Shown: positions 1 to 64,000 of the stretch, one piece after another
Position numbering within the stretch: position 1 is the stretch's first letter
Layout of the letters: each line of letters starts with the position of its first letter
NCBI RefSeq assembly: GCF_010685995.1
Contig: NZ_JAAGWK010000028.1
Span: forward strand, 1-64,000
Source: Goekera deserti
GTDB taxonomy: Bacteria; Actinomycetota; Actinomycetes; Mycobacteriales; Geodermatophilaceae
Length of the DNA stretch: 64,000 nucleotides
Direction: 5' to 3'
Made by a program: the position numbers and the translations under genes
Notes under the pieces: model-generated
What the model was told of the DNA's origin: nothing
What the model saw: only the letters and a program-made list of their open reading frames with translations
Database searches by the model: none

Positions 1-183
1 ACACCACCGACTGTCTTGCAGGTTGTTTCGCGTCCACTGTGCGGTTCTGAAGGTGCGGACACTTTGTGTCCCACCCCTGGTGCCACACCCATGCACCACC
101 CCACCCGTGTTCGGCCCCCTGAGGGCGCGGACCGTGGTGGGGGTGGGGGGTTGGGGTGTGGTGTGGGGGGACATCTTCACAGC
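1..183 (+). other. 23S-5S rRNA spacer
   Basis: This stretch precedes the 5S gene and carries a pyrimidine-rich segment with GCGTCCACTGTGCGGTTCTG at about 30-49, a kind of sequence I recognise from actinobacterial 23S-5S spacers. It then becomes a G/T-rich run just before the 5S gene. No protein-coding reading is convincing. The 23S gene itself is inferred to end just upstream of the window; I cannot see its 3' end here. Confidence 0.6.
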
Positions 184-301
184 GTTACGGCGGTCATGGC
201 GAAAGGGAAACGCCCGGTCTCATTCCGAACCCGGAAGCTAAGCCTTTCAGCGCCGATGGTACTGCCCGGGGGACTGGGTGGGAGAGTAGGACGCCGCCGG
301 A
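184..301 (+). rRNA. rrf: 5S ribosomal RNA
   Basis: The segment starts with TTACGGCGGTCATGGCGAAA and contains the conserved CATTCCGAACCCGGAAGCTAAG core of bacterial 5S rRNA. It ends with GGAGAGTAGGACGCCGCC, which pairs with the 5' end (ACGGCGGTC with GACGCCGCC) to close helix I. Its length of about 118 nt is normal. It is the last gene of an rRNA operon and is followed within 10 nt by a long hairpin terminator. The ends are estimated from the helix I pairing and may be off by one or two bases. Confidence 0.95.
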
Positions 302-310
302 CATCTATTC

Positions 311-347
311 GACAAGGGCCGACACCCACAGGGTGTCGGCCCTTGTC
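311..347 (+). terminator. rRNA operon terminator hairpin
   Basis: A perfect 17-bp inverted repeat (left arm GACAAGGGCCGACACCC) surrounds a 3-nt ACA loop directly after the 5S rRNA. No T-tract follows, which is usual for terminators in high-GC actinobacteria. Position and stem strength make it the likely end of the rRNA transcript. Confidence 0.9.
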
Positions 348-628
348 GCATTCCCGCGCACGGCCAGCGACAGCCTGCCCTTCACAACCCGCCGGCGCCT
401 GCCGGGTGCCGGCCCGCTCGGCCGTCCCGACCATGCCGATGGCTCGAGCAGCCGTCAGCCAGCTGGCCTCGGCGCGGATGCTCTCCTGACTCCTGTCGAA
501 GGTCGATCCGCAGGGTGTCGATCTCCATGTCCGTCGGCGATCGAGCTCCGTGCCGCTCAGGAGTCCGCCGGACGACGACGCAGCGTTCTCCCGGCGTGAG
601 CGACGGGGAGGCGTCGTGCCGCACCGCA
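348..628. other. gap with no convincing gene
   Basis: I see no convincing gene between the rRNA terminator and the small membrane protein gene. Open frames here are short, lack family-like composition, and run over the terminator or into the next gene. The segment may hold the 3' untranslated region of the minus-strand gene. Confidence 0.4.
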
Positions 629-940
629 TCAGTGGCCGGGCAGTCCCGGGTTGTACGGCGGCGGCTGCTGGCCGTAGCCCGGCAGGCCTGTGGCGGCCGC
701 ATGGCCGCGCAGGTACTCCAGTTCCCGGAGCACGGGCCACTGCTTGAAGGCGAAGAAGCCCAGCATGATCAGGTTGCCGATCGGGACGAAGCCCATGAGC
801 ACCCACCAGCCCGAGTAGCCGGCCCTGCGGATGATCCGGACGGAGGCGTAGATGGAGAAGCCGATGACTGCGATGTAGACGAGGACCAGCGCGACGAGCG
901 CGACTGCGTTCGAGGACGACGACGTGTCGACGGAGTTCAC
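629..940 (-). CDS. small two-helix membrane protein, proline-rich tail
   Basis: This encodes about 103 residues from a GTG at 940; the frame is open further upstream to a TTG at 1009, so the start is uncertain. A hydrophobic segment near residues 12-33 (VALVALVLVYIAVIGFSIYA) is followed by RRAGYSGWWVLMGFVPIGN, a second hydrophobic stretch ending in ALKQWP-like sequence (AFKQWP), and a tail rich in Pro, Gly, Tyr and Gln. This layout is common among uncharacterised actinobacterial membrane proteins. No function can be assigned. It is transcribed away from the glycosyltransferase operon, so the gap of about 240 bp upstream is probably a divergent promoter region. Confidence 0.6.
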   Translation of the reverse strand: MNSVDTSSSSNAVALVALVLVYIAVIGFSIYASVRIIRRAGYSGWWVLMGFVPIGNLIMLGFFAFKQWPVLRELEYLRGHAAATGLPGYGQQPPPYNPGLPGH

Positions 941-1178
941 GACTCGATCATCCAACCGAGCACCTGTCCTGGCGACACCCGGTGTGATGACCGCCGGGGC
1001 GGGAGGCAACCGGCGTCGCCGGTGAGCGCGGAACCGTGCACGCAGTGCCGGGCCTCGAGGTGTCGGGGCCGGACGGAGGCCGCGAACAGGGGTTTCGGCT
1101 TCAGGGCGGGAGCCGATGTGCCGATGGAGTCCCGAGGGGACCTCCTCGTGTTCGTGTCGGCTCGAGAGGACCCAGCTC

Positions 1179-2606
1179 GTGGCTCACGTCGGCAACCGAC
1201 CCGAGGGGAAGCCGTTCGTCCTGATCGGCTATGGCGTCGCGCTCGCCGGGTCCGTCGCCCTCTGGGGCGCCGACGCCACGTTCGGCGTGGTGGCCGGTGC
1301 GCTGAACGTGGTCTTCGCCGTCTACTTCTGCCGACACCTCGCGTTCGCGATCGCGGCCTCGCGCTGGGCGGACGGGGACCTGCACGCCGCCGACGTCGGG
1401 TTCGACACCTACACGCCGGCGGTCGCGGTCCTGGTCGGGTGCAAGAACGAGGCGCTCGTCGTCGACGGGATGGTCGCTGCGCTGCTCGAGCTGGACTACC
1501 CGGCCGAGCAGTTGACCCTCGTGGTCGTCGACGACGGCTCGGACGACGGGACCGGGGAGCGGCTCGACGTCTGGGCGGCCCGGGAGCCCCGTCTGCGCGT
1601 CCTGCACCGGCCGCCGGGCTCGGCGGGTGGCAAGTCCGGTGCGCTCAACGACGCACTGGCGCTCGTCGACGGCGAGATCGTGGTGGTCTTCGACGCCGAC
1701 CACGAGCCGGAGGCGACGACCATCCGACGCCTGGTCCGGCACTTCCGTGACCCGGCCACCGGTGCGGTCATGGGTCGCTGCGTCATCCGCAACAGCAAGG
1801 ACTCGCGGATGGCGAACACCGTCTTCCTCGACTACCTGTCCGGCTACCTGGTCAACGAGTACGGCCGCCAGGCGGTCTTCGAGCTGCCGGCGTACGGCGG
1901 GGCCAACTGTGCCGTGCGGATGTCGACCCTGCGGGGGCTCGGCGGCTGGAACCCCGAGACGGTCACCGAGGACACCGACCTCACCCTCCGCGTGCTGCTG
2001 AGCGGTCAGCGCGTGCGGTACGACGTCACCGCGATCGACTTCGAGGAAGCGGTGATCAGTACCCAGCGGTTCTGGAAGCAGCGCTACCGCTGGGCGCGCG
2101 GCCACCAGAAGTGCATGCGGGACTACCTGCTCCCGCTCATGCGCTGCCGGCACCTGACCCTCGTGGAGCGGGCCGAGACAGCGCTGTTCCTCTTCGTCTA
2201 CCACGTCCCGCTGCTGAGTGGGCTGGGCCTGCTGCTGACCGTGCTCCGGGCATTCGGGATCGGCGACCTGCCGGCGGTGGCGGTGCTGCCGCTGTCCATG
2301 CTGCTGTTCATCGGGCCACTCGCCGAGCTGTGCGTCGGACTGCTCATCGGCCGGGTCGAGCGGCGTGCGGCCTGGCAGCTGCTGGGGTTCCTGCCGGCCT
2401 TCGCACTGTCGATCTGGATCACCAGCCGCGCCTACGTCGACGGCATGCTGGGTCGCCCGTACAGCTGGGTCAAGACCTCGCGGTCGGGGTCGGTCTCCAC
2501 GGCCCGCCCGACGCCGCCGGCATCCCAGGACCGGCGAGGAGACGGGACGGGCCGCCCGCGCAGCTTCGCCCACCCCGGTCCGCTGGTCACCCGGGGGGAC
2601 CGGTGA
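1179..2606 (+). CDS. membrane family-2 glycosyltransferase, exosortase operon
   Basis: A 475-residue membrane GT2 enzyme expected to transfer sugar from a nucleotide sugar on the cytoplasmic face. All the hallmarks of the processive cellulose/hyaluronan-synthase-like branch are visible: VVDDGSDDG (Asp118), FDADHE (Asp172, Asp174), TEDTD (Glu264, Asp265) and the QRYRW motif (Gln301-Trp305). Two hydrophobic segments precede the catalytic domain and several follow it (residues about 330-420), and the C-terminal tail is basic and Pro-rich. The GTG at 1179 was chosen because GAGAGGA lies 8 nt upstream; the longer frame from 1116 has no such site. Its stop overlaps the exosortase start by 4 nt. Acceptor and product are unknown, but the neighbours suggest glycan attached to or co-exported with surface proteins. 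Confidence 0.9.
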   Translation: MAHVGNRPEGKPFVLIGYGVALAGSVALWGADATFGVVAGALNVVFAVYFCRHLAFAIAASRWADGDLHAADVGFDTYTPAVAVLVGCKNEALVVDGMVAALLELDYPAEQLTLVVVDDGSDDGTGERLDVWAAREPRLRVLHRPPGSAGGKSGALNDALALVDGEIVVVFDADHEPEATTIRRLVRHFRDPATGAVMGRCVIRNSKDSRMANTVFLDYLSGYLVNEYGRQAVFELPAYGGANCAVRMSTLRGLGGWNPETVTEDTDLTLRVLLSGQRVRYDVTAIDFEEAVISTQRFWKQRYRWARGHQKCMRDYLLPLMRCRHLTLVERAETALFLFVYHVPLLSGLGLLLTVLRAFGIGDLPAVAVLPLSMLLFIGPLAELCVGLLIGRVERRAAWQLLGFLPAFALSIWITSRAYVDGMLGRPYSWVKTSRSGSVSTARPTPPASQDRRGDGTGRPRSFAHPGPLVTRGDR

Positions 2607-3766
2607 GGCGGGTGCTGCGCCCCGGTACCGGCTCGCGTCTCGCCTCGGTGGTCGTGGACCTGCTGATCGCCGCCGCGGTCTGCGTGATCGGCTTCCGGTT
2701 CCTCGCCCTGCCGCTGCAGACCCTGGAGGCGGCGGCCGTGGCCTGGGTCCTGGGGCTGCTGGCGCCCGGGAAGGCGTCCGGCGTCCTGCCGACGCACGTG
2801 CTGCTGTTCCGCGGCGACGGCGAGATCATCGACGCGTTCGTCACCCCGTCCTGCTCGTCGATCCTGTCCGTCCTGGGCCTGTCCGCGCTGACCGCGGTGA
2901 TCCTCCGCCGGCGGCGCCTGCACGCGGTCGCCGGTCTGCTGACCGCGATCGCGGCGCTGCTGGTGCTCAACCACCTGCGCCTGCTGATGTCAGCGCTGGC
3001 CGGCCTGTGGTGGGGCGACGGCGCACTGATCCTCTTCCACGACTGGGTCGGCACGCTGTGGAGTCTCCTGTCCACGCTGCTGGGCTTCCTGCTCCTGGTG
3101 TGGGTGACGCTGCCGTCGCTGGAGCGAGCCGAGCAGGACGTCGACGGCCGTCACACCGCACGCCGTCCGGAGAGCTGGGCCCTGCCCGGGATGGGGTACC
3201 GGCAGGCCGAGGACGGTGCCCGGGCGCGCGCCGGACGCCGCCGTCAGACCCTCGCCGGGTTCCTGCACCGACGCGTGTACCCGCGCCGCCTGTCGGCGTG
3301 GTTGTCCGCGCGCCGCGAGGCAGCCCGCATCGACTACCGCCTGGGGCACCTGTCCGCCGGCGAACGGGCCGAGCGCATCGCGGGCCTGGTCGCCGACGGG
3401 ATCGGGGCGCACGCCGCCACGCTGGTCGCCGTCGCGTCCCTCGACCGCGACCCGGTGGTGCTCGACCGGCTCGCCGACGCCATCGCCGCGCGCCAGTGGG
3501 AACCGGTGACCAACCACCGGGTGGTTGCGCTCCGGCTGTGGGCTCGTGGCTGGCTGATGGCCCGGCCGGCGGTCGAGCAGGAGCGGCGGCCGACCCGCAC
3601 GAGCCTCGCCGAGACGACGATCCGGGTGCCGCGCATCGCCGTCCCACCGCGGACGCCCCCGCCCCGCAGCCCCCCGCCCCCGCAGCCGGAACGCGGATCC
3701 GGCCCCCACCCGATCAGCTTCGCGCGCCCGCCCGCCCCGTCCCCCCACCACGAGGTCCTGCAGTGA
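2603..3766 (+). CDS. exosortase/archaeosortase-superfamily protein with C-terminal extension
   Basis: A 387-residue polytopic membrane protein. Exosortases and archaeosortases are membrane transpeptidase-like enzymes that process C-terminal tripartite sorting signals through an invariant Cys, Arg and His. Here these are Cys84 in TPSCSSIL, Arg126 in LNHLRLL and His146 in FHDWVG, each at the edge of a hydrophobic helix as in the family. The membrane core covers about residues 14-175. After it come roughly 200 residues that are basic, then helical, then very Pro/Arg-rich; ordinary exosortases lack this extension. The start GTG overlaps the glycosyltransferase stop (GTGA) and has a G-rich ribosome site. 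Translational coupling to the glycosyltransferase and to the ATP-grasp gene (another GTGA overlap) argues for one system. The superfamily call is firm on motifs; the subfamily is not assigned. Confidence 0.85.
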   Translation: MRRVLRPGTGSRLASVVVDLLIAAAVCVIGFRFLALPLQTLEAAAVAWVLGLLAPGKASGVLPTHVLLFRGDGEIIDAFVTPSCSSILSVLGLSALTAVILRRRRLHAVAGLLTAIAALLVLNHLRLLMSALAGLWWGDGALILFHDWVGTLWSLLSTLLGFLLLVWVTLPSLERAEQDVDGRHTARRPESWALPGMGYRQAEDGARARAGRRRQTLAGFLHRRVYPRRLSAWLSARREAARIDYRLGHLSAGERAERIAGLVADGIGAHAATLVAVASLDRDPVVLDRLADAIAARQWEPVTNHRVVALRLWARGWLMARPAVEQERRPTRTSLAETTIRVPRIAVPPRTPPPRSPPPPQPERGSGPHPISFARPPAPSPHHEVLQ

Positions 3767-4851
3767 ACTCCTCCCCGCCCCCGCCCCCGGCCACCGGCCA
3801 CCGGACACCCTCGCACGGCCTGCACCACCGGCCCGCCGTGCTCGTCACCGGCGCCGGCGGCCCGGCCGGCATCGCCGTCATCCGCCGGCTGATGGCCCTC
3901 GGGCACCGGGTCGTCGCCGTGGACGCCGACTCCGCCGCCACCGGTGCGGCACTGGCCACCGCCGGGTTCACCGTGCCCCGGGCCGACCACGTGCGGTTCG
4001 TCGACGCGCTGATCGGCGTCGCCGTCGAGCACGACGTCGACGCGCTCATCGGCACCGTCGCCGAGGAGCTCCCCGCCCTGGCGGCCGGTGCCGACCGGCT
4101 CCGCGCCGCCGGCGTCGCCACGTGGCTCCCGGAGACGGCGAGCGTCGAGGTGTGCTGCGACAAGGCGGCCTTCGCGAGGGCGATGCGGGGGGCCGACGTG
4201 GCCCACCCGGCCACCACCGACACAGCGACCGGCCTGGTCTCGGTGCCCGGGCCGTGGGTGGTCAAGCCGAGAGCGGGCCGGGGCAGCCGCGGGGTGCAGC
4301 TGCTGGACAGCCGCGCCGCGGTGGTCGACGCACTGCACCGGGACCCGTCCCTGATCGCCCAGACCCGGCTGACCGGCCGGGAGTTCACCGCCGACACGCT
4401 GGTCGCCCGGGACGGCGAGCTGCTGACGGTGGTGCCCCGCTGGCGGGAGGAGACCAAGGCCGGCATCTCGGTCAAGGGCAGCACGTTCGACTCCGTGGCG
4501 GTCACCGACGTCGTCGCCGGTGCGCTGGCGGCCGTGCGGCTGACCGGGCCGGCCAACGTGCAGGGCTTCGTCGGCGACGACGGTCGGGCCACCGTGGTGG
4601 AGATCAACCCCCGCTTCTCCGGCGGGCTGCCGCTGACGCTCGCAGCCGGTGCGGACGTGGTCAGCGCCCACCTGGCCGGCATCCGGCACCCGGACGCGCC
4701 CCTGCCCCACCTGTGGTTCACCCCCGGCGTGCGCATGCGCCGGTACTTCGCCGAGGTCTTCACCGACGCGGACGGTGTTCCGGTGCCGGACCCGAGCGCG
4801 GTCCTCGCCGTCGGGTCGACCGACCGCGCCGGCGACGAGGTGCCGGCATGA
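3763..4851 (+). CDS. ATP-grasp carboxylate-amine ligase-like enzyme
   Basis: A 362-residue enzyme of the ATP-grasp superfamily (carbamoyl-phosphate-synthase-like), whose members join a carboxylate to an amine or thiol through an acyl phosphate. A Rossmann-like N-terminal domain begins with VLVTGAGGPAGIA at about residue 26. The nucleotide-binding VVKPRAGRGSRG lies near residue 166, and the metal/ATP motif Glu280-Ile-Asn282-Pro-Arg284 is intact. It begins at a GTG overlapping the exosortase stop and ends in an ATGA overlap with the epimerase gene. Similar small ATP-grasp proteins occur in sugar and peptide modification loci, so it may add an amino acid or acyl group to a sugar or peptide. The substrate cannot be told from sequence. 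Confidence 0.85.
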   Translation: MNSSPPPPPATGHRTPSHGLHHRPAVLVTGAGGPAGIAVIRRLMALGHRVVAVDADSAATGAALATAGFTVPRADHVRFVDALIGVAVEHDVDALIGTVAEELPALAAGADRLRAAGVATWLPETASVEVCCDKAAFARAMRGADVAHPATTDTATGLVSVPGPWVVKPRAGRGSRGVQLLDSRAAVVDALHRDPSLIAQTRLTGREFTADTLVARDGELLTVVPRWREETKAGISVKGSTFDSVAVTDVVAGALAAVRLTGPANVQGFVGDDGRATVVEINPRFSGGLPLTLAAGADVVSAHLAGIRHPDAPLPHLWFTPGVRMRRYFAEVFTDADGVPVPDPSAVLAVGSTDRAGDEVPA

Positions 4852-5999
4852 GCCACAGCCGCCACGTCCTCGTGCCCTTCGGCACGCGACCGGAAGTGGT
4901 CAAGCTGGCCCCGGTGGTGGCCGCACTGGTGGCGGCGGGGCACCGCGTCGACGTCGTCGACACCGGTCAGCACACCGACCCCGCGCTGTCCACCCAGCTG
5001 CAGCAGTCGCTGGGCCTCGCCCCCACCTGGCGGTTCGTCATGCCCACCGGTGACCCGGCGGCCCGCACCGGCGCCCTGCACGCCGACGCGTCAGCGGCCG
5101 TTGCCCGCTTCCGGCCGGACGTCGTCCTGGCGCTGGGCGACACGAACACCGTGCCGGCCTACGCCCTGGCCGCGCGCGGCGCAGGCATCCCCTTCGCCCA
5201 CCTGGAGGCCGGCCTGCGCAGCCTGAACCCGCGCAGCGTAGAGGAGGTCAACCGTCGGGTCGCGGCCGCCGTGGCCGCCCTGCACCTGGCCCCGACCCAC
5301 CGTGCCGCCGCGTTCCTGGCCGCCGAGGGCGTCCCGGCCGAGCGGGTGTTCGTGGTGGGCAACCCGGTCATCGACACCCTGGTCGCGCGCGGCGTGCGCC
5401 CGGTCCCGCTCGACCGGCGCCGTGGAGTGCTCGTCACGGCGCACCGGCCGACGAACGTCGACGACCCGGTGCGGCTCGAGCGGCTGGTCGAGGTCGTGTG
5501 CACGCTCGCCGAGCAGGTCGGCCCGGTGACGTTCCCGGTGCACCCGCGCACCGCGGCGCAGCTGACCCGGACCGGGCTCGGTGCCCGGCTGGAGCACCCG
5601 TCCATCGTGCTGACCGGCCCGATCTCGTACGACGCGCTGCTCGCCGCGCTCGCCGGTTCCCGGCTGGCCGTCACCGACTCCGGCGGGATCCAGGAGGAGG
5701 CGGCCCACCTCGGCGTCCCCGTCGTCGTGCTGCGCGGCTCCACGCCCCGCTGGGAGGGCGTCGAGGCGGGGACCACCACCCTGGCCGGCCTGGCCGACGC
5801 CGGCTCGCCCGGCGCGGTGGTCGCCGCCGCCCTGGCGCACCTCACCCCCCAGGCGCAGGCACACGCAGCGGACGCGCCCTGCCCCTACGGCGACGGGACG
5901 ACCGCCGCCCAGGTGGCAGCGCTGTTCTCGGCCGAGGCCACCGACGGGCTGCTGGCCATGGAGGAGCCGGACTTCACCGACGGCCGGTTGCCCTGGTGA
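4848..5999 (+). CDS. UDP-GlcNAc 2-epimerase homologue (WecB-like)
   Basis: A 383-residue GT-B-fold protein related to non-hydrolysing UDP-N-acetylglucosamine 2-epimerases, which make UDP-ManNAc. Visible family motifs are GTRPEVVKLAP (residues 12-22), LALGDTNT, HLEAGLRS, VEEVNRR and TDSGGIQEEA followed by GVEAGT. One key site differs. The loop that usually reads HR-x-EN near the catalytic His is HRPTN here (His199-Asn203): His and Arg are kept, but Thr replaces the usual Glu. This may mean altered specificity or an epimerase/hydrolase variant. The start ATG overlaps the ATP-grasp stop and its own stop overlaps the HAD gene start. It probably supplies an activated amino sugar to the glycosyltransferase of the same operon; that link is inference. 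Confidence 0.85.
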   Translation: MSHSRHVLVPFGTRPEVVKLAPVVAALVAAGHRVDVVDTGQHTDPALSTQLQQSLGLAPTWRFVMPTGDPAARTGALHADASAAVARFRPDVVLALGDTNTVPAYALAARGAGIPFAHLEAGLRSLNPRSVEEVNRRVAAAVAALHLAPTHRAAAFLAAEGVPAERVFVVGNPVIDTLVARGVRPVPLDRRRGVLVTAHRPTNVDDPVRLERLVEVVCTLAEQVGPVTFPVHPRTAAQLTRTGLGARLEHPSIVLTGPISYDALLAALAGSRLAVTDSGGIQEEAAHLGVPVVVLRGSTPRWEGVEAGTTTLAGLADAGSPGAVVAAALAHLTPQAQAHAADAPCPYGDGTTAAQVAALFSAEATDGLLAMEEPDFTDGRLPW

Positions 6000-6718
6000 A
6001 CGCCACGGCAGCCGACTGGGACGGGCCGCCGCCCCTCGCCGTCGTCGTCGACCTGGACGACACCCTCTACCCGCACGCCGACCACCTGGCCGGCGCCGCC
6101 GCCGCCGTCGCGGCTGCCGCGGCGGCGGCCGGGCTCGACGGGGACCGGGTGCACGCCGCCCTGCGCCGCGAGCTCGCCGCGGGCTCCGACACGGGGGGGA
6201 CGATCGACCGTGCGCTCCTGGCCTCCGGAGTGCCGGCGGGTCGGCTGCCGCAGCTCGTGCCGGGGCTGGTCGCCGCCTTCACGCGCCACGAGCCGGCCGT
6301 CCTGGAACCCCATGCCGGGGTGGTCGACGCGCTGGTGGCGCTCGGGCGGGTGGTCCCGGTCGGCTGCCTGACCGACGGGAACCCGGTGATCCAGGCGGCG
6401 AAGCTGGCCGCCACCGGGCTGGGTCCCCTCCTGCCGGAGGTGCTGGTCACGGACTCCCTCGGTGGACGTCCGACCCGCAAGCCCGCACCCGACGGGCTGG
6501 TCGAGCTCGCCCGACGTCTCGAGGTGCCGGCGCACCGGGTGCTGGTGATCGGGGACCGTCCGGGCAAGGACGTCGCCGTCGCCGCGGCGGTGGGGGCCCG
6601 GGCGATCCGGGTCCGGCAGGGTGAGTACGCCGCGGCCCCGGACGTCCCGCGGGCCTGGGCGACGACGGACTCGTTCCCGGCCGCGACCGTGCTGGCCCTG
6701 ACCGTGATCGACGCCTGA
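5996..6718 (+). CDS. HAD-superfamily phosphatase
   Basis: A 240-residue haloacid-dehalogenase-like hydrolase. Motif I is VVVDLDDTLYP with nucleophile Asp19 and Asp21, motif II is CLTDGNP, motif III is RKPAPDG with the conserved Lys, and motif IV is GDRPGKDVA. The cap lies between motifs I and II, as in subclass I. The GTG start overlaps the epimerase stop by 4 nt. In this operon a sugar- or sugar-phosphate phosphatase role is plausible. An Ala-rich stretch at residues 33-45 is a low-complexity insertion in the cap. Confidence 0.85.
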   Translation: MNATAADWDGPPPLAVVVDLDDTLYPHADHLAGAAAAVAAAAAAAGLDGDRVHAALRRELAAGSDTGGTIDRALLASGVPAGRLPQLVPGLVAAFTRHEPAVLEPHAGVVDALVALGRVVPVGCLTDGNPVIQAAKLAATGLGPLLPEVLVTDSLGGRPTRKPAPDGLVELARRLEVPAHRVLVIGDRPGKDVAVAAAVGARAIRVRQGEYAAAPDVPRAWATTDSFPAATVLALTVIDA

Positions 6719-6841
6719 CCGTCGTCGACGCCGGACCCCCGATGGGGTGAGGTTCCCACCGCCGACTCCAGGTCGGGACCTGGCGGGCCGATGCACCCCG
6801 TGAGGGGCGGGTGGACCGCCCGACGAAGGTGGGGTCTGTCG

Positions 6842-7405
6842 ATGGTGACCAACGTGTTCCCGGACGGTCGGCGGCGCACGCGTGCGCGCCTGGCCAGGCT
6901 GGTGGCTGTGCCCGCGGTCGCCGCGGTGGCCGTGCTGGTCACCCCCGGGACGGCCTCGGCCTACGCACCCGACCCGGTCCAGCCGCAGGTGACCTGCATC
7001 GTCCCGGTGGCGGACGGCTACTGGACGGCGGTGTTCGGGTACACGAACCGGACCCTCACCGTCCAGCAGGAGCCCATCGGTCCGGACAACGACTTCGATC
7101 CCGACAAGTACAACGGCGCACAGCCCACCACCTTCCAGCCGGGCGTCCACCAGGGCGCGATCTCGATCCGCGTGCCGGCCAACGAGCGTCTGGTCAAGTG
7201 GGAGATCTACGCCTCGTCGGCGACCGCCTCCCGGGAGACCAGCCCGGCCTGCCCCGCACCGACGCAGATGCCGGCCGAGGGCAACGGCACCGGCGCCGCG
7301 ATCGGCGTGGTCGCCGCCGGGGCGGTGGGCGGGGTGGTGCTGCTGCGCACCCGGCGCCGGCTGGAGCGCGCGGCCGTGTCCGGCCCGACCCCTGCGGGAG
7401 CCTGA
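6842..7405 (+). CDS. secreted protein with C-terminal membrane tail, candidate exosortase substrate
   Basis: A 187-residue protein I cannot match to a named family. Residues 1-40 form a signal peptide: an Arg-rich start, a hydrophobic core VAVPAVAAVAVLV, and a TASA cleavage site before Tyr41. The mature part has Cys52 and Cys137, which could pair, and aromatic/Thr-rich beta-like sequence. The C-terminus is tripartite: a short PAEGNGT segment, a Gly/Ala/Val helix at 151-168, then a basic RTRRR cluster and a 14-residue tail. This is the general architecture of exosortase or sortase targets, though no canonical PEP or LPXTG motif is present. The ATG at 6842 was chosen because the signal peptide begins there and GAAGGTGGGG lies about 9 nt upstream. 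It sits between the HAD and PIG-L genes, so it is the best local substrate candidate. Confidence 0.75.
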   Translation: MVTNVFPDGRRRTRARLARLVAVPAVAAVAVLVTPGTASAYAPDPVQPQVTCIVPVADGYWTAVFGYTNRTLTVQQEPIGPDNDFDPDKYNGAQPTTFQPGVHQGAISIRVPANERLVKWEIYASSATASRETSPACPAPTQMPAEGNGTGAAIGVVAAGAVGGVVLLRTRRRLERAAVSGPTPAGA

Positions 7406-7406
7406 G

Positions 7407-8204
7407 GTGACCTCCCGCTGGCAGCGGACTCGCCCGGGCGACCAGGACAACCTGGCCGACCGGCGGCGTGAGCCCGGCACGGACGGCGCGGGTCGGCCGG
7501 GGATCAGCGTGCTGGCGATCGGGTCGCACCCCGACGACATCGAGCTCGGCTGTGGCGGCGCCCTGCTGGCGCACGCCGCCGCCGGTGACCGGGTGACGAT
7601 GCTGGTGCTGACCGGTGGCGAGAACGGCCCGGACGGCGGTCGTGGTCACGTGCGGCGGGTGGAGCAGGAGCGCGCGGCCGCACTGATGGGTGCCGAGCTG
7701 GTGTGGGGCGGGCTGCAGGACTGCCAGGTGGTGCCCGACTCGGCCACCGTCCGCGTGGTCGAGCAGACCCTGCAGGCCGTGCAGGCCGACCTTGTCTACG
7801 TACACGCACCCGACGACAGCCACCAGGACCACCGTGCCGTGGCCTCGGCCACGCTGGGTGCCGCGCGCCGGCTGCCGCGGGTCCTGCACTACCAGAGCCC
7901 GTCGACCCTGTCGTTCAACCCGACCGTGTTCGTCGACGTGACCGCGCACGTCGGCGGCAAGGTCGCCGCGCTCGCCTGCCATGCCTCGCAGGTGGAGATG
8001 TCGGCGATGGTGGAGCCCGACGCGGTCGTGGCTTCGGCCCGGCACTGGGGTGCCCAGGCCCGCATCGGCTACGCCGAGGCGTTCCAGCCGACCCGGATGG
8101 TGCTGGACCTCTCGCCGGTGCGCCGCACCCCCGCCGAGACGCCAGCACTGGCCGACCTGCCTGCTGCCTGGGCGCTGGTGCCCGCCTCCCTCGGCGCCCG
8201 CTGA
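7407..8204 (+). CDS. PIG-L/LmbE-family N-deacetylase
   Basis: A 265-residue member of the zinc-dependent PIG-L family, which removes acetyl groups from GlcNAc-containing glycans, glycolipids or small thiol precursors such as those of mycothiol. The metal motif SHPDDIE is at residues 40-46 (His41, Asp44), and a second metal site DSHQDH lies near residue 137. The first ~30 residues are a polar, basic leader outside the domain. The GTG start lies 1 nt past the stop of the secreted-protein gene, with GGGAGCCTGAGG just upstream. Last in the exosortase operon, it may deacetylate the sugar built by the glycosyltransferase. It could instead be a mycothiol-type deacetylase, but no other mycothiol gene is nearby. 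Confidence 0.85.
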   Translation: MTSRWQRTRPGDQDNLADRRREPGTDGAGRPGISVLAIGSHPDDIELGCGGALLAHAAAGDRVTMLVLTGGENGPDGGRGHVRRVEQERAAALMGAELVWGGLQDCQVVPDSATVRVVEQTLQAVQADLVYVHAPDDSHQDHRAVASATLGAARRLPRVLHYQSPSTLSFNPTVFVDVTAHVGGKVAALACHASQVEMSAMVEPDAVVASARHWGAQARIGYAEAFQPTRMVLDLSPVRRTPAETPALADLPAAWALVPASLGAR

Positions 8205-8291
8205 CCGACGGGGCTGGCCGGGGGCGGCAACAGGACCGTCACACGGGCCGGTTACGGTCCGGGCTCCGCTGACGGTCGGAGGTCGAGGGCG

Positions 8292-8594
8292 TTGCACCTG
8301 TCACCACACGAGCAGGAACGCCTGCTCCTCAGCTACGCCGCCGAGCTCGCCCGGCGGCGGCAGTCGCGCGGTCTGAAGCTGAACCTGCCCGAGGCGACGG
8401 CGATCGTGACCGACCACGTGCTGGAGGGCGCGCGGGACGGCGTGCGGGTCACCGAGCTCATGCAGTCCGGGCGCACCGTGCTGAGCCGGGACGACGTGAT
8501 GGACGGCGTCCCGGAGCTGCTGGAGGAGGTGCAGGTGGAGGCGACCTTCCCGGACGGGACGAAGCTGGTGACCGTCCACCACCCCATCCCGTGA
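8292..8594 (+). CDS. ureA: urease gamma subunit
   Basis: A 100-residue subunit of nickel urease, which hydrolyses urea to ammonia and carbamate in the cytoplasm. The N-terminus [12 protein letters not shown] and the segment [22 protein letters not shown] are typical of UreA, and the length is the family norm. It begins with TTG preceded by GGAGG at 8278-8282. It is the first gene of ureABCFGD and overlaps ureB by 4 nt. Confidence 0.97.
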
Positions 8595-8929
8595 GCGGCG
8601 GGCTGGACGGTCGGGACGTGCCCGTGGTGCCGGGCGAGGTGCTGCCCGCGCAGGCCGAGGGCATCGAGACGCTGCCCGGGGTGCCCCGGGTCCGGCTCGA
8701 GGTGCACAACGCCGGCGACCGGCCGGTGCAGGTCGGCTCGCACTTCCACTTCGCGCAGGTCAACGCGGCGCTGCGGTTCGACCGTTCGGCCGCGCACGGG
8801 CACCGGCTGGACATCGCGGCCGGCACCGCCGTCCGCTTCGAACCGGGCATCGGGCGTTCGGTCGACCTGGTGCCGCTGGGTGGCGCGCGCGTCGTCCCCG
8901 GGCTGACCGCCGAGGGAGGGCTGGGCTGA
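8591..8929 (+). CDS. ureB: urease beta subunit
   Basis: A 112-residue UreB. It contains PGEVLPAQ near the start, the signature [19 protein letters not shown], and [14 protein letters not shown] followed by DLVPLGG, all conserved in urease beta subunits. The GTG start overlaps the ureA stop (GTGA) and the stop overlaps the ureC ATG by one base. The three structural genes are therefore tightly coupled. Confidence 0.97.
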
Positions 8930-10650
8930 TGGTCCGGTTGAGTCGTGAGCGCTACGCCCAGCTGTACGGGCCGACGGTGGGCGACCGGGTGCGCCTGGCC
9001 GACACCGACCTGCTGATCGAGGTCACCGAGGACCGCTGCGGCGGCCCGGGGCGGGCCGGCGAGGAGGCCGTGTTCGGCGGCGGCAAGGTGATCCGCGAGT
9101 CGATGGGGCAGGGGCGGGCCACCCGCGCCGAGGGTGCTCCCGACCTGGTGATCACCGGTGCCGTGGTGCTCGACCACTGGGGGGTGGTCAAGGCCGACGT
9201 CGGCATCCGGGACGGGCGCATCGTGGCCCTGGGCAAGGCCGGCAACCCGGACACGATGGACGGCGTGCACCCCGACCTGGTGATCGGGCCCGGCACCGAG
9301 GTGCTGGCCGGCAACGGCAAGGTCCTCACCGCCGGCGGCATCGACTGCCACGTGCACTTCATCTGCCCGCAGATCGTGCCCACCGCGCTCGGCGCCGGGA
9401 TGACCACGCTGATCGGTGGCGGTACCGGGCCGGCCGAGGGGTCGAAGGCCACCACGATCACCCCGGGCGACTGGTACCTGGCCCGGATGCTCGAGGCGAT
9501 GGACGGCATGCCGGTCAACGTCGCGCTGCTCGGCAAGGGCAACACCGTGTCGCAGGAGTCGATGGAGGAGCAGCTGCGGGCCGGGGCCAGCGGCTTCAAG
9601 CTGCACGAGGACTGGGGGTCCACGCCCGCGGCGATCGACGCGTGCCTCACCGTCGCCGGCCGGCACGGCGTCCCGGTGGCGCTGCACTCGGACACGCTGA
9701 ACGAGGCCGGGTTCGTCGAGGACACCCTCGCCGCGATCGGTGGCCGGAGCATCCACGCGTACCACACCGAGGGAGCCGGGGGCGGGCACGCGCCCGACAT
9801 CATCACCGTCGCCGGGCACCCGAACGTACTGCCCAGCAGCACGAACCCGACCCGACCGCACACCGTGAACACCCTCGACGAGCACCTCGACATGCTGATG
9901 GTCTGCCACCACCTCGACAGCTCGGTGCCCGAGGACCTCGCCTTCGCCGAGAGCCGGATCCGCCCCACCACGATCGCGGCCGAGGACCTGCTGCACGACC
10001 TGGGCGCCATCTCGATGATCGGCTCCGACGCCCAGGCCATGGGCCGGGTCGGTGAGGTGGTGATGCGCACCTGGCAGACGGCGCACGTGATGAAGCGCCG
10101 CCGCGGGTCGCTGACCGGCGACGGCGCGGCGGACAACCTGCGGGCCCGCCGGTACGTCGCCAAGTACACGATCTGCCCGGCCGTCGCGCACGGCATCGAC
10201 GCCGAGGTCGGCTCGGTGGAACCGGGCAAGCTGGCCGACCTGGTGCTCTGGGACCCGGCGCTGTTCGGCGTCCGGCCGCACGTGGTGCTCAAGGGCGGGA
10301 TGATCGCCTGGGGCCAGATGGGCGACGCGAACGCCTCCATCCCCACCCCGCAGCCGGTGTTCCCGCGGCCGATGTTCGGCGCGTTCGGGCGGGTGCCCGC
10401 GCAGACGTCGCTGTACTTCGTGGCGCCGGCCGCGATCGACGCGGGGCTGGCCGACCGGCTGGCGGTGGACCGGCGGCTGGTCGCGGTCACCGACACCACC
10501 CGGCTGGGCAAGGCGGACATGCCAGAGAACACGGCGCTGCCGGAGATCCGGGTCGACCCGGACACCTTCACGGTGTCCGTCGACGGCGACGTCTGGGAAC
10601 CCGAGCCGGTCAGCGAGCTGCCCATGGCCCAGCGCTACTTCCTGTTCTGA
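8929..10650 (+). CDS. ureC: urease alpha (catalytic) subunit
   Basis: A 573-residue catalytic subunit with the normal length and motif order. Nickel ligands are recognisable: His141 and His143 in GGIDCHVHF, the carbamylated Lys224 in GFKLHEDWG, the His in [10 protein letters not shown], the His in [11 protein letters not shown] and the Asp in [10 protein letters not shown]. The flap with its active-site Cys-His is present as VCHHLD. Nothing suggests inactivation. The accessory genes ureF, ureG and ureD follow directly; ureE is absent, which is common in actinobacterial urease operons. Confidence 0.98.
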
Positions 10651-10657
10651 GCCGGCC

Positions 10658-11380
10658 GTGTCGCTCACCGCGCTGCTCGCCCTCGCCGACTCCCGGCTGC
10701 CCGCGGGTGGCCACGCGCACTCCGGCGGGGTGGAGCAGGCGATCAGCGCCGGGCTGGTGACCGACCCCGTCTCGCTGGCCGGCTTCCTGCGCCGGCGGGT
10801 GGGCACGGCCGGATCGGTCGCGGCCGGGCTCGCGGCGGCTGCCTGCGCCGTGGTGGGCCGTGCCGTGGGGGGCGGGGCCGTTGCGGCGGGTGCTGCCGTG
10901 CCGCCGTCGGTGGCGGCCGCCCTGGCCGACCTGGACGCGGAGGCCGACGCCCGGACCCCGTCCCCGGCGCAGCGCGCGGCGTCCCGGCAGCAGGGGCGGG
11001 GGCTGCTGCGGGTGGGCCGGCGGGCCTGGCCGCACCCGGCCTGGGACGCGCTGCCCACGCAACCGCACCACGCCGTGGCGCTCGGGGTGGCCGCCGCGGC
11101 TGCCGGCGCCCGTCCGGCCGACGCGGCGGCCGCAGCCGCCTACCTGTCGATGAGCGGTCCGGCCACCGCCGCCCAGCGGCTGCTGGCCCTGGACCCGATC
11201 ACCGTGGCCGCGGTGACCGCCCGGCTGTCGCCGCTGGTCGACGAGGTCGCCGGCGCCGCCGCCCGGGCCGCCGCGGGCCCGTTCGGCGGCCTGGACCTGC
11301 TGCCCGCGTCCGCCGACCCGCTGCTCGACCTGCTCGCCGAACTGCACGTCTCCCGGAAGGACCGGTTCTTTGCCTCCTGA
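10658..11380 (+). CDS. ureF: urease accessory protein UreF
   Basis: A 240-residue UreF, which acts with UreD and UreG in GTP-dependent nickel loading of the apo-urease. The N-terminal [23 protein letters not shown] is the family signature (usually SPALPIGGFSYSxGLE), and the central region is Ala-rich and helical as expected. It starts with GTG 7 nt after ureC and its 3' end overlaps ureG by 11 nt. Confidence 0.92.
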
Positions 11381-12062
11381 CCACGACCTGGACGACTACG
11401 TCGACCCCTACGACCCCGGGCAGCGCCGCGCCCCGGACGGCGGCCCGGGCGCACTCCGGGTGGGCATCGGCGGGCCGGTCGGCTCCGGCAAGACCGCGCT
11501 GGTGGCCGCGCTGTGCCGCACGCTCGGCGAGGAGCTCGACCTCGTCGTGGTCACCAACGACATCTACACCACCGAGGACGCCGACTTCCTGCGGCGCAAC
11601 GCCGTGCTGCCCGACGACCGGATCGAGGCGGTGCAGACCGGCTGCTGCCCGCACACCGCGATCCGGGACGACATCACCGCCAACCTGGACGCCGTCGAGC
11701 TGCTGGAGGCCCGGCACCCCGGCGTCCAGCTGGTGCTGGTGGAGTCCGGCGGGGACAACCTGACCGCGTCGTTCAGCTACGGGCTGGTCGACGTGCAGGT
11801 GTTCGTCGTCGACGTCGCCGGTGGGGACAAGGTGCCGCGCAAGGGCGGGCCAGGGGTGACCAGCGCCGATCTGCTGGTGGTCAACAAGACCGACCTGGCG
11901 CCGTTCGTCGGCGCCGACCTCGACGTCATGCGCCGGGACTCCGACGCCGTGCGCGGAGAGAAGCCGACGCTGCTGATCTCGCTGCGCGAGGACCCGGCGG
12001 CGACCGACGTCGCGGCGTGGGTGCGGGCGCAGGTGCGCTCCCGGGCCCTGCAGTCGGCATGA
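11370..12062 (+). CDS. ureG: urease accessory GTPase UreG
   Basis: A 230-residue SIMIBI-class GTPase that delivers nickel to urease. The P-loop GPVGSGKT is at residues 35-42, preceded by [21 protein letters not shown], the nickel-binding TGCCPH (usually GCPH), [16 protein letters not shown] and NKTDLAP are all present. The N-terminus is a short acidic and Asp/Tyr-rich leader rather than a His-rich one. The TTG start lies inside the end of ureF and is preceded by GGAAGGA. Confidence 0.95.
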
Positions 12063-12081
12063 GCGTGCCCGGTCGGTCACG

Positions 12082-12819
12082 GTGAGGAGCCTGGTCGAGG
12101 TGGTGGCGCGGGCCGGCCCGGGTGGGCGCACCGTGCTGCCGGTGGTGCGCGCCAGCGGCCAGCTGGCCGTGCGGCGCACCGGGCCGGTGACCGTGCACCT
12201 GGTGGCCACCGCCTTCGGCCCGCTGGGCGGGGACGACGCCGAGGTGCGGCTGGTGGTCGAGCCGGGCGCGGTGCTGCGGGTGCGCTCGGTGGCGGCGGCG
12301 GTCGTGCTGCCCGCGCGGGGCGACTCGCCGCCGTCGGCGCAGCGCGTGCTGGCCGACGTGGACGGCGACCTGGACCTGCAGCTGGAGCCGACCGTCGTGG
12401 CGGCGCGCGCCCACCACGTCGCCACGGTGACCGTACGGCTCGGTGCCGGCGGCGAGCTGACGCTGTCCGAGCAGGTGCTGCTGGGCCGCACCGGCGAGCA
12501 GCCCGGCCGGTGGACCGGGACCACCCGGGTGCTGCGCGACGGGCGGCCGCTGCTGCACACCACGCTGGACCTCGGCCCGGGTGCGCCCACCTGGGCGCCG
12601 CCGATGGCACCCCGGGCGTACGCCTCCACCACGCGGGTCCGGCCGGGACCCGGGGTCGGGACGGCCACCGGCGTGGACGCCGTGCGGCTGCCACTGCCCG
12701 GTGGCTGGGTGAGCACGGCCTGGGGTGACGCCCTGGACCGGGTCGCGCGCGCGGACGCCGACCTGCACCCGGGGTCGCGCCCCGCTGCGCAGCCGGTGCT
12801 CGCCGGGGTCCCGTCGTGA
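12082..12819 (+). CDS. ureD: urease accessory protein UreD
   Basis: A 245-residue UreD/UreH scaffold protein of the urease activation complex. The beta-rich pattern is typical: a [18 protein letters not shown] segment, [21 protein letters not shown] and [16 protein letters not shown]. It begins with GTG 19 nt after ureG. Its stop overlaps the allantoinase start by 4 nt, so urease maturation and allantoin breakdown appear to be co-translated. Confidence 0.9.
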
Positions 12820-14123
12820 TCGTCCGTGCCCGGCGGGTGGTGCTGCCCGGCGGCGAGCGGGCCGCGGCGGTGCACGTCGCCGACGGCCGGGTCACCGCGG
12901 TGACCGGCTTCGACGACGTCACCGGCCCGGTGCACACCCTGGCCGACGACGAGGTGCTGCTGCCCGGGCTGGTCGACAGCCACGTGCACGTCAACGAGCC
13001 GGGGCGCACCGAGTGGGAGGGGTTCGTCTCGGCCACCCGCGCCGCGGCGGCCGGCGGCGTCACCACGATCGTGGACATGCCGCTCAACTCCATCCCGCCG
13101 ACCACCTCGGTCGCCGCGCTGCGGGAGAAGCAGGCCGCGGCGCGGGGCCGGGTGGCGGTCGACGTCGCGTTCTGGGGCGGCGCCGTCCCGGGGAACGTGG
13201 ACCAGCTGCGCCCGCTGCACGAGGCCGGCGTCGTCGGGTTCAAGTGCTTCCTGCTCGACTCCGGGGTGCCGGAGTTCCCCCCGCTGGACGACCCGGGGCT
13301 GCGCGCGGCGCTCGGTGAGCTGGCCGGCTTCGACGGGCTGCTCATCGCGCACGCCGAGGACCCGGACGTGATCGCCGCGGCCCCGGAGCCGGTCGGGGGC
13401 AGCTACGCGAGCTTCCTGGCCTCCCGGCCGGGCGCCGCGGAGGAGACGGCGATCGGCGGCCTGGTCGCGGCGGCGCGGGACACCGGCGCCCGGGTGCACG
13501 TGGTGCACCTGGCCGACGCCGACGCCCTGCCGCTGCTGCGCGCGGCCCGCGCCGAGGGCGTGCGGGTGACCGTCGAGACCTGCCCGCACTACCTGACCTT
13601 CGACGCCGCCGAGGTGCCCGACGGGGACACCGCGTTCAAGTGCTGCCCGCCGATCCGGGAGGCCTCGCACCGGGAGGCGCTGTGGGCGGCGCTCGCCGCG
13701 GGCGACGTCGACCTGGTGGTCAGCGACCACTCGCCGTGCACGCCGGACCTCAAGCGCCTCGACGTCGGCGACTTCGGGCTGGCGTGGGGCGGCATCGCCT
13801 CGCTGCAGGTGTCGCTGCCGGCGGTGTGGTCCGGGGCGCGGGCGCGGGGACTCGGGCTGGCCCAGGTGGTCGACTGGATGTCCGCCGCGCCGGCGCGGCT
13901 GGCCGGGCTGCCGGGCAAGGGCGCCATCGCGGTGGGCCGGGACGCCGACCTCGTGGCGTTCGCGCCGGAGGAGACCTGGACGGTCGGGGAGCTGCACCAC
14001 CGCAACCCGGTGACGCCCTACGCGGGCCGGCGGCTCACCGGCGTGGTGCGGCGGACCTGGCTCGCCGGCCGGGAGATCGGCGACGTCCCGCTCGGCCGGC
14101 TGCTCGGCCGGGGGTCGGTCTGA
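12816..14123 (+). CDS. allB: allantoinase
   Basis: A 435-residue cyclic amidohydrolase that opens allantoin to allantoate. The metal motif [17 protein letters not shown] and [16 protein letters not shown] are diagnostic for allantoinase within the dihydroorotase-like group. The metal-bridging Lys is in [10 protein letters not shown], further His ligands are in IAHAED and VHLADA, and the catalytic Asp is in VSDHSPC. The GTG start overlaps ureD, coupling a urea-generating pathway to urease. Confidence 0.95.
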
Positions 14124-14164
14124 GTGGCCCGGCCCGGAACAGGGGCTCGTGCCAGAGTGACCCG

Positions 14165-15154
14165 GTGACCGATGCCCAGCGCCTGCCCGACCTCGCCAGC
14201 CGTGCCCTGGGGGGCGCCGTGGTGGCGGCCAACGACGAGCTGTTCGCGGCCCGGGAGAACCTGGTGCTGCCGCACCCGGCCGTGGCGCGGGCCGACTTCG
14301 GCCACAAGGGCAAGGAGTACGACGGCTGGGAGACCCGACGGCGGCGCAGCCCGGGGCACGACTGGGCGATCGTGCGGCTGGGCGCGCCCGGGACCGTGGC
14401 CGCCGTGGTCATCGACACCGCCTTCTTCACCGGCAACTACCCGCCGCGGGCGTCGGTGGACGGGGTCGCCGTCGAGGGCCACCCGTCGGTCGAGGAGCTG
14501 GTCGCGGCCGACTGGCAGCCGCTGCTGCCGCTGGTCGACCTGGCCGGGGACACCGCCAACGCCTTCGCCGTCGCCTCCGACCGCCGGGTGACGCACGTGC
14601 GGCTGTCCATCCACCCCGACGGCGGGGTGGCCCGGTTCCGGGTGCACGGCACCGTCGTGCCCGACCCGCGCCTCCTCGACGTCGGCCCGTTCGACCTGGC
14701 CGCGCTGGAGAACGGCGGGCAGGTGACCGCCGTCAGCAACGCGTTCTACGGCAGCCCCCACCAGCTGATCGGGCGGGGCGACGCCCGCTCGATGGGCGAG
14801 GGCTGGGAGAACGCCCGCCGCCGGGACGACGGCAACGACTGGGTGGAGGTCTCGCTGGCCTGCCAGGGCACCGTCGCGATGGCCGAGCTGGACACGTCGT
14901 ACTTCCTGGGCAACGCACCGGGCGCCGCGTCGCTGACCGGCCGCACCGCCGACGGCACGGACGTGCAGCTCCTGCCCCGCACCCGGCTGCAGCCGGACAC
15001 CCGGCACCGCTTCCTGCTCGACGAGCACCCGGGCGTCGTCGCCGTCCGGCTGGACGTCTTCCCCGACGGGGGCATGGCCCGGCTGCGGCTGTGGGGCCGG
15101 CCCACAGCGGCGGGCCGGGAGTCGCTGCAGCGCCGGTGGTCCGGCTCGGCCTGA
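14165..15154 (+). CDS. alc: allantoicase
   Basis: A 329-residue allantoicase, which splits allantoate into ureidoglycolate and urea. It has the expected two-domain repeat. KGKEYDGWETRRRR with DWAIVRLGAPGTVAAVVIDTAFFTGNYPP in the first half is echoed by GEGWENARRRDDGNDWVEVSL and AELDTSYFLGNAP in the second half. The GTG at 14165 begins a typical N-terminus (LPDLASRALGGAVVAANDELFA). It ends 16 bp from the convergent xanthine dehydrogenase gene. Its urea product is the direct substrate of the urease encoded just upstream. Confidence 0.95.
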   Translation: MTDAQRLPDLASRALGGAVVAANDELFAARENLVLPHPAVARADFGHKGKEYDGWETRRRRSPGHDWAIVRLGAPGTVAAVVIDTAFFTGNYPPRASVDGVAVEGHPSVEELVAADWQPLLPLVDLAGDTANAFAVASDRRVTHVRLSIHPDGGVARFRVHGTVVPDPRLLDVGPFDLAALENGGQVTAVSNAFYGSPHQLIGRGDARSMGEGWENARRRDDGNDWVEVSLACQGTVAMAELDTSYFLGNAPGAASLTGRTADGTDVQLLPRTRLQPDTRHRFLLDEHPGVVAVRLDVFPDGGMARLRLWGRPTAAGRESLQRRWSGSA

Positions 15155-15170
15155 CCCGCCCGCCTGCGGC

Positions 15171-17633
15171 TCAGTGCCCGGCGGCGCCCTCGGACTCCCA
15201 GGTGCCGGGCCGGTCGGCCGGCTCCTCGCTGAGAGCGGTGCCACCGGTGGTGGCCGGTGGGCGCGGTGTCGTGCGGGTGACCGTCGGCGGCGTGCCGATG
15301 CCCAGCGCGATGTGCTCCGGGCGGATCGGCACCGACGGCAGCGGCAGGCCGGTCGCGTCGCGCACGGCCGCGGCCACCGCGGGCACCGCGGTGCACAGCG
15401 GGGGCTCGCCGACGCCCTTCCAGCCGTGCGGCATGCCGGGCTGCGGGTCGGTGACGTACACCGAGACGACCTCGGGGGCGTCCACGATCGTCGGGATCAG
15501 GTAGTCCTGGAACTCCGGGTTGGTGATGTGCCCGTCCACCACGACCACCTCCTCCATGACCGCCAGGCCCATGCCCTGCACGATGCCGCCCTCGATCTGG
15601 CCGAGCAGCTGGGTCGGGTTCACCACCGTGCCGACGTCCTGGCAGGAGGCGATCTGGACGACGCTGACCAGCCCCAGCTCCACGTCGACGTCGACCACCG
15701 CCCGCTGCGCGGAGAACGCGAAGCCGACGTAGACGTCGCCCTGGCCGAGGGCCGTCGTCGGGGGGTGCGCGAAGTGCTCGGTGGCCCGGACGGTGTGCCC
15801 GGGCGTGGCTGCGGCCACGTCGACCAGCGGGGTGCCGTCGCAGGTCACCGCGCCGTCCTGGATGGAGAGCAGGCCGGCGTCCAGCCCGCGCTCGCGGGCG
15901 ACCCGGGCCAGCAGCCGGTCCCGGACGGCGACGCACGCCCGGTGCACCGCCGTCCCGGAGGCCATGGTCTGCCGGGAGGCCGACGTCGATCCGGCCGAGG
16001 CGATCAGCGTGTCCGGCTGGGTCACGGTGACGGTGTCGGCGCCCAGCACCGTGCGGGCCACCTGCTCGGCGACGGTGACGAAACCCTGCCCGACCTCGGC
16101 GCACGCGCAGTGCACGGTGGCGTGCCCGTCCCGCAGGGACACCGTGGCGGTGGACTCGTCCACGTGGCCCTCGCTGAAGGCCAGGTTCTTCATGGTCACC
16201 GCGTAGCCGACGCCGCGGCGCACCGAGCCCGGGCTGCTGGCCCGCCCCACGCCGCCGGGCAGCTTGCCGCCGGCCGGGGGCAGCGGCACCGCGCGCAGAC
16301 CCTCGATCACCTCGCGGACCGGCGTGGGCTGGGTGAAGCGCTGGCCGAAGGTGGCCGTGTCGCCCCGGCGCAGCGCGTTGCGGAGCCGGATCTCCAGCGG
16401 GTCCAGGTCCAGGGCGGCGGCCAGGGCGTCCATCTGCGACTCGTGCGCGAATGCGGCCTGCGGCACGCCGAAGCCGCGCATCGCCCCGCAGGAGGGGTTG
16501 TTGGTGCGCACCGACCAGCCCTCGAACCGGCCGTTGTCCACCCGGTAGGGCCCCTGCAGCAGGGTGACGGTGTTGGCGATGACGACCGGGCTGGTCGAGG
16601 CGTAGGCGCCGCCGTCCAGCACGACCCGGCCCTCGACGCTGACGACCCGGCCCGACGCGTCGGCGGAGTGCCGCAGCCAGATGGTGCCGGGGTGCCGCTG
16701 CCGGTGGGCCAGGAAGGACTCCTCCCGGGTGTACTCCATCTTCACCGGGCGCCCGGTGGCCAGCGCCAGCAGGCAGGCGTGCGTGTGCAGCGTGACGTCC
16801 TCCCGGCCGCCGAACGCCCCGCCCACGCCGGCCAGCACGACCTGCACCTTCTCCGGCGGCAGCCCGGTGGCCCAGGCGATCTGCCGCTGGTCGGAGTGCA
16901 GCCACTGGGTGGCCACCTCCAGCCGCACCCCGCCGTCGGCGGTCGGCGTCGCCATGCCGGCCTCGGGTGCCAGGAAGGCGGGGTCCTGCATGCCGATCCG
17001 GTAGGTGTTCTCCACGGTGACCACGCCGCGGGCCCGTGGGTCGCCGCACTCGTAGGCCAGGTGCCGGTAGACGTTGCCCTCGGCGTGCAGCGGCTCGGCG
17101 TCCGCGGCGAGGGTCGGGTCGGTCTGCGCGGGCAGTGGCTCGTACTCGACGACGATCGCGCGGGCCGCCCGGCGGGCGGTGCGCGGGTCGATCGCGGCCA
17201 CCACCGCGACCGGCTCACCCGCGTAGCGCACCACCCCGTCGGCCAGCACCGGCTCGTCGCGCAGGGTGAGCCCGAAGTGCAGGTCGCCCGGCACGTCGGC
17301 GGCGGTGAGGACGGCGTGCACGCCGGGCAGCGCCCGGGCCGCCGCCGTGTCGATGCGCAGCAGCCGCGCGTGCGGGTGCGGCGAGCGCAGCGTGACGCCG
17401 TGCAGCATGCCCTCGGCGTGCAGGTCACCGGCGTAGGAGAACTCCCCGCGCACCTTCGCCTGCCCGTCCGGCCGCCGCACGGACGCCCCGACTCCGGCCC
17501 TTTCCGCGGAAATGGCCGGACGTCCGGCGGCCGTTTCCGCGGAAGTGGCCGGTCCTGTGGCCCTTTCCGCGGAAGTGGCCGCTCGTTCGGCGGTCGTTTG
17601 CGCGGAAGTGGCTGGTTGGGGGACGGGGGTCAC
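15171..17633 (-). CDS. xanthine dehydrogenase molybdopterin-binding subunit
   Basis: An 820-residue molybdenum hydroxylase large subunit. Molybdopterin-contacting motifs are GGAFGGRED, CGAMRGFGVPQ and GQGFVTVAEQ, and the catalytic Glu is in GWKGVGEPP near the C-terminus. The RGFGVPQ form fits xanthine dehydrogenases better than CO dehydrogenases. The GTG start overlaps the iron-sulfur subunit stop. Residues about 7-47 are an extra Ala/Ser/Thr/Glu-rich N-terminal leader made of four repeats of an ATSAERA-like unit, encoded by four copies of a palindromic DNA element (17496-17613). The ordinary domain begins near ASVRRPDGQAKVRGEFSYAGD. Pathway context is purine oxidation to urate. No XdhC-type maturation gene is in view. 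Confidence 0.9.
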   Translation of the reverse strand: MTPVPQPATSAQTTAERAATSAERATGPATSAETAAGRPAISAERAGVGASVRRPDGQAKVRGEFSYAGDLHAEGMLHGVTLRSPHPHARLLRIDTAAARALPGVHAVLTAADVPGDLHFGLTLRDEPVLADGVVRYAGEPVAVVAAIDPRTARRAARAIVVEYEPLPAQTDPTLAADAEPLHAEGNVYRHLAYECGDPRARGVVTVENTYRIGMQDPAFLAPEAGMATPTADGGVRLEVATQWLHSDQRQIAWATGLPPEKVQVVLAGVGGAFGGREDVTLHTHACLLALATGRPVKMEYTREESFLAHRQRHPGTIWLRHSADASGRVVSVEGRVVLDGGAYASTSPVVIANTVTLLQGPYRVDNGRFEGWSVRTNNPSCGAMRGFGVPQAAFAHESQMDALAAALDLDPLEIRLRNALRRGDTATFGQRFTQPTPVREVIEGLRAVPLPPAGGKLPGGVGRASSPGSVRRGVGYAVTMKNLAFSEGHVDESTATVSLRDGHATVHCACAEVGQGFVTVAEQVARTVLGADTVTVTQPDTLIASAGSTSASRQTMASGTAVHRACVAVRDRLLARVARERGLDAGLLSIQDGAVTCDGTPLVDVAAATPGHTVRATEHFAHPPTTALGQGDVYVGFAFSAQRAVVDVDVELGLVSVVQIASCQDVGTVVNPTQLLGQIEGGIVQGMGLAVMEEVVVVDGHITNPEFQDYLIPTIVDAPEVVSVYVTDPQPGMPHGWKGVGEPPLCTAVPAVAAAVRDATGLPLPSVPIRPEHIALGIGTPPTVTRTTPRPPATTGGTALSEEPADRPGTWESEGAAGH
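17496..17613. repeat. four in-frame copies of a 22-bp palindromic element
   Basis: Units lie at 17496-17517, 17529-17550, 17559-17580 and 17592-17613. Each has arms close to GGCCCTTT and AARTGGCC around a CGCG centre; the fourth is the most degenerate. They are spaced 33, 30 and 33 bp, always a multiple of three, so they stay in the reading frame of the xanthine dehydrogenase large subunit and give repeated ATSAERA-like peptides. Two close relatives sit inside the Ni/Co transporter gene at 53.4 kb. Confidence 0.85.
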
Positions 17634-18157
17634 GGGGTGGCCTCGCGGCGGGTGCGGGCGGCGGTCTCGACGGCGGCGACGATGCGGCCGTACCCGGTGC
17701 AGCGGCACAGGTTGCCGTAGAGCGCGGCCTCGATCTGCTCACGGGTCGGGTCCGGGTCCGTGTCCAGCAGCTCGGTGGCCGCGGTGACGAAGCCGGCGGT
17801 GCAGATGCCGCACTGCACGGCGCCCTCGGCGAGGAACGCCTCCTGCACGTCGGACAGCTCGCCGTCCGGCCCGCCGATCGAGGCGATGGTGCGCACGCTG
17901 CAGCCGGCCGCGGTGGCGGCGGGCAGCAGGCAGGAGCAGAGCACGTGGCCGTCGTCGTCGGCCCGGTCGGGCTCGAAGGCGACCCGGACGGCGCAGGCGC
18001 CGCAGCGGCCGTGCGCGCACCCGGTCTTGGGCCCGCGGACGCCGAGCCGCTCGCGCAGCACCGTCAGCAGGGACTCCGACCAGGGCGCGGTGACCTCGTG
18101 CGCGGCGCCGTCGACGGTGAGGGAGAACGTGACGGACTCGTCCGCCTCGCTGCTCAC
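17630..18157 (-). CDS. xanthine dehydrogenase iron-sulfur subunit
   Basis: A 175-residue electron-transfer subunit with two [2Fe-2S] clusters. The plant-ferredoxin-type site is GCAHGRCGAC (Cys47, Cys52, Cys55) with a fourth Cys in HVLCSC. The second, all-helical site is QCGIC (Cys116, Cys119) and NLCRCTGYG (Cys151, Cys153). It passes electrons from the molybdenum centre to the FAD subunit. Its GTG start overlaps the FAD-subunit stop by 4 nt, and its own stop overlaps the large-subunit start. Confidence 0.95.
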   Translation of the reverse strand: MSSEADESVTFSLTVDGAAHEVTAPWSESLLTVLRERLGVRGPKTGCAHGRCGACAVRVAFEPDRADDDGHVLCSCLLPAATAAGCSVRTIASIGGPDGELSDVQEAFLAEGAVQCGICTAGFVTAATELLDTDPDPTREQIEAALYGNLCRCTGYGRIVAAVETAARTRREATP

Positions 18158-18990
18158 GAGCCGAGCCCCGCGTCGACCTGGGCCCGCACGACCAGCCGGG
18201 TGGCCAGCACGCCGAGCGCGTGCCGGCGGTAGGCCGCTGAGGCCACCGTGTCCTCCGGGGGGTCGACGGCGTCGGCGACGGCGGCGCGCAGGTCGTCCGG
18301 GCCGGCGCGGCCGTCGAGCAGGGCGGTGGCGACGACGTCCACCGCGTCCGAGCGCAGTGGCACCGGGCCGGCGTTGCCGAAGGCGAGCCGCACCGCGCCG
18401 TTCCGGGAGACCACGGCCGCGCTGACGGTGGCCACGTACTGGGCGTTGCGCCGGCCGATCTTGACGTAGTCGCTGAAGCACGGCCGGGTGGGCAGCCGGA
18501 CGGCGGTGAGCAGCTCTCCCTCGCCCAGCCGGGTCACCCCGGGGGCGGTGGTGAAGCCGTCGAAGGCCACGGTGCGCCGGCCGGTGTCGCTGGTCAGCTC
18601 CAGGCGGGCGTCCAGGGCGAGCAGGGCGGGCAGCATGTTCCGGTAGGGCAGCGCGCTGACCACGTTGCCGCCGATCGTCGCCTCGGTGCGCACCAGCGGC
18701 GTGCCCAGCGACCGGGCGGCGGCCGCGAGTGCGCCGGCCTCGGCGTCGACCAGGGCAGCGACCGGGGTGCCGGCGCCGACCACGAGCTCGTCGCCGTCCC
18801 GGGAGGTGCCGCGCAGCGCGCCCACCCGGCGCAGGGACACGAAGCCCGCCGCGGTGCGGACCCGCCACAGCAGGTCGGGCATCACCTCGGTGCCCCCGGC
18901 GACGACCACCGCGTCGGGGCGTTCGGCGAGGGCGGAGAGGGCTTCCCCGACGGTCTCGGGGAGGGCGAAGCGGGGCGCTGCCAGGAGCAC
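18154..18990 (-). CDS. xanthine dehydrogenase FAD-binding subunit
   Basis: A 278-residue CoxM/CutM-type FAD subunit, first gene of this three-gene operon. AERPDAVVVAGGTEVMPDL carries the first FAD motif, and RTEATIGGNVVSALPYRNMLPALLALDA carries the TIGGN motif typical of the family. DYVKIGRRNAQYVATVSAAV and the C-terminal CO_deh_flav_C-like region follow. It starts at a GTG with an AGGTGA-type site a few nucleotides upstream. The ~118 bp up to the divergent deaminase gene is the likely shared promoter region. Confidence 0.93.
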   Translation of the reverse strand: MLLAAPRFALPETVGEALSALAERPDAVVVAGGTEVMPDLLWRVRTAAGFVSLRRVGALRGTSRDGDELVVGAGTPVAALVDAEAGALAAAARSLGTPLVRTEATIGGNVVSALPYRNMLPALLALDARLELTSDTGRRTVAFDGFTTAPGVTRLGEGELLTAVRLPTRPCFSDYVKIGRRNAQYVATVSAAVVSRNGAVRLAFGNAGPVPLRSDAVDVVATALLDGRAGPDDLRAAVADAVDPPEDTVASAAYRRHALGVLATRLVVRAQVDAGLGS

Positions 18991-19108
18991 ACGTCACCTC
19001 GGGGTCGCGGGACAGAGCACGCCACGGTAGCCCCGCCGTGTTACGTCCGGGCGCCCCGGCGCGCCCGGCCGGGGCGCCCGCGAGCCGGCGCCGGGCAGGA
19101 TGGGCGGC

Positions 19109-20482
19109 ATGCTGACCGCTGACCTGCTCGTGCACGACGCCGAGCTCGTGGCCACCGTCGACGCCGCCCGACGGGAGATCGCCGGGGGCTGGGTCGCGGT
19201 GACCGGCGGGGTGGTGAGCGCGGTCGGCGGGCCGGGTGACCCGCAGCCGGCGGCCGGCCGGCGCATCGACGCCCGGGGCTGCCTGGTCACGCCGGGCCTG
19301 GTGAACACTCACCACCACCTGTACCAGAACCTGACCCGGGCCTACGCGCCCGCGCTGACCGGTGGCCTGTTCGACTGGCTGGTCACCCTCTACCCGCTGT
19401 GGGCGCGGCTGGACGAGGAGGCCGCGTACGTCAGCGCCTACGTCGGGCTCACCGAGCTGGCGCTGTCCGGGTGCACCACCTCCACCGACCACCTGTACGT
19501 GCACCCGCGCGGCGCCGGTGACCTGATCAGCGCCGAGGTCGCCGCCGCCCGCGAGCTGGGCGTGCGCTTCCACCCCACCCGCGGCTCGATGTCGCTGTCG
19601 GTGAAGGACGGCGGGCTGCCGCCGGACTCCGTCGTGCAGGACGACGACGAGATCCTGGCCGACTCCCAGCGCCTGGTGGAGCTGCACCACGACCGCTCGC
19701 CGACGGCGATGACCCGCATCGCGCTGGCGCCGTGCTCGCCGTTCAGCGTGTCGACGTCCCTGATGACCCGCACCGCCGAGCTCGCCGGGGCGCTGGACGT
19801 GCGGCTGCACACCCACCTGAGCGAGACGCAGGACGAGGACGCGTTCTGCCTGGCCACCTTCGGCCGCCGGCCGGTCGACTACCTGGCCGACGTCGGCTGG
19901 ATGACCGACCGCACGTGGCTGGCGCACGTGGTGTGGCCGTCTCCGGAGGAGGTCACCCGGCTGGGTGCCGCGCGGGTCGGTGCGGCGCACTGCCCGTCGT
20001 CGAACATGGTGCTGGGGTCGGGGCTGTCCCCGGTCGCCGAGCTGCGGGCAGCGGGTGTGCCGGTGGGCCTGGGCGTGGACGGCTCGGCGTCGGCGGACTC
20101 GGCGTCGCTGTGGCTGGAGGCCCGCACCGCGATGCTGCAGGGCAAGCTGCGGCACGGCGCAGCGGCCATGTCGGCCCGCGACGCCCTGGAGATCGCCACC
20201 GTCGGGGGTGCCGCGTGCCTGGGCCGCAGCGGCGAGATCGGCGAGCTGTCGGTCGGCGCCTGCGGTGACCTCGCCGTGTGGTCGCTGGAGGGGGTCCGGT
20301 TCGCCGGGGCGCTGTCCGACCCGGTCGAGGCGTGGCTGCGCTGCGGCCCGGTCGCCGCCCGGGAGACCGTCGTCGGCGGGCGGTGCGTGGTCACCGGCGG
20401 TGTGCCGGTGCACCCGGGCCTGGACGAGCAGCTGACCACGCACCGGCGCGTCGCCGCCCGCCTGCAGGCGCGCGGCGACTGA
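19109..20482 (+). CDS. 8-oxoguanine/guanine-type deaminase (amidohydrolase)
   Basis: A 457-residue metal-dependent aminohydrolase of the TrzN/AtzA/guanine-deaminase group. The metal motif is LVNTHHHLYQNLTRAYAPA, with later ligands in RLHTHLSETQ, LAHVVWP, and GLGVDGSAS followed by a Asp/Ser-rich site. The HHHLYQNLTRAY form matches enzymes known to deaminate 8-oxoguanine to urate. An in-frame ATG at 19100 is an equally possible start. It is divergent from the xanthine dehydrogenase operon, and both feed urate. Its 3' end is 15 bp from the convergent acyl-CoA ligase. Substrate choice between guanine and 8-oxoguanine is inferred from motif resemblance. Confidence 0.82.
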   Translation: MLTADLLVHDAELVATVDAARREIAGGWVAVTGGVVSAVGGPGDPQPAAGRRIDARGCLVTPGLVNTHHHLYQNLTRAYAPALTGGLFDWLVTLYPLWARLDEEAAYVSAYVGLTELALSGCTTSTDHLYVHPRGAGDLISAEVAAARELGVRFHPTRGSMSLSVKDGGLPPDSVVQDDDEILADSQRLVELHHDRSPTAMTRIALAPCSPFSVSTSLMTRTAELAGALDVRLHTHLSETQDEDAFCLATFGRRPVDYLADVGWMTDRTWLAHVVWPSPEEVTRLGAARVGAAHCPSSNMVLGSGLSPVAELRAAGVPVGLGVDGSASADSASLWLEARTAMLQGKLRHGAAAMSARDALEIATVGGAACLGRSGEIGELSVGACGDLAVWSLEGVRFAGALSDPVEAWLRCGPVAARETVVGGRCVVTGGVPVHPGLDEQLTTHRRVAARLQARGD

Positions 20483-20497
20483 CCCCCGGTCGGTGGC

Positions 20498-22126
20498 TCA
20501 GCCCTGCCGGGCGCGCAGCTCCCGGCGCAGGATCTTGCCGCTGGGCGACTTCGGCACAGCATCGGTGAACGTCACCCGGCGCACCCGCTTGTACGGCGAG
20601 GTGCGCTCGGCGACGTGGGCCAGCACGTCCTCGGCGGTGAGGTCGCTGCCCGGTGCCCGCACGACGAACGCGTGCGGGATCTCGTCGCCCTGCTCGTCGT
20701 ACGCACCGACGACGGCGACGTCGGCGACCTCCGGGTGCGCCAGCAGCAGGGCCTCCAGCTCCGCCGGCGCCACCTGGTAGCCCTTGTACTTGATCAGCTC
20801 CTTGACCCGGTCCACGACGTGCCACCAGCCGTCGGCGTCGACCGTGCCGACGTCGCCGGTGTGCAGCCAGCCGTCGGCGTCGATGAGGGTGTCGGTCTCC
20901 TCCTGCAGGCCGAAGTAGCCGAGCATCCGCTGCGGCCCGCGGATCCAGATCTCCCCGGGCTCGCCCAGGCCGACGTCCCGGCCGTCCTCGGTGGACACCA
21001 GGCGGGCCTCGGTGGAGGGGAACAGCTGGCCGATGCTGGCCGGCGGCGCCTCCGCGGCCCGGCCGTCGGGCACCAGGTGCGTGCCCGGCGACAGCTCCGT
21101 CATGCCGTACGCCTGGCCGATCTCGCAGCCCAGCCGGGCCGCGGCCGCCGCGGCCAGGGCGCCGTTCAGCGGTGCCGCGGCCGACATCAGGAAGGTGAGC
21201 GAGGACAGGTCCCGGCCGTCCACCGCGGGGTGCTTGGCCATCGCGAGCACCACCGGCGGGGCGACGTAGGCGCGGGTGATCCGGTGCTGCTCCAGCACGT
21301 CGAGGAACTGGGTGAGGTCGAAGCGGGGCAGCACCACCACGGTGGCGCCGTGCCGCAGCGGCAGGTTCATCAGCACGGTCATGCCGTAGATGTGGAAGAA
21401 CGGCAGCACGGCGACGATCCGGTCGCCGGGACCGGTGCGGTGCATGGCGTGGATCTGCTCCAGGTTCACCCCGACGCTGGCGTGGGTGAGCATCACGCCC
21501 TTGGGCAGGCTCGTCGTCCCGCTGGAGTACGGCAGGACGGCGACGTCGCGGGCGGCGTCGACCGGCACGTCGGGCACCGGGCCGGTCGACTCGAGCAGCT
21601 CCTGCACGCTGCGGTGGCCCTCGACGCGGTCCATCGTCCACACCGGGACGGCGCCGGCGCCCGCGGTCGCCACCGGCAGCAGCGCGCCCACGGTGACGAT
21701 CAGGGTGGACTTCGAGTCGGCGAGCTGACGCTCCACGTCCTCGGCCGTGGCCAGCGCGGACAGCGTGGTGACCGTGGCGCCGGCGCGGCTGGCCGCGTAG
21801 TAGACGACCGGGTACAGCACGGTGTTCGGGCTGTGCAGGGCCACGACGTCGCCCGGGCGCACGCCCTCCTCGGCGAAGCCGGCGGCCATCCGGTCGACCA
21901 TGTGCGCCAGCTGCGCGTAGGTGATCGTCTGGCCGGTCAGGCCGTCGACCAGGGCCGGGTGGTCGCCGCGCGCGGCGGCGCCGTCGAGCACGAGGCGGTG
22001 GATCGCCTCGCTCGGCACGGTCACCGGCGGGTACTCGCTGCGGTGCACCCGTGGCGTGGCCGGTGCGCCGGTCCGGGTGGGGGCCGTGGGCGGGCGCTTC
22101 GACGTCCGGCCTGGTTCGGTCGGCAT
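20498..22126 (-). CDS. 4-coumarate-CoA-ligase-like acyl-CoA synthetase
   Basis: A 542-residue adenylate-forming enzyme that activates a carboxylic acid to its CoA thioester. The AMP-binding P-loop is PYSSGTTSLPKGVML; further motifs are QAYGMTEL, GEIWIRGPQ, HTGDVG and the C-terminal lid with KELIKYKGYQVAPAELE and the catalytic Lys in PKSPSGKILRREL. The overall pattern resembles plant 4-coumarate-CoA ligases and bacterial relatives acting on aryl or medium-chain acids. About 28 Pro/Arg/Thr-rich residues precede the fold. GAGAGGA lies 8 nt before the ATG. The substrate is unknown. Confidence 0.9.
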   Translation of the reverse strand: MPTEPGRTSKRPPTAPTRTGAPATPRVHRSEYPPVTVPSEAIHRLVLDGAAARGDHPALVDGLTGQTITYAQLAHMVDRMAAGFAEEGVRPGDVVALHSPNTVLYPVVYYAASRAGATVTTLSALATAEDVERQLADSKSTLIVTVGALLPVATAGAGAVPVWTMDRVEGHRSVQELLESTGPVPDVPVDAARDVAVLPYSSGTTSLPKGVMLTHASVGVNLEQIHAMHRTGPGDRIVAVLPFFHIYGMTVLMNLPLRHGATVVVLPRFDLTQFLDVLEQHRITRAYVAPPVVLAMAKHPAVDGRDLSSLTFLMSAAAPLNGALAAAAAARLGCEIGQAYGMTELSPGTHLVPDGRAAEAPPASIGQLFPSTEARLVSTEDGRDVGLGEPGEIWIRGPQRMLGYFGLQEETDTLIDADGWLHTGDVGTVDADGWWHVVDRVKELIKYKGYQVAPAELEALLLAHPEVADVAVVGAYDEQGDEIPHAFVVRAPGSDLTAEDVLAHVAERTSPYKRVRRVTFTDAVPKSPSGKILRRELRARQG

Positions 22127-22184
22127 GGTGTCGTCCTCTCGGTACGGGGAACTCAGCCGAGAGTGTCCACGAGGCTCCCGGCGC

Positions 22185-23978
22185 TCAGCACAGCGCGGCC
22201 TCCGCCTGCTGCGGGTCGGTGGGGATGCGCAGGCTCGTCCGGGCGGGGGCGCCGAGCACGTTGTCGACGAACCGGGTCCAGGACAGCGGGGCGCTGGTGG
22301 CCTCGACCAGCTCGGCTGCGGCGCCGCAGGTCAGCGCGACCCGCGCGGCGGCGACGTCGGCTGCGTCCGGCAGGCCGGGGCCGCTGACGCGGGCGAGCTC
22401 GGGGGAGCCGTACCGGGCCAGCAGCCAGGCTGCCGGCAGGCGCTTCTCGTGCCCGGGCCGGCCCGGCGGCGGCGCCTCCAGGTGCGCGGCGACCGGGTCG
22501 GTGAGGCCGTAGACGTCGACCACCCGCACCCCGGTGCCGACAGCGACGCCGTAGAAGCCCGCGTTGCCCACCGAGAACACCAGCCCGCCGGACGACGGGG
22601 CCAGCCGGCGCAGCGGGGTGTCCACCGTGACCGGCGGCGGCGGCTGGGCGACGACGACGTCGGTGCCGGCCAGCGCCAGCACCCGGTCGGTGTAGGCCAG
22701 CACCCCGGTGCCGCCGTGGTCGGCCAGCGTCACCGGGTGCCCGGTGCCCGCCTGCCGCACGTAGTGGCCCCGCTCGTCGGCGATGCCGGTGCCGCTCACC
22801 TGCCCGCCGTCGTAGCCCGGGCGCAGCACGGCGACCGAGGCCAGCGCCCAGAGCGCCCCGACGGCCAGCAGCGCGGTGACCGCCCGCAGCCGGTCGCGGG
22901 TCAGCGGCACCACGGCCACCGGGCAGAGCAGCAGGAACAGGCTGGGCAGCAGCAGCCGGCCGTGCATGAAGTCCCCGCCGACCCGCACCACGTACAGCGC
23001 GTGCGCGACGGCGGCCAGTACCGCGGCCAGCAGCAGCGACACCTCCCGCCGGCGCAGCACGACCCCGCGCGCCAGCACCGCCACCAGCCCGGCGCCGACC
23101 AGCAGGGGCAGCCAGAGCAGGTGCGGGCCGACCAGGTCGCCCAGGTACCCGGCCCCGCGACCCCACAGCGCCCGGCCGGACTCCTTGGCCACCGCGGTGT
23201 TCGGCACCAGCAGCCCGTAGTACCCGGCCCGGAGCACCTCGACGGCGACCGGCAGCGCCCCCGCGACAGCCAGCGCGGCGACCCGCTGCCACCACCGGCC
23301 GGCCCCGCTGAGCACCAGCCACCCCAGCAGGACGACGCCGACCACGGCGAGGTCCGGCCGCACCAGCGGGCCGGTGCCGAGCAGCACGAGCAGCCACCGC
23401 TGCCCCAGCACCGACGGCGCCCCGGCCCCGGTCCTGGTCCTGGCCCCGGTCCCGGCCCAGCGCACCAGGCCCCACCAGCAGGCGCCGAGCCAGCCGAACG
23501 CCAGCCCGGTCTCCAGCCCGCTGGTGGTGAAGTCCCACACCGGGGGCAGCGCGGCGAAGACCACCATCCCGAGCGGCACGGCCAGCCGGGCCGGGGTGCG
23601 GGCCAGCAGCCGGTGCCCGGCCCGGGTGGCCAGCCCCACGCCCGCGGCGGTCAGGGCCAGCCCGAGCAGCACCGAGCTCCACGCGACGGCGTCGCCCGGC
23701 ACGACGGCCTCGGCGACCGTGAGCACCGCCAGCCACAGCGGGCTGGTCGCCACCTCCACCCGCTCACCGGCGTTGAACACCGGCCCAGCGCCGCCGAGCA
23801 CGTTGGCCACCACCCGGAAGGTGATGAACGCGTCGTCGGCGGTCCACCGACGAGCCCAGCCGGCGATCAGGACCGCCGCCACCAGGACGGCGGTGAGCAG
23901 CCGCTCGGTGCGCCGGCGCCGTCCGGGCCGGGCGGGCTCGGCCGGGGGCAGGGGGCGGAGCTGCACGCTGCTGGACAC
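22185..23978 (-). CDS. AftB/ZomB-like arabinofuranosyltransferase (GT-C)
   Basis: A 597-residue polytopic GT-C glycosyltransferase. The motif DDAFITFRVVANVLGG...FNAGERVEVATSPLWL is the hallmark of the mycobacterial AftB/ZomB family, which adds terminal beta-1,2-arabinofuranose from decaprenyl-phosphoarabinose in arabinogalactan synthesis. A TTSGLETGLAFGWLGA segment, VRPDL and GGDFMHGRLLLPSLFLL fit the same family. About ten hydrophobic helices occupy residues 28-370, followed by a soluble periplasmic C-terminal domain. Whether it modifies arabinogalactan here or another wall polymer is uncertain. It lies 130 bp downstream of egtE on the same strand. Confidence 0.8.
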   Translation of the reverse strand: MSSSVQLRPLPPAEPARPGRRRRTERLLTAVLVAAVLIAGWARRWTADDAFITFRVVANVLGGAGPVFNAGERVEVATSPLWLAVLTVAEAVVPGDAVAWSSVLLGLALTAAGVGLATRAGHRLLARTPARLAVPLGMVVFAALPPVWDFTTSGLETGLAFGWLGACWWGLVRWAGTGARTRTGAGAPSVLGQRWLLVLLGTGPLVRPDLAVVGVVLLGWLVLSGAGRWWQRVAALAVAGALPVAVEVLRAGYYGLLVPNTAVAKESGRALWGRGAGYLGDLVGPHLLWLPLLVGAGLVAVLARGVVLRRREVSLLLAAVLAAVAHALYVVRVGGDFMHGRLLLPSLFLLLCPVAVVPLTRDRLRAVTALLAVGALWALASVAVLRPGYDGGQVSGTGIADERGHYVRQAGTGHPVTLADHGGTGVLAYTDRVLALAGTDVVVAQPPPPVTVDTPLRRLAPSSGGLVFSVGNAGFYGVAVGTGVRVVDVYGLTDPVAAHLEAPPPGRPGHEKRLPAAWLLARYGSPELARVSGPGLPDAADVAAARVALTCGAAAELVEATSAPLSWTRFVDNVLGAPARTSLRIPTDPQQAEAALC

Positions 23979-24108
23979 GGGCCTCCGGTTCGCGGACGCG
24001 CGGCACCCGGCGGGCGACGCTGGTGGGCGCCCCGGGCTCCCACGGCAAGGGGCCAGGGCGACGTGTCAGGACGGCGGGTCGGGACGGCGGGTCGGGGTGC
24101 GGGTCGGG

Positions 24109-25236
24109 TCAGAGGGCGGCGGCGAGCGCGTCGAGCTGGTCGAGCGTGGCGTCGACGTGCGGCGACACCCGCAGCACCGGGCCGGTCATCTCCCCGGGCG
24201 CGCGTTCCGCCCCCGCCGCGGTGGTCACGATCCCGTGGTCGCCCAGCAGCCGCAACCGGGCCGCGGCGACGTCCACGCCGTCCGGTGGGCGCAGGGTGGT
24301 GATCGACGAGGGCTCGTCGGGTGCCTCCACGACCCGCCAGCCACCCCGGCCGTCCAGCACCTCCCGCGCGGTGCGGCCGAGGGCGGCCAGCCGGGCGCGC
24401 ACCCGGTCCGGGCCCGCGGCCAGGTGCTCCCCGACGGCCAGCACCAGCCCGACCCGGCCGGCCACGTGCCCCTCGTGCGACTCCAGCGCCAGCATCGGTG
24501 GCTCCGCCTTGTCCCACGCGGTCAGCGGCGGGTTCAACTGCTGGGCCACTGCGGGGCGCACCGCCAGCACCCCGACCCCGCGCGGCCCGGCCAGCCACTT
24601 GCGCGACGTCGAGTAGACGACGTCGGCGCCCACGTCGGTGTCCACGTGGCCCAGGGCCTGCGCGGCGTCGACCACCAGCGGCACCCCGGCGGCCCGGCAC
24701 ACCGCGGCCACCTGGGCGGCCGGCTGCACGGTGCCGCGGTGGCTGCCGACGTGCGTGAGGTGCACGAACGCCGGCGGGCGCCCGGCCAGCAGCCGCTCGA
24801 CGGCGCCGACGTCGACCCGGCCCGCGCCGTCTACCGGCAGGGACACCGGGTCCAGGCCGGCGGCGCGCAGCAGCATCAGGTTGGGGCCGTACTCGCCGGG
24901 CAGGCACGCCACCGTCGACCCAGCGGGCAGCCGCCAGGCGGCGAGCAGGACGGTGAGCGCCGAGGTGGCCGACTCGACGAACGCGACGTCCGCCGCGGCC
25001 ATGCCGACCAGCCCGCCGATCACCGAGCGGCCCTGCTGCAGCAGCGACCCCGCGGCGGCCTGGGCGACGTAGCCGCCGACCTCGGCCTCGTGCCGGGCGT
25101 GCGCGGCGGTGGCCTCCAGCACCCGCTCGGACTGCCGGCTGCAGGCGGCGCTGTCCAGGTGGTCACCGGCCTGCGGTGGACGGGCGGCGGCCCAGGAGTC
25201 GGCGAGGTCCTCGAACGGGAGGGGCGGGCCCGGCAT
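24109..25236 (-). CDS. egtE: ergothioneine PLP-dependent C-S lyase
   Basis: A 375-residue fold-type I PLP enzyme of the cysteine-desulfurase-like group, last of the egt operon. EgtE cleaves hercynylcysteine sulfoxide to ergothioneine. The PLP Lys is in YSTSRKWLAGPRG and the cofactor Asp in LVVDAAQALGH; HVGSHRGTV is also typical. The ATG start overlaps the egtD stop. Assignment to EgtE rather than a general desulfurase rests on operon position. Confidence 0.9.
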   Translation of the reverse strand: MPGPPLPFEDLADSWAAARPPQAGDHLDSAACSRQSERVLEATAAHARHEAEVGGYVAQAAAGSLLQQGRSVIGGLVGMAAADVAFVESATSALTVLLAAWRLPAGSTVACLPGEYGPNLMLLRAAGLDPVSLPVDGAGRVDVGAVERLLAGRPPAFVHLTHVGSHRGTVQPAAQVAAVCRAAGVPLVVDAAQALGHVDTDVGADVVYSTSRKWLAGPRGVGVLAVRPAVAQQLNPPLTAWDKAEPPMLALESHEGHVAGRVGLVLAVGEHLAAGPDRVRARLAALGRTAREVLDGRGGWRVVEAPDEPSSITTLRPPDGVDVAAARLRLLGDHGIVTTAAGAERAPGEMTGPVLRVSPHVDATLDQLDALAAAL

Positions 25237-26204
25237 CAGCCGGGCACCGACAGCGAGACCCCGAAGTCGCCGGCGGCGTCGGTCCACCAGTGCGTGGTGG
25301 TCAGGCCCGCGGCGGCCAGCTCGGCGGTGACGGTCTCCCGGCGGAACTTGGTCGACACCTCGGTGCGCAGCTCCTCCCCGGCCGCGAACGGCACCTCCAG
25401 GTCCAGCGCGGCCACGTGCACCACCTGGTCACGGGTCGAGCGCAGCCGCATCTCGATCCACTCCCGCTCGGCGTCCCAGCGGGCCACGTGCTCGAAGGCG
25501 TCCGGGTCGAAGTCGGCCTTGAGCTCGCGGTTGACCACACTGAGCACGTTGCGGTTGAACGCGGCGGTCACCCCGGCGGCGTCGTCGTAGGCGCGCACCA
25601 GCCGGCCGGGGTCCTTGACCAGGTCGGTGCCCAGCAGCACGGCATCCCCGGGCTGCAGGGTGGCGGCGAGCGCGGCGAGGAAGGCGGCCCGGGGGCCGGG
25701 CTCCAGGTTGCCGATCGTGGAGCCGAGGAACGCCACCAACCGCCGCCCGGCGCGCGGCAGCTCGCCCAGGTGCCGGGTGAAGTCACCGACCACCGCCTGC
25801 ACGACCACCCCGGGGTGCTCCTCGGTGATCGCGGCACCGGCCGCGCGCAGCACCGACGGGTCGACGTCGAAGGGCACGAACCGGCGCAGCGTGCCCGCCT
25901 GCGCCAGCGCGGTGAGCAGCAGCCGGGTCTTCTCCGAGGTGCCGCTGCCCAGCTCGACCAGGGTGTCCGCGCCCGAGGCGGCGGCGATCTCGCCGGCGTG
26001 GTCGGCCAGCACCTCCCGCTCGGCTCGGGTCGGGTAGTACTCCGGCAGCCGGGTGATCTCGTCGAACAGCTCGCTGCCGCGCTCGTCGTAGAACCAGGTC
26101 GGCGGCAGGGTCTTCGGTGTGGTGGTGAGACCGGCGAGCACGTCGGCGCGCAGGGCGGCCTCGGCGTCGTCGGGTCCGAGGTACGAGGTCAGTTCCACGG
26201 TCAT
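25236..26204 (-). CDS. egtD: L-histidine N-alpha-methyltransferase
   Basis: A 322-residue SAM-dependent methyltransferase that trimethylates histidine to hercynine, the first step of ergothioneine synthesis. [34 protein letters not shown], the SAM-binding [27 protein letters not shown], and [14 protein letters not shown] are conserved in the EgtD family. The 53 bp between egtC and egtD is the only real gap within the operon. Confidence 0.96.
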
Positions 26205-26257
26205 GCGGGCTCCTGTGCTCGGAGGGCGGGACGGATCGGGCGGCGCGGGCTGTCGGG

Positions 26258-26944
26258 TCAGAGGGGGGTCACGGCCGTGCCGTCGGGGGTGACCTCGACC
26301 AGGTGCCGGTCGGGGACGTCGACCCAGGCCGGGTCGTCGTCCCAGGGCTCGCTGGCCACGGCCGTGCCGGCCGGGGTGGTGAGCACCGAGAGGGTGTCAC
26401 CCCAGGTGGTGGCCAGCAGCCGGGTGCCGTCGGTGGCCAGCAGGTTCAGCCGGGCCGCGGGGTCGGCCGCACCCACCTCCCGGACGACGTCGCCCAGCAG
26501 GTCGGCGCCGCGGGCGAACACGTGCGCCGCCAGCAGGGCGCTGTCGCAGGTGGACTCGGCCGTGCGGGAGGCCGGCAGCACCGCCCGGTCGACCCGGCCG
26601 TTGTGCGACAGCAGCCAGCGGCCGTCGGTGAACGGCGCGGCCGCGCTCTCGTCGGCCGGCATGCCGACGGTGGCCGAGCGCACCGCGGCCAGCACGCAGC
26701 CGGAGCTGACCGCCGGCGCGACCGAGGCGAAGGACGCCGAGCTCCACAGCGGCCGGTCCGAGCGCCAGCGGGCGGGCTCGGTGCGGCCCTCGGCGTAGAA
26801 GCCGACGCCCCAGCCGTCGGCGTTGACCGTGCCGTGCCGCTGCCGCCGCGGCGCCCAGCTCTGCACCAGCAGCGACGACGGCGGGTCGAGCACCACCGAC
26901 GCCAGCGTGCGCGGCTGCCCGAGCCAGGCCACGTGCCGGCACAT
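26258..26944 (-). CDS. egtC: gamma-glutamyl-hercynylcysteine sulfoxide hydrolase
   Basis: A 228-residue class II glutamine-amidotransferase-type hydrolase that removes the gamma-glutamyl group. The N-terminal nucleophile is Cys2 in MCRHVAWLG, exposed after Met removal. [18 protein letters not shown] and LLSHNGRVD are the usual Ntn signatures. The ATG overlaps the egtB stop by 4 nt. Confidence 0.95.
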
Positions 26945-28248
26945 CAGGCGGACCAGGCCAGGCGCAGGCCGCTGAAGACCTGGCGGCGCATCGGGCGGTC
27001 CCAGTTGCGGAAGCTGGGCCGGGCCAGCGCCGACCCCACGGCCCAGGACGGGCCACGGAGCACCCGGTGGTCGCCGCCGAAGAACGGGGCCGAGTAGTCG
27101 GCGTAGAGCATCGGGGTGAAGCCCGGCCAGGCGGTGAACTCCGAGCTGGTCCACTCCCAGACGTCGCCGATCAGCTGCTCCACGCCGTAGGCGGAGGCGC
27201 CGGCGGGGTAGGCGCCCACCGGCGCGGGACGCAGCGCGGCGCCGTCGAGGTTGGCCAGGGCCGGGGTCGGCTCGGTGGAGCCCCAGGGCCAGCGGCGGCG
27301 CCGGCCGGTCCCCGGGTCCCAGGCGGCGGCCTTCTCCCACTCCACCTCGGTGGGCAGCCGGGCCCCGGGCTGCTGCTGGCCGTACCAGGCGGCGTAGGCC
27401 TCGGCCTCGAAGAACGTGACGTGCTGGACCGGCTCGTCCCCAGGCACGTCCTCCCGGACGCCGAAGCGCACCCGGCTGCCGTCGGGCAGCCAGCTCATCG
27501 GGCGCTCCAGGCCCGCGTCGCAGCGGTGCTGCCAGCCGCGGGTGGACCACCAGCGGGGCTGGTCGTAGCCGCCGTCGGCCAGGAACGCCGCGTACTCGGC
27601 GTTGGTCACCGGCACCCGGCCGATACGGAACGCGTCGACGTGGACGACGTGCGCCGGCCGCTCGTTGTCCAGGGAGAACGGCTCGTCCGCGGCGTCCACA
27701 CCGAGCACGAACCCGCCGGCCGGGACCAGCACCGACGTGCCCGCGACGCCGGGGCGGCCGGGCGGCAGCGGCGCGCCGGTGCCCAGCACGGGTGGGCCGC
27801 TGCGCAGCTGCACCGCCTGCAGCATCGTCTCGTCGTGCTGCTGCTCGTGGCCGGCCACCATGGCGAAGTCGAACGGGTCGTCCCCGGCGGCCGGGTCGAG
27901 GGTGTCCAGCCGGTCGAGCACCCGGCCGCGCACGTCGGCGCAGAACGCGCGCGCCTCGACCGGTGGCAGCAGCGGCAGCCGGGCGCGCACCGCGCGCGGG
28001 TGGGTGAAGGCGTCGTAGAGCTGCTCGACGTCCGGGGGCAGCAGCCCGGGCCGGGCCGGCTCGCCGCGGCGCAGCAGCCAGAGGTCCTCCTGCTGGCCGA
28101 TGTGCGCCAGGTCCCAGACCAGCGGGCTCATCAGCGGGTCGTGCTGGCGCAGCAGCTCCGGCTCGTCCAGGTCGGTGAGCCGCAGGGTGCGCTCCCGGGC
28201 CTCGGTCAGCTGGCGGGCGAGCAGCTCACGGGTGTCCGGCTCGGTCAT
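26944..28248 (-). CDS. egtB: hercynine oxygenase (sulfoxide synthase)
   Basis: A 434-residue non-heme iron enzyme that joins gamma-glutamylcysteine (or cysteine) to hercynine with oxygen. The DinB-like domain carries the iron ligands His49 ([11 protein letters not shown]) and His134/His138 (GHEQQHDE). The C-terminal formylglycine-synthase-like domain contains [34 protein letters not shown] and [17 protein letters not shown] precedes the ATG, which overlaps the egtA stop. Confidence 0.96.
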
Positions 28249-29495
28249 CGCTCCTCCTCGGGCAGGCGGGTGGCGCCGACGAGGGCGGCCTCGGCGCCGC
28301 GGGTACGGGCGGTGTGCAGCAGGTCGTCGCCGGGGCAGCGGCCCTGGTCGACCAGGCCGGCCAGGGCGCTGACCTCCGGGCGCAGCGCGGCGGGGGCGTG
28401 CCGCTCGGCGAGCTCCAGGCAGCTGCCGGCGGCGGCGGCCAGCCGCGGGTCGGCCAGGCCGCGGGCGGCGGCGACGTCCCACAGCCCGGACACCGGCTCG
28501 CAGGCGTCCGCGGCGGCGTCCGCGGCCCGCGAGTCGTCCAGCAGCGTCGCCACGACGGCGGCCAGCGCCGGCCACCACGGCTCCGGTGCGGCGTCGAGGT
28601 AGCGGATCTCCAGGAACCCGCGCAGCCGCACGGGCGGGAACAGCGTGGTCAGGTGCCGGTCCAGGTCGGCGACGGTGGGCCGGCGCCCGGCCAGGGGCAC
28701 CTCGCCGCGCACCCAGGCGGCGAACGGCGTGCGGTCGGTGACCGGCAGCGTCCCGTCGTCGCCGGCCACCAGCATCACCGGCGCGGCCAGCGCGTACTCC
28801 GCCCACTCGGTGGCCGGGTCGCGGCGGCCCAGCAGCGGGCCGCAGCGGGCCTGGTCCAGGTCGCCCCACACCTGCTGGCGGCTGGACCGCCACCCGGTCT
28901 CCGCGCCGGCCAGCAGCGGCGAGCAGGCCGAGACGGCCACCAGCACCGGGCCCAGCCGGTGCGTCCGCTGCACCCGCTCGGTCCAGCCGGCTTCCGGGCC
29001 CGCCTCCAGGTTGACCTGCAGCGACGCGGTCGAGGTCATCATCGCCGCGCCCGCGGCCGGGCAGTGCACGGCAGCGAAGTGCGCCTCCATCGCCACGTAC
29101 CGCCCGCCGGGGCTGACCCGGCGGGCGGGCCGGAGCGGGTCGGTGCCGACCGGGGCCAGGCCGAGCCGGGCGGCGGCGAGCGCGGTGCGCACCACCGCGG
29201 TGTCCGCCCGCAGCGCGGCGACCGCGGCGGGCGCGTCGGCCAGCGGCGGGCCGGAGAGCTCGACCTGGCCGCCGGGCTCCAGCGTCACCCGGCTGCCCCC
29301 GGGCAGCGCCGGCAGCGCGTCGACGACGCCGGTGAGCCGGTCCCAGCCCACCCGCTCGGCCGGGGCGGTCAGGTCGACGAGGTGCGCCTCCAGCTCCAGG
29401 CCCACCGGGCCCGGGACGGTGTCGCGCAGCGCGCCGGTCGCGACGTGCTCGAGCGCGCCGTCGAGGTCGAGCGTTCGGGACGGGCTGGACAGCAT
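28245..29495 (-). CDS. egtA: glutamate-cysteine ligase of ergothioneine synthesis
   Basis: A 416-residue GCS2-type ligase that makes gamma-glutamylcysteine. [38 protein letters not shown] and [14 protein letters not shown] are the expected ATP/glutamate-binding motifs. The ATG at 29495 was chosen because GGAGGGGGC lies just upstream; the longer frame to 29597 is a Pro/Arg-rich non-family leader. It is the first gene of egtABCDE. The 130 bp upstream, before the anti-sigma gene on the same strand, must hold the operon promoter if it has its own. Confidence 0.94.
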
Positions 29496-29625
29496 GGCCG
29501 TGCCCCCTCCAGGTCCGGACCGGTCAGGATCGACCGCGGGTCGGTGCGGGGGCGGCTGAGCTCGTGGAGCGGGCCGTCCTCGGGCTCCATCCTCCACGCC
29601 GGAGCGGATCTGACAAGCCCGGGCG

Positions 29626-30417
29626 TCAGAGCTCGCCGCGGGCGATGGAGAACGCGGAGTGCGCGGGGTCGCCGTCCACCGCCTCCCGGGACACGTCCAC
29701 GGTGCGGAACACCGAGGTGTCCACGCCGTCCGGCACGGGCAGCGCCGTCTGCCCGCCGTCGAGCACGCCGAGGGCGATCATCCGCTGGCTGGCCGGGTCC
29801 AGCAGCCACACCTCGAAGTAGTCGCCGCCGGTCGGTCGGACCGTCAGCCGGACGTCGAGCACCCTCGACTCGTCGTCCCGCACCCGCAGCACGGCCTCGC
29901 CGGAGGCGTCCGAGCCGCCGTAGGGCGACAGCCCCGCCGCGGCGACGGTCACCGCGTCGTCCGAGCGGCCGACGAGTGCCGCCCCGGAGGCACCCACCAC
30001 GATCCCGACGGCCAGCGACGCCGCGACCGCGGCCAGCCACCGGCGGCGGGCGCGACGGCGCAGGGCCAGCTCGTCCACCGGGGGGTCGGCGGGCGGGCGG
30101 GGCGCTGCGGCGGTGGGGGCCGGCGGCGGGGGGGCTCCCGGGGCGCCACCGGCGGCGGCCGACGCGGCCAGCACCTCCGGCCGGGGGGTCGCCGAGACGC
30201 CGGTGGCGGCGGCGATCGCCGACCAGACGGCCGGCGGCGGCAGCACCGCCGGCGCGGTCGCGGGCCGGGGCAGCGCCGTCAGGGTGTCCACGCCGCGGCG
30301 CAGCGAGCCCACCTCGGCCGAGCAGGCACCGCAGGAGGCCAGGTGCGCGTCCTGGTCGGGCGTCAGCGGCTCCGACAGGGCCGCCAACGCCAGCTCCTCA
30401 CGAGTGCAGTGCTGCAC
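29626..30417 (-). CDS. RskA-like zinc anti-sigma factor
   Basis: A 263-residue membrane anti-sigma factor. A ZAS-type motif at the N-terminus (Cys near position 4, then HLASCGAC near 25) binds the partner sigma factor. A long Pro/Ala-rich linker leads to one membrane helix (WLAAVAASLAVGIVVGASGAALV), and an extracytoplasmic RskA-type domain contains GDYFEVWLLDPASQRMIALGVLDG. GTG at 30417 was chosen because GGAGG lies 6 nt upstream. It overlaps the sigma gene by 20 nt, the classic arrangement for a cognate pair. Release probably occurs by regulated proteolysis, as for other RskA proteins. Confidence 0.88.
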   Translation of the reverse strand: MQHCTREELALAALSEPLTPDQDAHLASCGACSAEVGSLRRGVDTLTALPRPATAPAVLPPPAVWSAIAAATGVSATPRPEVLAASAAAGGAPGAPPPPAPTAAAPRPPADPPVDELALRRRARRRWLAAVAASLAVGIVVGASGAALVGRSDDAVTVAAAGLSPYGGSDASGEAVLRVRDDESRVLDVRLTVRPTGGDYFEVWLLDPASQRMIALGVLDGGQTALPVPDGVDTSVFRTVDVSREAVDGDPAHSAFSIARGEL

Positions 30418-31027
30418 CGTCGACCTCCAATCGGCTCCGCAGGCGTTCGAGGGAACGGCGGATGTGGGACTTGACCGTGCCGAGCGGGATCCCGGTGCGC
30501 TCGGCGATCTGCGCATGGGTCAGGTCCTCGAAGAACGCCAGCTCCAGGATGCCCCGCTGCGGTTGGCCCAGCCGTTCCAGCTCGGCGATCACCAGCACGC
30601 GGTCGGTCACCGCGGTGTCCAGCCCGGCGTCGACGTCGCCGGTGGGTTGCAGGCGGGCCGAGCTGAGGGCGGCGTCGGACTCCCGGCGCTGCCGCTCCCG
30701 GCGCACCCAGGCGTCGGCGATCCGGTGCCGGCAGATGCCCACCAGCCAGGCGGGCAGCGGGCCGGCGTCGGGCCGGTAGCCGGCCCGCCCGTTCCACGCC
30801 GACACGAAGCTCTGCTGGAGCACGTCCTCGGCGTCCGGCCCGGCGCCCAGCGCCCGCACCGCCAGCCCGTACAGCTGCGGGCCCCACCGCTCGTAGGCCC
30901 AGGCCAGGGCGCGCTCGTCGCCGGCGGCGAACCTGCGGGCGACCTCCCCGTCGTCCGGCTCGGGCGGGTGCGGCAGCCCGGTCACCGCGTTGCCCGCCAC
31001 GAGGGGCACGCTATGCGCCACGGCCAC
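30398..31027 (-). CDS. ECF RNA polymerase sigma factor
   Basis: A 209-residue group 4 sigma factor. Region 2 is recognisable in RRFAAGDERALAWAYERWGPQLYGLAVRALGAGPDAEDVLQQSFVSAWNG, and region 4 in LEFFEDLTHAQ-like sequence with the helix-turn-helix TGIPLGTVKSHIRRSLERLRSRL. It begins with GTG at 31027 and is followed by its overlapping anti-sigma gene. It probably drives the sortase/DUF4397 genes just upstream on the same strand as well as its own operon; that is inference from position. Confidence 0.93.
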   Translation of the reverse strand: MAVAHSVPLVAGNAVTGLPHPPEPDDGEVARRFAAGDERALAWAYERWGPQLYGLAVRALGAGPDAEDVLQQSFVSAWNGRAGYRPDAGPLPAWLVGICRHRIADAWVRRERQRRESDAALSSARLQPTGDVDAGLDTAVTDRVLVIAELERLGQPQRGILELAFFEDLTHAQIAERTGIPLGTVKSHIRRSLERLRSRLEVDGAALHS

Positions 31028-31052
31028 GGCCGCACACCCCCTGCCCCACGGC

Positions 31053-31724
31053 TCACGCCGGTTCTGCGACGACGACGACGTTGTCCCGGTAGCTGCCCGT
31101 GTCGGGCTGGAACGGCCCGCCGCAGGTGATCAGCACCAGGCGCGGGGGCCCGTCCCGGGCGAAGAGCTGGTCGCGGGGCAGCTCCTGCTTCACGAACTCC
31201 TGGCGGGCCACCACCCGCCACCGGGTGGTGGCGCCGTCGGCGGCGGTGACGGTCACCTCGTCGCCGACCTCGGTCGACCGCACCGGGGCCATCGCGCCCA
31301 GGCCGTCGGTCGCGCTGTCGACGTGCCCGGCGAGCACCGCCGACCCGGGCTGGCCGGGGGCGGGCCCGAACCGGTACCAGCCGACCCGGTCGACATCGCG
31401 CGGGACGCTCATCGAGCCGTCGGGCTCGACGCCCACCGGGTCCACGGCGGCGTCCACGCCCACCCCGGGGACCGACAGGCCCACCGGGGCGGGCACCTCC
31501 ACCGGCGGGGTCGGGGACGCGTCCCGCACCGGCACCGGCGGCGGTGCTTGCCCCGCCGGGCCGGACGGGGGCGCCGGGTCCAGGACGGGTGCCGGGGCGG
31601 GGCTGTCGAGCACCTGCTCGACCGGGGGGCCCGCCGCCGCCGGCGGCCTGCTCAGCGCCCAGACGGCCGGTGTCCCGACGGCCAGGGCGAGACCGACCAC
31701 GAGCGTGGCGGCGGCGGACCTCAC
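31053..31724 (-). CDS. class F sortase
   Basis: A 223-residue secreted/membrane-anchored transpeptidase. An N-terminal hydrophobic anchor (AAATLVVGLALAVGTPAVWAL) is followed by a Pro/Ala-rich linker. The sortase beta-barrel carries the catalytic His in LAGHVDS, Cys in LITCGG and Arg in SYRDNVVVV. The short domain without a C-terminal anchor and the PGVGVDAAVDPVGVEPDGSMSVP start fit class F. GGAGGGA lies 6 nt before the GTG. It is adjacent to a secreted DUF4397 protein with a C-terminal membrane tail, its likely substrate. Confidence 0.93.
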   Translation of the reverse strand: MRSAAATLVVGLALAVGTPAVWALSRPPAAAGPPVEQVLDSPAPAPVLDPAPPSGPAGQAPPPVPVRDASPTPPVEVPAPVGLSVPGVGVDAAVDPVGVEPDGSMSVPRDVDRVGWYRFGPAPGQPGSAVLAGHVDSATDGLGAMAPVRSTEVGDEVTVTAADGATTRWRVVARQEFVKQELPRDQLFARDGPPRLVLITCGGPFQPDTGSYRDNVVVVAEPA

Positions 31725-31746
31725 GGGCGTCCCTCCGGTGACCGGG

Positions 31747-32565
31747 TCAGCCGCGCGCGGCCACGAGCCGGCGGCCGGCGAGCCCGGCGACGGCGACGCC
31801 GCCCAGGGTCAGCGCCACCAGCGGCACCGGGAGACCGCCGTCGTCGGCAGCGCCGCCCAGGCCGCTGTCCACGCCGGACGGCGAGGAGTGCCCACCGGAG
31901 ATCGTCTGCACGGCCAGCTGGTAGCCGGCGTCAGCCGAGCCCCAGGCGTAGACGATCGTCGAGGTGCCCTCCCGCAGGGTCAGGTCGGCCGGGCCGATCG
32001 CCACGGTGCCGGTGCCGGCCAGCACCACGTCGGCGGAGACGGTGCCGGCCCCGGTGACCAGGCTGGCCTCCTCCGGGTTCACCAGCCCGGGCACGATGAC
32101 CGCCCCGTTCGCCCGGACGTCGACGGCCGGTGCCGCCGCGGTGTGCCGGACGGTCACCCGGGCCTGGCCGGCCGGGACGGCCGAGGTGTCGTTGACGAAC
32201 GGCGTCAGCACCGGTGCCCCGGCCTCGGTGAGGTGGGCGACGACGGTCGCGTTCGCGCCGGCCGGGACGGCGACGTCCTGGGCGGCGGCGGCCGGCTGGG
32301 TGGTCGCCGGGTCGGAACCGGCGGGGTAGATCGCCAGGTCGTAGGAGCCGGCCGGCAGCGTGAGCGGGTCGGTCAGGGTGCCCGGCTGGAAGTCCGGGAT
32401 CAGCTCGTCGCCGTTCACGTACACGTCCACCGGTACCCCGGGGACGGCGTGCAGGACCGAGACGGTCGCGTCGCCCTCGGCGGCCAGGGCGGGGGTGGTG
32501 CCCAGGCCCAGCACGAGGGCGCCTGCGGTGCCGGCGGTGAGGGCGAGAGCGCGGGTGGTGCGCAT
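31747..32565 (-). CDS. secreted DUF4397 protein with C-terminal anchor
   Basis: A 272-residue exported protein with two repeated DUF4397 beta-sandwich units: VSVLHAVPGVPVDVYVNGD in the first and VTVRHTAAAPAVDVRANG in the second. The signal peptide ends near PALAAEG. The C-terminus is a Gly/Asp-rich spacer, a GGLPVPLVALTLGG segment that starts a membrane helix, and a short RRLVAARG tail. This resembles a sortase signal but no standard LPXTG or LAXTG is present. GGAAGGA precedes the ATG at 32565. It lies directly upstream of the class F sortase on the same strand. Its function is unknown beyond being a likely surface protein. Confidence 0.87.
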   Translation of the reverse strand: MRTTRALALTAGTAGALVLGLGTTPALAAEGDATVSVLHAVPGVPVDVYVNGDELIPDFQPGTLTDPLTLPAGSYDLAIYPAGSDPATTQPAAAAQDVAVPAGANATVVAHLTEAGAPVLTPFVNDTSAVPAGQARVTVRHTAAAPAVDVRANGAVIVPGLVNPEEASLVTGAGTVSADVVLAGTGTVAIGPADLTLREGTSTIVYAWGSADAGYQLAVQTISGGHSSPSGVDSGLGGAADDGGLPVPLVALTLGGVAVAGLAGRRLVAARG

Positions 32566-32661
32566 GGGGCGGTCCTTCCTCGGAGGGGGTGCTTCACCCC
32601 TCCTTCCGCCGGAGGGCGCCGGCTGGATGCACCCCGGTCCGACCTCCACCCGCGGCGCCGG

Positions 32662-34560
32662 TCACCGGCCCGGTCGGGGCACCGACGTCAGCGGGATCGT
32701 CGCCGGCCCCGACGGCGCCGGCGGGGGCCGGGTCTGGTCGTAGGGCCGCACGGCGATCAGCGCGACGTCGTCCTCGCCGGCCTCGGGTCGCATGCGTTGC
32801 AGCAGCCGGTCGGCCAGCACGTCCAGCGGCAGCTGGGCCGCACCGGCCAGCGCGGCGCGCAGCAGGTCCAGGCTGTCCTCCCAGGACACGTGCCGGCGCT
32901 CGACCAGCCCGTCGGTGTACAGCAGCAGGGTCTCCCCGTCGGTCAGCTGCAGCTCGTGGTCGGTGCGCGCGGCGCCCGGAGCGACGCCCAGCATCGGGCT
33001 GGGCCGCCGCTCCAGCACGGTCATCTCCCCGGCGGTGTCCAGCAGGACCGGCGGTGGGTGCCCGGCGTTGGACCAGAGCAGCCGGCGGGTGGTGAGGTCG
33101 CCGGGCACCTGCTCGATCCGGGCGACCAGCACGGTGGCATAGGCGTCGACCCGCAGCCCGGTTGCGGCGACGTCGCTGCGGGCCAGCACCTCGGCGGGTC
33201 CGGCGTCCGAGTCGTAGCCGATGGCCCGGATCAGCCCGCGCAGCTGGCCCATGACCACCGCGGCACTGGAGTCGTGGCCGGCCACGTCGCCGATCACCAG
33301 CATCGTCGAGCCGTCGGGCTGGACGAACGCGTCGTACCAGTCCCCGCCGATCTGCGCCTCCTGCTCGGCCGGGGCGTACCGCACCACCACGTTGAGGTGG
33401 TCCGGGGCCGGCGGCGGCGTCAGCAGAGCCTCCTGCAGGCGGGCGGCGAAGTCGCGCTGGGTGGCGAACTGCCGGGCATTGTCCAGTGCGGGGGAGACGC
33501 TGGCGGCGATGGCCTCGACCAGCCGTACGTCGTCCTCGGTGTAGGGGTCGCCGCCCGCGGTGCGGACGACGGTCAGCACGCCCAGCGGCGGCTCGCCGCG
33601 CACCGACAGCGGCACCGACAGGTGGCTGACCGCACCCAGGGCGACCATGGCGTCACGCAGTCCCTCACCGCCGTGCCCGGTCGTGCCGGGCCGTGGCGCG
33701 TCGGCGCTGCGCCGGCCGTCGTCCGCCGTCGCCACCAGCTCGCTGAGGCCGGTGGCGGCGACCCGTCCGGGGCCGCTGGGGTCCTCGGTGCTCAGCACGG
33801 CCGCGGTCTCGGAGGCGGCGAACAGCGCCTGCCGGGACGGGTGCCGGTGCCGCACCGACACCGGGACGACGCGACCGTCGCGGCGGGCCTGGTACACGAC
33901 CGACACGTCGCCCAGGGCGGGCACGGCCAGCCGGCCGACCGCGGTGAGCACCGCCGACTGCTCCAGGCCGGCGCTGAGCAGCTCGCCGGCCCGGGCGACG
34001 ACCTCCGCCCGGGCACGCTGCACCTCCGCAGCGCGCAGCGACTCCCGCAGCGCCACCTCGGTGCTCACCACGCCGGCCAGCGTGCCGAGCACCCGCAGGT
34101 CGGCCGCGGACCACGCGCGCGGTGCGGTGTCCAGGGCGGCGAAGCTGCCCAGCACCTGTCCGTCCGGGGTGCGCACCGGGAAGCCCGCGTAGCCCCGCAC
34201 GCCGAGCTGCCCGGTCAGCGGGCTGTCCCGGGTGCGTTCGTCGGCGCTGCTGTCGTCGAGGACCAGCGCGTCGTCCAGGGCGATGACGTGGCGGCAGAAG
34301 GAGTCCTCCACCGACGTCTCGGGCGGTGTCCCGGGCAGCGGCGGCAGCCCGGGGTGGCTCTTCCACCAGGAGCGCTCGCCGTCGACGACGGTGATCATGC
34401 AGGCGGTGACACCGAGCAGCTCACGGGTCAGCTCGGTGAGCCGGTCGAAGGACTCCTCCGGCGCCGAGTCCAGCAGGCCCGAGCGCCGCACGGCGGCCAG
34501 CCGGCCGGCGGACCGCACGGGGTCGACGACGACCGGCAGCTCCTGCACGGTGCAGATCAT
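32662..34560 (-). CDS. GAF-domain PP2C/SpoIIE-type serine phosphatase
   Basis: A 632-residue cytoplasmic signalling protein. Two GAF domains (residues about 20-175 and 195-365) precede a SpoIIE/RsbU-like PPM phosphatase (about 385-610) with IGGDWYDAFVQPDG, VIGDVAGHDSSAAVVMGQLRG and LLLYTDGLVERR. Such proteins usually dephosphorylate anti-anti-sigma factors in partner-switching pathways in response to redox, light or small ligands. No anti-sigma partner is adjacent. It is divergent from the DUF309 gene with 64 bp between them. Confidence 0.9.
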   Translation of the reverse strand: MICTVQELPVVVDPVRSAGRLAAVRRSGLLDSAPEESFDRLTELTRELLGVTACMITVVDGERSWWKSHPGLPPLPGTPPETSVEDSFCRHVIALDDALVLDDSSADERTRDSPLTGQLGVRGYAGFPVRTPDGQVLGSFAALDTAPRAWSAADLRVLGTLAGVVSTEVALRESLRAAEVQRARAEVVARAGELLSAGLEQSAVLTAVGRLAVPALGDVSVVYQARRDGRVVPVSVRHRHPSRQALFAASETAAVLSTEDPSGPGRVAATGLSELVATADDGRRSADAPRPGTTGHGGEGLRDAMVALGAVSHLSVPLSVRGEPPLGVLTVVRTAGGDPYTEDDVRLVEAIAASVSPALDNARQFATQRDFAARLQEALLTPPPAPDHLNVVVRYAPAEQEAQIGGDWYDAFVQPDGSTMLVIGDVAGHDSSAAVVMGQLRGLIRAIGYDSDAGPAEVLARSDVAATGLRVDAYATVLVARIEQVPGDLTTRRLLWSNAGHPPPVLLDTAGEMTVLERRPSPMLGVAPGAARTDHELQLTDGETLLLYTDGLVERRHVSWEDSLDLLRAALAGAAQLPLDVLADRLLQRMRPEAGEDDVALIAVRPYDQTRPPPAPSGPATIPLTSVPRPGR

Positions 34561-34624
34561 GCCCGCAGCCGTCCCGGATCCGCCGGTGTGGCCGCCGGCG
34601 CGGTGCCGGAGGAGGATCGCGCCG

Positions 34625-35119
34625 GTGGAGGACGTCGTCGCAGGCCGGGACCGGGACGCCGAGGGCCGGGCCCGCAACGCGCGACCGCGGGACGCGCTGG
34701 GCCGGGTGCTGCCGCGTGGCGCGGCCGGGGTCGAGCGCGCGCCGGAGGGCGTGCTGCGCACCCCGGCACGGACGGTCGCCGAGGCCCAGGAGCTGCTGGA
34801 CGCCGGCCGGCCCTTCCACGCGCACGAGGTGTTCGAGGACGCCTGGAAGTCCGGTGCCGAGGCCGACCGCGGGCTCTGGCGGGGCCTGGCCCAGGTCGCC
34901 GTCGGTCTGACCCATGCCGCGCGCGGGAACCACACGGGGGCGGCGACGCTGCTGGAGCGGGGGGCCGGGCACCTGGAGGCGGTCGGCGGCCACCCGCACG
35001 GGATCGACGTCGCGGGGGTGGCGGCGTGGGCCCGCCGCCTCGCGGCCGCCGCGGCCCGGGGCGGCGCGGTGCCGCTGGACCCGCCCCGGCTCACCGGCGG
35101 TGCCCGGGCTGACCGCTGA
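34625..35119 (+). CDS. DUF309 protein
   Basis: A 164-residue protein with a DUF309 domain over residues about 45-135. The signature is LLDAGRPFHAHEVFEDAWK followed by LWRGLAQVAVGLTHAARGNHTGAATLLERG, forming a small helical bundle. The first ~45 residues are Arg/Ala-rich. GGAGGA lies 10 nt before the GTG at 34625. The biochemical role of the family is not established. Confidence 0.83.
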   Translation: MEDVVAGRDRDAEGRARNARPRDALGRVLPRGAAGVERAPEGVLRTPARTVAEAQELLDAGRPFHAHEVFEDAWKSGAEADRGLWRGLAQVAVGLTHAARGNHTGAATLLERGAGHLEAVGGHPHGIDVAGVAAWARRLAAAAARGGAVPLDPPRLTGGARADR

Positions 35120-35180
35120 CCCCGGGGATGCGTCGGGTCACGTCGTCCCGGTCGTGGGCGGGTCGTCGGGAGGAGACAGC

Positions 35181-35503
35181 GTGCGGAGCGTCGAGGCAGC
35201 CGGCCGGGTCGATGCCGCGCCCGAGCAGGCGTGGCGCGAGCTGGTCGCCACGCTGAGCGGCCGGGCTCGGCCTCCCGGGTCGGCCAGCAGCACGACGGAG
35301 ACGGCGGCCGGCACGCTCGTCGGCAGCACCGCCCGCAGCCACTCGGCGGGCGGGCCCTCGTCGGTCACGACCGGACGCCAGCGGCCACTGGTCAGCGATC
35401 CCGTCCGGTTCGCGGCGTGTCGTCCGGACGGGTGGCTTCCGTTCACATCGGTCGCGTCGCCGCGGTGCCGGAGGGCCGGGCGCGGTGGGAGGATGACCCG
35501 GCC

Positions 35504-35507
<4 letters not shown>
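35181..35507 (+). CDS. short ORF coupled to malic enzyme, SRPBCC-like start
   Basis: A possible 108-residue ORF from GTG at 35181 with GGGAGGAGA just upstream. Its stop overlaps the malic enzyme ATG (ATGA), which suggests translational coupling. The first ~28 residues (VEAAGRVDAAPEQAWRELVA) look like the start of an SRPBCC/polyketide-cyclase fold, but the rest is low-complexity Ser/Thr/Arg-rich with no family pattern. It may be a decayed SRPBCC gene that has lost its original frame, or merely a leader ORF. Confidence 0.3.
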
Positions 35508-37003
<1,496 letters not shown>

Positions 37004-37062
37004 CCAGCTCCGTCGTCACGTGTGAGCTGCCGTGGTCGAGGCCGGAACCCGGGGTCGACCGC

Positions 37063-38871
37063 TCAGAACAGGCGGTCGGGGTCATCGGGGTCGGTCGTGG
37101 CGCCGCCTGGCGCTGCACCGGTGCTGATCCCCGATGTGAGGACGTAGACCACGTGGGACCCGCGTCGAGGACCGACCGGCGCGAAGTCGATGAGGCCCCG
37201 TTTGCGCAGGCGGGTGAGACGGTTGCGGGCCGTCGCGACATCACAGTCCAGGTAGGCCCGCACGTCCTCGTTGGTGATGCGTCCGTGCCGCCGCAGGTGT
37301 CTGAGGATCTTGTCGTCGTCCTCGTCGATGGACCTGCTGGCATAGCTGACCGCGGTTCGCATGCCGGCTATCGAGGACGCGGTCAGCGCGTACCTCGGCT
37401 GGCTGCGGCGGGCCGAGGCGCGTGTGGCCTCCACCAGGCCCGCATCGGCCATCCGGCTCAGCACTCGTTGCACGTCTGCCGAGCTGCGCTGGAGCCTCGA
37501 GGAGAGCTGGCCTGCGTCCAGCGTCTTCGTCCGGCGCAGGGCGGTCAGGGCCATGAGGACGTCGACGTCCCCCGTCAGGGCTGGCGGCATCAGGTCCCCC
37601 CGGATGAAGCGGGCGAATGCGGCATCGCCGCGTCCGCCCGGCAAGGACACCCGGAATCGGACGCCGTCCTCCAGCGCCGGTGGCTCCTTGCCCAACCGTG
37701 CCACCTCACGGAACGCGCGGTCGAACCCGAGTCCTGACATCTCGGCCAGCTTCAGGCGGGCGAGGTTGACGGTCAGCAGCTCGTTGCGCGGCGAGGCAGC
37801 GTCGTGCAGGAGCCGGTCGACGCGAAGGGTGGGCAGGAGCCCTCCGGGACTGGTGACGACGAGTTCGTCAGGTGAGTGGACGATCTCCACGAGTCCCGGT
37901 TGTTCCCAGTCGCGGTGGGCGAACGCATTGGCCAGGATCTCCCGCAGGGCGTCCGGGGGGTAGTCGATCAGCTCGACCTGCTCGGCGCCCACCCTGATGG
38001 TCAGCACCGTCGCCAGGGTCGCCAGTACGGTGTTCAGCCGGTCCAGCAACGTCACGAGCGCGGGAGCCTCGTCGGTGCCCCGGAGCAGCACGCGCGCCTC
38101 GGAGCCAGGACTCTCGCGGGTCTGGACGTTCACCCCCCACTCCGGGGTGCACGAGCGGATGGCGTCCGGTGTCCCGAACAGGATCACGGCTGCCCGGGTC
38201 AGCTCGTCGCCGACCAGCAACGAGGTGTTGCGGCAGTACTCGACCGGGTCGGTCTCCGCGAGGTGCGCCAGGTCGGTGTGCCCGTTCAGCCGCAGGAGCG
38301 TCGCAGCGCGCTCCATCGCGGCGCGGGAGAGCGCCTCGATCCCGCACCCTGAGCTGCCGGCCGACCAGTCGTACCTCTCCCGGACGGTCCGGAGTCCCCG
38401 GAGCTGCTCCCCTCGCAGCGGCAGGCACTGGTCGCCGAACCGGTACTTGTACACTCCTTGGGTCGTCCCGTGCACTCCGTGGCCGCGGGGGACCACGAGC
38501 ACGTAGACCGTCTTCCCGTCGGGCTCGCGCGCCAGGGGGCGGACGGTGACCGCCGGCGACGTCCGCTGGTGGATGTTCCGCACCATCTCCTCGAGCGGGA
38601 AGCGCCGCGTGTCGACGCCCGTGATGGCTTCGGCGCGCGTCGGTGCGTGGTCCTTCACGCCGATGACGATGGCCCCGCCCTCGCCGTTCGCGAAGCAGAC
38701 CGCGGTCTCGGCCAGCAGCCTGTAGAAGTTCTCCTTGACCCGTCCGATGCTCGCCTGGTCGGCCGGTGGCGTGTCCTTGAAGTCCAGCACCTGCTGCTCG
38801 ATGCTGCTGGCGGACCAGCCGTCCCCGATCGCGATGAGCGCAGAGTCGGCAACTGCGAGCGCTTCCGGCAT
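37063..38871 (-). CDS. Schlafen/AlbA_2-type ATP-binding regulator-like protein
   Basis: A 602-residue protein with an N-terminal AlbA_2 (Schlafen-like) domain: SSIEQQVLDFKDT, LAETAVCFANGEGGAIVIGVKD and VYVLVVPRGHGVHGT. A histidine-kinase-like ATPase segment follows (PPDALREILANAFAHRDWEQPG, IVHSPDELVVTSPGGL), then tandem winged-helix segments at the C-terminus. Such proteins are variously annotated as transcriptional regulators, and some act in phage defence; the role here is unknown. Base composition is visibly less extreme than its neighbours in places, suggesting acquisition. It is convergent with the malic enzyme and divergent from fpg. Confidence 0.82.
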   Translation of the reverse strand: MPEALAVADSALIAIGDGWSASSIEQQVLDFKDTPPADQASIGRVKENFYRLLAETAVCFANGEGGAIVIGVKDHAPTRAEAITGVDTRRFPLEEMVRNIHQRTSPAVTVRPLAREPDGKTVYVLVVPRGHGVHGTTQGVYKYRFGDQCLPLRGEQLRGLRTVRERYDWSAGSSGCGIEALSRAAMERAATLLRLNGHTDLAHLAETDPVEYCRNTSLLVGDELTRAAVILFGTPDAIRSCTPEWGVNVQTRESPGSEARVLLRGTDEAPALVTLLDRLNTVLATLATVLTIRVGAEQVELIDYPPDALREILANAFAHRDWEQPGLVEIVHSPDELVVTSPGGLLPTLRVDRLLHDAASPRNELLTVNLARLKLAEMSGLGFDRAFREVARLGKEPPALEDGVRFRVSLPGGRGDAAFARFIRGDLMPPALTGDVDVLMALTALRRTKTLDAGQLSSRLQRSSADVQRVLSRMADAGLVEATRASARRSQPRYALTASSIAGMRTAVSYASRSIDEDDDKILRHLRRHGRITNEDVRAYLDCDVATARNRLTRLRKRGLIDFAPVGPRRGSHVVYVLTSGISTGAAPGGATTDPDDPDRLF

Positions 38872-38879
38872 GGCCCGAA

Positions 38880-38901
38880 TGATAAGTCATTGATAAGGTC
38901 G
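38880..38901. promoter_or_regulatory. AT-rich direct repeat upstream of the AlbA_2 gene
   Basis: The sequence TGATAAGTCATTGATAAGG just 5' of the minus-strand AlbA_2 gene contains two TGATAAG copies 12 bp apart in one of the most AT-rich spots of the window. It lies in the 74-bp divergent gap before fpg. It could be a -10 region or an operator for the AlbA_2 protein itself. Confidence 0.45.
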
Positions 38902-38945
38902 AACTCGTTCCTGCCTATCAATCAGCCCGTCCATGGGAGCTGCCG

Positions 38946-39818
38946 GTGCCCGAGCTGCCCGAAGTCGAGGCGCTGGCCGCCTTCCTCCGCGAGACCGCCG
39001 TCGGCCGTGTCGTCACCCGGGTCGACCTGGCCGGGGTGCAGGCGATCAAGACCTTCGACCCGCCGCTGTCGGCGCTGGGCGGGCTGGAGTTGACCGGGGC
39101 GTCCCGGCGCGGCAAGTTCCTGGACCTCGACGTGTCCGGGCTGCACCTGGTGGTGCACCTGGCCCGGGCCGGGTGGCTGCACTGGCGCCCGAACCTGCCG
39201 ACGGCGCCGCCGAAGCCGGGCAAGGGGCCGCTGGCGCTGCGCGTGCACCTCGCCCCGGTCGACGACGGCACCCCGCCGGAGGGCTTCGACCTCACCGAGG
39301 CCGGCACCCGCAAGGGCCTGGCGGTCTACGTCGTGCGCTCACCGGACGACGTCCCGGGGATCTCGAAGCTGGGCCCGGACGCGCTGGCGGTGGACGCCGA
39401 GCACCTCGGCAGGCTGATGCGCAGCCGCAAGGGCCAGCTCAAGGGGGCGATCACCGACCAGACGCTGATCGCCGGCATCGGCAACGCCTACTCCGATGAG
39501 ATCCTGCACGTGGCCCGGTTGTCGCCGTTCAAGAGCGCCGACCGGCTCACCGACGAGGAGCTGCTGCGGCTGCACACCGCCGTGCAGACCACGCTGCGCG
39601 ACGCGCTGGCCCGCCAGGTCGGGCAGAAGGCGGCGACGCTGAAGGGCGAGAAGCGCTCCGGGCTCCAGGTGCACGCCCGCACCGGCCTGCCCTGCCCGGT
39701 GTGCGGCGACACGGTGCGTGAGGTGAGCTTCGCCGACACGTCCCTGCAGTACTGCCCCACCTGCCAGACCGGCGGCAAGCCGCTGGCCGACCGGCGGATG
39801 TCCAAGCTGCTGCGCTGA
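38946..39818 (+). CDS. Fpg/Nei-family DNA glycosylase
   Basis: A 290-residue base-excision repair glycosylase/AP lyase. The catalytic N-terminus PELPEVE follows the initiator residue, Lys is present in RRGKFLDLD, the helix-two-turn-helix segment contains IAGIGNAYSDEILH, and a zinc finger of CPVCGD and CPTCQTGG lies at the C-terminus. Mid-protein TRKGLAVYVV and LGPDALAVD are typical. It is an Fpg-like branch common in actinobacteria; substrate preference (8-oxoguanine or oxidised pyrimidines) cannot be told. Start is GTG, and the 3' end is 19 bp from the convergent chemotaxis gene. Confidence 0.92.
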   Translation: MPELPEVEALAAFLRETAVGRVVTRVDLAGVQAIKTFDPPLSALGGLELTGASRRGKFLDLDVSGLHLVVHLARAGWLHWRPNLPTAPPKPGKGPLALRVHLAPVDDGTPPEGFDLTEAGTRKGLAVYVVRSPDDVPGISKLGPDALAVDAEHLGRLMRSRKGQLKGAITDQTLIAGIGNAYSDEILHVARLSPFKSADRLTDEELLRLHTAVQTTLRDALARQVGQKAATLKGEKRSGLQVHARTGLPCPVCGDTVREVSFADTSLQYCPTCQTGGKPLADRRMSKLLR

Positions 39819-39837
39819 CGGCCTCGGCTCCGGGCGG

Positions 39838-41460
39838 TCAGCAGGAGAAGCGGGACACGCTGCCGCGCAGTTCGCCGGCCATCCGGGACAGCTCGTCGAC
39901 GGCGACCCGGGTCTGGGTGAGTGCCTGCGTGGTGGCGGTGGCGGCAGCCGACACCCCGGTGGTGTTCCGGGCGATCTCCCCGGTCCCGGCGGAGGCCTCG
40001 GCCACCGAGCGGCTCATCTCCGTGGTCGTCGCGGTCTGCTCCTCCACGGCCGAGGCGATGGTCAGCTGGTAGTCGTTGATGGCCCCGATGACCTCGGAGA
40101 TCCGGCCGATGGCCCGGGCCGCGCCGCCGGTGTCGGTCTGGATCGTCTCGACCCGGCGGGAGATCTCCTCGGTGGCCCGGGCGGTCTCCTGGGCGAGTTC
40201 CTTGACCTCGTTGGCGACGACGGCGAAGCCCTTGCCGGCCTCCCCGGCACGGGCGGCCTCGATGGTGGCGTTCAGGGCCAGCAGGTTGGTCTGCTCGGCG
40301 ATCGAGGTGATCAGCTTGACCACGTCGCCGATCTCCCGGGAGCTCTCGCCCAGGGCGAGCACGGTGGCGTTGGTGGTCTCTGCCTCGGTGACGGCGGTCG
40401 CGGCGACGCGGGCGGCCTCGGTGGCGTTCTGGCTGATCTCGCGGATGCTGGCGCCCATCTGCTCGGCGCCGGCGGCGACGGTGCCGACGTTGCGGGACAC
40501 CTCCTCGGCCGCGCTGGAGACCACGCCGGACTGGGCGGCCGTCTCCTCCGCCGAGGCGGAGATCTGCGCGGCCGACGCACTGAGCTGCTCCGCGGACGCC
40601 GCGACCGCGTCGGCGGAGGTGGCGACGGTGGAGATGACCGAGGCCAGCTGGCCGACGAAGCGGTTGAAGCTGGTGGCGATGCCGCTCAGCTCGTCGGAGC
40701 CCGACTCGTCCAGCCGCTGGGTCAGGTCGCCGTCGCCCTCGGCGATCTCGTCCAGGTGCCGGTGCAGGTCGCCCAGCGGGCGCCGGATCGACACGGTGAT
40801 GAACGCGGCGAGCAGCCCGGCCAGGAGCAGTCCGGTGCCCGTCGCCAGCCACATCAGCCGCTCGGCGTGCTCGGCACCGGCCTGGGCGGCCTCGGAGGTG
40901 GCCGCGGCCTGGGCGGTCGCGTTCTCGGCGAGGGCCGCCACGGCCGTGGCCATCGCGTCGAACTCGACCAGCGCCTGCCCCAGGACCAGCTCGTTCGCGC
41001 CCGCCACGGCCGCCGGTGAACCGACGCGGTAGGCGGCGATGACCTGGGCGTCGATGGCCATGAACCGGTCGAAGGCCGCGCCCGCCTCGGTGAGCAGCCG
41101 GCGCTGGTCGGTGGTGAGCTCGAGCGCGTCCAGGGCTGCGAGGTCGGTGGCGAAGACCTCGGTGGACTCGAGGAAGAGCGCCCGCGTGCCCGTGCTGTCC
41201 GAGGCGGCGTCGACCACACCGCCGCGGGCGTTGTCGAAGGCGTAGGCGGTCTGCCAGCCGTTGAGGTCGGCGGAGCGGAACTTCGCCTCGGCAGCCCAGG
41301 CGGCCAGCTCCTCGGCCTCGCGCGCGTCCCCGGCCAGCCGGTGCTGCTCGGAGAACCCGGAGATCCCGAGCCCGCCCAGCACCACGGTGATCACCGCCAG
41401 CAGCAGGAAGCCCGTCACCAGTCGGGTCCCGATCCGGACCCTGCGTGCAACGCCGCCCAT
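39838..41460 (-). CDS. methyl-accepting chemotaxis protein 1
   Basis: A 540-residue transmembrane chemoreceptor. Helix 1 ([20 protein letters not shown]) and helix 2 ([19 protein letters not shown], about 205-225) flank a periplasmic 4-helix-bundle sensor. A HAMP domain ([25 protein letters not shown]) and a long signalling coiled coil follow, with the conserved hairpin [45 protein letters not shown]. It ends in FSC with no CheR-tethering peptide. GAAGGGG precedes the ATG. No che operon is in the window. The signalling domain is nearly identical to that of the receptor at 51 kb. Confidence 0.93.
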
Positions 41461-41600
41461 GTCGACCCCTTCGTCCGCGCCGTCCGGTGGCCGTCGTCGG
41501 CCGACCACGGGCGCACCTCTCTCATCGCCCGGGTCGGGGCCGATGTGAACTCGAATGTCCCGAGCCGAAGCGGAGCCGTATGTCCGGGAGCGGCCCGGTC

Positions 41601-42236
41601 TCAGCCGTCGACGTCGGTGCGGTCGACCCGCCGGTGGAACCGGGTGCCCAGGCGCCCGCCCAGCATCGCCCCGACCAGCGAGGTCGCCACCACCGCCACC
41701 AGCGCGACCACCGCGGCGGTGGACACGGTGCCCTCGTCCACGGGGATGCGCGGCAGGTCGAGCCGCTGCAGCAGGTTGTACCGGGAACCGCCCACCAGGG
41801 CCGCGACCCCCAGCACCAGGACGGCGAGCAGCCCCACCAGCCAGACGGCGATGCCCTGCCGGGTGCCGTGGAAGCGGGCCATCCGACCGGCCACGTACCC
41901 GCCGGCGAGGTACGCGAGGAACACCACGACCAGCAGTGCGACGGTCCCGGCCGTGCCGATGGCGGTCGCCTCCTCGGCGGTCTCGACGGCCGCGGGCTCG
42001 GCCTCGGTCAGACCGACCGACACCCCGGCGGCGACCAGCGCGCCGATCAGCAGCACCGCCAGCCCGGTCGCCGAGAGCCAGCCGAAGAAGGCCGAGCCCC
42101 ACTTCACCCCGCCGTACCGGGCACGCTGGGCGGCGACCACCTGGTTCGTCGTGGGGCTCGCTGTGGTGGCGGGGCCGACGCTCGCGGGGGTGCCGCCGTG
42201 CTCCGTCGTGCCGGGGGCCGGGTCGGTGCTGCTCAT
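41601..42236 (-). CDS. four-helix membrane protein of unknown function
   Basis: A 211-residue protein with a polar Thr/Pro-rich N-terminal 35 residues and about four membrane helices ([86 protein letters not shown]). The [17 protein letters not shown] motif between helices resembles a widespread actinobacterial membrane family without known role. It lies upstream of the chemoreceptor gene on the same strand. Confidence 0.75.
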
Positions 42237-42350
42237 GCCGTGATCGTGCCGGGTCCCGGCGCGGGCGGCAGGCCGGACCGGCGCTGCGCGGGGACCCGCA
42301 CCGGTCCGGGGCAGGTCAGGGCGCGGGGCTGCCGGGTGGCCGGCCCACGT

Positions 42351-43523
42351 TCAGGACGTCGCGGGGGCGTGGTCGCCGGTGACCGGCTCGTCGTCGGCAG
42401 AGCCCACGGCCGACCACCAGTCGGTGAGCGGCGGGGGCGCCAGGACGTCGACCCGCTCGCCGGGCCGGGGCACGACCAACTGCACACCCCGGTGGGCGGC
42501 GGCTGCGCACAGCCGCTGCACCGGCTCGGCCCAGCGGTGGAACGCCAGGTTGAACGTGGCCCAGTGCACCGGCAGCAGCACGGCCCCGCCGAGGTCGTCG
42601 TGCGCCCGCACGGCCTCCTCCGGGGTCATGTGCACTGCCTTCCAGGCGTCGTTGTACGCCCCCACCGGCAGCAGCGTCAGGTCGAAGGGCCCGAAGCGCG
42701 CCCCGATCCCGGCGAAGGCCGGGGTGTACCCGGTGTCCCCGCCGAAGAAGACCCGGTGCCGCGGCCCGGCCACCACCCAGGACGACCACAGGGTGGTGTC
42801 CCGGGGGAAGAAGCGGCCGGAGAAGTGCCGCGCTTCGGTGCAGGTGAGCGTCAGCCCACCGATCGTGGTGCTGCCGTCCCAGTCCAGCTCGACGATCCGG
42901 TGCTCCGGCACGCCCCAGCCGCGCAGGTGCACCCCGATGCCCAGCGGGACGACGAACGGGGCGTCCTGCTCCCGCACCAGCGCCCGCACCGTCGGCAGGT
43001 CGAGGTGGTCGTAGTGGTCGTGCGAGATGAGCACGGCGTCGACCCGGGGCAGGGTCTCCACCGGCACCGGAGCCGGGTGCAGCCGCCGCGGCCCGAACAC
43101 CGGCGACGGGGACACCCGCTCGCCCCACACCGGGTCGACCAGCAGCCGCTGGCCGTCCACCTCCAGCAGCGCGCTGGAGTGGCCCAGCCAGGTGACGGCC
43201 AGCTCGGCGGCCTCGGTCGGCAGCTGCGGCCGGGCGAGTGGCACCGGGCGTGCGGGCAGCCCCACGTGCCGGTCCTCGTGCATCTGCCGCAGCAGGCCCT
43301 TGCGTGCGCTGGTCGGCGGGATCGCCGGCGTGGGCAGGGTGTTGCGGAACTTCCCCTCGGAGAACTGCGGGGACCCGGCGACCGTGGGGCGCAGCTTGCG
43401 GCGGCTGGCGCCCAGGGCCGGGGGCAGGCCCCACGCGGCGCGGGTCAGCCAGCCGACCGGTGCGGCGATGCCGGCCAGGACGGTGGCGCGGCGGACGGCG
43501 GTGCGGAGACGTGGGGACGGCAC
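42351..43523 (-). CDS. metallo-beta-lactamase-fold hydrolase, UlaG/NAPE-PLD-like
   Basis: A 390-residue hydrolase. After a short hydrophobic/basic N-terminus, the MBL domain begins near TWLGHSSALLEVDGQRLLVDPVWGER. The metal motif is ISHDHYDHLD, followed by IVELDWDGSTTIGG, FFGGDTGY, LPVGAYND and PVHWATF. This sequence of motifs is shared by UlaG-like lactonases and N-acyl-phosphatidylethanolamine phospholipase D-like proteins. The substrate is unknown. The GTG start is supported by a GGAG close upstream, at slightly short spacing. Confidence 0.85.
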   Translation of the reverse strand: MPSPRLRTAVRRATVLAGIAAPVGWLTRAAWGLPPALGASRRKLRPTVAGSPQFSEGKFRNTLPTPAIPPTSARKGLLRQMHEDRHVGLPARPVPLARPQLPTEAAELAVTWLGHSSALLEVDGQRLLVDPVWGERVSPSPVFGPRRLHPAPVPVETLPRVDAVLISHDHYDHLDLPTVRALVREQDAPFVVPLGIGVHLRGWGVPEHRIVELDWDGSTTIGGLTLTCTEARHFSGRFFPRDTTLWSSWVVAGPRHRVFFGGDTGYTPAFAGIGARFGPFDLTLLPVGAYNDAWKAVHMTPEEAVRAHDDLGGAVLLPVHWATFNLAFHRWAEPVQRLCAAAAHRGVQLVVPRPGERVDVLAPPPLTDWWSAVGSADDEPVTGDHAPATS

Positions 43524-43572
43524 GGCTCCAGCATCCCAGCCCGGTGCCCGGACGTCCGCCGCCCGGGGGGGC

Positions 43573-44442
43573 TCAGCCCGGCCTGTCGTACCTGCCCCCG
43601 TCCCGCGGCGCCGGGTCCCAGGGGCTCGGTGGCTCCAGCGCGGGGGCCGGTGCAGCCGGCTGCGGGTCCTGGTGCGGTTCCGGGTGCGGCGGCCCGGGCG
43701 GCTGCCAGCCGGCGGGGACGACGGCCGGGCCGGCCGGCGGCCCCCACGCCCCCGGGACCGGTGGAGCCCAGCCGGCCGGTGCCGGGGCGGTGCCCGCGGC
43801 CGCGGTGAGCAGCCAGGCGGTGAGCAGCAGCGCCAGCACCGCGACGGCCACCCCCAGGGCGCCGGCGAACAGCAGCAGCCACCCGCCGGCGCCCAGCGCC
43901 ACGGCGACGGGGTAGCTGGCGTCGCCGAACGCGGTGCTGTCCGCCCGGACGGCGAGCAGCTGGACCGCCCACACCAGCGACACTCCCGCGACGGTCCCGC
44001 CGCCGGTGGCCGCGAGCGCCGGGCCCCAGACCCGGCTGCAGGGGAGCAGGGCGGCCACCGTGCCGGCGACCAGCACCGCCAGCGGCACCAGCAGGACCAG
44101 GCCGTAGCGCACGGGCGTGCCGAAGTCGAGGTCGGAGTCGAAGGCGGGGTCGTCCAGCCCGCTGAGGTCCAACAGCCGGATGTGCCAGCCGGTGACCACC
44201 TGCCGGCTGGACCCGATGTCGCCCGGGGTGCCGTAGGTGGTCGTGTAGAGCTGGAGCAGCGGGGCCAGCAGGCACAGCACCGCGGTGACCCCGGCCGTGC
44301 CCGCCATGGCCGACAGCAGGGTCTGGCCGGTGCGGTCCGGCAGGGTCGCCTCCCCCGCGGTGGGCGCCGGACCCGCATCGGGCCCGGGCGGCGGGGGCAG
44401 CTCGCCCGGCGCGGCCCCCATCCAGCCGGTGCTGCTGCTCAT
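43573..44442 (-). CDS. membrane protein with proline-rich cytoplasmic ends
   Basis: A 289-residue protein not matched to a named family. A Pro/Gly-rich N-terminus (residues 1-40) precedes a membrane helix (AMAGTAGVTAVLCLLAPLLQLY), an extracytoplasmic loop of ~50 residues rich in Asp and Thr, and three further helices (YGLVLLVPLAVLVAGTVAALL, GTVAGVSLVWAVQLLAV, WLLLFAGALGVAVAVLALLL). The C-terminal ~70 residues are Pro/Trp/Gly-rich. It is downstream of the FtsX permease gene after a 173-bp gap in which I see no gene. Confidence 0.7.
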   Translation of the reverse strand: MSSSTGWMGAAPGELPPPPGPDAGPAPTAGEATLPDRTGQTLLSAMAGTAGVTAVLCLLAPLLQLYTTTYGTPGDIGSSRQVVTGWHIRLLDLSGLDDPAFDSDLDFGTPVRYGLVLLVPLAVLVAGTVAALLPCSRVWGPALAATGGGTVAGVSLVWAVQLLAVRADSTAFGDASYPVAVALGAGGWLLLFAGALGVAVAVLALLLTAWLLTAAAGTAPAPAGWAPPVPGAWGPPAGPAVVPAGWQPPGPPHPEPHQDPQPAAPAPALEPPSPWDPAPRDGGRYDRPG

Positions 44443-44615
44443 CGGTGCCGTGCTCCCGTCGTCGTCCCTGGTCGGTCGGCGGTGCAGCGGACCGGCCTGC
44501 GGCGGCGGACCCGCGCGCAGCCTCAGTGTGCGGGGTGCCAGCTGGCGCCGGGCGTCCTCGCGGGGTGGGCGCGGTCCGTCGCCGCCCGGCTGCGGACGCT
44601 CCCGGGTGGGCCGGG

Positions 44616-47078
44616 TCAGCCGGCGATCGCGGCGACCGGTGCGGTGCGCGCCGCCCGCCGGCCCGGCAGGACCGAGGCGAGGAGGCCGGCCAGGGTGGCC
44701 ACCCCGACGATCGCGGCGACCTGCAGCCAGGGCACCGACAGCACCACGTCGCCCAGCCCGCCCAGCACCGACGCCGCACCGACCAGCCCGTACGCGCCGC
44801 CGATCAGCACCCCGAGCACCGCGGCGACGCCGGCGACCAGCACCGCCTCCCAGGCGAGCACCCCCCGCAGCTGGCGCCGGGTGAGCCCCAGCGCCCGCAG
44901 CAGGCCGCTCTCCTGGCGTCGCTCGACCACCGAGAGCGCCAGGGTGTTGCCCACGCCGATCAGCGCGATCAGCACCGCCACCCCGAGCAGCGCCGTGACC
45001 AGCAGCAGCAGGACGTCGAGGACGCCGTCGATCGCCGCCCGCTCGGTGGCGATGCCGGCCACCTGCGCGGCGGGCAGGGCGGCGCTCGCCAGGTCCGACA
45101 CCTCGTCGACGACCGCGCCCTCGTCGACACCGTCGGCCAGCCGCAGCCACAGCTCGGACACCGTGGCGTCCGGGGCGAGCGCGGTGAGCTCCACCGGGGT
45201 GAGCCGCGGCGTGCCCACCCGGTCGTCGCCGACCACCGCGGTGAACGTGAGGGACCGGTCCTGCTCGGTGAACGTGACGGGCTCGCCGGACTCCACCGAC
45301 CAGGCCGACGCCAGCGACGGCGGAAGCACCACCTCGCCCAGGACCGGGAGGTCGGTGCCCGCGGTCGAGCGCAGCACCCGCCCGGCCTGGGTGGCGTCGA
45401 CGGCCTCCACCGGCAAGCTCGACCCGTCCGGCCCGACCAGCGGCGCGGACTGCACGGCCAGCCCGGCAGCGACGCCGTCCACGCCCTCGAGCCGGCCCAG
45501 CAGCGACGCGGGCACCGGCGTCCCGCCGCCCTGGACGACGACGTCGGTGGGCAGCACGGCGGCGAGCTCCGCGGTGACGGTCGCCCGGGTCGAGGCGGCA
45601 CCGACGACCATGGCCGTGGTGAGCGAGACCCCGATCAGCAGCGCGGTGGCGGTGGCCGCGGTGCGCCGGGGGTTGCGGGTGGCGTTGCCGGCGGCGAGCC
45701 GCCCGGGCACCCCGCCGAGCCGGCCGGCGAGCCGGCCCGCGGCGGCCACGACCGGCGGCAGCGCGCGCTGAGCCAGCACCAGGACGCCCAGCGAGCTGAG
45801 CACGCCGCCGGGCAGGGCCACCAGCACCTGCGAGGACAGCACACCGACAGCCAGCAGCGCGACGCCGCTCAGCAGCAGGGCCGTGCCCAGGGCCAGGCGC
45901 AGCACCCCCGACCGGGACCGCAGCGGCGCCGGGTCCTGTGGGCGCAGCGCGGCCAGCGGCGCCACCCGGGTGGCCGCGTGCGCGGGGGCGAGCGCCGCGA
46001 CGACGGTGACCACCGTGCCGACCAGCAACCCGGCGAGGACCGCGACCAGCGGCACCGACACCCCGGACAGCGGGATCGGCGAGTCGGTGCCCACGGCGGC
46101 GGAGATGCCGGCGGCGAGCCCCACCCCGGCGAGCACACCCACCACGGAGGCGGCCAGTCCGGTCACCAGCGCCTCGCCGAGCACGCTGCGGCGCACCTGC
46201 CCGGCCGTCGCGCCGACGCAGCGCAGCAGCGCCAGCTCGCGGGTGCGCTGGGCCAGCAGCACCGCGAACGTGTTGGCGATGACGAGACCGGCCACCAGGA
46301 CGGCGACGGTGGCGAACACCAGCAGCACGGCGGCGAGCGCGGCGGCGTTGCCGGTCAGCTCCGCGACCCGGGCGTCGGCCGCCTGGGTGCCGGTCTGCAC
46401 CTCGGCCGTCGGTGGCAGTGCGGCCCGCACCTGAGCGGCCAGGGCATCGGGCACCACCCGGTTCCAGCCGGCGACGCGCAACTCGGTCGGCTGCGTGGCC
46501 CCCCAGGCGCGCACCTGGTCGGTGCTGGCCCAGGCGCGGGCGTAGAGCCCGGCCGTCGGGTCGCCGCGCAGGTCGACGATGCCGACGACGGTGACCTCCG
46601 ACGTCGTCGCCACGCCCTCGGCGTCGAAGCTGGTCACCGGGACGACGTCGCCGAGGGCGGCGTCCGAGCCCTGGCTGACCGCGATCTCCCCGGGCGCCTG
46701 CGGCAGCGCGCCCGCGGCCAGCCGCTGCCAGCGCAGCGCCGGGGCGTCGGCGACCGAGTCGACCAGGACGTACTGCGCTCCCGAGCGGTCCGGCAGCACC
46801 GCCTGCACCGACGTCTCCCACGTCGGCGCGACGTCGGCCACCAGGGGCAGGGCGGTGAGGGTGGCGACGTCGTCGGCGAGCGAGGAGCCGTCGGAGGAGG
46901 TGACGACGGCGCCGGTGCCGACGTACTGGGCGCCGAGGGCGTCCAGCAGCGTGGCCCGGGAGGTCGCGTTGAGCACCAGCGTGGCGACGACGAAGGCGAC
47001 CGCGATCACGATCGCCAGCATCGAGGCGACCAGGCGCGCGGCGTTGGCCCGCACCTGGGCGAACAGCACCTGTCCCAT
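44616..47078 (-). CDS. FtsX-type ABC transporter permease
   Basis: An 820-residue permease of the MacB/FtsX type. A first membrane helix (LVASMLAIVIAVAFVVATLVL) is followed by a ~200-residue extracytoplasmic domain, and two FtsX domains of four helices each (starting near AALAAVLLVFATVAVLVAGLVIANTFAVLLAQRTRELALLRCVGAT and near LLVTALLGVAVLIALIGVGNTLALSVVERRQESGLLRALGLTRRQL) carry the characteristic RELALLR and ESGLLRALG segments. It lies 6 nt downstream of the ATPase gene. Such systems act as mechanotransmitters or exporters of lipoproteins, peptides or drugs; the cargo is unknown. Confidence 0.93.
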   Translation of the reverse strand: MGQVLFAQVRANAARLVASMLAIVIAVAFVVATLVLNATSRATLLDALGAQYVGTGAVVTSSDGSSLADDVATLTALPLVADVAPTWETSVQAVLPDRSGAQYVLVDSVADAPALRWQRLAAGALPQAPGEIAVSQGSDAALGDVVPVTSFDAEGVATTSEVTVVGIVDLRGDPTAGLYARAWASTDQVRAWGATQPTELRVAGWNRVVPDALAAQVRAALPPTAEVQTGTQAADARVAELTGNAAALAAVLLVFATVAVLVAGLVIANTFAVLLAQRTRELALLRCVGATAGQVRRSVLGEALVTGLAASVVGVLAGVGLAAGISAAVGTDSPIPLSGVSVPLVAVLAGLLVGTVVTVVAALAPAHAATRVAPLAALRPQDPAPLRSRSGVLRLALGTALLLSGVALLAVGVLSSQVLVALPGGVLSSLGVLVLAQRALPPVVAAAGRLAGRLGGVPGRLAAGNATRNPRRTAATATALLIGVSLTTAMVVGAASTRATVTAELAAVLPTDVVVQGGGTPVPASLLGRLEGVDGVAAGLAVQSAPLVGPDGSSLPVEAVDATQAGRVLRSTAGTDLPVLGEVVLPPSLASAWSVESGEPVTFTEQDRSLTFTAVVGDDRVGTPRLTPVELTALAPDATVSELWLRLADGVDEGAVVDEVSDLASAALPAAQVAGIATERAAIDGVLDVLLLLVTALLGVAVLIALIGVGNTLALSVVERRQESGLLRALGLTRRQLRGVLAWEAVLVAGVAAVLGVLIGGAYGLVGAASVLGGLGDVVLSVPWLQVAAIVGVATLAGLLASVLPGRRAARTAPVAAIAG

Positions 47079-47084
47079 GGCCGG

Positions 47085-47858
47085 TCAGGCCCCGAGCCCG
47101 CGCAGCGCGTCGATGACCGAGTCGGCGGTCGGGTCCTCCAGCTCGCCGGCCAGCAGGCCGTCGGCGAGCAGCACCACGCGGTCGGCGTAGGCGGCGGCCA
47201 CCGGGTCGTGGGTGACCATGACGACGGTCTGCCCGGTCTCCCGCACGCTGCTGCGCAGCAGGCCGAGCACCTCGGCGCCGCTGCGCGAGTCCAGGTTGCC
47301 GGTCGGCTCGTCGGCGAACACGACGTCCGGGCGGGGCAGCAGGGCCCGGGCCACCGCCACCCGCTGCTGCTGGCCCCCGGACAGCTCGTGCGGGCGGTGC
47401 CGCAGCCGGTCGCGCAGGCCGAGCCGGCCCACCACGGAGTCCAACCACGCCGGGTCGGGACGGCGCCCGGCCAGCTGCATGGGCAGCACCATGTTCTCCC
47501 GGGCGTCGAGCACGGGCAGCAGGTTGAAGGACTGGAACACGAAGCCGATCCGGTCGCGGCGCAGCGTCGTCAGCTGCTCGTCGCGCAGCGCGGTCAGCTC
47601 GGTCTCGCCCAGCCACACCTGGCCGGCCGAGGCGCTGTCCAGCCCGGCGAGGCAGTGCATCAGCGTGGACTTGCCCGAGCCGGAGGGCCCCATGATGGCG
47701 GTGAACGCGCCGCGGGCGAACGTGACGTCGACGCCGGCCAGCGCGTGCACCGCCGTCTCACCCCGGCCGTAGGTCTTCTGGAGACCGCTGGCTCGGACGG
47801 CGCTGTCGAACCGGGCAGCAGGCTGCTCGCCGGGGACGGTCATGACGGGGACGGACAC
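47085..47858 (-). CDS. ABC transporter ATP-binding protein (LolD/MacB-like)
   Basis: A 257-residue ATPase. Walker A GPSGSGKST, Q-loop VFQSFNLLP, signature LSGGQQQRVAVARAL, Walker B VVFADEPTGNLDS and switch His in VMVTHD are all intact. GTG at 47858 was chosen because GGAGG stands 4 nt upstream; an internal ATG at 47843 is also possible. It is followed by its FtsX permease. The 228-288 bp upstream holds the palindromic repeats at 48.1 kb, after the response-regulator gene. Confidence 0.94.
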   Translation of the reverse strand: MSVPVMTVPGEQPAARFDSAVRASGLQKTYGRGETAVHALAGVDVTFARGAFTAIMGPSGSGKSTLMHCLAGLDSASAGQVWLGETELTALRDEQLTTLRRDRIGFVFQSFNLLPVLDARENMVLPMQLAGRRPDPAWLDSVVGRLGLRDRLRHRPHELSGGQQQRVAVARALLPRPDVVFADEPTGNLDSRSGAEVLGLLRSSVRETGQTVVMVTHDPVAAAYADRVVLLADGLLAGELEDPTADSVIDALRGLGA

Positions 47859-48028
47859 GGGACCTCCGCAGGGTGGGGCGACCTGGACGGTGCCCACGGT
47901 CCCGCCGCGGGCCGTCATCCCGCGTCGCCGCTGAGGGCGATCCCTGCGCCAGCCGTGCTGCGGCTGTGGGCCGACCCGGCGTCGTCCCGGGGGATGACTC
48001 CCCCTTCCTCGACGTGAGCCCGAAAAGG

Positions 48029-48146
48029 TCAGGGGGAGGGGGACGACCGTGCACCTTCACCTGACTTTCTCCCGAAAGAGTCAGGGGGGAGGGGGACGAC
48101 CGTGCACCTTCACCTGACTTTCTCCCGAAAGAGTCAGGGGGGAGGG
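48029..48146. repeat. 53-bp tandem repeat with CTTTC/GAAAG hairpins
   Basis: Two near-identical ~53-bp units (about 48029-48079 and 48080-48132; the first lacks one G of a G-run) and a partial third unit fill the gap between the response-regulator stop and the ABC ATPase start. Each full unit contains a G-rich run, a shared GACGACCGTGCACCTTCACC stretch, and a hairpin with stem CTTTC/GAAAG, TCCC loop and flanking CTGA/TCAG (48061-48084 and 48114-48137). The hairpins may act as transcription terminators for the two-component operon, or the array may be a mobile palindromic repeat. Confidence 0.8.
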
Positions 48147-48857
48147 TCAGGGCGCGTCGCGCAGCAGGTCGGCGGGCTGGACCAGGCCGGTCCGGTACGC
48201 CAGGACGACGGCCTGCACCCGGTCCCGGGAGCCGGTCTTGGCCAGCACCCGGCCGACGTGGGTCTTGACGGTGGCCTCGCTGACGAACAGCCGGCCGGCG
48301 ATCTCGGTGTTGGTGGCGCCGTAGGCCATCTGCACCAGCACCTCGCGCTCGCGCGGGGTGAGGTCGGGCAGCGTGGGGCCGGCCGGGGTCGCCGACGGCT
48401 CGGCGCGCAGCATCGGCGCGACGTGCTGCAGCAGCCGCCGGGTGGAGCTGGCGGCGATCACCGAGTCCCCCGCGTGCACGGTGCGCACCGCGGCCAGCAT
48501 GTCCTCCGGGGCGGCGTCCTTGAGCAGGAAGCCGCTGGCCCCGGCCCCGATCGCGGCCAGCACGTACTCGTCGAGGTCGAAGGTGGTGAGCACCAGCACC
48601 CGCGGCGGCTCGGGCAGCGCGGTGACCCGGCGGGTGGCCTCGATGCCGTCGGTGCCGGGCATGCGCACGTCCATCAGCACCACGTCGGCGACGGTGGAGC
48701 GCAGCAGGCTGAGCGCGGAGTCGCCGTCGCCGGCCTCGCCGACGACGGTGAGGTCGGGCTGGGAGTCGATGACCATGCGGAAGCCGGCACGGACCATCTG
48801 CTGGTCGTCGACGAGCACGACCCGGATCGGCCGGCTCGTGCCCGGGGCGGCGGTCAT
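48147..48857 (-). CDS. NarL/LuxR-type response regulator
   Basis: A 236-residue regulator. The receiver domain has acidic Asp17/Asp18 (VLVDDQQMVRAG), the phosphoacceptor Asp63 (VVLMDVRMPG) and the conserved Lys in GFLLKDAAPED. The C-terminal helix-turn-helix is LTPREREVLVQMAYGATNTEIAGRLFVSEATVKTHVGRVLAKTG. Its ATG overlaps the stop of the kinase gene, so the two proteins form a cognate pair. A hairpin array follows the stop. Confidence 0.95.
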   Translation of the reverse strand: MTAAPGTSRPIRVVLVDDQQMVRAGFRMVIDSQPDLTVVGEAGDGDSALSLLRSTVADVVLMDVRMPGTDGIEATRRVTALPEPPRVLVLTTFDLDEYVLAAIGAGASGFLLKDAAPEDMLAAVRTVHAGDSVIAASSTRRLLQHVAPMLRAEPSATPAGPTLPDLTPREREVLVQMAYGATNTEIAGRLFVSEATVKTHVGRVLAKTGSRDRVQAVVLAYRTGLVQPADLLRDAP

Positions 48858-50134
48858 CGACGCGGACGGTAGGGCAGGGCGGCGTGCACGCCGAAGCCGC
48901 CGCCCGGCCGCGGGCCCGCCTCCAGCCGCCCGCCGTGCAGCTCGGCCCGCTCCCGCATGCCGAGCAGGCCGTGGCCGGTGCCCTCGGGGCCGTCCAGCGC
49001 GGCCGCGGCGCCGCGGCCGTCGTCGAGCACCGACAGCTCCAGTGCCTCCTCCCGCCAGTGCAGCCGCACCCACGCGCGAGTGGCCGGCCCGGCGTGCTTG
49101 AGCACGTTGGTCAGCGACTCCTGCACGATCCGGTAGACGGCCAGCTGCGGGCCGGCGGCCAGCTCGTGCGGGGCCCCCTCGACGATCAGGTCGACGTCGA
49201 CCCCGCTGGCGCGCACGTCCTCGACCAGCCCGTCGACGGCGGCGACGTCCGGCTGCGGGGAGTAGTCGGTCGCACCGCCCTGCCCGTGGACCCCACCTGC
49301 CGCGGTGCCGTCGCGGAGCACGCCGAGCAGCGAGCGCATGTCGGCCAGCGCCTGCCGGCCGGTGTCGGCGATCGTCTCCAGCGCGGCCGTCGCCGCCGCC
49401 GCGTCGGTGCGTCCGGCGTAGCGGCCGCCGTCGGCCTGGGCGATGACCACCGACAGGGAGTGCGCGACGACGTCGTGCATCTCCCGGGCGATCCGGGCAC
49501 GCTCGGCGATGGCCGCCAGCCGGATCTCCTGGTCGTGCTCCAGCTCCAGCAGCCGGGCGCGGTCCTGCAGGTCGGTCAGGTGGCGCAACCGGGACCGGCG
49601 GACGCTGCCCAGCGCCCAGCTGGCCAGCACCAGCACCGAGATGGCGACGGCGCTGACGAAGGCGCCCTGCAGGTCGTAGATGCTGCTGGGCAGCCCGTTG
49701 GCGTACGTGTCGCCGTCGAAGCTCTGGGTGGTCCCGTAGTAGATGCCGGTGAAGTACCGCAGCGCCGCCAGGCCCGCGCCGGCGATCCCGGCCGCCAGCC
49801 CGGCTCGGCGGGCCCAGGTCGGCGCGTAGGCCGCCAGCGCGTACACCATCGCCAGCACGGCGACGTTCGAGACCAGGAACTGCTCGCTCACCACCAGCTC
49901 GAGCAGGCCCCCGGCGAGGACGACGAACCCGGCGGCGACCGGTGCCCGCCGTCGCCAGGCCAGCGGGACGACGAGCAGGCAGGTGACCGCGAAGCCGGCG
50001 AACGGGTCGGCGCCGACCGCGGTCGCCGAGCCCACGGTGAGCAGGAACAGCAGGCCGGCGAGCAGGGAGTCGACCAGGAACGGGTGCTGCCGCAGCGAGG
50101 TCGCGGCCCGCTCCAGCACCGACTCCTCCGCCAC
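48854..50134 (-). CDS. NarL-family sensor histidine kinase
   Basis: A 426-residue kinase with about five hydrophobic segments in residues 20-175, followed by a HisKA_3 dimerisation domain with phosphoacceptor His220 in REMHDVVAHSLSVV. The ATPase domain has QESLTNVLKHAG, LDDGRG and GHGLLGMRERAELHGG. The GTG at 50134 was chosen as the first start after an AAGGTCGG-type site; further upstream in-frame sequence looks non-coding. The stimulus is unknown; the adjacent FtsX transporter suggests envelope stress or an antimicrobial peptide. Confidence 0.9.
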   Translation of the reverse strand: MAEESVLERAATSLRQHPFLVDSLLAGLLFLLTVGSATAVGADPFAGFAVTCLLVVPLAWRRRAPVAAGFVVLAGGLLELVVSEQFLVSNVAVLAMVYALAAYAPTWARRAGLAAGIAGAGLAALRYFTGIYYGTTQSFDGDTYANGLPSSIYDLQGAFVSAVAISVLVLASWALGSVRRSRLRHLTDLQDRARLLELEHDQEIRLAAIAERARIAREMHDVVAHSLSVVIAQADGGRYAGRTDAAAATAALETIADTGRQALADMRSLLGVLRDGTAAGGVHGQGGATDYSPQPDVAAVDGLVEDVRASGVDVDLIVEGAPHELAAGPQLAVYRIVQESLTNVLKHAGPATRAWVRLHWREEALELSVLDDGRGAAAALDGPEGTGHGLLGMRERAELHGGRLEAGPRPGGGFGVHAALPYRPRR

Positions 50135-50214
50135 CCCGCCGACCTTAGGCAGCGGCGGTGCGGCTGTCGTCGTCCCCCGGGGTGACGTGGTCTGCGACCC
50201 GGGGAGGAGGCCGG

Positions 50215-50907
50215 TCAGCGCGGCCCGATCGAGATGCCGTCCGGTCGGACGTGGAACACCACGTGCGAGAGGTCGGGGGCGTGGCCGTCGGCGTCCAGCT
50301 CGTGCCGGGGGTGGGTGGCGCCGACGGCGAGGGTGGCGCACCCGGCGGCCCGGCCCGCGGCGAGCCCCGCGGGTGCGTCCTCCACGACCAGGCAGCGGCG
50401 CGGGTCGGCGCCGAGCCGCTCGGCGGCCAGCAGGAACGGGTCCGGGTGCGGCTTGCCGCGGGCGACGTCGTCCACGGTGACGATCTCGGCCGGCGCGGCC
50501 AGGCCCGAACCCGCGAGCCGGGAGGCCAGCAGCTCGCGGGTGCAGGAGGTGACGATCGCGACCCGGTCGCCGGGCAGCGTGGCCAGCGTCTCGGCGGTGC
50601 CGGGCAGCAGCTCGATGCCCGCGGCCGCCATCGCGGTCTCCAGCTCGGCGATGCGCCGCACCCCGGCGTCGACCTGGTCGGCCGGCAGCAGCTCGCTGAT
50701 GATCCGCACCGCCGGCAGCCCGCCCAGGCCGGTCATCCGGGCCGGGTCGACGTGGTGCTCGGCCGCCCAGTCGGCCCACGCCCGCAGCGCGCCGGGCATG
50801 GAGTCGATCAGCGTGCCGTCCATGTCGAACAGCACCGCGTCGAAGGTGCGCACCGTCAACGAGCCGAGGTCGGCGCCTGCCGGGCGGGTGTCGTCGTCCG
50901 AGGTCAC
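50215..50907 (-). CDS. HAD-superfamily sugar-phosphatase-like protein
   Basis: A 230-residue HAD phosphatase of the beta-phosphoglucomutase-like group. Motif I is FDAVLFDMDGTLIDSMPGA, motif II is IVTSCT, motif III Lys is in ARGKPHPDPFLLA and motif IV is VVEDAPAGLAAG. The helical cap lies between motifs I and II. It starts with GTG at 50907, just after GGGCCGGTGACC-type sequence without a strong ribosome site, so a start slightly downstream is possible. Substrate unknown. Confidence 0.88.
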   Translation of the reverse strand: MTSDDDTRPAGADLGSLTVRTFDAVLFDMDGTLIDSMPGALRAWADWAAEHHVDPARMTGLGGLPAVRIISELLPADQVDAGVRRIAELETAMAAAGIELLPGTAETLATLPGDRVAIVTSCTRELLASRLAGSGLAAPAEIVTVDDVARGKPHPDPFLLAAERLGADPRRCLVVEDAPAGLAAGRAAGCATLAVGATHPRHELDADGHAPDLSHVVFHVRPDGISIGPR

Positions 50908-51094
50908 CGGCCCATGGTGACAACCGGGCAGGTGCGGCGGCGAGCCGGTACGGGTGGGGCCGGTGGTACGCGGGCCCCTGGTGTCACCGCGCTCGGAGCA
51001 AGAGCCACCTCTGCGTGCCGATAGGTGCACACGCCCTCGGTTGCCCGAGACCAGGTCGCCCCCGACGTGCACCCCTCATCTGGAGCTGATCCCC

Positions 51095-52726
51095 ATGACC
51101 GCCGCCCACCGCCGTCCTCCCGTCGGACCGGTCGTCGCCGACCGTCCGGCGGGTCGCTCGGGCTGGTTCGCCGACCGCTCCCTGTCGGCCAAGATCGGGG
51201 TGCTGGCGGCCGGCATCGGGCTGGCGGTCGGGGGCGTGCTCGCCTCCCAGATCGTGAGCAACGGCCGGGTCGTCGACGCCGGGGCCTCGCTGTCGAGCAC
51301 GCACGCCTCCAACGAGCTCGTGCTGCAGGCCGACACCCGCTCCGCGGAGATGCTCATCGACGCCTACGGCGTCCTGGTCCGCCCCGACACCGCCGCCGTG
51401 GTCGCCGAGGCGACCGAGGACGCGGCCAGCCTGGAGGCGTTCCTGACCCAGCTGGACGCGCTGCCGCTGACCGGCGAGGGCGCCGCGGACCGGGACGAGC
51501 TGACCTCGACCCTGCGGCAGTTCTCGACCACCATCACCGACTACGTGGCCCTGGCCGCCCGCGACCGCCCGGCCGCGGTGGCGACCTGGACCGACATCCA
51601 GGCCGCGGACGAGCGCACCGACGGCGTGGTCGACGCGGCGAAGGAGACGCTGCAGGTGGCGGTCGCGGCCGCCCAGGCGGTCCAGGACGAGGCGGTGAGC
51701 ACCGGGGAGCGGGTCAGCTGGCTGACCGTGCTGGTGTGCCTGCTCGTGCTGGGGCCCCTGCTGCTCGCGACGTGGCGGTCGCTGGTCCCGCCGATGCGGC
51801 GGCTGCAGGACTCCCTGCACGCGATGTCGGCCGGCGACCTCACCGTGGCCGCGGGCATCTCCTCCCGGGACGAGGTGGGGCGCACGGCCGGCGCCCTGGA
51901 CGAGGCCCAGCAGGCACTGCGGGCGCTGATGACCTCCGTGGTCCGCTCGGCCGAGCAGGTGGCCACGGCGTCGGAGGGGCTGTCCGCGGCGTCCGCGCAG
52001 ATCTCCACGTCGGCCGAGGAGACCTCCGCCCAGTCGGCGGTGGTGGCCGCCGCGGCGGACGAGGTGTCCCGCAACGTGGGCACCGTGGCGGCCGGCGCCG
52101 ACCAGATGGGCGCCTCCATCCGGGAGATCTCGCACAACGCCAACGAGGCGGCCCGGGTGGCCTCGACCGCGGTGTCCGAGGCGTCGACGACGAACACCAC
52201 CGTGCTGAAGCTGGGGGAGTCGAGCCGGGAGATCGGGGACGTGGTCAAGCTGATCACCTCGATCGCGGAGCAGACGAACCTGCTGGCGTTGAACGCGACG
52301 ATCGAGGCGGCGCGGGCGGGGGAGATGGGCAAGGGGTTCGCGGTGGTGGCCAACGAGGTGAAGGAGTTGGCGCAGGAGACGGCGCGGGCGACGGAGGAGA
52401 TCTCGCGTCGGGTGGTGGCGATCCAGGGGGACACGACGGGTGCGGCGGAGGCGATCGGCCGGATCTCGGAGATCATCGGGTCGATCAACGACTACCAGTT
52501 GACCATCGCCAGCGCCGTGGAGGAGCAGACGGCGACCACGCAGGAGATGAGCCGCTCGGTGGCCGAGGCCGCCTCGGGCGCGGGGGAGATCGCGCTGAAC
52601 ATCACCGGTGTCAGCGCCGCCGCGACGTCGACCACCCAGGCGCTCACCCACACCCGGGAGGCCGTCGACGAGCTGAGCCGGATGGCCGGCGAGCTGCGCG
52701 GGTCGGTCGCCGCCTTCACCTACTGA
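51095..52726 (+). CDS. methyl-accepting chemotaxis protein 2
   Basis: A 543-residue chemoreceptor with a basic, Pro-rich N-terminus, helix 1 ([21 protein letters not shown]), a ~150-residue helical sensor, helix 2 ([20 protein letters not shown]), a HAMP domain ([21 protein letters not shown]) and the signalling hairpin [53 protein letters not shown] lies 10 nt before the ATG. The hairpin protein sequence is almost identical to chemoreceptor 1, but from about 52208 to 52502 this gene uses G-ending and TTG codons where the paralogue uses C-ending ones. The 187 bp upstream separates it from the divergent HAD gene. Confidence 0.93.
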
Positions 52727-52739
52727 CGGCTCGCCGGGT

Positions 52740-52772
52740 GCGTGGCCGGCCGTGGGCTGCGGCAGGCCACGC
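52740..52772. terminator. bidirectional hairpin between chemoreceptor 2 and the Ni/Co transporter
   Basis: GCGTGGCC at 52740-52747 pairs with GGCCACGC at 52765-52772 across a G-rich 17-nt loop, in the 48-bp gap between two convergent genes. No T-tract is present. Position suggests a shared terminator. Confidence 0.55.
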
Positions 52773-52774
52773 GC

Positions 52775-54622
52775 TCAGCCGAGCAGGACCCCGCGGACGG
52801 CGAGGGTGAGACCGACCAGCAGCACCAGGGACGCGGTGAGCACCGGCAGGGCGCGGGCCAGCCGGGGCAGCAGGCCGCGGCGGCCCCAGGCCTCGGCACG
52901 CTGCTGCAGCCGCCCCCGCAGGCGCACCAGCAACAGGCCGACGGCGGTCAGCGTGCCGGCCATGCCCAGGCCGTAGGCGAGCACCAGCAGCACGCCGAAG
53001 ACGGTGCGGCCCAGGCCGATCGAGCCGAGCAGCACGATCAGCGCCGAGGGGCTGGGCACCAGCCCGCCCGCGATGCCCATGCCGACCAGCCCGCCGCGGC
53101 CGAGGGTGGCGGTACCCGGCCCGTGCGTGTGCCCGCCCGGCCCGTGGCTGTGACCGCCGGACCACCAGCCCCCGTGCCCGTGCCCGTGGTCGTGGTGCGC
53201 GTGGTCGTGGTGCGCGTGGTCGTGGTGCCCGTGGTCGTGTGAGTGGTGCTCGTGGTCGCCGTGGTCGTGCCCGCGGTCGCCATGCGGGTGGTCGTGGTCG
53301 TGGTCGTGGTCGTGCGGGTGCGGGTGCGGGTGCGGGTGCGGGTGGTCGTGGTCCCATGGCCCTTTTCGCGAAAGTGGCCGTTCGTGTGGGTGGTCGTGGT
53401 CGTGGTCGTGGTCGTGGTCCCGTGGCCCTTTTCGCGGGAATGGCCGTTCGTGCGGGTGGTCGACGACTGGGGCGGTGGCGACACCACCACCCGCGCTCCC
53501 GTGCACGACGGCCGGGTGCGCCGTGGCGGCGGCGAGGGCGGGCTCCTGCACGGCGGGCGGGGAGGCGGCAGAGCCGTGGCCGGCCAGCCACCGCGGGACG
53601 GCGCCGCGGAGCATGGCGACGCCGATGCCGGCCACGAGCAGCCCGCTCACCACGCCGAGCCAGCGGATCACCTGGTCGCCGGCCAGCGAGCTCGACGCGG
53701 AGATGGCCAGCCCGAGGGCCAGCACGCCGGCGGTGTGCGTGGCGGTGACGGTCGCCCCGACGGTCACCGCGTCGCGCGGTCGACCGTCCCGGCCGGCGAG
53801 GTAGGCGGCCATGACCGTCTTGCCGTGGCCGGGCAGCAGGGCGTGCCCGCAGCCCAGCAGCACGGCCAGCAGCACCGCGAGGGTGCCCACCAGCGGGGTC
53901 AGCTCGCGGTCGCCGATCAGGTCCTCGAGCCGGCGGTCCAGCGCGGCGACGGCGTTGCTGAACGGGTCGCCGGAGGCGGTGGACACTGAGGCCGCGCCGC
54001 CGGTGTTGGTGCCCGGCTCGGTCGCCACGCTGAACGAGCGCACGTCCAGCGGGGAGGCCAGCAGGTCGACCGGGTAGCTGCGCAGCTGGTCGGTGCTGCT
54101 CTCGACCGGCACGGGGGAGTCGACGAGCCGGACGCCGTCGCCGTCGGCGGTCATCTCCCGCCAGCCCACCCGGTCGGCCAGGTAGTCGTCACTGACGCTG
54201 ACCGAGGCCGGGCCGTCGAGCGCCGCGTCGCCGTGGGCGGTGCAGGTGAGCCGCAGCGTCGGCAGCCCGGCGGCGCCGGGGATGCTCTCCAGCTGGGCGC
54301 CGTCGGACTCCCAGCGCACGTCGGCGCCGTCCACCTGCACCCGCACGGCCGCGGTGAGGGCCGCGCACTCGGTGGTGGCGGCGGCGTCCAGCTGCTCCGC
54401 CGTCGGGGTGCCGTCGGGTGCGATGGACTGCAGTGCCTGCGCGGTGGGGATCTCCGCCCGGTCGAGGACGGCGGTCAGGTCGACCCGGTCGGGGGAGAAC
54501 TGCAGGTGGTCGGCGTGGTTGACGGTGAAGTTGCCCAGCGGGTGGGCCTGCGCGGTGCCGGGCGCGGCCAGCGCGAGGACGCCGGCCCCCAGGGCGACGG
54601 CGACGACCCGGCAGCCCCTCAC
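52775..54622 (-). CDS. NicO/RcnA-type nickel-cobalt transporter with His-rich loop
   Basis: A 615-residue membrane protein. A signal-like N-terminus (VVAVALGAGVLALAAPGTAQAHPLGNFTVNHADHL) leads into a ~200-residue extracytoplasmic beta-rich domain. Six hydrophobic helices follow, with HALLPGHGKTVMAAYLAG, TVGATVTATHTAGVLALG and PSPSALIVLLGSIGLGR, signatures of the NicO/UreH-like metal transport family. Between helices lies a ~150-residue loop packed with His and Asp, interrupted by two HERP-x-x-RKGP peptides encoded by palindromic DNA. The GTG overlaps the TPR gene stop. Nickel transport is plausible because the urease in this genome needs it, but direction and metal are unproved. Confidence 0.85.
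   Translation of the reverse strand: MRGCRVVAVALGAGVLALAAPGTAQAHPLGNFTVNHADHLQFSPDRVDLTAVLDRAEIPTAQALQSIAPDGTPTAEQLDAAATTECAALTAAVRVQVDGADVRWESDGAQLESIPGAAGLPTLRLTCTAHGDAALDGPASVSVSDDYLADRVGWREMTADGDGVRLVDSPVPVESSTDQLRSYPVDLLASPLDVRSFSVATEPGTNTGGAASVSTASGDPFSNAVAALDRRLEDLIGDRELTPLVGTLAVLLAVLLGCGHALLPGHGKTVMAAYLAGRDGRPRDAVTVGATVTATHTAGVLALGLAISASSSLAGDQVIRWLGVVSGLLVAGIGVAMLRGAVPRWLAGHGSAASPPAVQEPALAAATAHPAVVHGSAGGGVATAPVVDHPHERPFPRKGPRDHDHDHDHDHPHERPLSRKGPWDHDHPHPHPHPHPHDHDHDHDHPHGDRGHDHGDHEHHSHDHGHHDHAHHDHAHHDHGHGHGGWWSGGHSHGPGGHTHGPGTATLGRGGLVGMGIAGGLVPSPSALIVLLGSIGLGRTVFGVLLVLAYGLGMAGTLTAVGLLLVRLRGRLQQRAEAWGRRGLLPRLARALPVLTASLVLLVGLTLAVRGVLLG
53358..53445. repeat. two in-frame copies of the GGCC palindromic element
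   Basis: Units at 53358-53379 and 53424-53445 have arms GGCCCTTT and AARTGGCC around a TCGCG centre, 66 bp apart (a multiple of three). Both are read in frame and give HERPFPRKGPR and HERPLSRKGPW inside the His/Asp loop of the Ni/Co transporter. Each is followed by GTTCGTGYGGGTGGT, which extends the similarity to about 37 bp. Confidence 0.85.
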
Positions 54623-55935
54623 GGCCGGCCGCCGAGGGAGTCGAGCAGCGCCTGGGCGCGCGGTGCGTGCAGCGGGGAGAAGTACGGGTTCACGTCCAGT
54701 GCCCGGCCCAGCGAGGCGCGCGCCTCGGCGGTCATGCCGAGCGCGGCCTCGATGGTCCCGCGGTGGTAGAGGAACAGGGCGCTCTCCCGGCCGGTCGAGG
54801 TCGACTGCTGGGCCAGCGGCAGCGCCTCGGCGTCCCGGCCGGCGGCGTGCAGCGCCCAGGCGAGCGCGTTCTGCGAGTCGGTGTTCTGCCGGCGCCCGTA
54901 CTCCGTGGTCGCCGCGGCCACCGCGGCCGCCGGGTCGCCGTGGTCGGCGGCGAACAGCGCGGTGGACAGGTCGTCGGTGACGCCGTTGCCGGCGAACAGC
55001 TGCTGCACGGTGGTGACCAGGGCGTATTGCTGGCGCGCCTCGTCCAGGCGGCCCAGGCTCTCCAGGTACTCCCCGTACTCGACCAGGTGCTCGGGCAGCG
55101 GGCGGGCGTCGACGACCGACCGGAAGCCGGCGAGCGCGGCGTCGGTGTCACCGCGGGCGGCGTCCACCCGGGCCTGGACCAGCAACAGCTCCGGTGAGGT
55201 GGGCGCGGTGCGCAGCCCGGCGGTGACCTGCTCGGCGGCGCCGTCGAGGTCGCCGGTGGAGAACGCCAGCGCTGCGAGGTACGTGCGGCAGTAGGCCTCG
55301 TCGCCGCCGTCCTGGGCGATCGCGAGGGCCTGTTCCAGGGCGGCGCGGGCGCCGGGCAGGTCGCCGCGGAGCTCGGCGTCGTAGGAGACGCGGGTGAACG
55401 AGGCGACGCCGGGACGCAGCTCGACCATCCGCTGCACGGCCTCGCCGGCGCCGGTCAGGTCACCGAGCTGGGTACGGGCGTCGGTCAGGACGCCCCAGGC
55501 GGTCGCGCTGTAGGAGTTGATCTCCAGGGCCCGGGTGGCCAGGTCGGCTGCGGCGCCGAAGTCGTGCCGGGCGTTGGCCAGGGCGCCCTGCCCGGTCAGC
55601 GCGGCGTCGTTGCCGTCCGGGCGCAGGGTGAGCGACTGGGCGAGCGCACCGTCGGCGAGCTCGTAGTACGACGGGTCGGCGCTGATCCGGGCCTGCTCGA
55701 CGTAGGCCGACCCGAGCTGGGCCCAGGTGACCCAGTCGCCGGGCACCTCGTCCAGGCGCTGCTGGGCGGCGGTGATGGCGGCGGTGAGCGGGTCGACGGC
55801 GTCGGCCGCGGGGGCGACCGGGGCGTCGGCGGTGGTGGCCTGCCCGTCGTGGACCACGGTGTACCAGCCACCGACCGAGACGACCAGGAGCAGTGCGCCG
55901 GCCAGCACGGCGGCGATCGCGGTCCGGCGGCGCAT
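54619..55935 (-). CDS. membrane-anchored TPR protein
   Basis: A 438-residue protein with an N-terminal anchor (IAAVLAGALLLVVSVGGWYTVV) and then tetratricopeptide-type helical repeats over most of its length, for example VTWAQLGSAYVEQARI, AADLATRALEINSYSATAWGVLTDAR, PELLLVQARVDAARGDTDAALAGF and ESALFLYHRGTIEAALGMTAEARASLGRALDVNPYF. It probably faces outward and scaffolds protein interactions. It is the middle gene of DUF4331-TPR-NicO, overlapping the transporter start. A GTG two codons upstream (55941) is an alternative start. Confidence 0.85.
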   Translation of the reverse strand: MRRRTAIAAVLAGALLLVVSVGGWYTVVHDGQATTADAPVAPAADAVDPLTAAITAAQQRLDEVPGDWVTWAQLGSAYVEQARISADPSYYELADGALAQSLTLRPDGNDAALTGQGALANARHDFGAAADLATRALEINSYSATAWGVLTDARTQLGDLTGAGEAVQRMVELRPGVASFTRVSYDAELRGDLPGARAALEQALAIAQDGGDEAYCRTYLAALAFSTGDLDGAAEQVTAGLRTAPTSPELLLVQARVDAARGDTDAALAGFRSVVDARPLPEHLVEYGEYLESLGRLDEARQQYALVTTVQQLFAGNGVTDDLSTALFAADHGDPAAAVAAATTEYGRRQNTDSQNALAWALHAAGRDAEALPLAQQSTSTGRESALFLYHRGTIEAALGMTAEARASLGRALDVNPYFSPLHAPRAQALLDSLGGRP

Positions 55936-56026
55936 GGTCACGGGTCTCCAGGGGCTGGGTCCGGGGTGGCTGGGTCCGGGGGCGGGGCGGGTTCCGTGCG
56001 GCGGGCTCGGTGGCCGAGGGCGGGCA

Positions 56027-56065
56027 CGGTCATGGGGTGCGGCGTGACGCCGCACCCCATGACCG
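56027..56065 (-). terminator. 18-bp hairpin between the DUF4331 and TPR genes
   Basis: A perfect 18-bp inverted repeat (arm core GGTCATGGGGTGCGGCG) with a 3-nt loop lies after the DUF4331 stop and before the TPR start. No T-tract follows on the minus strand. It may partially terminate transcription so that the secreted protein is made in excess of the two downstream membrane proteins, or it may protect the 3' end of the first mRNA. Confidence 0.7.
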
Positions 56066-56112
56066 GTGTGCTCACCCGGCGGGTCGAACCGCCAGGACCA
56101 CGCTGTCGTGGA

Positions 56113-57876
56113 TCAGACCACGGACCCGTCGTCGGTGGAGCGGCGACGCACCAGCGACATGACGCCGGCCCCGACGAGCAGGACGGCGGCCGAGCCGGTC
56201 ACGGCCGGGACGAGGGTCTCCCGGCTCACCAGCCACGAGCCGGCTGACGTGCCGTCGCTGCCCGGGCCACCGGCGGCGACGGTGGAGCTGCCGCTGTCGG
56301 AGGCCGCCTCACTGGGGTCACCGGCGTTGTCGACGTTCACCTGGTTGACGGCCTCGGTGGCGGGGGCCGCCACGTAGGGGAACGTGTCGCCGAAGTCGGC
56401 GTCGTTGGTGTCCACGCCGTCCCCGCCCTTGAGGGCGTCGAAGGCGCCCTGCCGGTCGGCCGGGACGTTCGAGACGTCGTAGATGCCCTCGAGTGCGAGC
56501 AGCTCGATGTCCAGCACGTCGTCGCCCAGGCGGCGGCCGTTCGGGAAGCCCTGGATGTCACCGCCGACGACGCCGAGGCGGCTGGCCTCGTGCAGCGGCG
56601 TGCCGTCGAGCCCGGTCGGGCCGGTGATCGACATGTTGAGCCGCAGCATCTCCGAGGGCATGAACGTCGTCATGTCGGCGCCGGCGTTCAGCGCCTGCGA
56701 GTTCAGGTCCACGTCGATCGGGTTCTTCGTGGCCGGGTCGCCGTCGACGTCGAGCACCTCGGTGCTGACCACGCCGGTGAGGAACACCTCGAGCAGGTCG
56801 TAGCGCGGGCCGGCCGGGGCCGGGACGCCGTAGATGCCCTCGATCAGCGCGGGCACCTCAGGCTGCAGCACGCGGTCGACGACGGCCGGGATGGTCGCGT
56901 CCACCGACGGGTCGATCGAGTTGAACGCGTCCTTCAGGCCGGTCGGGACGACGACCTCGTTGACCAGCGGCTGGCCCAGGCGGGACACCTGCGTGTAGCC
57001 GGAGCCCTCGGCGGCGGTGCCGTCGGCGTTGCGCAGCGTCGGGCGGGTGGTGGTGCTCCAGATGCCGATGACCGGGTTGGCCGTCGGGTCGTCGTCGACG
57101 GCGACGTCGGCCTTCGGCACCTCGAGGGCGATGGTGTTCACGTTGTAGCCGGCGAGGGTGTCCTGACCGGTCTCGGACAGGTCGCCGCCGTACAGCAGGT
57201 CGAAGACGCGCAGGTCCAGGAAGAACGAGTCCTCGGCCTGGGTGGCGATGGTCTTGCCCTCCGCGCCGTCCTTGCCGATGCCGGTGATGGCCGGCGTGCG
57301 CAGGTTGTCCACGTAGTCCTGCGCGGAGCCCATGCTGGCCGGGCCGGTGTAGGACGGGGCGACGGGGCCCTGGCTGAGCGGGCTGCCGTAGGTGGCGCCG
57401 CCGTCGTAGCTGACGTCGAGCACGAAGGTCTGCCGGAACAGCAGGTTCTCGTCGTCCAGCGAGGTGACCGGGCCGTTGTTGTACAGGAACGTGTCGGTGC
57501 CGCGCAGGTCCTCGGTGGTGAAGCGCCAGCGGTAGACGATGTTCGCCTTGGCGTCGCCGTCGTTGTCGATGTTGATCAGGTACTCGGCGTCGTCGGACCA
57601 GGGGTAGAAGTTCGGGCCACCGTTGGGCTCCTCGAACGGCTGCCAGTTGGCGACGAAGGTGACGTTGTCCGGGTTCTCCGGGCTGGAGAACGCGTAGACG
57701 TCGGTGTTGTCCACGGCCGGGTCGGCGGCGATGAGCGGTGCCTCGCGGTGGCTGGAGGCGTTGGCCGCCGTGGGCATGAGCCCGAGGACGGCGGAGCCGG
57801 CGAGCAGGCCACCTGCGGCGATGAGGGCAGTCGGGCGACTGACCCCGGGCCTCGTGATCCGGTTGGTGCTGTGCAT
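56113..57876 (-). CDS. secreted DUF4331 protein with C-terminal anchor
   Basis: A 587-residue exported protein. The signal peptide runs to about NASSHREAPLIAADPAVDNTDVYAFSSP, and the SSHREAP start of the mature protein with DNTDVYAF is the DUF4331 hallmark. EEPNGGPNFY, YLINIDNDGDAKANIVYRW and HEASRLGVVGGDIQGFPNGRRLGDD also fit. The C-terminus has an Ala/Gly/Ser spacer, a membrane helix (VPAVTGSAAVLLVGAGVMSLV) and a basic RRRS tail, so it is probably surface-anchored. The family has no established biochemical function. GGGAAGGA lies ~8 nt before the ATG. It heads the operon with the TPR and Ni/Co transporter genes. Confidence 0.9.
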   Translation of the reverse strand: MHSTNRITRPGVSRPTALIAAGGLLAGSAVLGLMPTAANASSHREAPLIAADPAVDNTDVYAFSSPENPDNVTFVANWQPFEEPNGGPNFYPWSDDAEYLINIDNDGDAKANIVYRWRFTTEDLRGTDTFLYNNGPVTSLDDENLLFRQTFVLDVSYDGGATYGSPLSQGPVAPSYTGPASMGSAQDYVDNLRTPAITGIGKDGAEGKTIATQAEDSFFLDLRVFDLLYGGDLSETGQDTLAGYNVNTIALEVPKADVAVDDDPTANPVIGIWSTTTRPTLRNADGTAAEGSGYTQVSRLGQPLVNEVVVPTGLKDAFNSIDPSVDATIPAVVDRVLQPEVPALIEGIYGVPAPAGPRYDLLEVFLTGVVSTEVLDVDGDPATKNPIDVDLNSQALNAGADMTTFMPSEMLRLNMSITGPTGLDGTPLHEASRLGVVGGDIQGFPNGRRLGDDVLDIELLALEGIYDVSNVPADRQGAFDALKGGDGVDTNDADFGDTFPYVAAPATEAVNQVNVDNAGDPSEAASDSGSSTVAAGGPGSDGTSAGSWLVSRETLVPAVTGSAAVLLVGAGVMSLVRRRSTDDGSVV

Positions 57877-58152
57877 GGACGTTCCTTCCCTGGTCCGCCC
57901 CCGTGGGCGGGAGGACGACCGACGTGGTCACGGACGCGCCGACGACGCGACACCGAGCTGTTGGTCGTGCACAACAGGCTGCCGTGCTCCGTGATGCGTG
58001 GAAGGTATGCAGGTGAGACCCCGAGAGTGGGCATCTCACCGGCGACAACGTGCAGGTGAGCGGCCAGTCGGCTCCGAGGAGTCACTGGGCGGGAACACAG
58101 GAAGCATGTGGAGAGGGTGATCCGCGGCTCACCCGGACGGCGGACAGTGCGT
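57877..58152. promoter_or_regulatory. upstream region of DUF4331 operon with repeated TGCAGGTGAG
   Basis: TGCAGGTGAG occurs at 58008-58017 and again at 58051-58060, and GGTGAGA (58012-58018) pairs with TCTCACC (58034-58040). No gene is convincing in this 276-bp stretch. The repeated sites about 130-185 bp upstream of the minus-strand ATG are candidates for binding of a regulator. Confidence 0.35.
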
Positions 58153-58311
58153 TCAGTCCATCGGGTGAACGCCCAGGTCGGCGACGTCCTGGTGGACGGG
58201 ACATGGCGGGCAGGTGTCCGGCAGGTCGTCCGCCGGGCTCCCGCCGACGCGGCGTGGTGGCCGCCGTGACGCAAGCTCTTCGGGGTGGTGACGGGACGCC
58301 CGTAGCGTCAC
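58153..58311 (-). CDS. 52-residue ORF with CPPC motif, coupled to the Nudix gene
   Basis: A GTG at 58311 overlaps the stop of the Nudix gene (GTGA) and opens a 52-codon frame ending in DTCPPCPVHQDVADLGVHPMD. The CPPC motif and HxxD-rich end could bind a metal, and the coupling is the same as used between the other genes of this operon. The first 25 residues are Arg-rich and featureless. It may be a real small protein or a chance frame. Confidence 0.35.
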   Translation of the reverse strand: MTLRASRHHPEELASRRPPRRVGGSPADDLPDTCPPCPVHQDVADLGVHPMD

Positions 58312-59090
58312 TCCTCGTCGGTCCCGGTGGGTCGCAGCAGGGCCGGGTGCAGCTGGGTGGCGGTGCCCCGGCGGAACAGCAGCGGGGGCCGGCCGCCGTG
58401 GTCGCTGGCGGGGGAGCTGCTCACCTGGTGGGTCTCCACCACGAAGCCCGGCGTGGACAGCACCTTGCGTCGGAAGTGCCCCAGCGCCGGCGCCCGGCCC
58501 CAGACCGCCCGGTAGATGCGCCGCACGTCGCCGAGGCTGAACGGCTCGCGCAGGAACTCCAGCGCCAGGCTGGTGTACTCCAGCTTGGCGCGCACCCGCT
58601 CGACGGCGTCGGTCAGCACCGTCGCGTGGTCGAAGGCCAATGGTGGTGCGTCCGGGTCCCCGCCGTCCAGGCCGAGGTCCTCGACCGGCCACCACCGGGC
58701 CGCTGCGGCGTCCGAGCCCGCCCGCGGGTCGGGCAGGTCCGGGGCGATGGCGACGTGGGCGACGGACACGACCCGCATCCGCGGGTCGCGGCCGGGGGCG
58801 CCGTAGGTGCGCAGCTGCTCCAGGTGCCCGTCGAACCGGGCGACGCCGGTCTCCTCCGCGAGCTCCCGCCAGGCCGCGGCCTCGATGTCCTCCTCGATGC
58901 CGACGAAGCCGCCGGGCAGCGCCCAGTGGCCGCGGTAGGGGTGCTCGCCCCGTTCCACCAGCAGCACCGAGAAGGCGCCGTCGCGGATGGTGAACACGGC
59001 GAGGTCGACGGTCAGCGACGGCCGGTCGTGGTCGCCGGGCCGGTAGCCGGCCAGCCACTCGGCCTCGCCGGGCCGGTCGGCGGTGCTCAC
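58308..59090 (-). CDS. NrtR-like Nudix domain/winged-helix protein
   Basis: A 260-residue protein combining an N-terminal Nudix domain (residues 20-160) with a C-terminal winged-helix-like segment (LEFLREPFSLGDVRRIYRAVWG...FRRKVLSTPGFV). This is the architecture of NrtR, a repressor of NAD-synthesis genes relieved by ADP-ribose. The Nudix box is complete here: GFVGIEEDIEAAAWRELAEETGV keeps all catalytic Glu residues, so ADP-ribose hydrolysis is possible. It is the third gene after pncB and pncA, linked by 4-nt overlaps, and a dyad lies upstream of pncB. Confidence 0.87.
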   Translation of the reverse strand: MSTADRPGEAEWLAGYRPGDHDRPSLTVDLAVFTIRDGAFSVLLVERGEHPYRGHWALPGGFVGIEEDIEAAAWRELAEETGVARFDGHLEQLRTYGAPGRDPRMRVVSVAHVAIAPDLPDPRAGSDAAAARWWPVEDLGLDGGDPDAPPLAFDHATVLTDAVERVRAKLEYTSLALEFLREPFSLGDVRRIYRAVWGRAPALGHFRRKVLSTPGFVVETHQVSSSPASDHGGRPPLLFRRGTATQLHPALLRPTGTDEE

Positions 59091-59683
59091 GCGCTCCTCG
59101 CCACGTCGACGCCGGCAGCCGCCATCTCGGTGAGCGCCCGGGCGGTGCTGTCGGGGGCCACCCCGGCGGTGAGGTCGACGAGCACCCGGGTGTCCAGGCC
59201 CGCCGCGCGGGCGTCGAGGGCGGTGGCGCGCACGCAGTGGTCGGTGGCGATCCCGACCACGTCGACCGCACCGGCACCCAGCGAGCGCACCAGGTCGGCG
59301 ACGGTGCCGCCGTCGTCGGTGCTGCCCTCGAACAGCGAGTACGCGGGCCGGCCCTGCCCCTTGCGCACGTGGTGGGTCAGCAGCGAGGTGTCCAGGCCGG
59401 GGGCGTAGTCGGACCCGGCGTCCTCGGCGAGGCAGTGCACCGGCCAGGTCGCCGCGTAGTCGGGGTCGGTCCCGGGCTCGGCGAAGTGGCCGCCGTTGGT
59501 GCCGTGCGCCTCGTGCCAGTCGCGGGAGGCGACCACCGCGGCGTAGCGGTCCGGGTGGCTGCGCAGGTGCCCGGTGATCGCGGCGGCGACGGCCAGGCCA
59601 CCGTCGACGGCCAGGCTGCCGCCCTCGACGAAGTCGTTCTGGACGTCGACGACGAGCAGGACGCGGGGCTGGGGAGCGGTCAT
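59087..59683 (-). CDS. pncA: nicotinamidase
   Basis: A 198-residue isochorismatase-fold amidase that converts nicotinamide to nicotinate. The catalytic triad is Asp13 (LLVVDVQNDFVEGG), Lys in VRKGQG and Cys in GIATDHCVRATALDA. Metal ligands Asp and His are in SRDWHEAHGTNGGHF. It sits between pncB and the NrtR-like gene with overlaps on both sides. Confidence 0.95.
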   Translation of the reverse strand: MTAPQPRVLLVVDVQNDFVEGGSLAVDGGLAVAAAITGHLRSHPDRYAAVVASRDWHEAHGTNGGHFAEPGTDPDYAATWPVHCLAEDAGSDYAPGLDTSLLTHHVRKGQGRPAYSLFEGSTDDGGTVADLVRSLGAGAVDVVGIATDHCVRATALDARAAGLDTRVLVDLTAGVAPDSTARALTEMAAAGVDVARSA

Positions 59684-60996
59684 GTCAGTTCTCCGTCTCG
59701 GGCTTCGGTGGCGGTCAGGGCGGGTCCGCCGTCGGTGAGCAGGCGCGCCTCGGCGGGCAGTGCGGCGACCGCCGCGGCGTGGTGCTCGCGCACCTGCCGC
59801 AGCGTCGGGTTGTGCAGGGTGCGCCCCGCCTCGGCCACCACGAGCTGCAGCGGTCGGCCGGGCAGTTCCCCGGCGTCGCCGAGGACGAACCCCTCCGTCA
59901 CGGCGGTGCCGTGCTCGTCGTGGACCCGGTAGGCGGTCTTCCGGCCGCCGGCGCTGACCTTGCCCGCGGCCTTCTTGGCCACCGGCCGCAGCGGGCCGTC
60001 CGGGCTGTCGGCGATGGCGACCAGCTTGTAGACCATCCCGGCCGTCGGGTGGCCCGAGCCGGTGGCCACCCGGGTGCCGACGCCGTACCCGTCGATCGGG
60101 GCCTGGGCCAGGGCGGCCAGCACGTACTCGTCCAGGTCGCTGGTGACGGTGATCCGGGTGCGTGTGGCGCCCAGCTCGTCGAGCAGCACCCGGGCCCGGC
60201 GCGCCTCGACGTCGAGGTCGCCGCTGTCGATGCGGATCGCGCCGAGCTCGGGCCCGGCCACCTCGACGGCGGTGCGGATGCCCCGGGCGATGTCGTAGGT
60301 GTCCACCAGCAGCGTGGTGCCGGGGCCGTGCGCGGCGACCTGGCTGCTGAAGGCCTCCTTCTCGTCGTGGTGGGCGAGGGTGAAGGCGTGCGCCGCGGTG
60401 CCGACGGTCGGGATGCCGTACAGGTACCCGGCGGCCAGGTTGCTCGTGGAGTCGAACCCGGCGACGTACGCGGCCCGGGCGACGGAGATCGCGGCGTCCT
60501 CGTGCGTGCGCCGGCTGCCCATCTCGATCAGCGGGCGCCCGGCCGCCGCCGTGGTCATCCTGGACGCGGCCGAGGCGATCGCGCTGTCGTGGTTGAGCAC
60601 CGACAGCACCAGCGTCTCCAGGACGACGCCCTCACCGAGCGTGCCCTCGACGGTGAGCACGGGGGAGCCCGGGAACCAGGTCTCGCCCTCCCGGTAGGCG
60701 CTGATCCGGCCGGTGAACCGGAAGTCGCGCAGGTAGTCGGCGGTAGCCGGGGTGATCGCGCCGACCTCGAGCAGCCAGGCGGTCTCCTCCGCGTCGAACC
60801 GGAAGTCCTCGATCAGCGGCAGCAGCCGGCCGAGCCCGCCGAGCACCCCGTAGCGGCGACCGGACGGCAGTCGGCGGGCGAAGGCCTCGAACACCGCCCG
60901 GTTGCCGACCGACCCGTCCTCGACGAACGACGACAGCATGGTCAGCTCGTAGCGGTCGATCCTCATCGCCGGTCCGGCGGTGCGTGGCCTGCTCAT
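59680..60996 (-). CDS. pncB: nicotinate phosphoribosyltransferase
   Basis: A 438-residue enzyme that makes nicotinate mononucleotide. RIDRYELTMLSSFVEDG at the start, FEAFARRLPSGRRYGVLGGLGRLL, EMGSRRTHEDAA, GTAAHAFTLAH, LLVDTYDI and IRIDSGDLD are characteristic. A GGGGGCTCC complement precedes the ATG at 60996, which may give a GGAG site. It is first in the NAD-salvage operon and lies just downstream of a palindromic operator candidate. Confidence 0.95.
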   Translation of the reverse strand: MSRPRTAGPAMRIDRYELTMLSSFVEDGSVGNRAVFEAFARRLPSGRRYGVLGGLGRLLPLIEDFRFDAEETAWLLEVGAITPATADYLRDFRFTGRISAYREGETWFPGSPVLTVEGTLGEGVVLETLVLSVLNHDSAIASAASRMTTAAAGRPLIEMGSRRTHEDAAISVARAAYVAGFDSTSNLAAGYLYGIPTVGTAAHAFTLAHHDEKEAFSSQVAAHGPGTTLLVDTYDIARGIRTAVEVAGPELGAIRIDSGDLDVEARRARVLLDELGATRTRITVTSDLDEYVLAALAQAPIDGYGVGTRVATGSGHPTAGMVYKLVAIADSPDGPLRPVAKKAAGKVSAGGRKTAYRVHDEHGTAVTEGFVLGDAGELPGRPLQLVVAEAGRTLHNPTLRQVREHHAAAVAALPAEARLLTDGGPALTATEARDGELT

Positions 60997-61007
60997 CGGA
61001 GCCCCCT

Positions 61008-61036
61008 CTGGTTCGACTCATTGTGAGCATAACCAG
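61008..61036. promoter_or_regulatory. candidate NrtR operator upstream of pncB
   Basis: In an AT-rich patch 12-40 bp upstream of the pncB start, CTGGTT (61008-61013) pairs with AACCAG (61031-61036), and inside it CTCA (61017-61020) pairs with TGAG (61024-61027) around TTG. Two nested dyads directly upstream of the operon encoding its own NrtR-like protein suggest autoregulation. Confidence 0.6.
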
Positions 61037-61078
61037 GGGGCGGCGGTGCCACCACCTCGGGGGTCGGCTGCCCGTCGG

Positions 61079-62419
61079 TCAGCCGCGGCCGGCGGCGAAG
61101 TCGCCCAGGGTGCGGCGCAGGGCGACGCCGAGCCGGTCGGCCCGCACGTGCAGCTCGTCGCGCAGGGTCAGCGGCAGGCCGATGCTGTCCATCTTCTGCT
61201 GCAGGGCGAGGTCCTCGGCCAGCACCGTCTCCTCGAAGGCGAGCTCGGCGGCCAGCACGTCGGGTTCGACCACGTCCGCGCCGCCGATGCCGTGCAGCAG
61301 CATGCAGGTGTAGACCCGGGTGGAGTCGGCGTCCTCGGGCTGGAGCAGGAACAGGATCGTCTTCACCGCCCCGGCGTCCAGCTCCTCCAGGCGCAGGAGC
61401 AGCTGGAACGGCGCCCGGACGACGTAGGTGGCCCGGCGGCGCTGGCGCAGCGGGCGGGTGCCGTCCAGCACGCCGGGGTCGGCCGGGTTGTCGAACCACT
61501 GCTCCTGCACGCTGGTGAAGCCGCCCGGCTCGGGGGTCACGTCGTAGGCCGGCACCTCGCGCTCGTCGGCGGCCCCGAAGGTCGCGGCGTGCACGAACGG
61601 GAAGTGCGCGACGTCGAGGAAGTTGTCGGCCAGCAGGCCCGCCGGTGCCGCGGTGCGCGCCGGCGGCAGCCAGCCCGCGGTGAACCGCGGGTCGCCGTCC
61701 TCGGGCACCTCGAGTCGGTGCCCGTGCGGCTCGGCGGGAGCGAGCCAGATGACTCCGAGGCGCTCCTCCACGCTCCAGGCCGGCGGGTCGGTGGTCAGGC
61801 CCTCGGGCCCGCGGTGGACCGTCCAGGACCGGCCGAGCAGTCGGACCGCCAGCCAGCCGCCCTCGACCAGCTCGCTCGACAGCGCCACCGGGTGCCAGGC
61901 GTGGTCCAGCGAGCGGTGCAGGTTGTGGAACACCGGGCCCTCGGGTGCCGGCGCGGGCGGCACCGGCTCCACCAGGGGGGTGGACGCGGGCTTCGGGGGC
62001 AGCTGCACGGTGGTGCGCTCGGGGGCCAGCCACACCCAGCCGTGCCGCTCCTCCACGGCCCAGGGCGCCGACAGGTCGGCACGGGGCGGGGGCGTGCCCT
62101 CCGCCCCGAGCGACGGGATGTCGACGCAGCGGCCCTCGGCGTTGAAGCGCCAGCCGTGGTAGGGGCACTGCAGCGTGCCGTCCACCACCGACGCCGCGGC
62201 CAGCGGCACCAGCCGGTGCGGGCAGCGCGCGGACAGGGCCGTGACCTCACCGCCGGGCCGCAGGCGCACCACGACGTAGGCGCGGCCGCCGGCGCCGACC
62301 GGCACGGGGCGCGTCGTCACGTCCGCCGACCGGGCCACCGGGAACCAGCCGGTGGCGGCCGCGGCGTCCTCACCGGTGCCGCGGGACCGGAGGGCGGAGA
62401 CAGTCCTGGAGAGGGCCAT
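61079..62419 (-). CDS. Rieske non-heme iron oxygenase with degenerate second Rieske-like domain
   Basis: A 446-residue oxygenase alpha subunit. The Rieske site is CPHRL (Cys66, His68) with CPYHGW (Cys85, His88), and the mononuclear iron site is NFLDVAHFPFVH (His272, His277). Between them, residues about 174-228 resemble a second Rieske barrel frame: WHPVALSSELVEGGWLAVRLLG...VEERLGVIWLAP echoes GWFPVA...VEERHGWVWLAP. It lacks the Cys/His loops. The start ATG at 62419 has only a weak site upstream. The substrate is unknown; the vanillate-demethylase-like group acts on aromatic compounds and sterols. No reductase gene is adjacent. Confidence 0.85.
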   Translation of the reverse strand: MALSRTVSALRSRGTGEDAAAATGWFPVARSADVTTRPVPVGAGGRAYVVVRLRPGGEVTALSARCPHRLVPLAAASVVDGTLQCPYHGWRFNAEGRCVDIPSLGAEGTPPPRADLSAPWAVEERHGWVWLAPERTTVQLPPKPASTPLVEPVPPAPAPEGPVFHNLHRSLDHAWHPVALSSELVEGGWLAVRLLGRSWTVHRGPEGLTTDPPAWSVEERLGVIWLAPAEPHGHRLEVPEDGDPRFTAGWLPPARTAAPAGLLADNFLDVAHFPFVHAATFGAADEREVPAYDVTPEPGGFTSVQEQWFDNPADPGVLDGTRPLRQRRRATYVVRAPFQLLLRLEELDAGAVKTILFLLQPEDADSTRVYTCMLLHGIGGADVVEPDVLAAELAFEETVLAEDLALQQKMDSIGLPLTLRDELHVRADRLGVALRRTLGDFAAGRG

Positions 62420-62543
62420 GACCCAGTCCACCGCGCCTGGGTTCCCCCGGCGTTGCCTGCAGGTGACGAGTTCTGTGACCGGGGGCGTCCAGGTGACCAC
62501 AGGTGAGCACCCGCTCACCTCCACCCCGCTGCGCCGGCCACCT

Positions 62544-62600
62544 CCCCCCTGCTCTCTGTACAGAAAGTCCCGCGCTTTCTGTACAGAAAGTCGAGGGGGG
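62544..62600. repeat. nested palindrome with two CTTTCTGTACAGAAAG-type units
   Basis: CTTTCTGTACAGAAAG at 62575-62590 is a perfect 16-bp palindrome, and a one-mismatch copy lies at 62552-62567. CCCCCC at 62544-62549 and GGGGGG at 62595-62600 close the whole as one long imperfect hairpin. It begins 3 nt after the stop of the MarR gene (minus strand) and precedes the Rieske gene, so a terminator role is likely. The C-run plus GACTTTC/GAAAG design resembles the array at 48.1 kb. Confidence 0.75.
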
Positions 62601-62602
62601 CG

Positions 62603-63022
62603 TCAGTCCTCGGTCAGGGAGCGCAGGATCCGGGCGAGGGTGGCCCGGTCGGTGGGGTCCAGCCGGGCGAACACCGTCTCCGAGTCGGCCTCGCGCGCGG
62701 CGTCGACCTGCTCGCGCACCGCACGGCCGGCGGCCGTCGGCCGGATGAGCACCGCCCGCCGGTCGGCCTCGTCCGGCACCCGCTCGACCAGCCCGCGGGC
62801 CTGCAGCGCGTCGACGACCTCGGTGGCCGAACGGGGCGCGATCCGCAGCCTCTCGGCCAGCTCGGCCAGCCGGGGCGCGTCGTGCCGGCAGACCACACCC
62901 AGGGCGCGGGCCTGGTGGGGGGACAGGTCCCACGGCTCCAGCAGCTCGCTGGACCGCCGGCGCAGCGTGCGCGCCGCCCGCATGAGCAGGTCGCCGAGCG
63001 GGGTCGTCTCGTCGGTGGCCAC
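62603..63022 (-). CDS. MarR-family transcriptional regulator
   Basis: A 139-residue winged-helix repressor. ALGVVCRHDAPRLAELAERLRIAPRSATEVVDALQARGLVERVPDEADRRAVLIRPTAAG is the typical DNA-binding wing with the DxRxxxI-type motif. It starts with GTG and is divergent from the ABC exporter gene. A 9-bp dyad in the gap is its probable operator. Confidence 0.93.
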   Translation of the reverse strand: MATDETTPLGDLLMRAARTLRRRSSELLEPWDLSPHQARALGVVCRHDAPRLAELAERLRIAPRSATEVVDALQARGLVERVPDEADRRAVLIRPTAAGRAVREQVDAAREADSETVFARLDPTDRATLARILRSLTED

Positions 63023-63048
63023 GCCGGAATGCTAGCGGATCTCGTGTG

Positions 63049-63069
63049 GTTGCCTCATCGTGAGGTAAC
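63049..63069. promoter_or_regulatory. candidate MarR operator in divergent promoter
   Basis: GTTGCCTCA (63049-63057) and TGAGGTAAC (63061-63069) form a dyad with one mismatch around TCG. It lies 27 bp from the MarR gene start and 24 bp from the ABC exporter start, a position where binding would control both. Confidence 0.7.
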
Positions 63070-63092
63070 CTCAACACAACGGACGAGAGACG

Positions 63093-64000
63093 GTGGGACC
63101 CATCGCAGACAGCACGGTGACGACGAACGAGCGGGGCGGCGACCGGCCCCGGGGTGGCCGGCCGGGTGGCGGCGGCCCGATGGGCGGCAGGCGGACGGTG
63201 GACCCGGCCGACCGAGCCCAGCTGGACCGGTCCCCGGTCTCGCTGCGCCGGGTCGGGCGGCTGTTCGCCCCGCACCGGTGGGCGATCGCGACGGTGGTCG
63301 CCCTGATCGTCGCCTCCTCGGCGGTGGCCCTCGCCGCGCCGTTCCTGCTCCGCGCGGTCATCGACGACGCGCTGCCCCGGCAGGACGTGCCGCTGCTGGC
63401 CTGGCTGGTGGCCGGCATGGTCGCGGTCGCCGCCGTCACCGCGGTGCTCGGCGTGCTGCAGACCTGGATCTCCACCACGGTCGGGCAGCAGATCATGCAC
63501 GGCCTGCGCACCTCGCTGTTCACCCACCTGCAGCGCCAGTCGCTGGGCTTCTTCACCCGCACCCGGGGCGGTGAGGTGCAGTCCCGGCTCACCAACGACA
63601 TCGGCGGCATGCAGTCGGTGGTCACGTCCACGGCGACGTCGCTGGCGTCCAACGCCACGACCGTCGTCGGCACCGTGATCGCGATGGCGGCGCTCAGCTG
63701 GCGGCTCTCGCTGCTCTCGCTCGTGGTGCTGCCGCCGTCCATCTGGCTGACCCGGCGGGTCGCGCTGCTGCGCCGCGCGGTCACCGCCCGCCAGCAGCGG
63801 CACCTGGCCGACATGCAGACCCAGATCGAGGAGGGCCTGTCGATCAGCGGCGTCCAGCTGGGCAAGACGCTGGGTGCCGGGCCGCTGCAGTCCGAGCGCT
63901 TCGCCGCGACGTCGGCGGAGCTGGTCGCCCTCGAGGTGCGCTCGCAGCTGGCCGGCCGGTGGCGGATGGCCACGATGAGCATCGTGTTCGCCGCGATCCC
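63093..64000 (+). CDS. ABC exporter, membrane domain (5' part; runs off window)
   Basis: The frame from GTG at 63093 (or GTG at 63117) is open to the window end, giving about 302 residues. After a Gly/Arg-rich leader, membrane helices follow: WAIATVVALIVASSAVALAAPFLL, LLAWLVAGMVAVAAVTAVLGVLQ and later SLASNATTVVGTVIAMAAL. The exporter motif FFTRTRGGEVQSRLTNDIGGMQ is typical of the type IV ABC exporter membrane domain. The nucleotide-binding domain should lie beyond the edge. Divergence from MarR suggests a drug- or lipid-exporting pump under MarR control. Confidence 0.9.
   Translation, partial: MGPIADSTVTTNERGGDRPRGGRPGGGGPMGGRRTVDPADRAQLDRSPVSLRRVGRLFAPHRWAIATVVALIVASSAVALAAPFLLRAVIDDALPRQDVPLLAWLVAGMVAVAAVTAVLGVLQTWISTTVGQQIMHGLRTSLFTHLQRQSLGFFTRTRGGEVQSRLTNDIGGMQSVVTSTATSLASNATTVVGTVIAMAALSWRLSLLSLVVLPPSIWLTRRVALLRRAVTARQQRHLADMQTQIEEGLSISGVQLGKTLGAGPLQSERFAATSAELVALEVRSQLAGRWRMATMSIVFAAI

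Follow-up and report, generated by a model that had tools for sequence, protein, structure and literature searches.

A candidate actinobacterial exosortase system that may encode its own acceptor pathway

Introduction

Several described protein-sorting systems resemble, in part, the locus reported here. In the XrtG system of Firmicutes (TIGR03110/TIGR03111), a GT2 glycosyltransferase gene adjoins the exosortase gene, as it does in our locus; we know of no ATP-grasp/PIG-L module in that system. In PEP-CTERM/EpsH systems, too, a deacetylase accompanies the exosortase, together with an enzyme that may transfer amino acids, and an amino acid-modified sugar has already been speculated to be the acceptor there (PMC7468200). 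The same source still treats the compound to which exosortases attach proteins as unidentified (PMC7468200). In the Wbp/Vim pathway of T9SS, an epimerase is also found, deacetylation also precedes aminoacylation, and the sugar is joined to the protein C-terminus: VimE deacetylates the linking sugar and VimA then transfers an aminoacyl group, the two enzymes coming from carbohydrate esterase 4 and N-acetyltransferase-like families (PMC7468200). Finally, archaeosortase A (ArtA) of Haloferax belongs to the same superfamily as our exosortase and has a Cys nucleophile, Cys173; an amine acceptor, archaetidylethanolamine, has been proposed for it (PMC7157517).

Results

The window, meaning the whole 64,000-nucleotide stretch of Goekera deserti (Geodermatophilaceae) DNA that was analysed, contains seven plus-strand genes with a 5S rRNA gene on one side and a urease operon on the other. 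Their order is GT2, exosortase, ATP-grasp, UDP-GlcNAc 2-epimerase, HAD, secreted protein, PIG-L, and the features are as follows.

1179..2606, + strand: GT2 membrane glycosyltransferase, 475 aa (PF00535, PF13641 by HMM; FDAD171, TED263, QRYRW301)
2603..3766, + strand: exosortase-superfamily protein, 387 aa (TIGR04178; core 1-172 plus HEAT-type domain)
2852..2854, + strand: Cys84 codon, predicted nucleophile (invariant in the alignment)
2978-2980, + strand: Arg126 codon (invariant in the alignment)
3038-3040, + strand: His146 codon (invariant in the alignment)
3251..3559, + strand: HEAT-type cytosolic domain of the exosortase (residues about 217-319; pLDDT about 93)
3763..4851, + strand: ATP-grasp ligase, 362 aa (PF15632, PF02655, PylC-like N by HMM; K168, E280, N282, R284 conserved)
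4848..5999, + strand: non-hydrolysing UDP-GlcNAc 2-epimerase, WecB type, 383 aa (TIGR00236, 233 bits, cut-off 210)
5996..6718, + strand: HAD-family phosphatase, 240 aa (PF00702; motifs DLDDT19, K162, GD186)
6842..7405, + strand: secreted beta-sandwich protein, 187 aa, predicted exosortase substrate (signal peptide 1-40, model, family alignment)
7250..7288, + strand: signature motif CPAPTQMPAEGNG, residues 137-149 (tail alignment, n=23)
7301..7378, + strand: tail membrane helix and beginning of the basic end, residues 154-179 (model, alignment)
7407..8204, + strand: PIG-L family N-deacetylase, 265 aa (PF02585; HPDD and HQDH motifs intact)

An earlier note on this DNA had described seven same-strand genes of these families, the first five chained by 4-nt overlaps. 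Both points agree with our data: all the reading frames lie on the plus strand with HMM support for their families, and four overlaps of 4 nt each run from GT2 through HAD. Spacers of 123 nt and 1 nt separate the secreted-protein gene from HAD and from PIG-L, respectively. GC content along the window revealed no sharp island. The arrangement is not due to chance, since every family locus that we examined has the same genes in the same order, and the core is kept in five actinobacterial families.

The exosortase scored 36.0 bits against TIGR04178 (cut-off 23), and Cys84, Arg126 and His146, also pointed out in the earlier note, were invariant among 20 aligned homologues; L014, out of frame past the core, was excluded from the full-length alignment. 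The earlier note's description of this protein has to be corrected in one respect: the core (residues 1-172) is fused to a HEAT-type domain at about 217-319. The predicted model has a helical membrane core. Its pTM was only 0.40, so that no fold is claimed; a fold search of the model against the PDB gave no match at E <= 0.001, and the exosortase profile matched zero PDB sequences.

Could this be an ordinary XrtS-type locus, covered by existing families? XrtS (NF033767) is indeed the best specific NCBIfam match, and XrtS, XrtR and XrtP systems share with ours a short Cys/Arg/His core, GT2 and WecB-type epimerase neighbours (both also present at XrtS-like loci), and secreted proteins with tripartite tails. 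The match, however, is 50.8 bits for a cut-off of 145, and the relatives L002, L063, L049 and L050 reach 35-47 bits, all five thus falling far short. Scores were 21.5 bits for XrtR (cut-off 150) and 10.7 bits for XrtP (NF012139, cut-off 200), also too low. Moreover, PIG-L, ATP-grasp and HEAT domain are all missing at five XrtS-like loci from the same class. We therefore consider this explanation improbable. Judged from its sequence, the exosortase is a member of the superfamily but fits no named type. No locus above the XrtS cut-off was found for neighbourhood comparison among the loci searched, and a literature search covering few subscription journals returned no relevant paper on XrtS, XrtP and XrtR. 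As XrtS-like loci keep GT2 and epimerase without PIG-L and ATP-grasp, the genes of the amine module seem to form a block of their own; and since other actinobacterial exosortase loci lack these two genes as well, an aminoacyl sugar is not a general need.

Next to this comparison stands the distribution of the genes, for which the earlier note had called for a co-occurrence check. Of 115 Geodermatophilaceae genomes, 39 have the exosortase; every one of these also has close orthologues of GT2, ATP-grasp and PIG-L, whereas the 76 exosortase-negative genomes lack all three (Fisher p about 1e-31, kinship ignored). In one of the 39, G334, a contig end leaves only the start of the ATP-grasp gene visible. 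The genes also remain together further afield: GT2, PIG-L, exosortase and ATP-grasp were adjacent in ten genomes from four other actinobacterial families, with PIG-L either upstream of GT2 or located between it and the exosortase. In only 5 of these 10 loci did we detect epimerase and HAD. The co-occurrence part of the earlier note's proposal is strongly supported by the two surveys. Because GT2 and epimerase beside an exosortase are common in actinobacteria, the distinctive part is the module of PIG-L, ATP-grasp and HEAT domain. No paper describing the PIG-L/ATP-grasp/exosortase combination was found in a literature search that covered few subscription journals.

The HEAT-type domain sits on the exosortase in the Geodermatophilaceae. 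In seven outside genomes (L049, L132-L135, L148, L149) its homologue is fused to ATP-grasp, and in two others (L050, L130) it is free-standing; the free form matched HEAT_2 at 1.4e-5, slightly below the gathering score. Fusion to one partner or the other according to lineage is an independent genomic argument that exosortase and ATP-grasp act together. An apparent triple fusion of exosortase, HEAT and ATP-grasp in L011 was not counted, as it occurs in a single genome and a sequencing error is possible.

We then consider the putative substrate. Its signal peptide ends in GTASA, and residues 45-137 form a confidently predicted beta-sandwich (pLDDT about 97); a fold search of the protein against the PDB gave no match at E <= 0.001. 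The tail consists of a Cys, the motif P-x-x-[GA]-N-G, a membrane helix and a basic end. Motif residues C, P, N and G were invariant in 23 of 23 tails, and mean pairwise identity was 63% in the motif versus 40% in the protein body. Strong matches to the tail profile, unlinked copies included, occurred in 38 of the 39 exosortase-positive genomes and 0 of the 76 negatives, the profile having been partly built from genomes on which it was then scored. The earlier note had spoken of a single-substrate system. This holds for one protein family, and not for strictly one copy, as genomes carry 1-4 paralogues, some away from the operon. The unlinked substrates are all of this family, so that the tail has so far been observed on no unrelated body.

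The tripartite shape is identical to that of classical sortase signals (LPXTG/LAXTG-like), and the tail of L008 does read LPATG, which would leave the exosortase with another target. We rejected this reading, which is very improbable: Thr precedes Gly at a T-G cleavage site in that tail only (1 of 23), the subsequent N-G is invariant, and tail and exosortase are co-distributed. The Pro-Glu-Pro signature of PEP-CTERM proteins is absent as well.

Among the sugar enzymes, PIG-L has TT1542, diacetylchitobiose deacetylase and BshB1 as nearest solved relatives, and no signal peptide was seen in it. In mycothiol (MshB, MshC) and bacillithiol (BshB, BshC) synthesis, a PIG-L deacetylase step is followed by amino acid ligation. 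PIG-L and ATP-grasp follow the same logic and might make a thiol- or antibiotic-like small molecule, the operon being merely shared. PIG-L scored 95 bits against BshB1, though under the cut-off of 182.5, and 20.6 bits against MshB (TIGR03445, cut-off 224). Linkage to an exosortase in five families and in several gene orders makes a small-molecule product unlikely, and the domain fusions speak against it too.

A second possibility concerns the polymer. The GT2, related to cellulose synthase, carries QxxRW and has PgaC/IcaA (TIGR03937) as nearest NCBIfam (121 bits, below the cut-off of 422); it scored 59.5 bits against the XrtG-partner model (cut-off 364). Furthermore, a paralogous cluster of PIG-L, ATP-grasp, phosphatase and GT2, without exosortase match, lies beside TasA/camelysin-like genes, meaning that the module can serve glycan making alone, and one substrate carries an F5/8 type C domain, often a sugar-binding fold. 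The role of the exosortase may thus be limited to trimming or releasing the protein, which would bind non-covalently to a substituted amino-sugar polysaccharide made by GT2, epimerase, PIG-L and ATP-grasp. We regard this as rather unlikely, though the most serious of the alternatives, because it leaves unexplained both the all-or-none inheritance with the exosortase and the swapping of the HEAT domain between exosortase and ATP-grasp.

Discussion

We propose, with about even confidence, that the operon specifies a dedicated exosortase system carrying its own acceptor pathway, in which making of the acceptor and transfer of the protein are coupled. The earlier note's suggestion that the operon makes the glycan to which the protein would be moved is plausible and well motivated. 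The signal peptide would export the beta-sandwich protein, and the tail would retain it in the membrane. The exosortase would cut near P-x-x-[GA]-N-G through a Cys84 thioester, assisted by Arg126 and His146, and then hand the C-terminus so created to the amine group of a glycan or glycolipid. On the cytosolic side, UDP-ManNAc would come from the epimerase, PIG-L would strip the N-acetyl group from the sugar, and ATP-grasp would load an amino acid or other carboxylate onto the freed amine; carbamoylation or transfer of other acyl groups is a possible alternative chemistry for this enzyme. The HAD enzyme would take off a phosphate, and GT2 may transfer the sugar onto either a lipid or an elongating chain, moving the product across the membrane as well. 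The HEAT domain may keep the ligase with the exosortase, bringing acceptor making and transfer to one membrane site. What the data show directly is the gene set and its co-inheritance, the tail, the intact catalytic motifs and the domain fusions; from these we infer cleavage and transfer, and also which sugar steps take place and in what order.

By analogy, the acceptor would be a sugar amine with chemistry resembling that of the T9SS linking sugar. Further precedents are the amine acceptor proposed for ArtA and, for deacetylation by a PIG-L enzyme with subsequent amino acid ligation, the mycothiol and bacillithiol routes. With T9SS it is the logic alone that is alike: the T9SS sorting enzyme and enzyme families are different, and the operon has PIG-L and ATP-grasp instead of VimA and VimE homologues. 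PEP-CTERM/EpsH systems use FemAB/VimA-like proteins and a polysaccharide deacetylase, whereas our locus has the non-homologous ATP-grasp and PIG-L, no PEP motif, and a Gram-positive host. For archaeosortase A the proposed acceptor is a phospholipid, and no glycan operon of this kind is present.

More tentatively, and with rather less confidence than in the general proposal, the system could be a self-contained bacterial counterpart of GPI anchoring, in which the HEAT-coupled exosortase and ATP-grasp would produce a hexosamine glycolipid, N-deacetylated and aminoacylated, and link a dedicated surface protein to it by the C-terminus. One compact operon combines sorting enzyme, predicted substrate and candidate acceptor pathway, and actinobacteria that can be grown in culture, Geodermatophilus and Blastococcus among them, carry it. 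As its parts co-occur in an all-or-none manner, the acceptor for such sorting enzymes becomes directly testable. If the GPI-like reading is true, this would be an exosortase whose complete acceptor pathway is encoded alongside it.

Organisation of the operon

Gene families were assigned with Pfam and NCBIfam and, together with the open reading frames, they agree with the earlier note, which described seven genes on the same strand, the first five with 4-nt overlaps. The surroundings in the window are as follows:

186-302, 5S rRNA gene, immediately before the operon
1179-8204, + strand, seven-gene operon
from 8292, urease operon, 3′ of the seven genes

The GT2, exosortase, ATP-grasp, UDP-GlcNAc 2-epimerase and HAD genes are chained via four 4-nt overlaps. 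The gene for the secreted protein, the predicted exosortase substrate, follows after a gap of 123 nt, and the PIG-L gene begins 1 nt beyond it. Catalytic motifs are intact in GT2 (FDAD171, TED263, QRYRW301), PIG-L (HPDD, HQDH) and HAD (DLDDT19, K162, GD186), and catalytic residues are present in ATP-grasp (K168, E280, N282, R284) and the exosortase (C84, R126, H146). The latter is a superfamily member which reached none of the named types tested.

Co-inheritance with the exosortase

The host belongs to the Geodermatophilaceae, as do all 14 named relatives found (Geodermatophilus, Blastococcus, Modestobacter, Trujillonella or Klenkia). The order GT2-exosortase-ATP-grasp-epimerase-HAD is identical in all 14, and the secreted protein and PIG-L come next in the 13 whose contig is long enough. 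In five loci (L056-L060), PIG-L lies immediately upstream of GT2 instead.

A close exosortase was found in 39 of 115 Geodermatophilaceae genomes. Exactly the same 39 carry GT2 (E ≤ 1e-60) and PIG-L orthologues (>300 bits), and 38 of them carry an ATP-grasp orthologue (>150 bits, ≥67% identity), the contig of the 39th (G334) stopping inside the gene. None of the four was found at these thresholds in the remaining 76 genomes. The co-occurrence test proposed in the earlier note thus shows all three genes tracking the exosortase (Fisher p ∼1e-31, kinship ignored). By coordinates, PIG-L and exosortase are at most ∼7 kb apart in 38 genomes, while in G404 the contig breaks between both genes. In five genomes of one genus (G404-G408), PIG-L is duplicated in tandem at the operon, and most of these also have extra secreted-protein copies. 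The patchy spread of the operon across 7 of 12 genera makes it likely that its genes were jointly gained or lost several times.

Outside the family, an exosortase-core profile run on 396 genomes of the phylum retrieved G230 and G189; six further operon-bearing genomes were found in the family of G230, and a search with the XrtS model added G648 and G654. PIG-L, GT2, exosortase and ATP-grasp occur together in 10/10 outside loci, epimerase and HAD in only five (L050, L130, L131, L148, L149). The constant core, present in 49 genomes of five families, is therefore PIG-L, GT2, exosortase and ATP-grasp.

Other actinobacterial exosortase loci

Exosortase-superfamily genes above cut-off were present in 19 of the 396 phylum genomes; most adjoin GT2 and some an epimerase, and neither PIG-L nor ATP-grasp was recognisable near them, the window, G189 and G230 excepted. 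Five XrtS-like loci (L143-L147, XrtS scores 55-95 bits) share with the operon a GT2, an epimerase and tripartite-tailed secreted proteins, but lack PIG-L, ATP-grasp and the HEAT-type domain. Judging from these comparisons, GT2 and epimerase are a general actinobacterial theme, to which PIG-L, ATP-grasp and HEAT are the specific addition. No description of these three with an exosortase was found in the open-licence papers searched.

A distant exosortase type occurs in three extra genomes of the family and as a second copy in one of the 39, with GT2 and mostly with epimerase; no PIG-L or ATP-grasp match was found at these loci. L051-L054 (G376, G378, G371, G373), all from one genus of the family, encode a second exosortase that is only distantly related and is accompanied by a GT2 of its own; the L052 copy is nearest to XrtP (58 bits, cut-off 200).

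The HEAT domain

The structure model of the window exosortase has a C-terminal helical domain (∼217-319, pLDDT ∼93). This HEAT domain is fused to the exosortase in Geodermatophilaceae loci, except L014 and L058 (broken frames or gaps). Its homologue is a free-standing, membrane-anchored protein in L050 (HEAT_2, 1.4e-5, slightly below the gathering score) and L130, and is fused in frame, without a stop, to the N-terminal side of ATP-grasp in L049, L132-L135, L148 and L149; none was found in L131. Movement of a domain from one enzyme to another classically indicates joint function, which argues that exosortase and ATP-grasp act together. In one Geodermatophilus genome (L011, 8013-10145), exosortase, HEAT and ATP-grasp form a single open frame, which may be a genuine triple fusion or may result from a sequencing error.

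The secreted protein and its tail

One signature is common to 23 secreted-protein tails taken from 19 loci: a motif made up of a Cys followed by P-x-x-[GA]-N-G, in which C, P, N and G never vary, then a membrane helix and a basic end. Pairwise identity averages 63% within the motif, against 40% for the body and 41% for the helix. Strong matches to the tail profile (>48 bits) occur in 38/39 exosortase-positive genomes and 0/76 negative ones; weak matches elsewhere lie chiefly over the helix and the basic end. A number of strong matches lie away from the operon (L074-L082, L084), yet have the same body, and at L061 (13601-14650) a second, operon-linked copy carries an F5/8 type C domain before the usual body and tail. 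Of the single substrate first proposed, what stands is one protein family, with 1-4 copies per genome, some unlinked. Exosortase and secreted-protein family form a dedicated system in the sense of Haft and Varghese (PMC3237569), or close to one. A distant family member adjoins the operon in L149, and different secreted proteins with tripartite tails do so in L049, L050, L130 and L134.

A possible anchoring mechanism

No signal peptide was seen in the PIG-L, ATP-grasp, epimerase and HAD sequences, so that these enzymes would act on cytosolic precursors. Epimerase, N-deacetylase, ATP-dependent ligase and GT2 together would yield an amino sugar first deacetylated, then amidated. The same order is assumed for the T9SS linking sugar, although with unrelated enzymes (PMC7468200).

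The main rival reading is that the operon makes a substituted exopolysaccharide with which the protein associates without covalent link. In its favour, the amine-sugar module can stand alone: L068 (G309, 7248-11542) and L069 (G296, 7308-11596) have a response-regulator/PIG-L fusion, ATP-grasp (∼41% identical to that of the window), a PHP-domain phosphatase and GT2 in tandem, near camelysin/TasA-like and signal-peptidase-like genes, with no exosortase match detected. PIG-L/ATP-grasp pairs of this type occur in ∼17 genomes of that genus.

For archaeosortase A, a Cys thioester and an amine acceptor were proposed (PMC7157517), and the T9SS authors suggested that exosortase systems may likewise use an amino acid-modified sugar (PMC7468200). 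We give even chances to covalent anchoring, in which the exosortase would cut the tail and join the protein to the amine of the modified sugar made by the operon.

Follow-up and report, generated by a model that had tools for sequence, protein, structure and literature searches.

The PEP-CTERM/exosortase (EpsH) system was recognised through a shared phylogenetic profile and pairs proteins that carry a signal peptide and a C-terminal motif, helix and basic cluster with a hydrophobic Cys/Arg/His enzyme and exopolysaccharide-type genes (PMC1569441). A 2006 survey found PEP-CTERM proteins in no Actinomycetes (Haft 2006; PMC1569441). Archaeosortase A of Haloferax, which acts on PGF-CTERM proteins with a tripartite tail, is presumed to cleave through an active-site cysteine and to transfer its substrate to an amine acceptor, as proposed by way of a thioester intermediate that is resolved by a lipid amine (PMC7157517). 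Rhombosortase and GlyGly-CTERM proteins form pairs of one enzyme and one substrate family whose genes usually lie close to each other, and such one-to-one systems have been called "dedicated", also for exosortases (PMC3237569). Sortase substrates of the LPXTG type end in their motif, a helix and a basic tail. The core of exosortase S (XrtS, NF033767) is short, about 170 residues, and no target for it was found in the papers that we could search. To our knowledge, little is established about the acceptors to which bacterial exosortases join their substrates.

Here, we analyse a locus of the soil actinobacterium Goekera deserti, at which a small secreted protein (the target) is encoded near an exosortase-family enzyme within a 64-kb stretch of DNA, the whole of which we call the window. 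The locus has the overall plan of the PEP-CTERM/exosortase system, but its motif is P-x4-G/NG and not Pro-Glu-Pro, its hosts are monoderm actinobacteria, and it has one substrate family per genome where PEP-CTERM systems often have many. With archaeosortase A it shares a distant enzyme relationship (TIGR04178) and the tripartite tail, whereas the motif is different and the neighbouring genes are of the amino-sugar/glycan and not of the phosphatidylserine-type lipid kind. The pairing of one enzyme with one, usually nearby, substrate family recalls rhombosortase, which is however an unrelated enzyme, a rhomboid serine protease, with a different motif. Like LPXTG proteins, the target combines an LPxxG-like sequence with a helix and a basic tail, but it has no conserved Thr at position 4 and does not track sortase genes. 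The window's enzyme has the short core of XrtS, and differs from it in being extended at the C-terminus by a stretch in which RAEQD..GRHTARRP is nearly invariant. The combination of an exosortase with substrates that bear a tripartite tail is of a known kind; the subfamily in the window is one without its own NCBIfam model (release 20.0). Our literature search found nothing on actinobacterial exosortase targets or on this enzyme subfamily, but many subscription papers lay outside it and the absence is no proof. We propose, with a probability of roughly 85%, that the exosortase of this operon has the target as its dedicated substrate and would recognise and cut the C-terminal tag and anchor the protein.

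Results

The target gene (Table 1) encodes 187 residues. A purine-rich AAGGTGGGG upstream of the ATG at 6842 supports this start; translation could alternatively begin at 6791, where there is another in-frame ATG. The translated N-terminus has an Arg-rich n-region (RRRTRAR), a hydrophobic h-region and an ASA-type cleavage site (TASA-YA) near residue 40. There are exactly two cysteines, C52 and C137, and the second opens a tail that runs C-PAPTQ-MPAEGNG-TG, Gly/Ala/Val helix, RTRRR, with PAEGNG (residues 144-149) lying within T-Q-M-P-A-E-G-N-G-T-G. AlphaFold2, supplied with 40 homologues, predicts a confident beta-sandwich for the body at about residues 44-137 (pLDDT about 97), places the motif inside a low-confidence linker and ends in a single helix at 151-179. 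Translation and model thus bear out the anatomy that had been read from the letters (signal peptide, two cysteines, PAEGNGT, Gly/Ala/Val helix, RTRRR). A signal peptide followed by a C-terminal motif, helix and basic cluster is the plan of exosortase substrates, and the target has this plan.

Table 1. Features of the exosortase operon and of the target protein, in window coordinates
Feature	Position	Strand	Basis or remark
Membrane glycosyltransferase GT2, PgaC-like	1116..2606	+	Pfam PF00535/PF13641
Exosortase-family enzyme, 387 aa, GTG start overlapping GT2 stop	2603..3766	+	TIGR04178
ATP-grasp ligase-like protein	3763..4851	+	PF15632, PF02655, PF21360
UDP-N-acetylglucosamine 2-epimerase family protein	4848..5999	+	PF02350, E 1e-77
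HAD-family hydrolase, start approximate	5990..6718	+	PF00702, PF13242
Target: small secreted protein with C-terminal sorting signal	6842..7405	+	Present only together with exosortase
Putative signal peptide, residues about 1-40	6842..6961	+	Read from sequence
Beta-sandwich body domain, residues 44-137, two invariant cysteines	6971..7252	+	AlphaFold2, alignments
Putative recognition motif MPAEGNG	7268..7288	+	Family form [LM]P-x-x-[GA]-NG; universal core P-x4-G
C-terminal transmembrane helix, residues about 151-168	7292..7345	+	Sequence; model puts helix at 151-179
Basic cluster RTRRR, residues 169-173	7346..7360	+	Sequence; R173 kept in at least 90% of 40 sequences
PIG-L (LmbE-like) N-acetylglucosaminyl de-N-acetylase family protein	7407..8204	+	PF02585, E 3e-23

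Known families do not capture the protein. In a Pfam and NCBIfam scan of 40 target-family members, neither the target nor its tag was recognised by any model and no PEP-CTERM family was among the matches, which agrees with the original prediction that PEP, LPXTG and other known motifs are absent; LPXTG models reached noise level. The body domain is covered by no Pfam model, a PDB sequence search with the target returned nothing specific, and Ig-like folds among the PDB matches in a fold comparison of the body domain are unspecific at Z of about 5-6.

As predicted, the target gene lies inside the exosortase operon, and this operon is conserved among relatives. The order is GT2, exosortase, ATP-grasp, UDP-GlcNAc 2-epimerase-like, HAD, target and PIG-L; the PIG-L start codon sits one base past the target stop codon, and this gene is conserved in the module. 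The seven-gene module recurs across Geodermatophilaceae loci of Geodermatophilus, Blastococcus, Modestobacter and Klenkia, with the PIG-L gene placed before GT2 in some Blastococcus, while distant metagenome-assembled genomes (MAGs) and genome G114 have the order target, PIG-L, GT2, exosortase, ATP-grasp, epimerase, HAD. GT2 adjoins the exosortase in every locus examined; it matches NCBIfam PgaC_IcaA under the cut-off (E 6e-35) and the XrtP- and XrtG-associated glycosyltransferases more weakly. In several distant MAGs (L119, L170-L175), the exosortase is part of an open frame of 803-943 residues, and in L119 exosortase and ATP-grasp are continuous in one 804-residue ORF, which suggests that the two proteins act together. 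Four Blastococcus loci (L089, L093, L094 and L095) show two PIG-L-like matches 3' of the target. In Geodermatophilus amargosae (L088, 14155-15423), the target gene forms a tandem pair, of which one copy is apparently frameshifted and the other intact. Directly downstream of the operon in the window (8292-17720), the translations resemble urease, allantoinase, allantoicase and xanthine dehydrogenase, by their look a purine-degradation cluster.

Is the enzyme an exosortase? It scores 35.1 bits against TIGR04178 (exo_archaeo; cut-off 23), its relatives score 30-39 bits, and Cys84, Arg126 and His146 are kept without exception across 31 sequences. A helical membrane core is predicted (residues ~10-170) that holds this triad and is followed by a helical C-terminal extension. 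PF09721 (Exosortase_EpsH), a narrower model than TIGR04178, hits the same region at about 18.6-20 bits, under its gathering score of 25.7. None of the named exosortase subfamilies in NCBIfam release 20.0 matches the window's enzyme above cut-off. XrtS is the best-scoring of them (49.8 bits), and membership was rejected since the enzyme and its relatives reach 29-50 bits against a cut-off of 145. A sequence search of the PDB gave no relative, and fold comparison matches were unspecific. Judged by these profiles and alignments, the window's enzyme has the exosortase signature and belongs to no named subfamily. Other exosortases lie at L051-L056 (genomes G044, G035, G003, G085, G039 and G028, the last with both kinds), with no such target at these loci; where scanned, they score 45-83 bits to XrtP, XrtR or XrtS.

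Target and enzyme occur together. Target homologues are present in 19 of 97 related genomes, and the exosortase (E < 1e-49) in exactly those 19; the other 78 have neither, with weak matches only (1e-5 to 1e-8) to other exosortases. One weak match in the target search of the 97 genomes, L030, was set aside as chance. Within the family alone, both are found in 19 of 57 genomes; five genera include members with and without the pair, and in each of them target and enzyme coincide throughout (exact test stratified by genus, p about 4e-7). Strong target matches (E < 1e-20) among 249 genomes of the order are again found in 19, of which 17 belong to the earlier 19; the further two are G244 and, from another family, G114, and each of them also encodes the exosortase. 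Among 84,980 species scanned, 38 exosortase loci came to light, with the target nearby in 33 and, for the 5 at a contig end or unlinked, elsewhere in the same genome. Neither the enzyme without the target nor a tagged target without the enzyme was seen in the genomes searched. Orthologues that occur equally often without the exosortase would have spoken against the original prediction, and the 97 and 249 genomes, the 38 loci and the distant genomes yielded none without it.

This pairing is not a matter of linkage alone. Tagged copies lie 719 kb from the operon in G036, 167 and 464 kb in G046, 176 kb in G041 and 43 kb in G054, the sole target copy of G004 is on a different contig from the exosortase, and gene calls around the unlinked tagged copies showed no module genes; with copies this far from the exosortase, operon linkage does not explain the pairing.

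All 30 target homologues in related genomes end in [LM]P-x-x-[GA]-NG followed by helix and Arg, typically as LPADGNG, membrane helix and arginines. In 28 aligned family tails, the only invariant residues are C, P, N and G, in the pattern C-x(4-7)-[LM]-P-x-x-[GA]-N-G, a hydrophobic stretch of about 20 residues and an Arg cluster. Across 40 sequences, P144 is invariant and N148 and G149 are nearly so, whereas the two residues after the Pro are highly variable; a single copy reads GNS (L106), and among the more distant relatives the motif is VPADGNG in L123 and LPAEGNG in G114. Enzyme and tagged target are also kept in Acidimicrobiaceae-type MAGs, with the motif LPVDPLG, and in an Acidothermus MAG, with KPVSLVG and KPVPVSG. 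These distant forms point to P-x4-G as the universal core and to NG as the Geodermatophilaceae form. Aligning orthologues, as had been suggested, therefore upheld a conserved motif before the helix, the lack of which would have counted against a sorting signal; the reading of a new motif stands in this respect, but the motif is not PAEGNG itself: its form is the wider [LM]P-x-x-[GA]-N-G, with P-x4-G as the core in distant relatives.

Placed on the exosortase tree, the forms of the motif sort with the clades of the enzyme: PVDPLG falls in one clade, xxANG in Klenkia and a Blastococcus neighbour, and PEEGNG/PAEGNG in one Geodermatophilus clade. This match would be predicted by co-evolution of motif and enzyme, and shared descent alone would also give it. 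Since motif and body are of common descent, part of the motif conservation may likewise be inheritance.

Do other proteins carry the tag? A profile of the tail alone, trained on the target family and scored on the best 74 candidates per genome, gave 30 matches at E <= 6e-13 in the 19 enzyme-bearing genomes, all of them target homologues, with the next match at 4e-4. The DNA pattern [LIM]-P-x-[DE]-G-N-G, searched in these 19 and in 19 enzyme-free genomes, was followed by a helix-Arg tail only in target homologues; the remaining matches fall within unrelated ORFs or at their ends and have no such tail (all contexts were read except G020:C17 and G012:C13, the latter a known target copy). Within the window, no other ORF combines P-x4-G with a helix and an Arg tail. 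The search for further proteins with the same tail, which had been proposed along with the signal, thus returned target-family members only, and a general sorting tag with many unrelated substrates was rejected. With no unrelated carrier found, sequence comparison argues, within the limits of these searches, for a dedicated system of one enzyme and one substrate family.

As a single protein family bears the tail, it is enzyme-negative genomes, and not unrelated carriers, that speak for the independence of tail from body. Of 396 genomes from the whole phylum, 6 besides the window's own have the body domain alone, and none of these 6 has the exosortase. The motif precedes a C-terminal helix in none of the five proteins that were read (all but L169), and four of these five have no C-terminal helix-Arg tail, often since the domain is inside a longer protein. 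In three distant actinobacteria (L165, L166 and L168; G417, G533 and G462), the domain forms part of larger secreted proteins with several domains. In L167 (G353), it is part of a small secreted protein with the tail VPDVP, helix and RRTRR in a genome that lacks the exosortase, so that such helix-plus-Arg tails can exist without an enzyme of this type; possibly, this protein is the substrate of another sorting enzyme.

Discussion

How could the target be sorted? Because the tag is confined to genomes with this exosortase, the enzyme most likely cuts it and fixes the protein to the surface. The signal peptide would export the target, and the C-terminal helix and basic cluster would hold it in the membrane with the beta-sandwich outside. 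The exosortase would then recognise [LM]P-x-x-[GA]-NG, with its core P-x4-G, just outside the helix. By analogy with the exosortase/archaeosortase family, the active-site cysteine would attack near P-x4-G, the helix-Arg tail would be released and the new C-terminus would be transferred to a membrane- or glycan-linked amine acceptor. Going by the gene content of the operon, this acceptor is probably an amino-sugar glycan or glycolipid, which GT2, the 2-epimerase and PIG-L would make with help from HAD and ATP-grasp.

The same tail might be a plain type I membrane anchor on a protein that serves the glycan operon and is left uncut by the exosortase. Stop-transfer anchors also look like a helix plus an Arg cluster, operon context alone would explain the co-occurrence for linked copies, and the protein of G353 combines body, helix and Arg in a genome free of this exosortase. 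However, a plain anchor needs neither an invariant Pro nor a near-invariant Asn-Gly in an otherwise variable, unstructured linker, the motif persists in copies remote from the operon, which are likewise confined to genomes with the exosortase, and known exosortase substrates are built on this tripartite plan; we therefore consider this reading improbable. A shade more improbable, in our judgement, is that the main substrate of the exosortase is another protein and the target an operon accessory, for instance a carbohydrate-binding subunit. Exosortases often have many substrates, as established for PEP-CTERM (PMC3237569), and our whole-genome search relied on a profile trained on the target family only, with the best 74 candidates per genome scored. 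Yet neither profile nor DNA pattern brought up another carrier in the 19 enzyme-bearing genomes, and every enzyme-bearing genome has the target, even where it is not beside the enzyme.

Very improbable is a signal for the sortase class, to which the exosortase would be unrelated. Class E sortases are common in actinobacteria, sortases are present in the tagged genomes, LPxxG resembles LPXTG and one copy even reads LPATG (L023/L089). But sortase (PF04203) is found in 93 of 97 genomes regardless of the tail, which the exosortase matches exactly; the position of the LPXTG Thr is taken here by D, E, L, I, Y, Q or T, with Thr in that one copy only and NG following, and the LPXTG models TIGR01167 and PF00746 score at noise level (best E 0.04 and 0.07).

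We thus favour cleavage and anchoring of the target by its co-encoded exosortase, although it counts against this reading that the enzyme stays under the thresholds of PF09721 and of all named exosortase subfamilies, and that G353 has a helix-plus-Arg tail without such an enzyme. A wider reading, to which we would give even odds, is that monoderm actinobacteria have here an exosortase subfamily not described before. It would have a sorting signal P-x4-G of its own ([LM]PxxGNG in Geodermatophilaceae), a one-to-one partner with an Ig-like surface domain and, in the operon, the enzymes for the (amino-sugar) acceptor to which this partner is joined, and hence be a self-contained protein-glycan anchoring module.

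In conclusion, a Gram-positive exosortase gains a defined candidate substrate and recognition motif. The system is a dedicated one whose single substrate has about 100 folded residues, its hosts are culturable desert actinobacteria and the presumed acceptor genes lie in the operon, which makes the question of the anchor directly testable. Used as a profile, the motif could annotate proteins that are now called hypothetical.

Follow-up and report, generated by a model that had tools for sequence, protein, structure and literature searches.

A SigK-type operon of Goekera deserti that pairs a DUF4397 surface protein with a class F-like sortase and a candidate noncanonical sorting signal

How a surface protein may be recognized by the sortase encoded directly beside it, when its C-terminus carries no LPXTG, is the question raised by a minus-strand operon of Goekera deserti. 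The operon lies in the window, i.e., the whole 64,000-nucleotide stretch analysed here (contig NZ_JAAGWK010000028.1, positions 1 to 64,000), part of a genome of 4.84 Mb in 61 contigs with Klenkia, Modestobacter, Geodermatophilus and Blastococcus as named close relatives, which points to the family Geodermatophilaceae. Its four genes encode a DUF4397 surface protein of 272 aa (31747..32565; Pfam PF14344, 7.7e-32), a class F-like sortase of 223 aa (31053..31724; Pfam Sortase, 8.8e-18), an ECF sigma factor of SigK/ECF19-like type (30398..31027; Pfam Sigma70 regions 2 and 4) and an RskA-like membrane anti-sigma factor (29626..30417; Pfam RskA_C, 2.8e-11). Gaps of 22 and 25 nt are followed by a 20-nt overlap of the sigma and anti-sigma genes. 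The gene upstream of the operon encodes a SpoIIE-type phosphatase containing GAF domains (Pfam), and downstream lie ergothioneine genes (egtA through Pfam GCS2, the others by eye). Open reading frame positions and Pfam matches confirm the gene order, strand and coordinates given in an earlier note on this DNA. The locus is best read, with good probability, as an autoregulated SigK-type surface-display operon in which a DUF4397 protein is served by a dedicated sortase through a noncanonical signal.

The module and its class F-like sortase

The four-gene module is genuine and tight, and it recurs across actinomycete families. Comparison relied on 20 loci from the family, 60 class-wide DUF4397 loci and a further 20 class F loci that lack DUF4397; the window protein, its two own-genome paralogues and the 20 family and 60 class loci make up 83 DUF4397 proteins, 78 of which have a sortase within the fetched stretch. 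A second set comprised 80 named loci, of which 72 were new; these again contained the sortase (68/72), the sigma factor (57/72), the motif described below (66/72) and the promoter (42/72), with the qualification that the motif pattern was framed on the first loci and that the second set is homologous to them, not independent.

The sortase begins with an N-terminal signal anchor and carries H134, C201 and N215, invariant across 37 sequences, with Asn standing where Arg is usual; the same replacement of the Arg of other sortases is described for actinobacterial class F (PMC6998099). The label "class F" used in the earlier note holds insofar as NF033748 is the best NCBIfam model, and has to be softened, as the score of 134.6 bits lies below the curated cut-off of 166. 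Six window-type sortases score 113-135 bits (113-126 for the five other than the window enzyme), all under the cut-off. The model of the enzyme is a sortase beta-barrel (pLDDT 89.5), resembling solved sortases A, C and E, and all 50 of the 50 listed PDB matches are sortases; a sequence search of solved structures returned nothing at E 0.001. Given scores under the cut-off, the retained His and Cys, the Asn in place of Arg and the sortase fold, the window enzyme is class F-like.

The C-terminal signal of the DUF4397 protein

The DUF4397 protein starts with a predicted signal peptide (about residues 1-29, by eye). Its AlphaFold2 model (mean pLDDT 81) comprises two beta-sandwich domains (32-223), a linker and a helix at 248-271 (31753..31824, minus strand; DSSP on the model, hydropathy maximum 1.99) that ends in the basic GRRLVAARG. 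The closest folds are extracellular domains of the mammalian peptide transporters PepT1 and PepT2 (TM-scores of about 0.5), a modeled resemblance that would be compatible with a binding or adhesion part, with no ligand named. The earlier note correctly stated that LPXTG is absent from this protein and that GGLPVPL stands at the helix border; it missed PSGVDSGLGG at residues 229-238 (31852..31881, minus strand, position read off the translation), which includes V232 and G235. This candidate signal starts 14 residues before GGLPVPL, and P-x-G-V-x-x-G-x-x-G ends 4 residues before it. The cell-wall sorting order of signal, hydrophobic helix and RR end is present in the window protein, with a motif that is not a known pentapeptide.

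Sortase-linked DUF4397 proteins have in common P-x(1,2)-G-V-x-[TASG]-G-x-x-G, followed by a helix and a basic end. P229 and V232 are invariant and G231 and G235 at least 90% conserved among 33 sequences, and in 22 diverse DUF4397 proteins with a mean column identity of 27% the sole invariant positions are V46, V48, V232, G235 and R266, two of them in the motif (V232, G235) and one in the basic end (R266). The window copy, GVDSG, departs from the GVPGG of most of the family, and a Gly at P1 does not resemble the signals of other sortases. A canonical signal was dismissed, as LPxTG or LAxTG was found in only 1/83 and 1/82 DUF4397 tails, occurrences taken as chance, and in neither form in the window protein. 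The loose motif pattern is also found in 10% of shuffled tails; weight is therefore placed on aligned conservation, on use by unrelated cargoes and on the fixed place of the motif. The comparison set in advance for the earlier proposal, that of the C-termini of sortase-linked DUF4397 proteins, found them conserved, so the proposal survived it. Taken together, the P-x-G-V-x-x-G-type stretch with its dedicated sortase is a candidate noncanonical, conserved sorting signal.

Motif and helix occur together in 72 of the 78 sortase-linked proteins. Among the six exceptions, four (L143, L147, L154, L169) have the motif and no helix in the last 50 residues, L150 has a degenerate tail, and L185 is a single 575-aa open reading frame that joins DUF4397, PTGPVRTG and the helix to a sortase domain. 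The pattern is missing from L150, L250, L254, L255, L261, L266 and L268. Five DUF4397 proteins have no sortase in the fetched stretch, some of them at contig ends; the tail is present in two (L129, L148) and absent in three (L151, L166, L187), with neither motif nor helix in L166 and L187. The association between tail and sortase neighbor yields a Fisher p of 0.008, based on only five sortase-less proteins.

The signal extends beyond DUF4397. The genome of the window encodes five sortases of class F type, and every one of them has one protein with the motif as a neighbor. Three adjoin DUF4397 proteins, whose tails PSGVDSGLGG (window), PEGGVETGGGS and PVGGVETGAGG have in common P-x-[GS]-(G)-V-[DE]-[TS]-G, then a helix and a basic end; of the remaining two, one adjoins a DUF4331 protein that carries PTGGVDTGAGG, the other a 137-aa protein that matches Excalibur weakly and carries PVGGVAAGDGS. 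A sixth sortase, a poor match to the local model and taken as class E, had no motif-bearing neighbor in the scan. Across class F loci without DUF4397, the sister motif P-x-G-G-V-x-T-G is found adjacent and on the same strand in 17 of 22 loci, or per open reading frame in 18/76 adjacent same-strand against 4/363 distant ones; the pattern was broadened after Streptomyces forms came up, its narrower, earlier version giving 11/22 loci, 12/76 adjacent and 2/363 distant frames. The cargoes at these loci are mutually unrelated (DUF4331, ice-binding-like, CHRD, unknown), so the motif tracks the sortase and not the cargo. In a tree, 101 sortase domains fall into 56 of the window type and 45 others with an SH-aLRT of 99 (147 columns only, support by SH-aLRT with no bootstrap), with a single change along the tree between the motif forms P-x-x-V and P-x-G-G-V. 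The two halves correspond to two motif forms, P-x-G-V-x-x-G-x-x-G for the window type and P-x-G-G-V-x-T-G for the other, from which five sortases score 160-189 bits with NF033748.

Two other readings of the tail have to be weighed against this. The earlier note suggested an unusual class F recognition motif, an idea that stands for the conserved P-x-G-V-x-x-G-x-x-G and falls for GGLPVPL itself: a related border, [LFVMI]P-x-[PV], is present in 17 of 21 family sequences, yet in none of the 62 DUF4397 proteins from elsewhere, and exact GLPVPL is confined to two open reading frames. That GGLPVPL acts as the recognition motif is very improbable; it was dropped and regarded as a lineage-specific start of the C-terminal helix. 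The note's second idea, retention by the helix, would make the latter a permanent anchor and P-x-G-V-x-x-G an inherited flexible linker, leaving the sortase to act on something else. Residues 227-246 are indeed predicted to be disordered (pLDDT below 50) and Gly/Ser-rich, and DUF4397 proteins are homologous, so common residues could reflect descent. However, class F sortases have unrelated cargo proteins next to them that bear the same motif in the same place, V232 and G235 are invariant against low overall identity, and both motif and helix are missing from L166 and L187, which have no sortase neighbor. Permanent anchoring is accordingly considered unlikely, and a sorting signal read by the adjacent sortase remains the preferred interpretation.

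The promoter and the SigK-type switch

The sigma factor scores 102.7 bits with the NCBIfam SigK model NF007228, below its cut-off of 226, and has a single Cys at position 99. The anti-sigma factor reaches 44.2 bits with RskA_C (PF10099), above the cut-off of 29.4, and displays HLASCGAC (H-x3-C-x2-C) at residue 25 and one membrane helix, by eye. A predicted SigK-type promoter, TGCATCC-N17-GGAAG (32603..32631, minus strand), lies 37 nt 5' of the DUF4397 start codon. The corresponding CATCC-N18-GAA is found about 100-130 nt before the domain in most sigma-linked DUF4397 genes, and sister-type DUF4397 genes, not sigma-linked, lack it, with chance-like matches at other spacings only. In the 80 named loci a spacing of 18 accounts for 48 sites and any other spacing between 10 and 26 for 0-3, and none of any spacing was found in a stretch inside the genes. 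Control of the DUF4397 gene by the ECF factor, as proposed in the earlier note, gains credit from this upstream promoter, which is predicted to be SigK-like and specific to sigma-linked loci.

Across 92 family genomes the strict TGCATCC-N17-GGAAG has 121 matches, against 9 for a reversed-pattern control. It is found in 66 of 69 genomes with a sigma orthologue and in 6 of 23 without, a comparison confounded by phylogeny. In four genomes with no orthologous DUF4397 gene (G305, G351, G374, G376) the site immediately precedes the sigma gene, to judge by coordinates. Certain relatives also carry this site in front of dxs and of the genes for a polyprenyl synthase, a protein with a lycopene cyclase domain and ferrochelatase; at the last two the start codon is 36-37 nt from the -35 element, resembling leaderless transcripts. 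In the window genome TGCATCC-N18-GAA has two matches, that of the operon and a chance-like one; the second strict match (C19) and a match on C48 lie in unrelated contexts and were counted as chance. A lycopene cyclase was not found in the window genome with a short query, and the carotenoid-gene sites are known from relatives only.

It could be argued that a different ECF factor sharing this -35 element reads the promoter and that the linked sigma factor has other targets. In two genomes with no sigma orthologue found (G355, G363) sites persist upstream of the polyprenyl synthase and dxs, as this would predict. Nevertheless, presence of the site follows that of the sigma factor, the site stands at the sigma gene itself in genomes that lack the orthologous DUF4397 gene, and sister-type DUF4397 genes unlinked to the sigma factor do not have it, which makes a foreign reader improbable. 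Autoregulation by the linked sigma factor is thus favored. Under such regulation, the RskA-like membrane protein would hold the sigma factor until an envelope or oxidative signal frees it; the freed factor would read TGCATCC-N17-GGAAG and raise the whole operon, its own gene included. The DUF4397 protein, once exported, would be halted in the membrane by the helix and RR end at its C-terminus. The adjacent sortase would then cleave it within the juxtamembrane P-x-G-V-x-[TASG]-G, most likely at 234/235 (S|G), transferring it to the cell wall.

Comparison with known systems

The sortase-substrate pair with its noncanonical signal under a SigK-type switch is real, widespread and dedicated; how the substrate is anchored, which signal induces the operon and what the pair does are inferred. 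In M. tuberculosis, the SigK-RskA system has CATCC in the -35 box and the surface antigens MPT70 and MPT83 among its targets. The window module resembles it in the combination of an ECF sigma factor with an RskA_C anti-sigma factor, in a surface-protein target, in autoregulation and in the CATCC -35 element upstream of its own operon. It differs in that the target is a DUF4397 protein with a sortase and in that the sigma factor has one Cys, not the two described as conserved in SigK (PMC7509140; for background on SigK-RskA see also PMC9861118).

With class F, the window enzyme shares its best family match (NF033748), the sortase fold, the His-Cys pair and the Asn replacing Arg, yet it belongs to a separate half of the tree and scores below the model cut-off. 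Cutibacterium acnes SrtF, a class F enzyme, is reported to use LPXTG (PMC13257024), whereas substrates linked to window-type sortases have P-x-G-V-x-x-G without LPXTG, a comparison of the enzymes through tails only. Class E (Streptomyces SrtE, LAXTG) is likewise actinobacterial, with secreted tail-anchored substrates, and its structures are among the fold matches; it is nonetheless a distinct enzyme group, and its signal is practically missing from DUF4397 tails.

A match to the class F model at E 0.001 or better is present in 215 of 296 genomes, above the cut-off in 124. On balance, the evidence leans toward a general view in which each actinobacterial class F or F-like enzyme displays one substrate through P-x(1,2)-G-V-x-[TASG]-G, not LPXTG, with two subfamilies matching two spacings and an autoregulated SigK-type switch controlling the window type; this switch may, in certain relatives, also drive isoprenoid and carotenoid genes. 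A literature search with subscription journals mostly outside its scope retrieved no paper on DUF4397 paired with a sortase, on ECF19 with a sortase, or on a sortase with GGVxTG-type strings. The operon ties a SigK-type switch to surface display; a defined signal would give class F sortases named substrate candidates, testable with peptides, and may offer a new ligation specificity.

This type of module is found in many soil and stone-dwelling actinobacteria, and its tail indicates where the missing partners of class F sortases may be sought. A 2026 study calls the roles of these sortases unknown and describes no visible phenotype after deletion of all four class F sortases of Actinoplanes missouriensis (PMC13251363). 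The same text suggests AMIS_11010 and AMIS_36440, the respective neighbors of srtF1 and srtF4, as possible substrates, set aside by its authors for having no known pentapeptide (PMC13251363). By that description, both resemble the window protein in lying beside class F sortases and in combining a signal peptide with a C-terminal helix and a basic end.

Variants of the DUF4397 protein

Several relatives depart from the usual arrangement of the DUF4397 protein and its candidate sorting motif. The DUF4397 proteins of four loci (L143, L147, L154 and L169) carry the motif and have no hydrophobic helix within their last 50 residues. At L185 a single reading frame of 575 aa (3286-5013, minus strand) encodes DUF4397 with its sorting motif and a membrane helix, fused to a sortase domain. 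DUF4397 genes are duplicated in tandem within the module at locus L223 and in genomes G301, G311, G319 and G373. At L166 (4270-5607, minus strand) the protein encoded beside the sigma and anti-sigma genes is longer and contains DUF4397 in four stretches. This last protein has neither sorting motif nor helix, and its locus is without a sortase.

Ergothioneine genes beside the module

Ergothioneine genes lie immediately 3' of the operon in the window (25236-29495). Relatives of egtA, egtB and egtD adjoin the module in 9 of the 20 family loci as well, although on the opposite side, upstream of the DUF4397 gene rather than downstream.

The promoter site at other genes

Within Geodermatophilaceae, the predicted SigK-type promoter site of the operon (TGCATCC-N17-GGAAG) also occurs 5' of genes for polyprenyl diphosphate synthase, dxs, a lycopene cyclase domain protein and ferrochelatase. 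The loci bearing it form four groups (L320, L329, L331, L333, L342 and L343; L334-L336, L338, L339, L344 and L348; L321, L323, L324, L326 and L341; L328 and L330), in which the genes behind the site were identified by searching representatives of each group with family models, the remaining members being assigned by eye. It is possible that the sigma regulon in this family includes an isoprenoid, carotenoid and heme arm.
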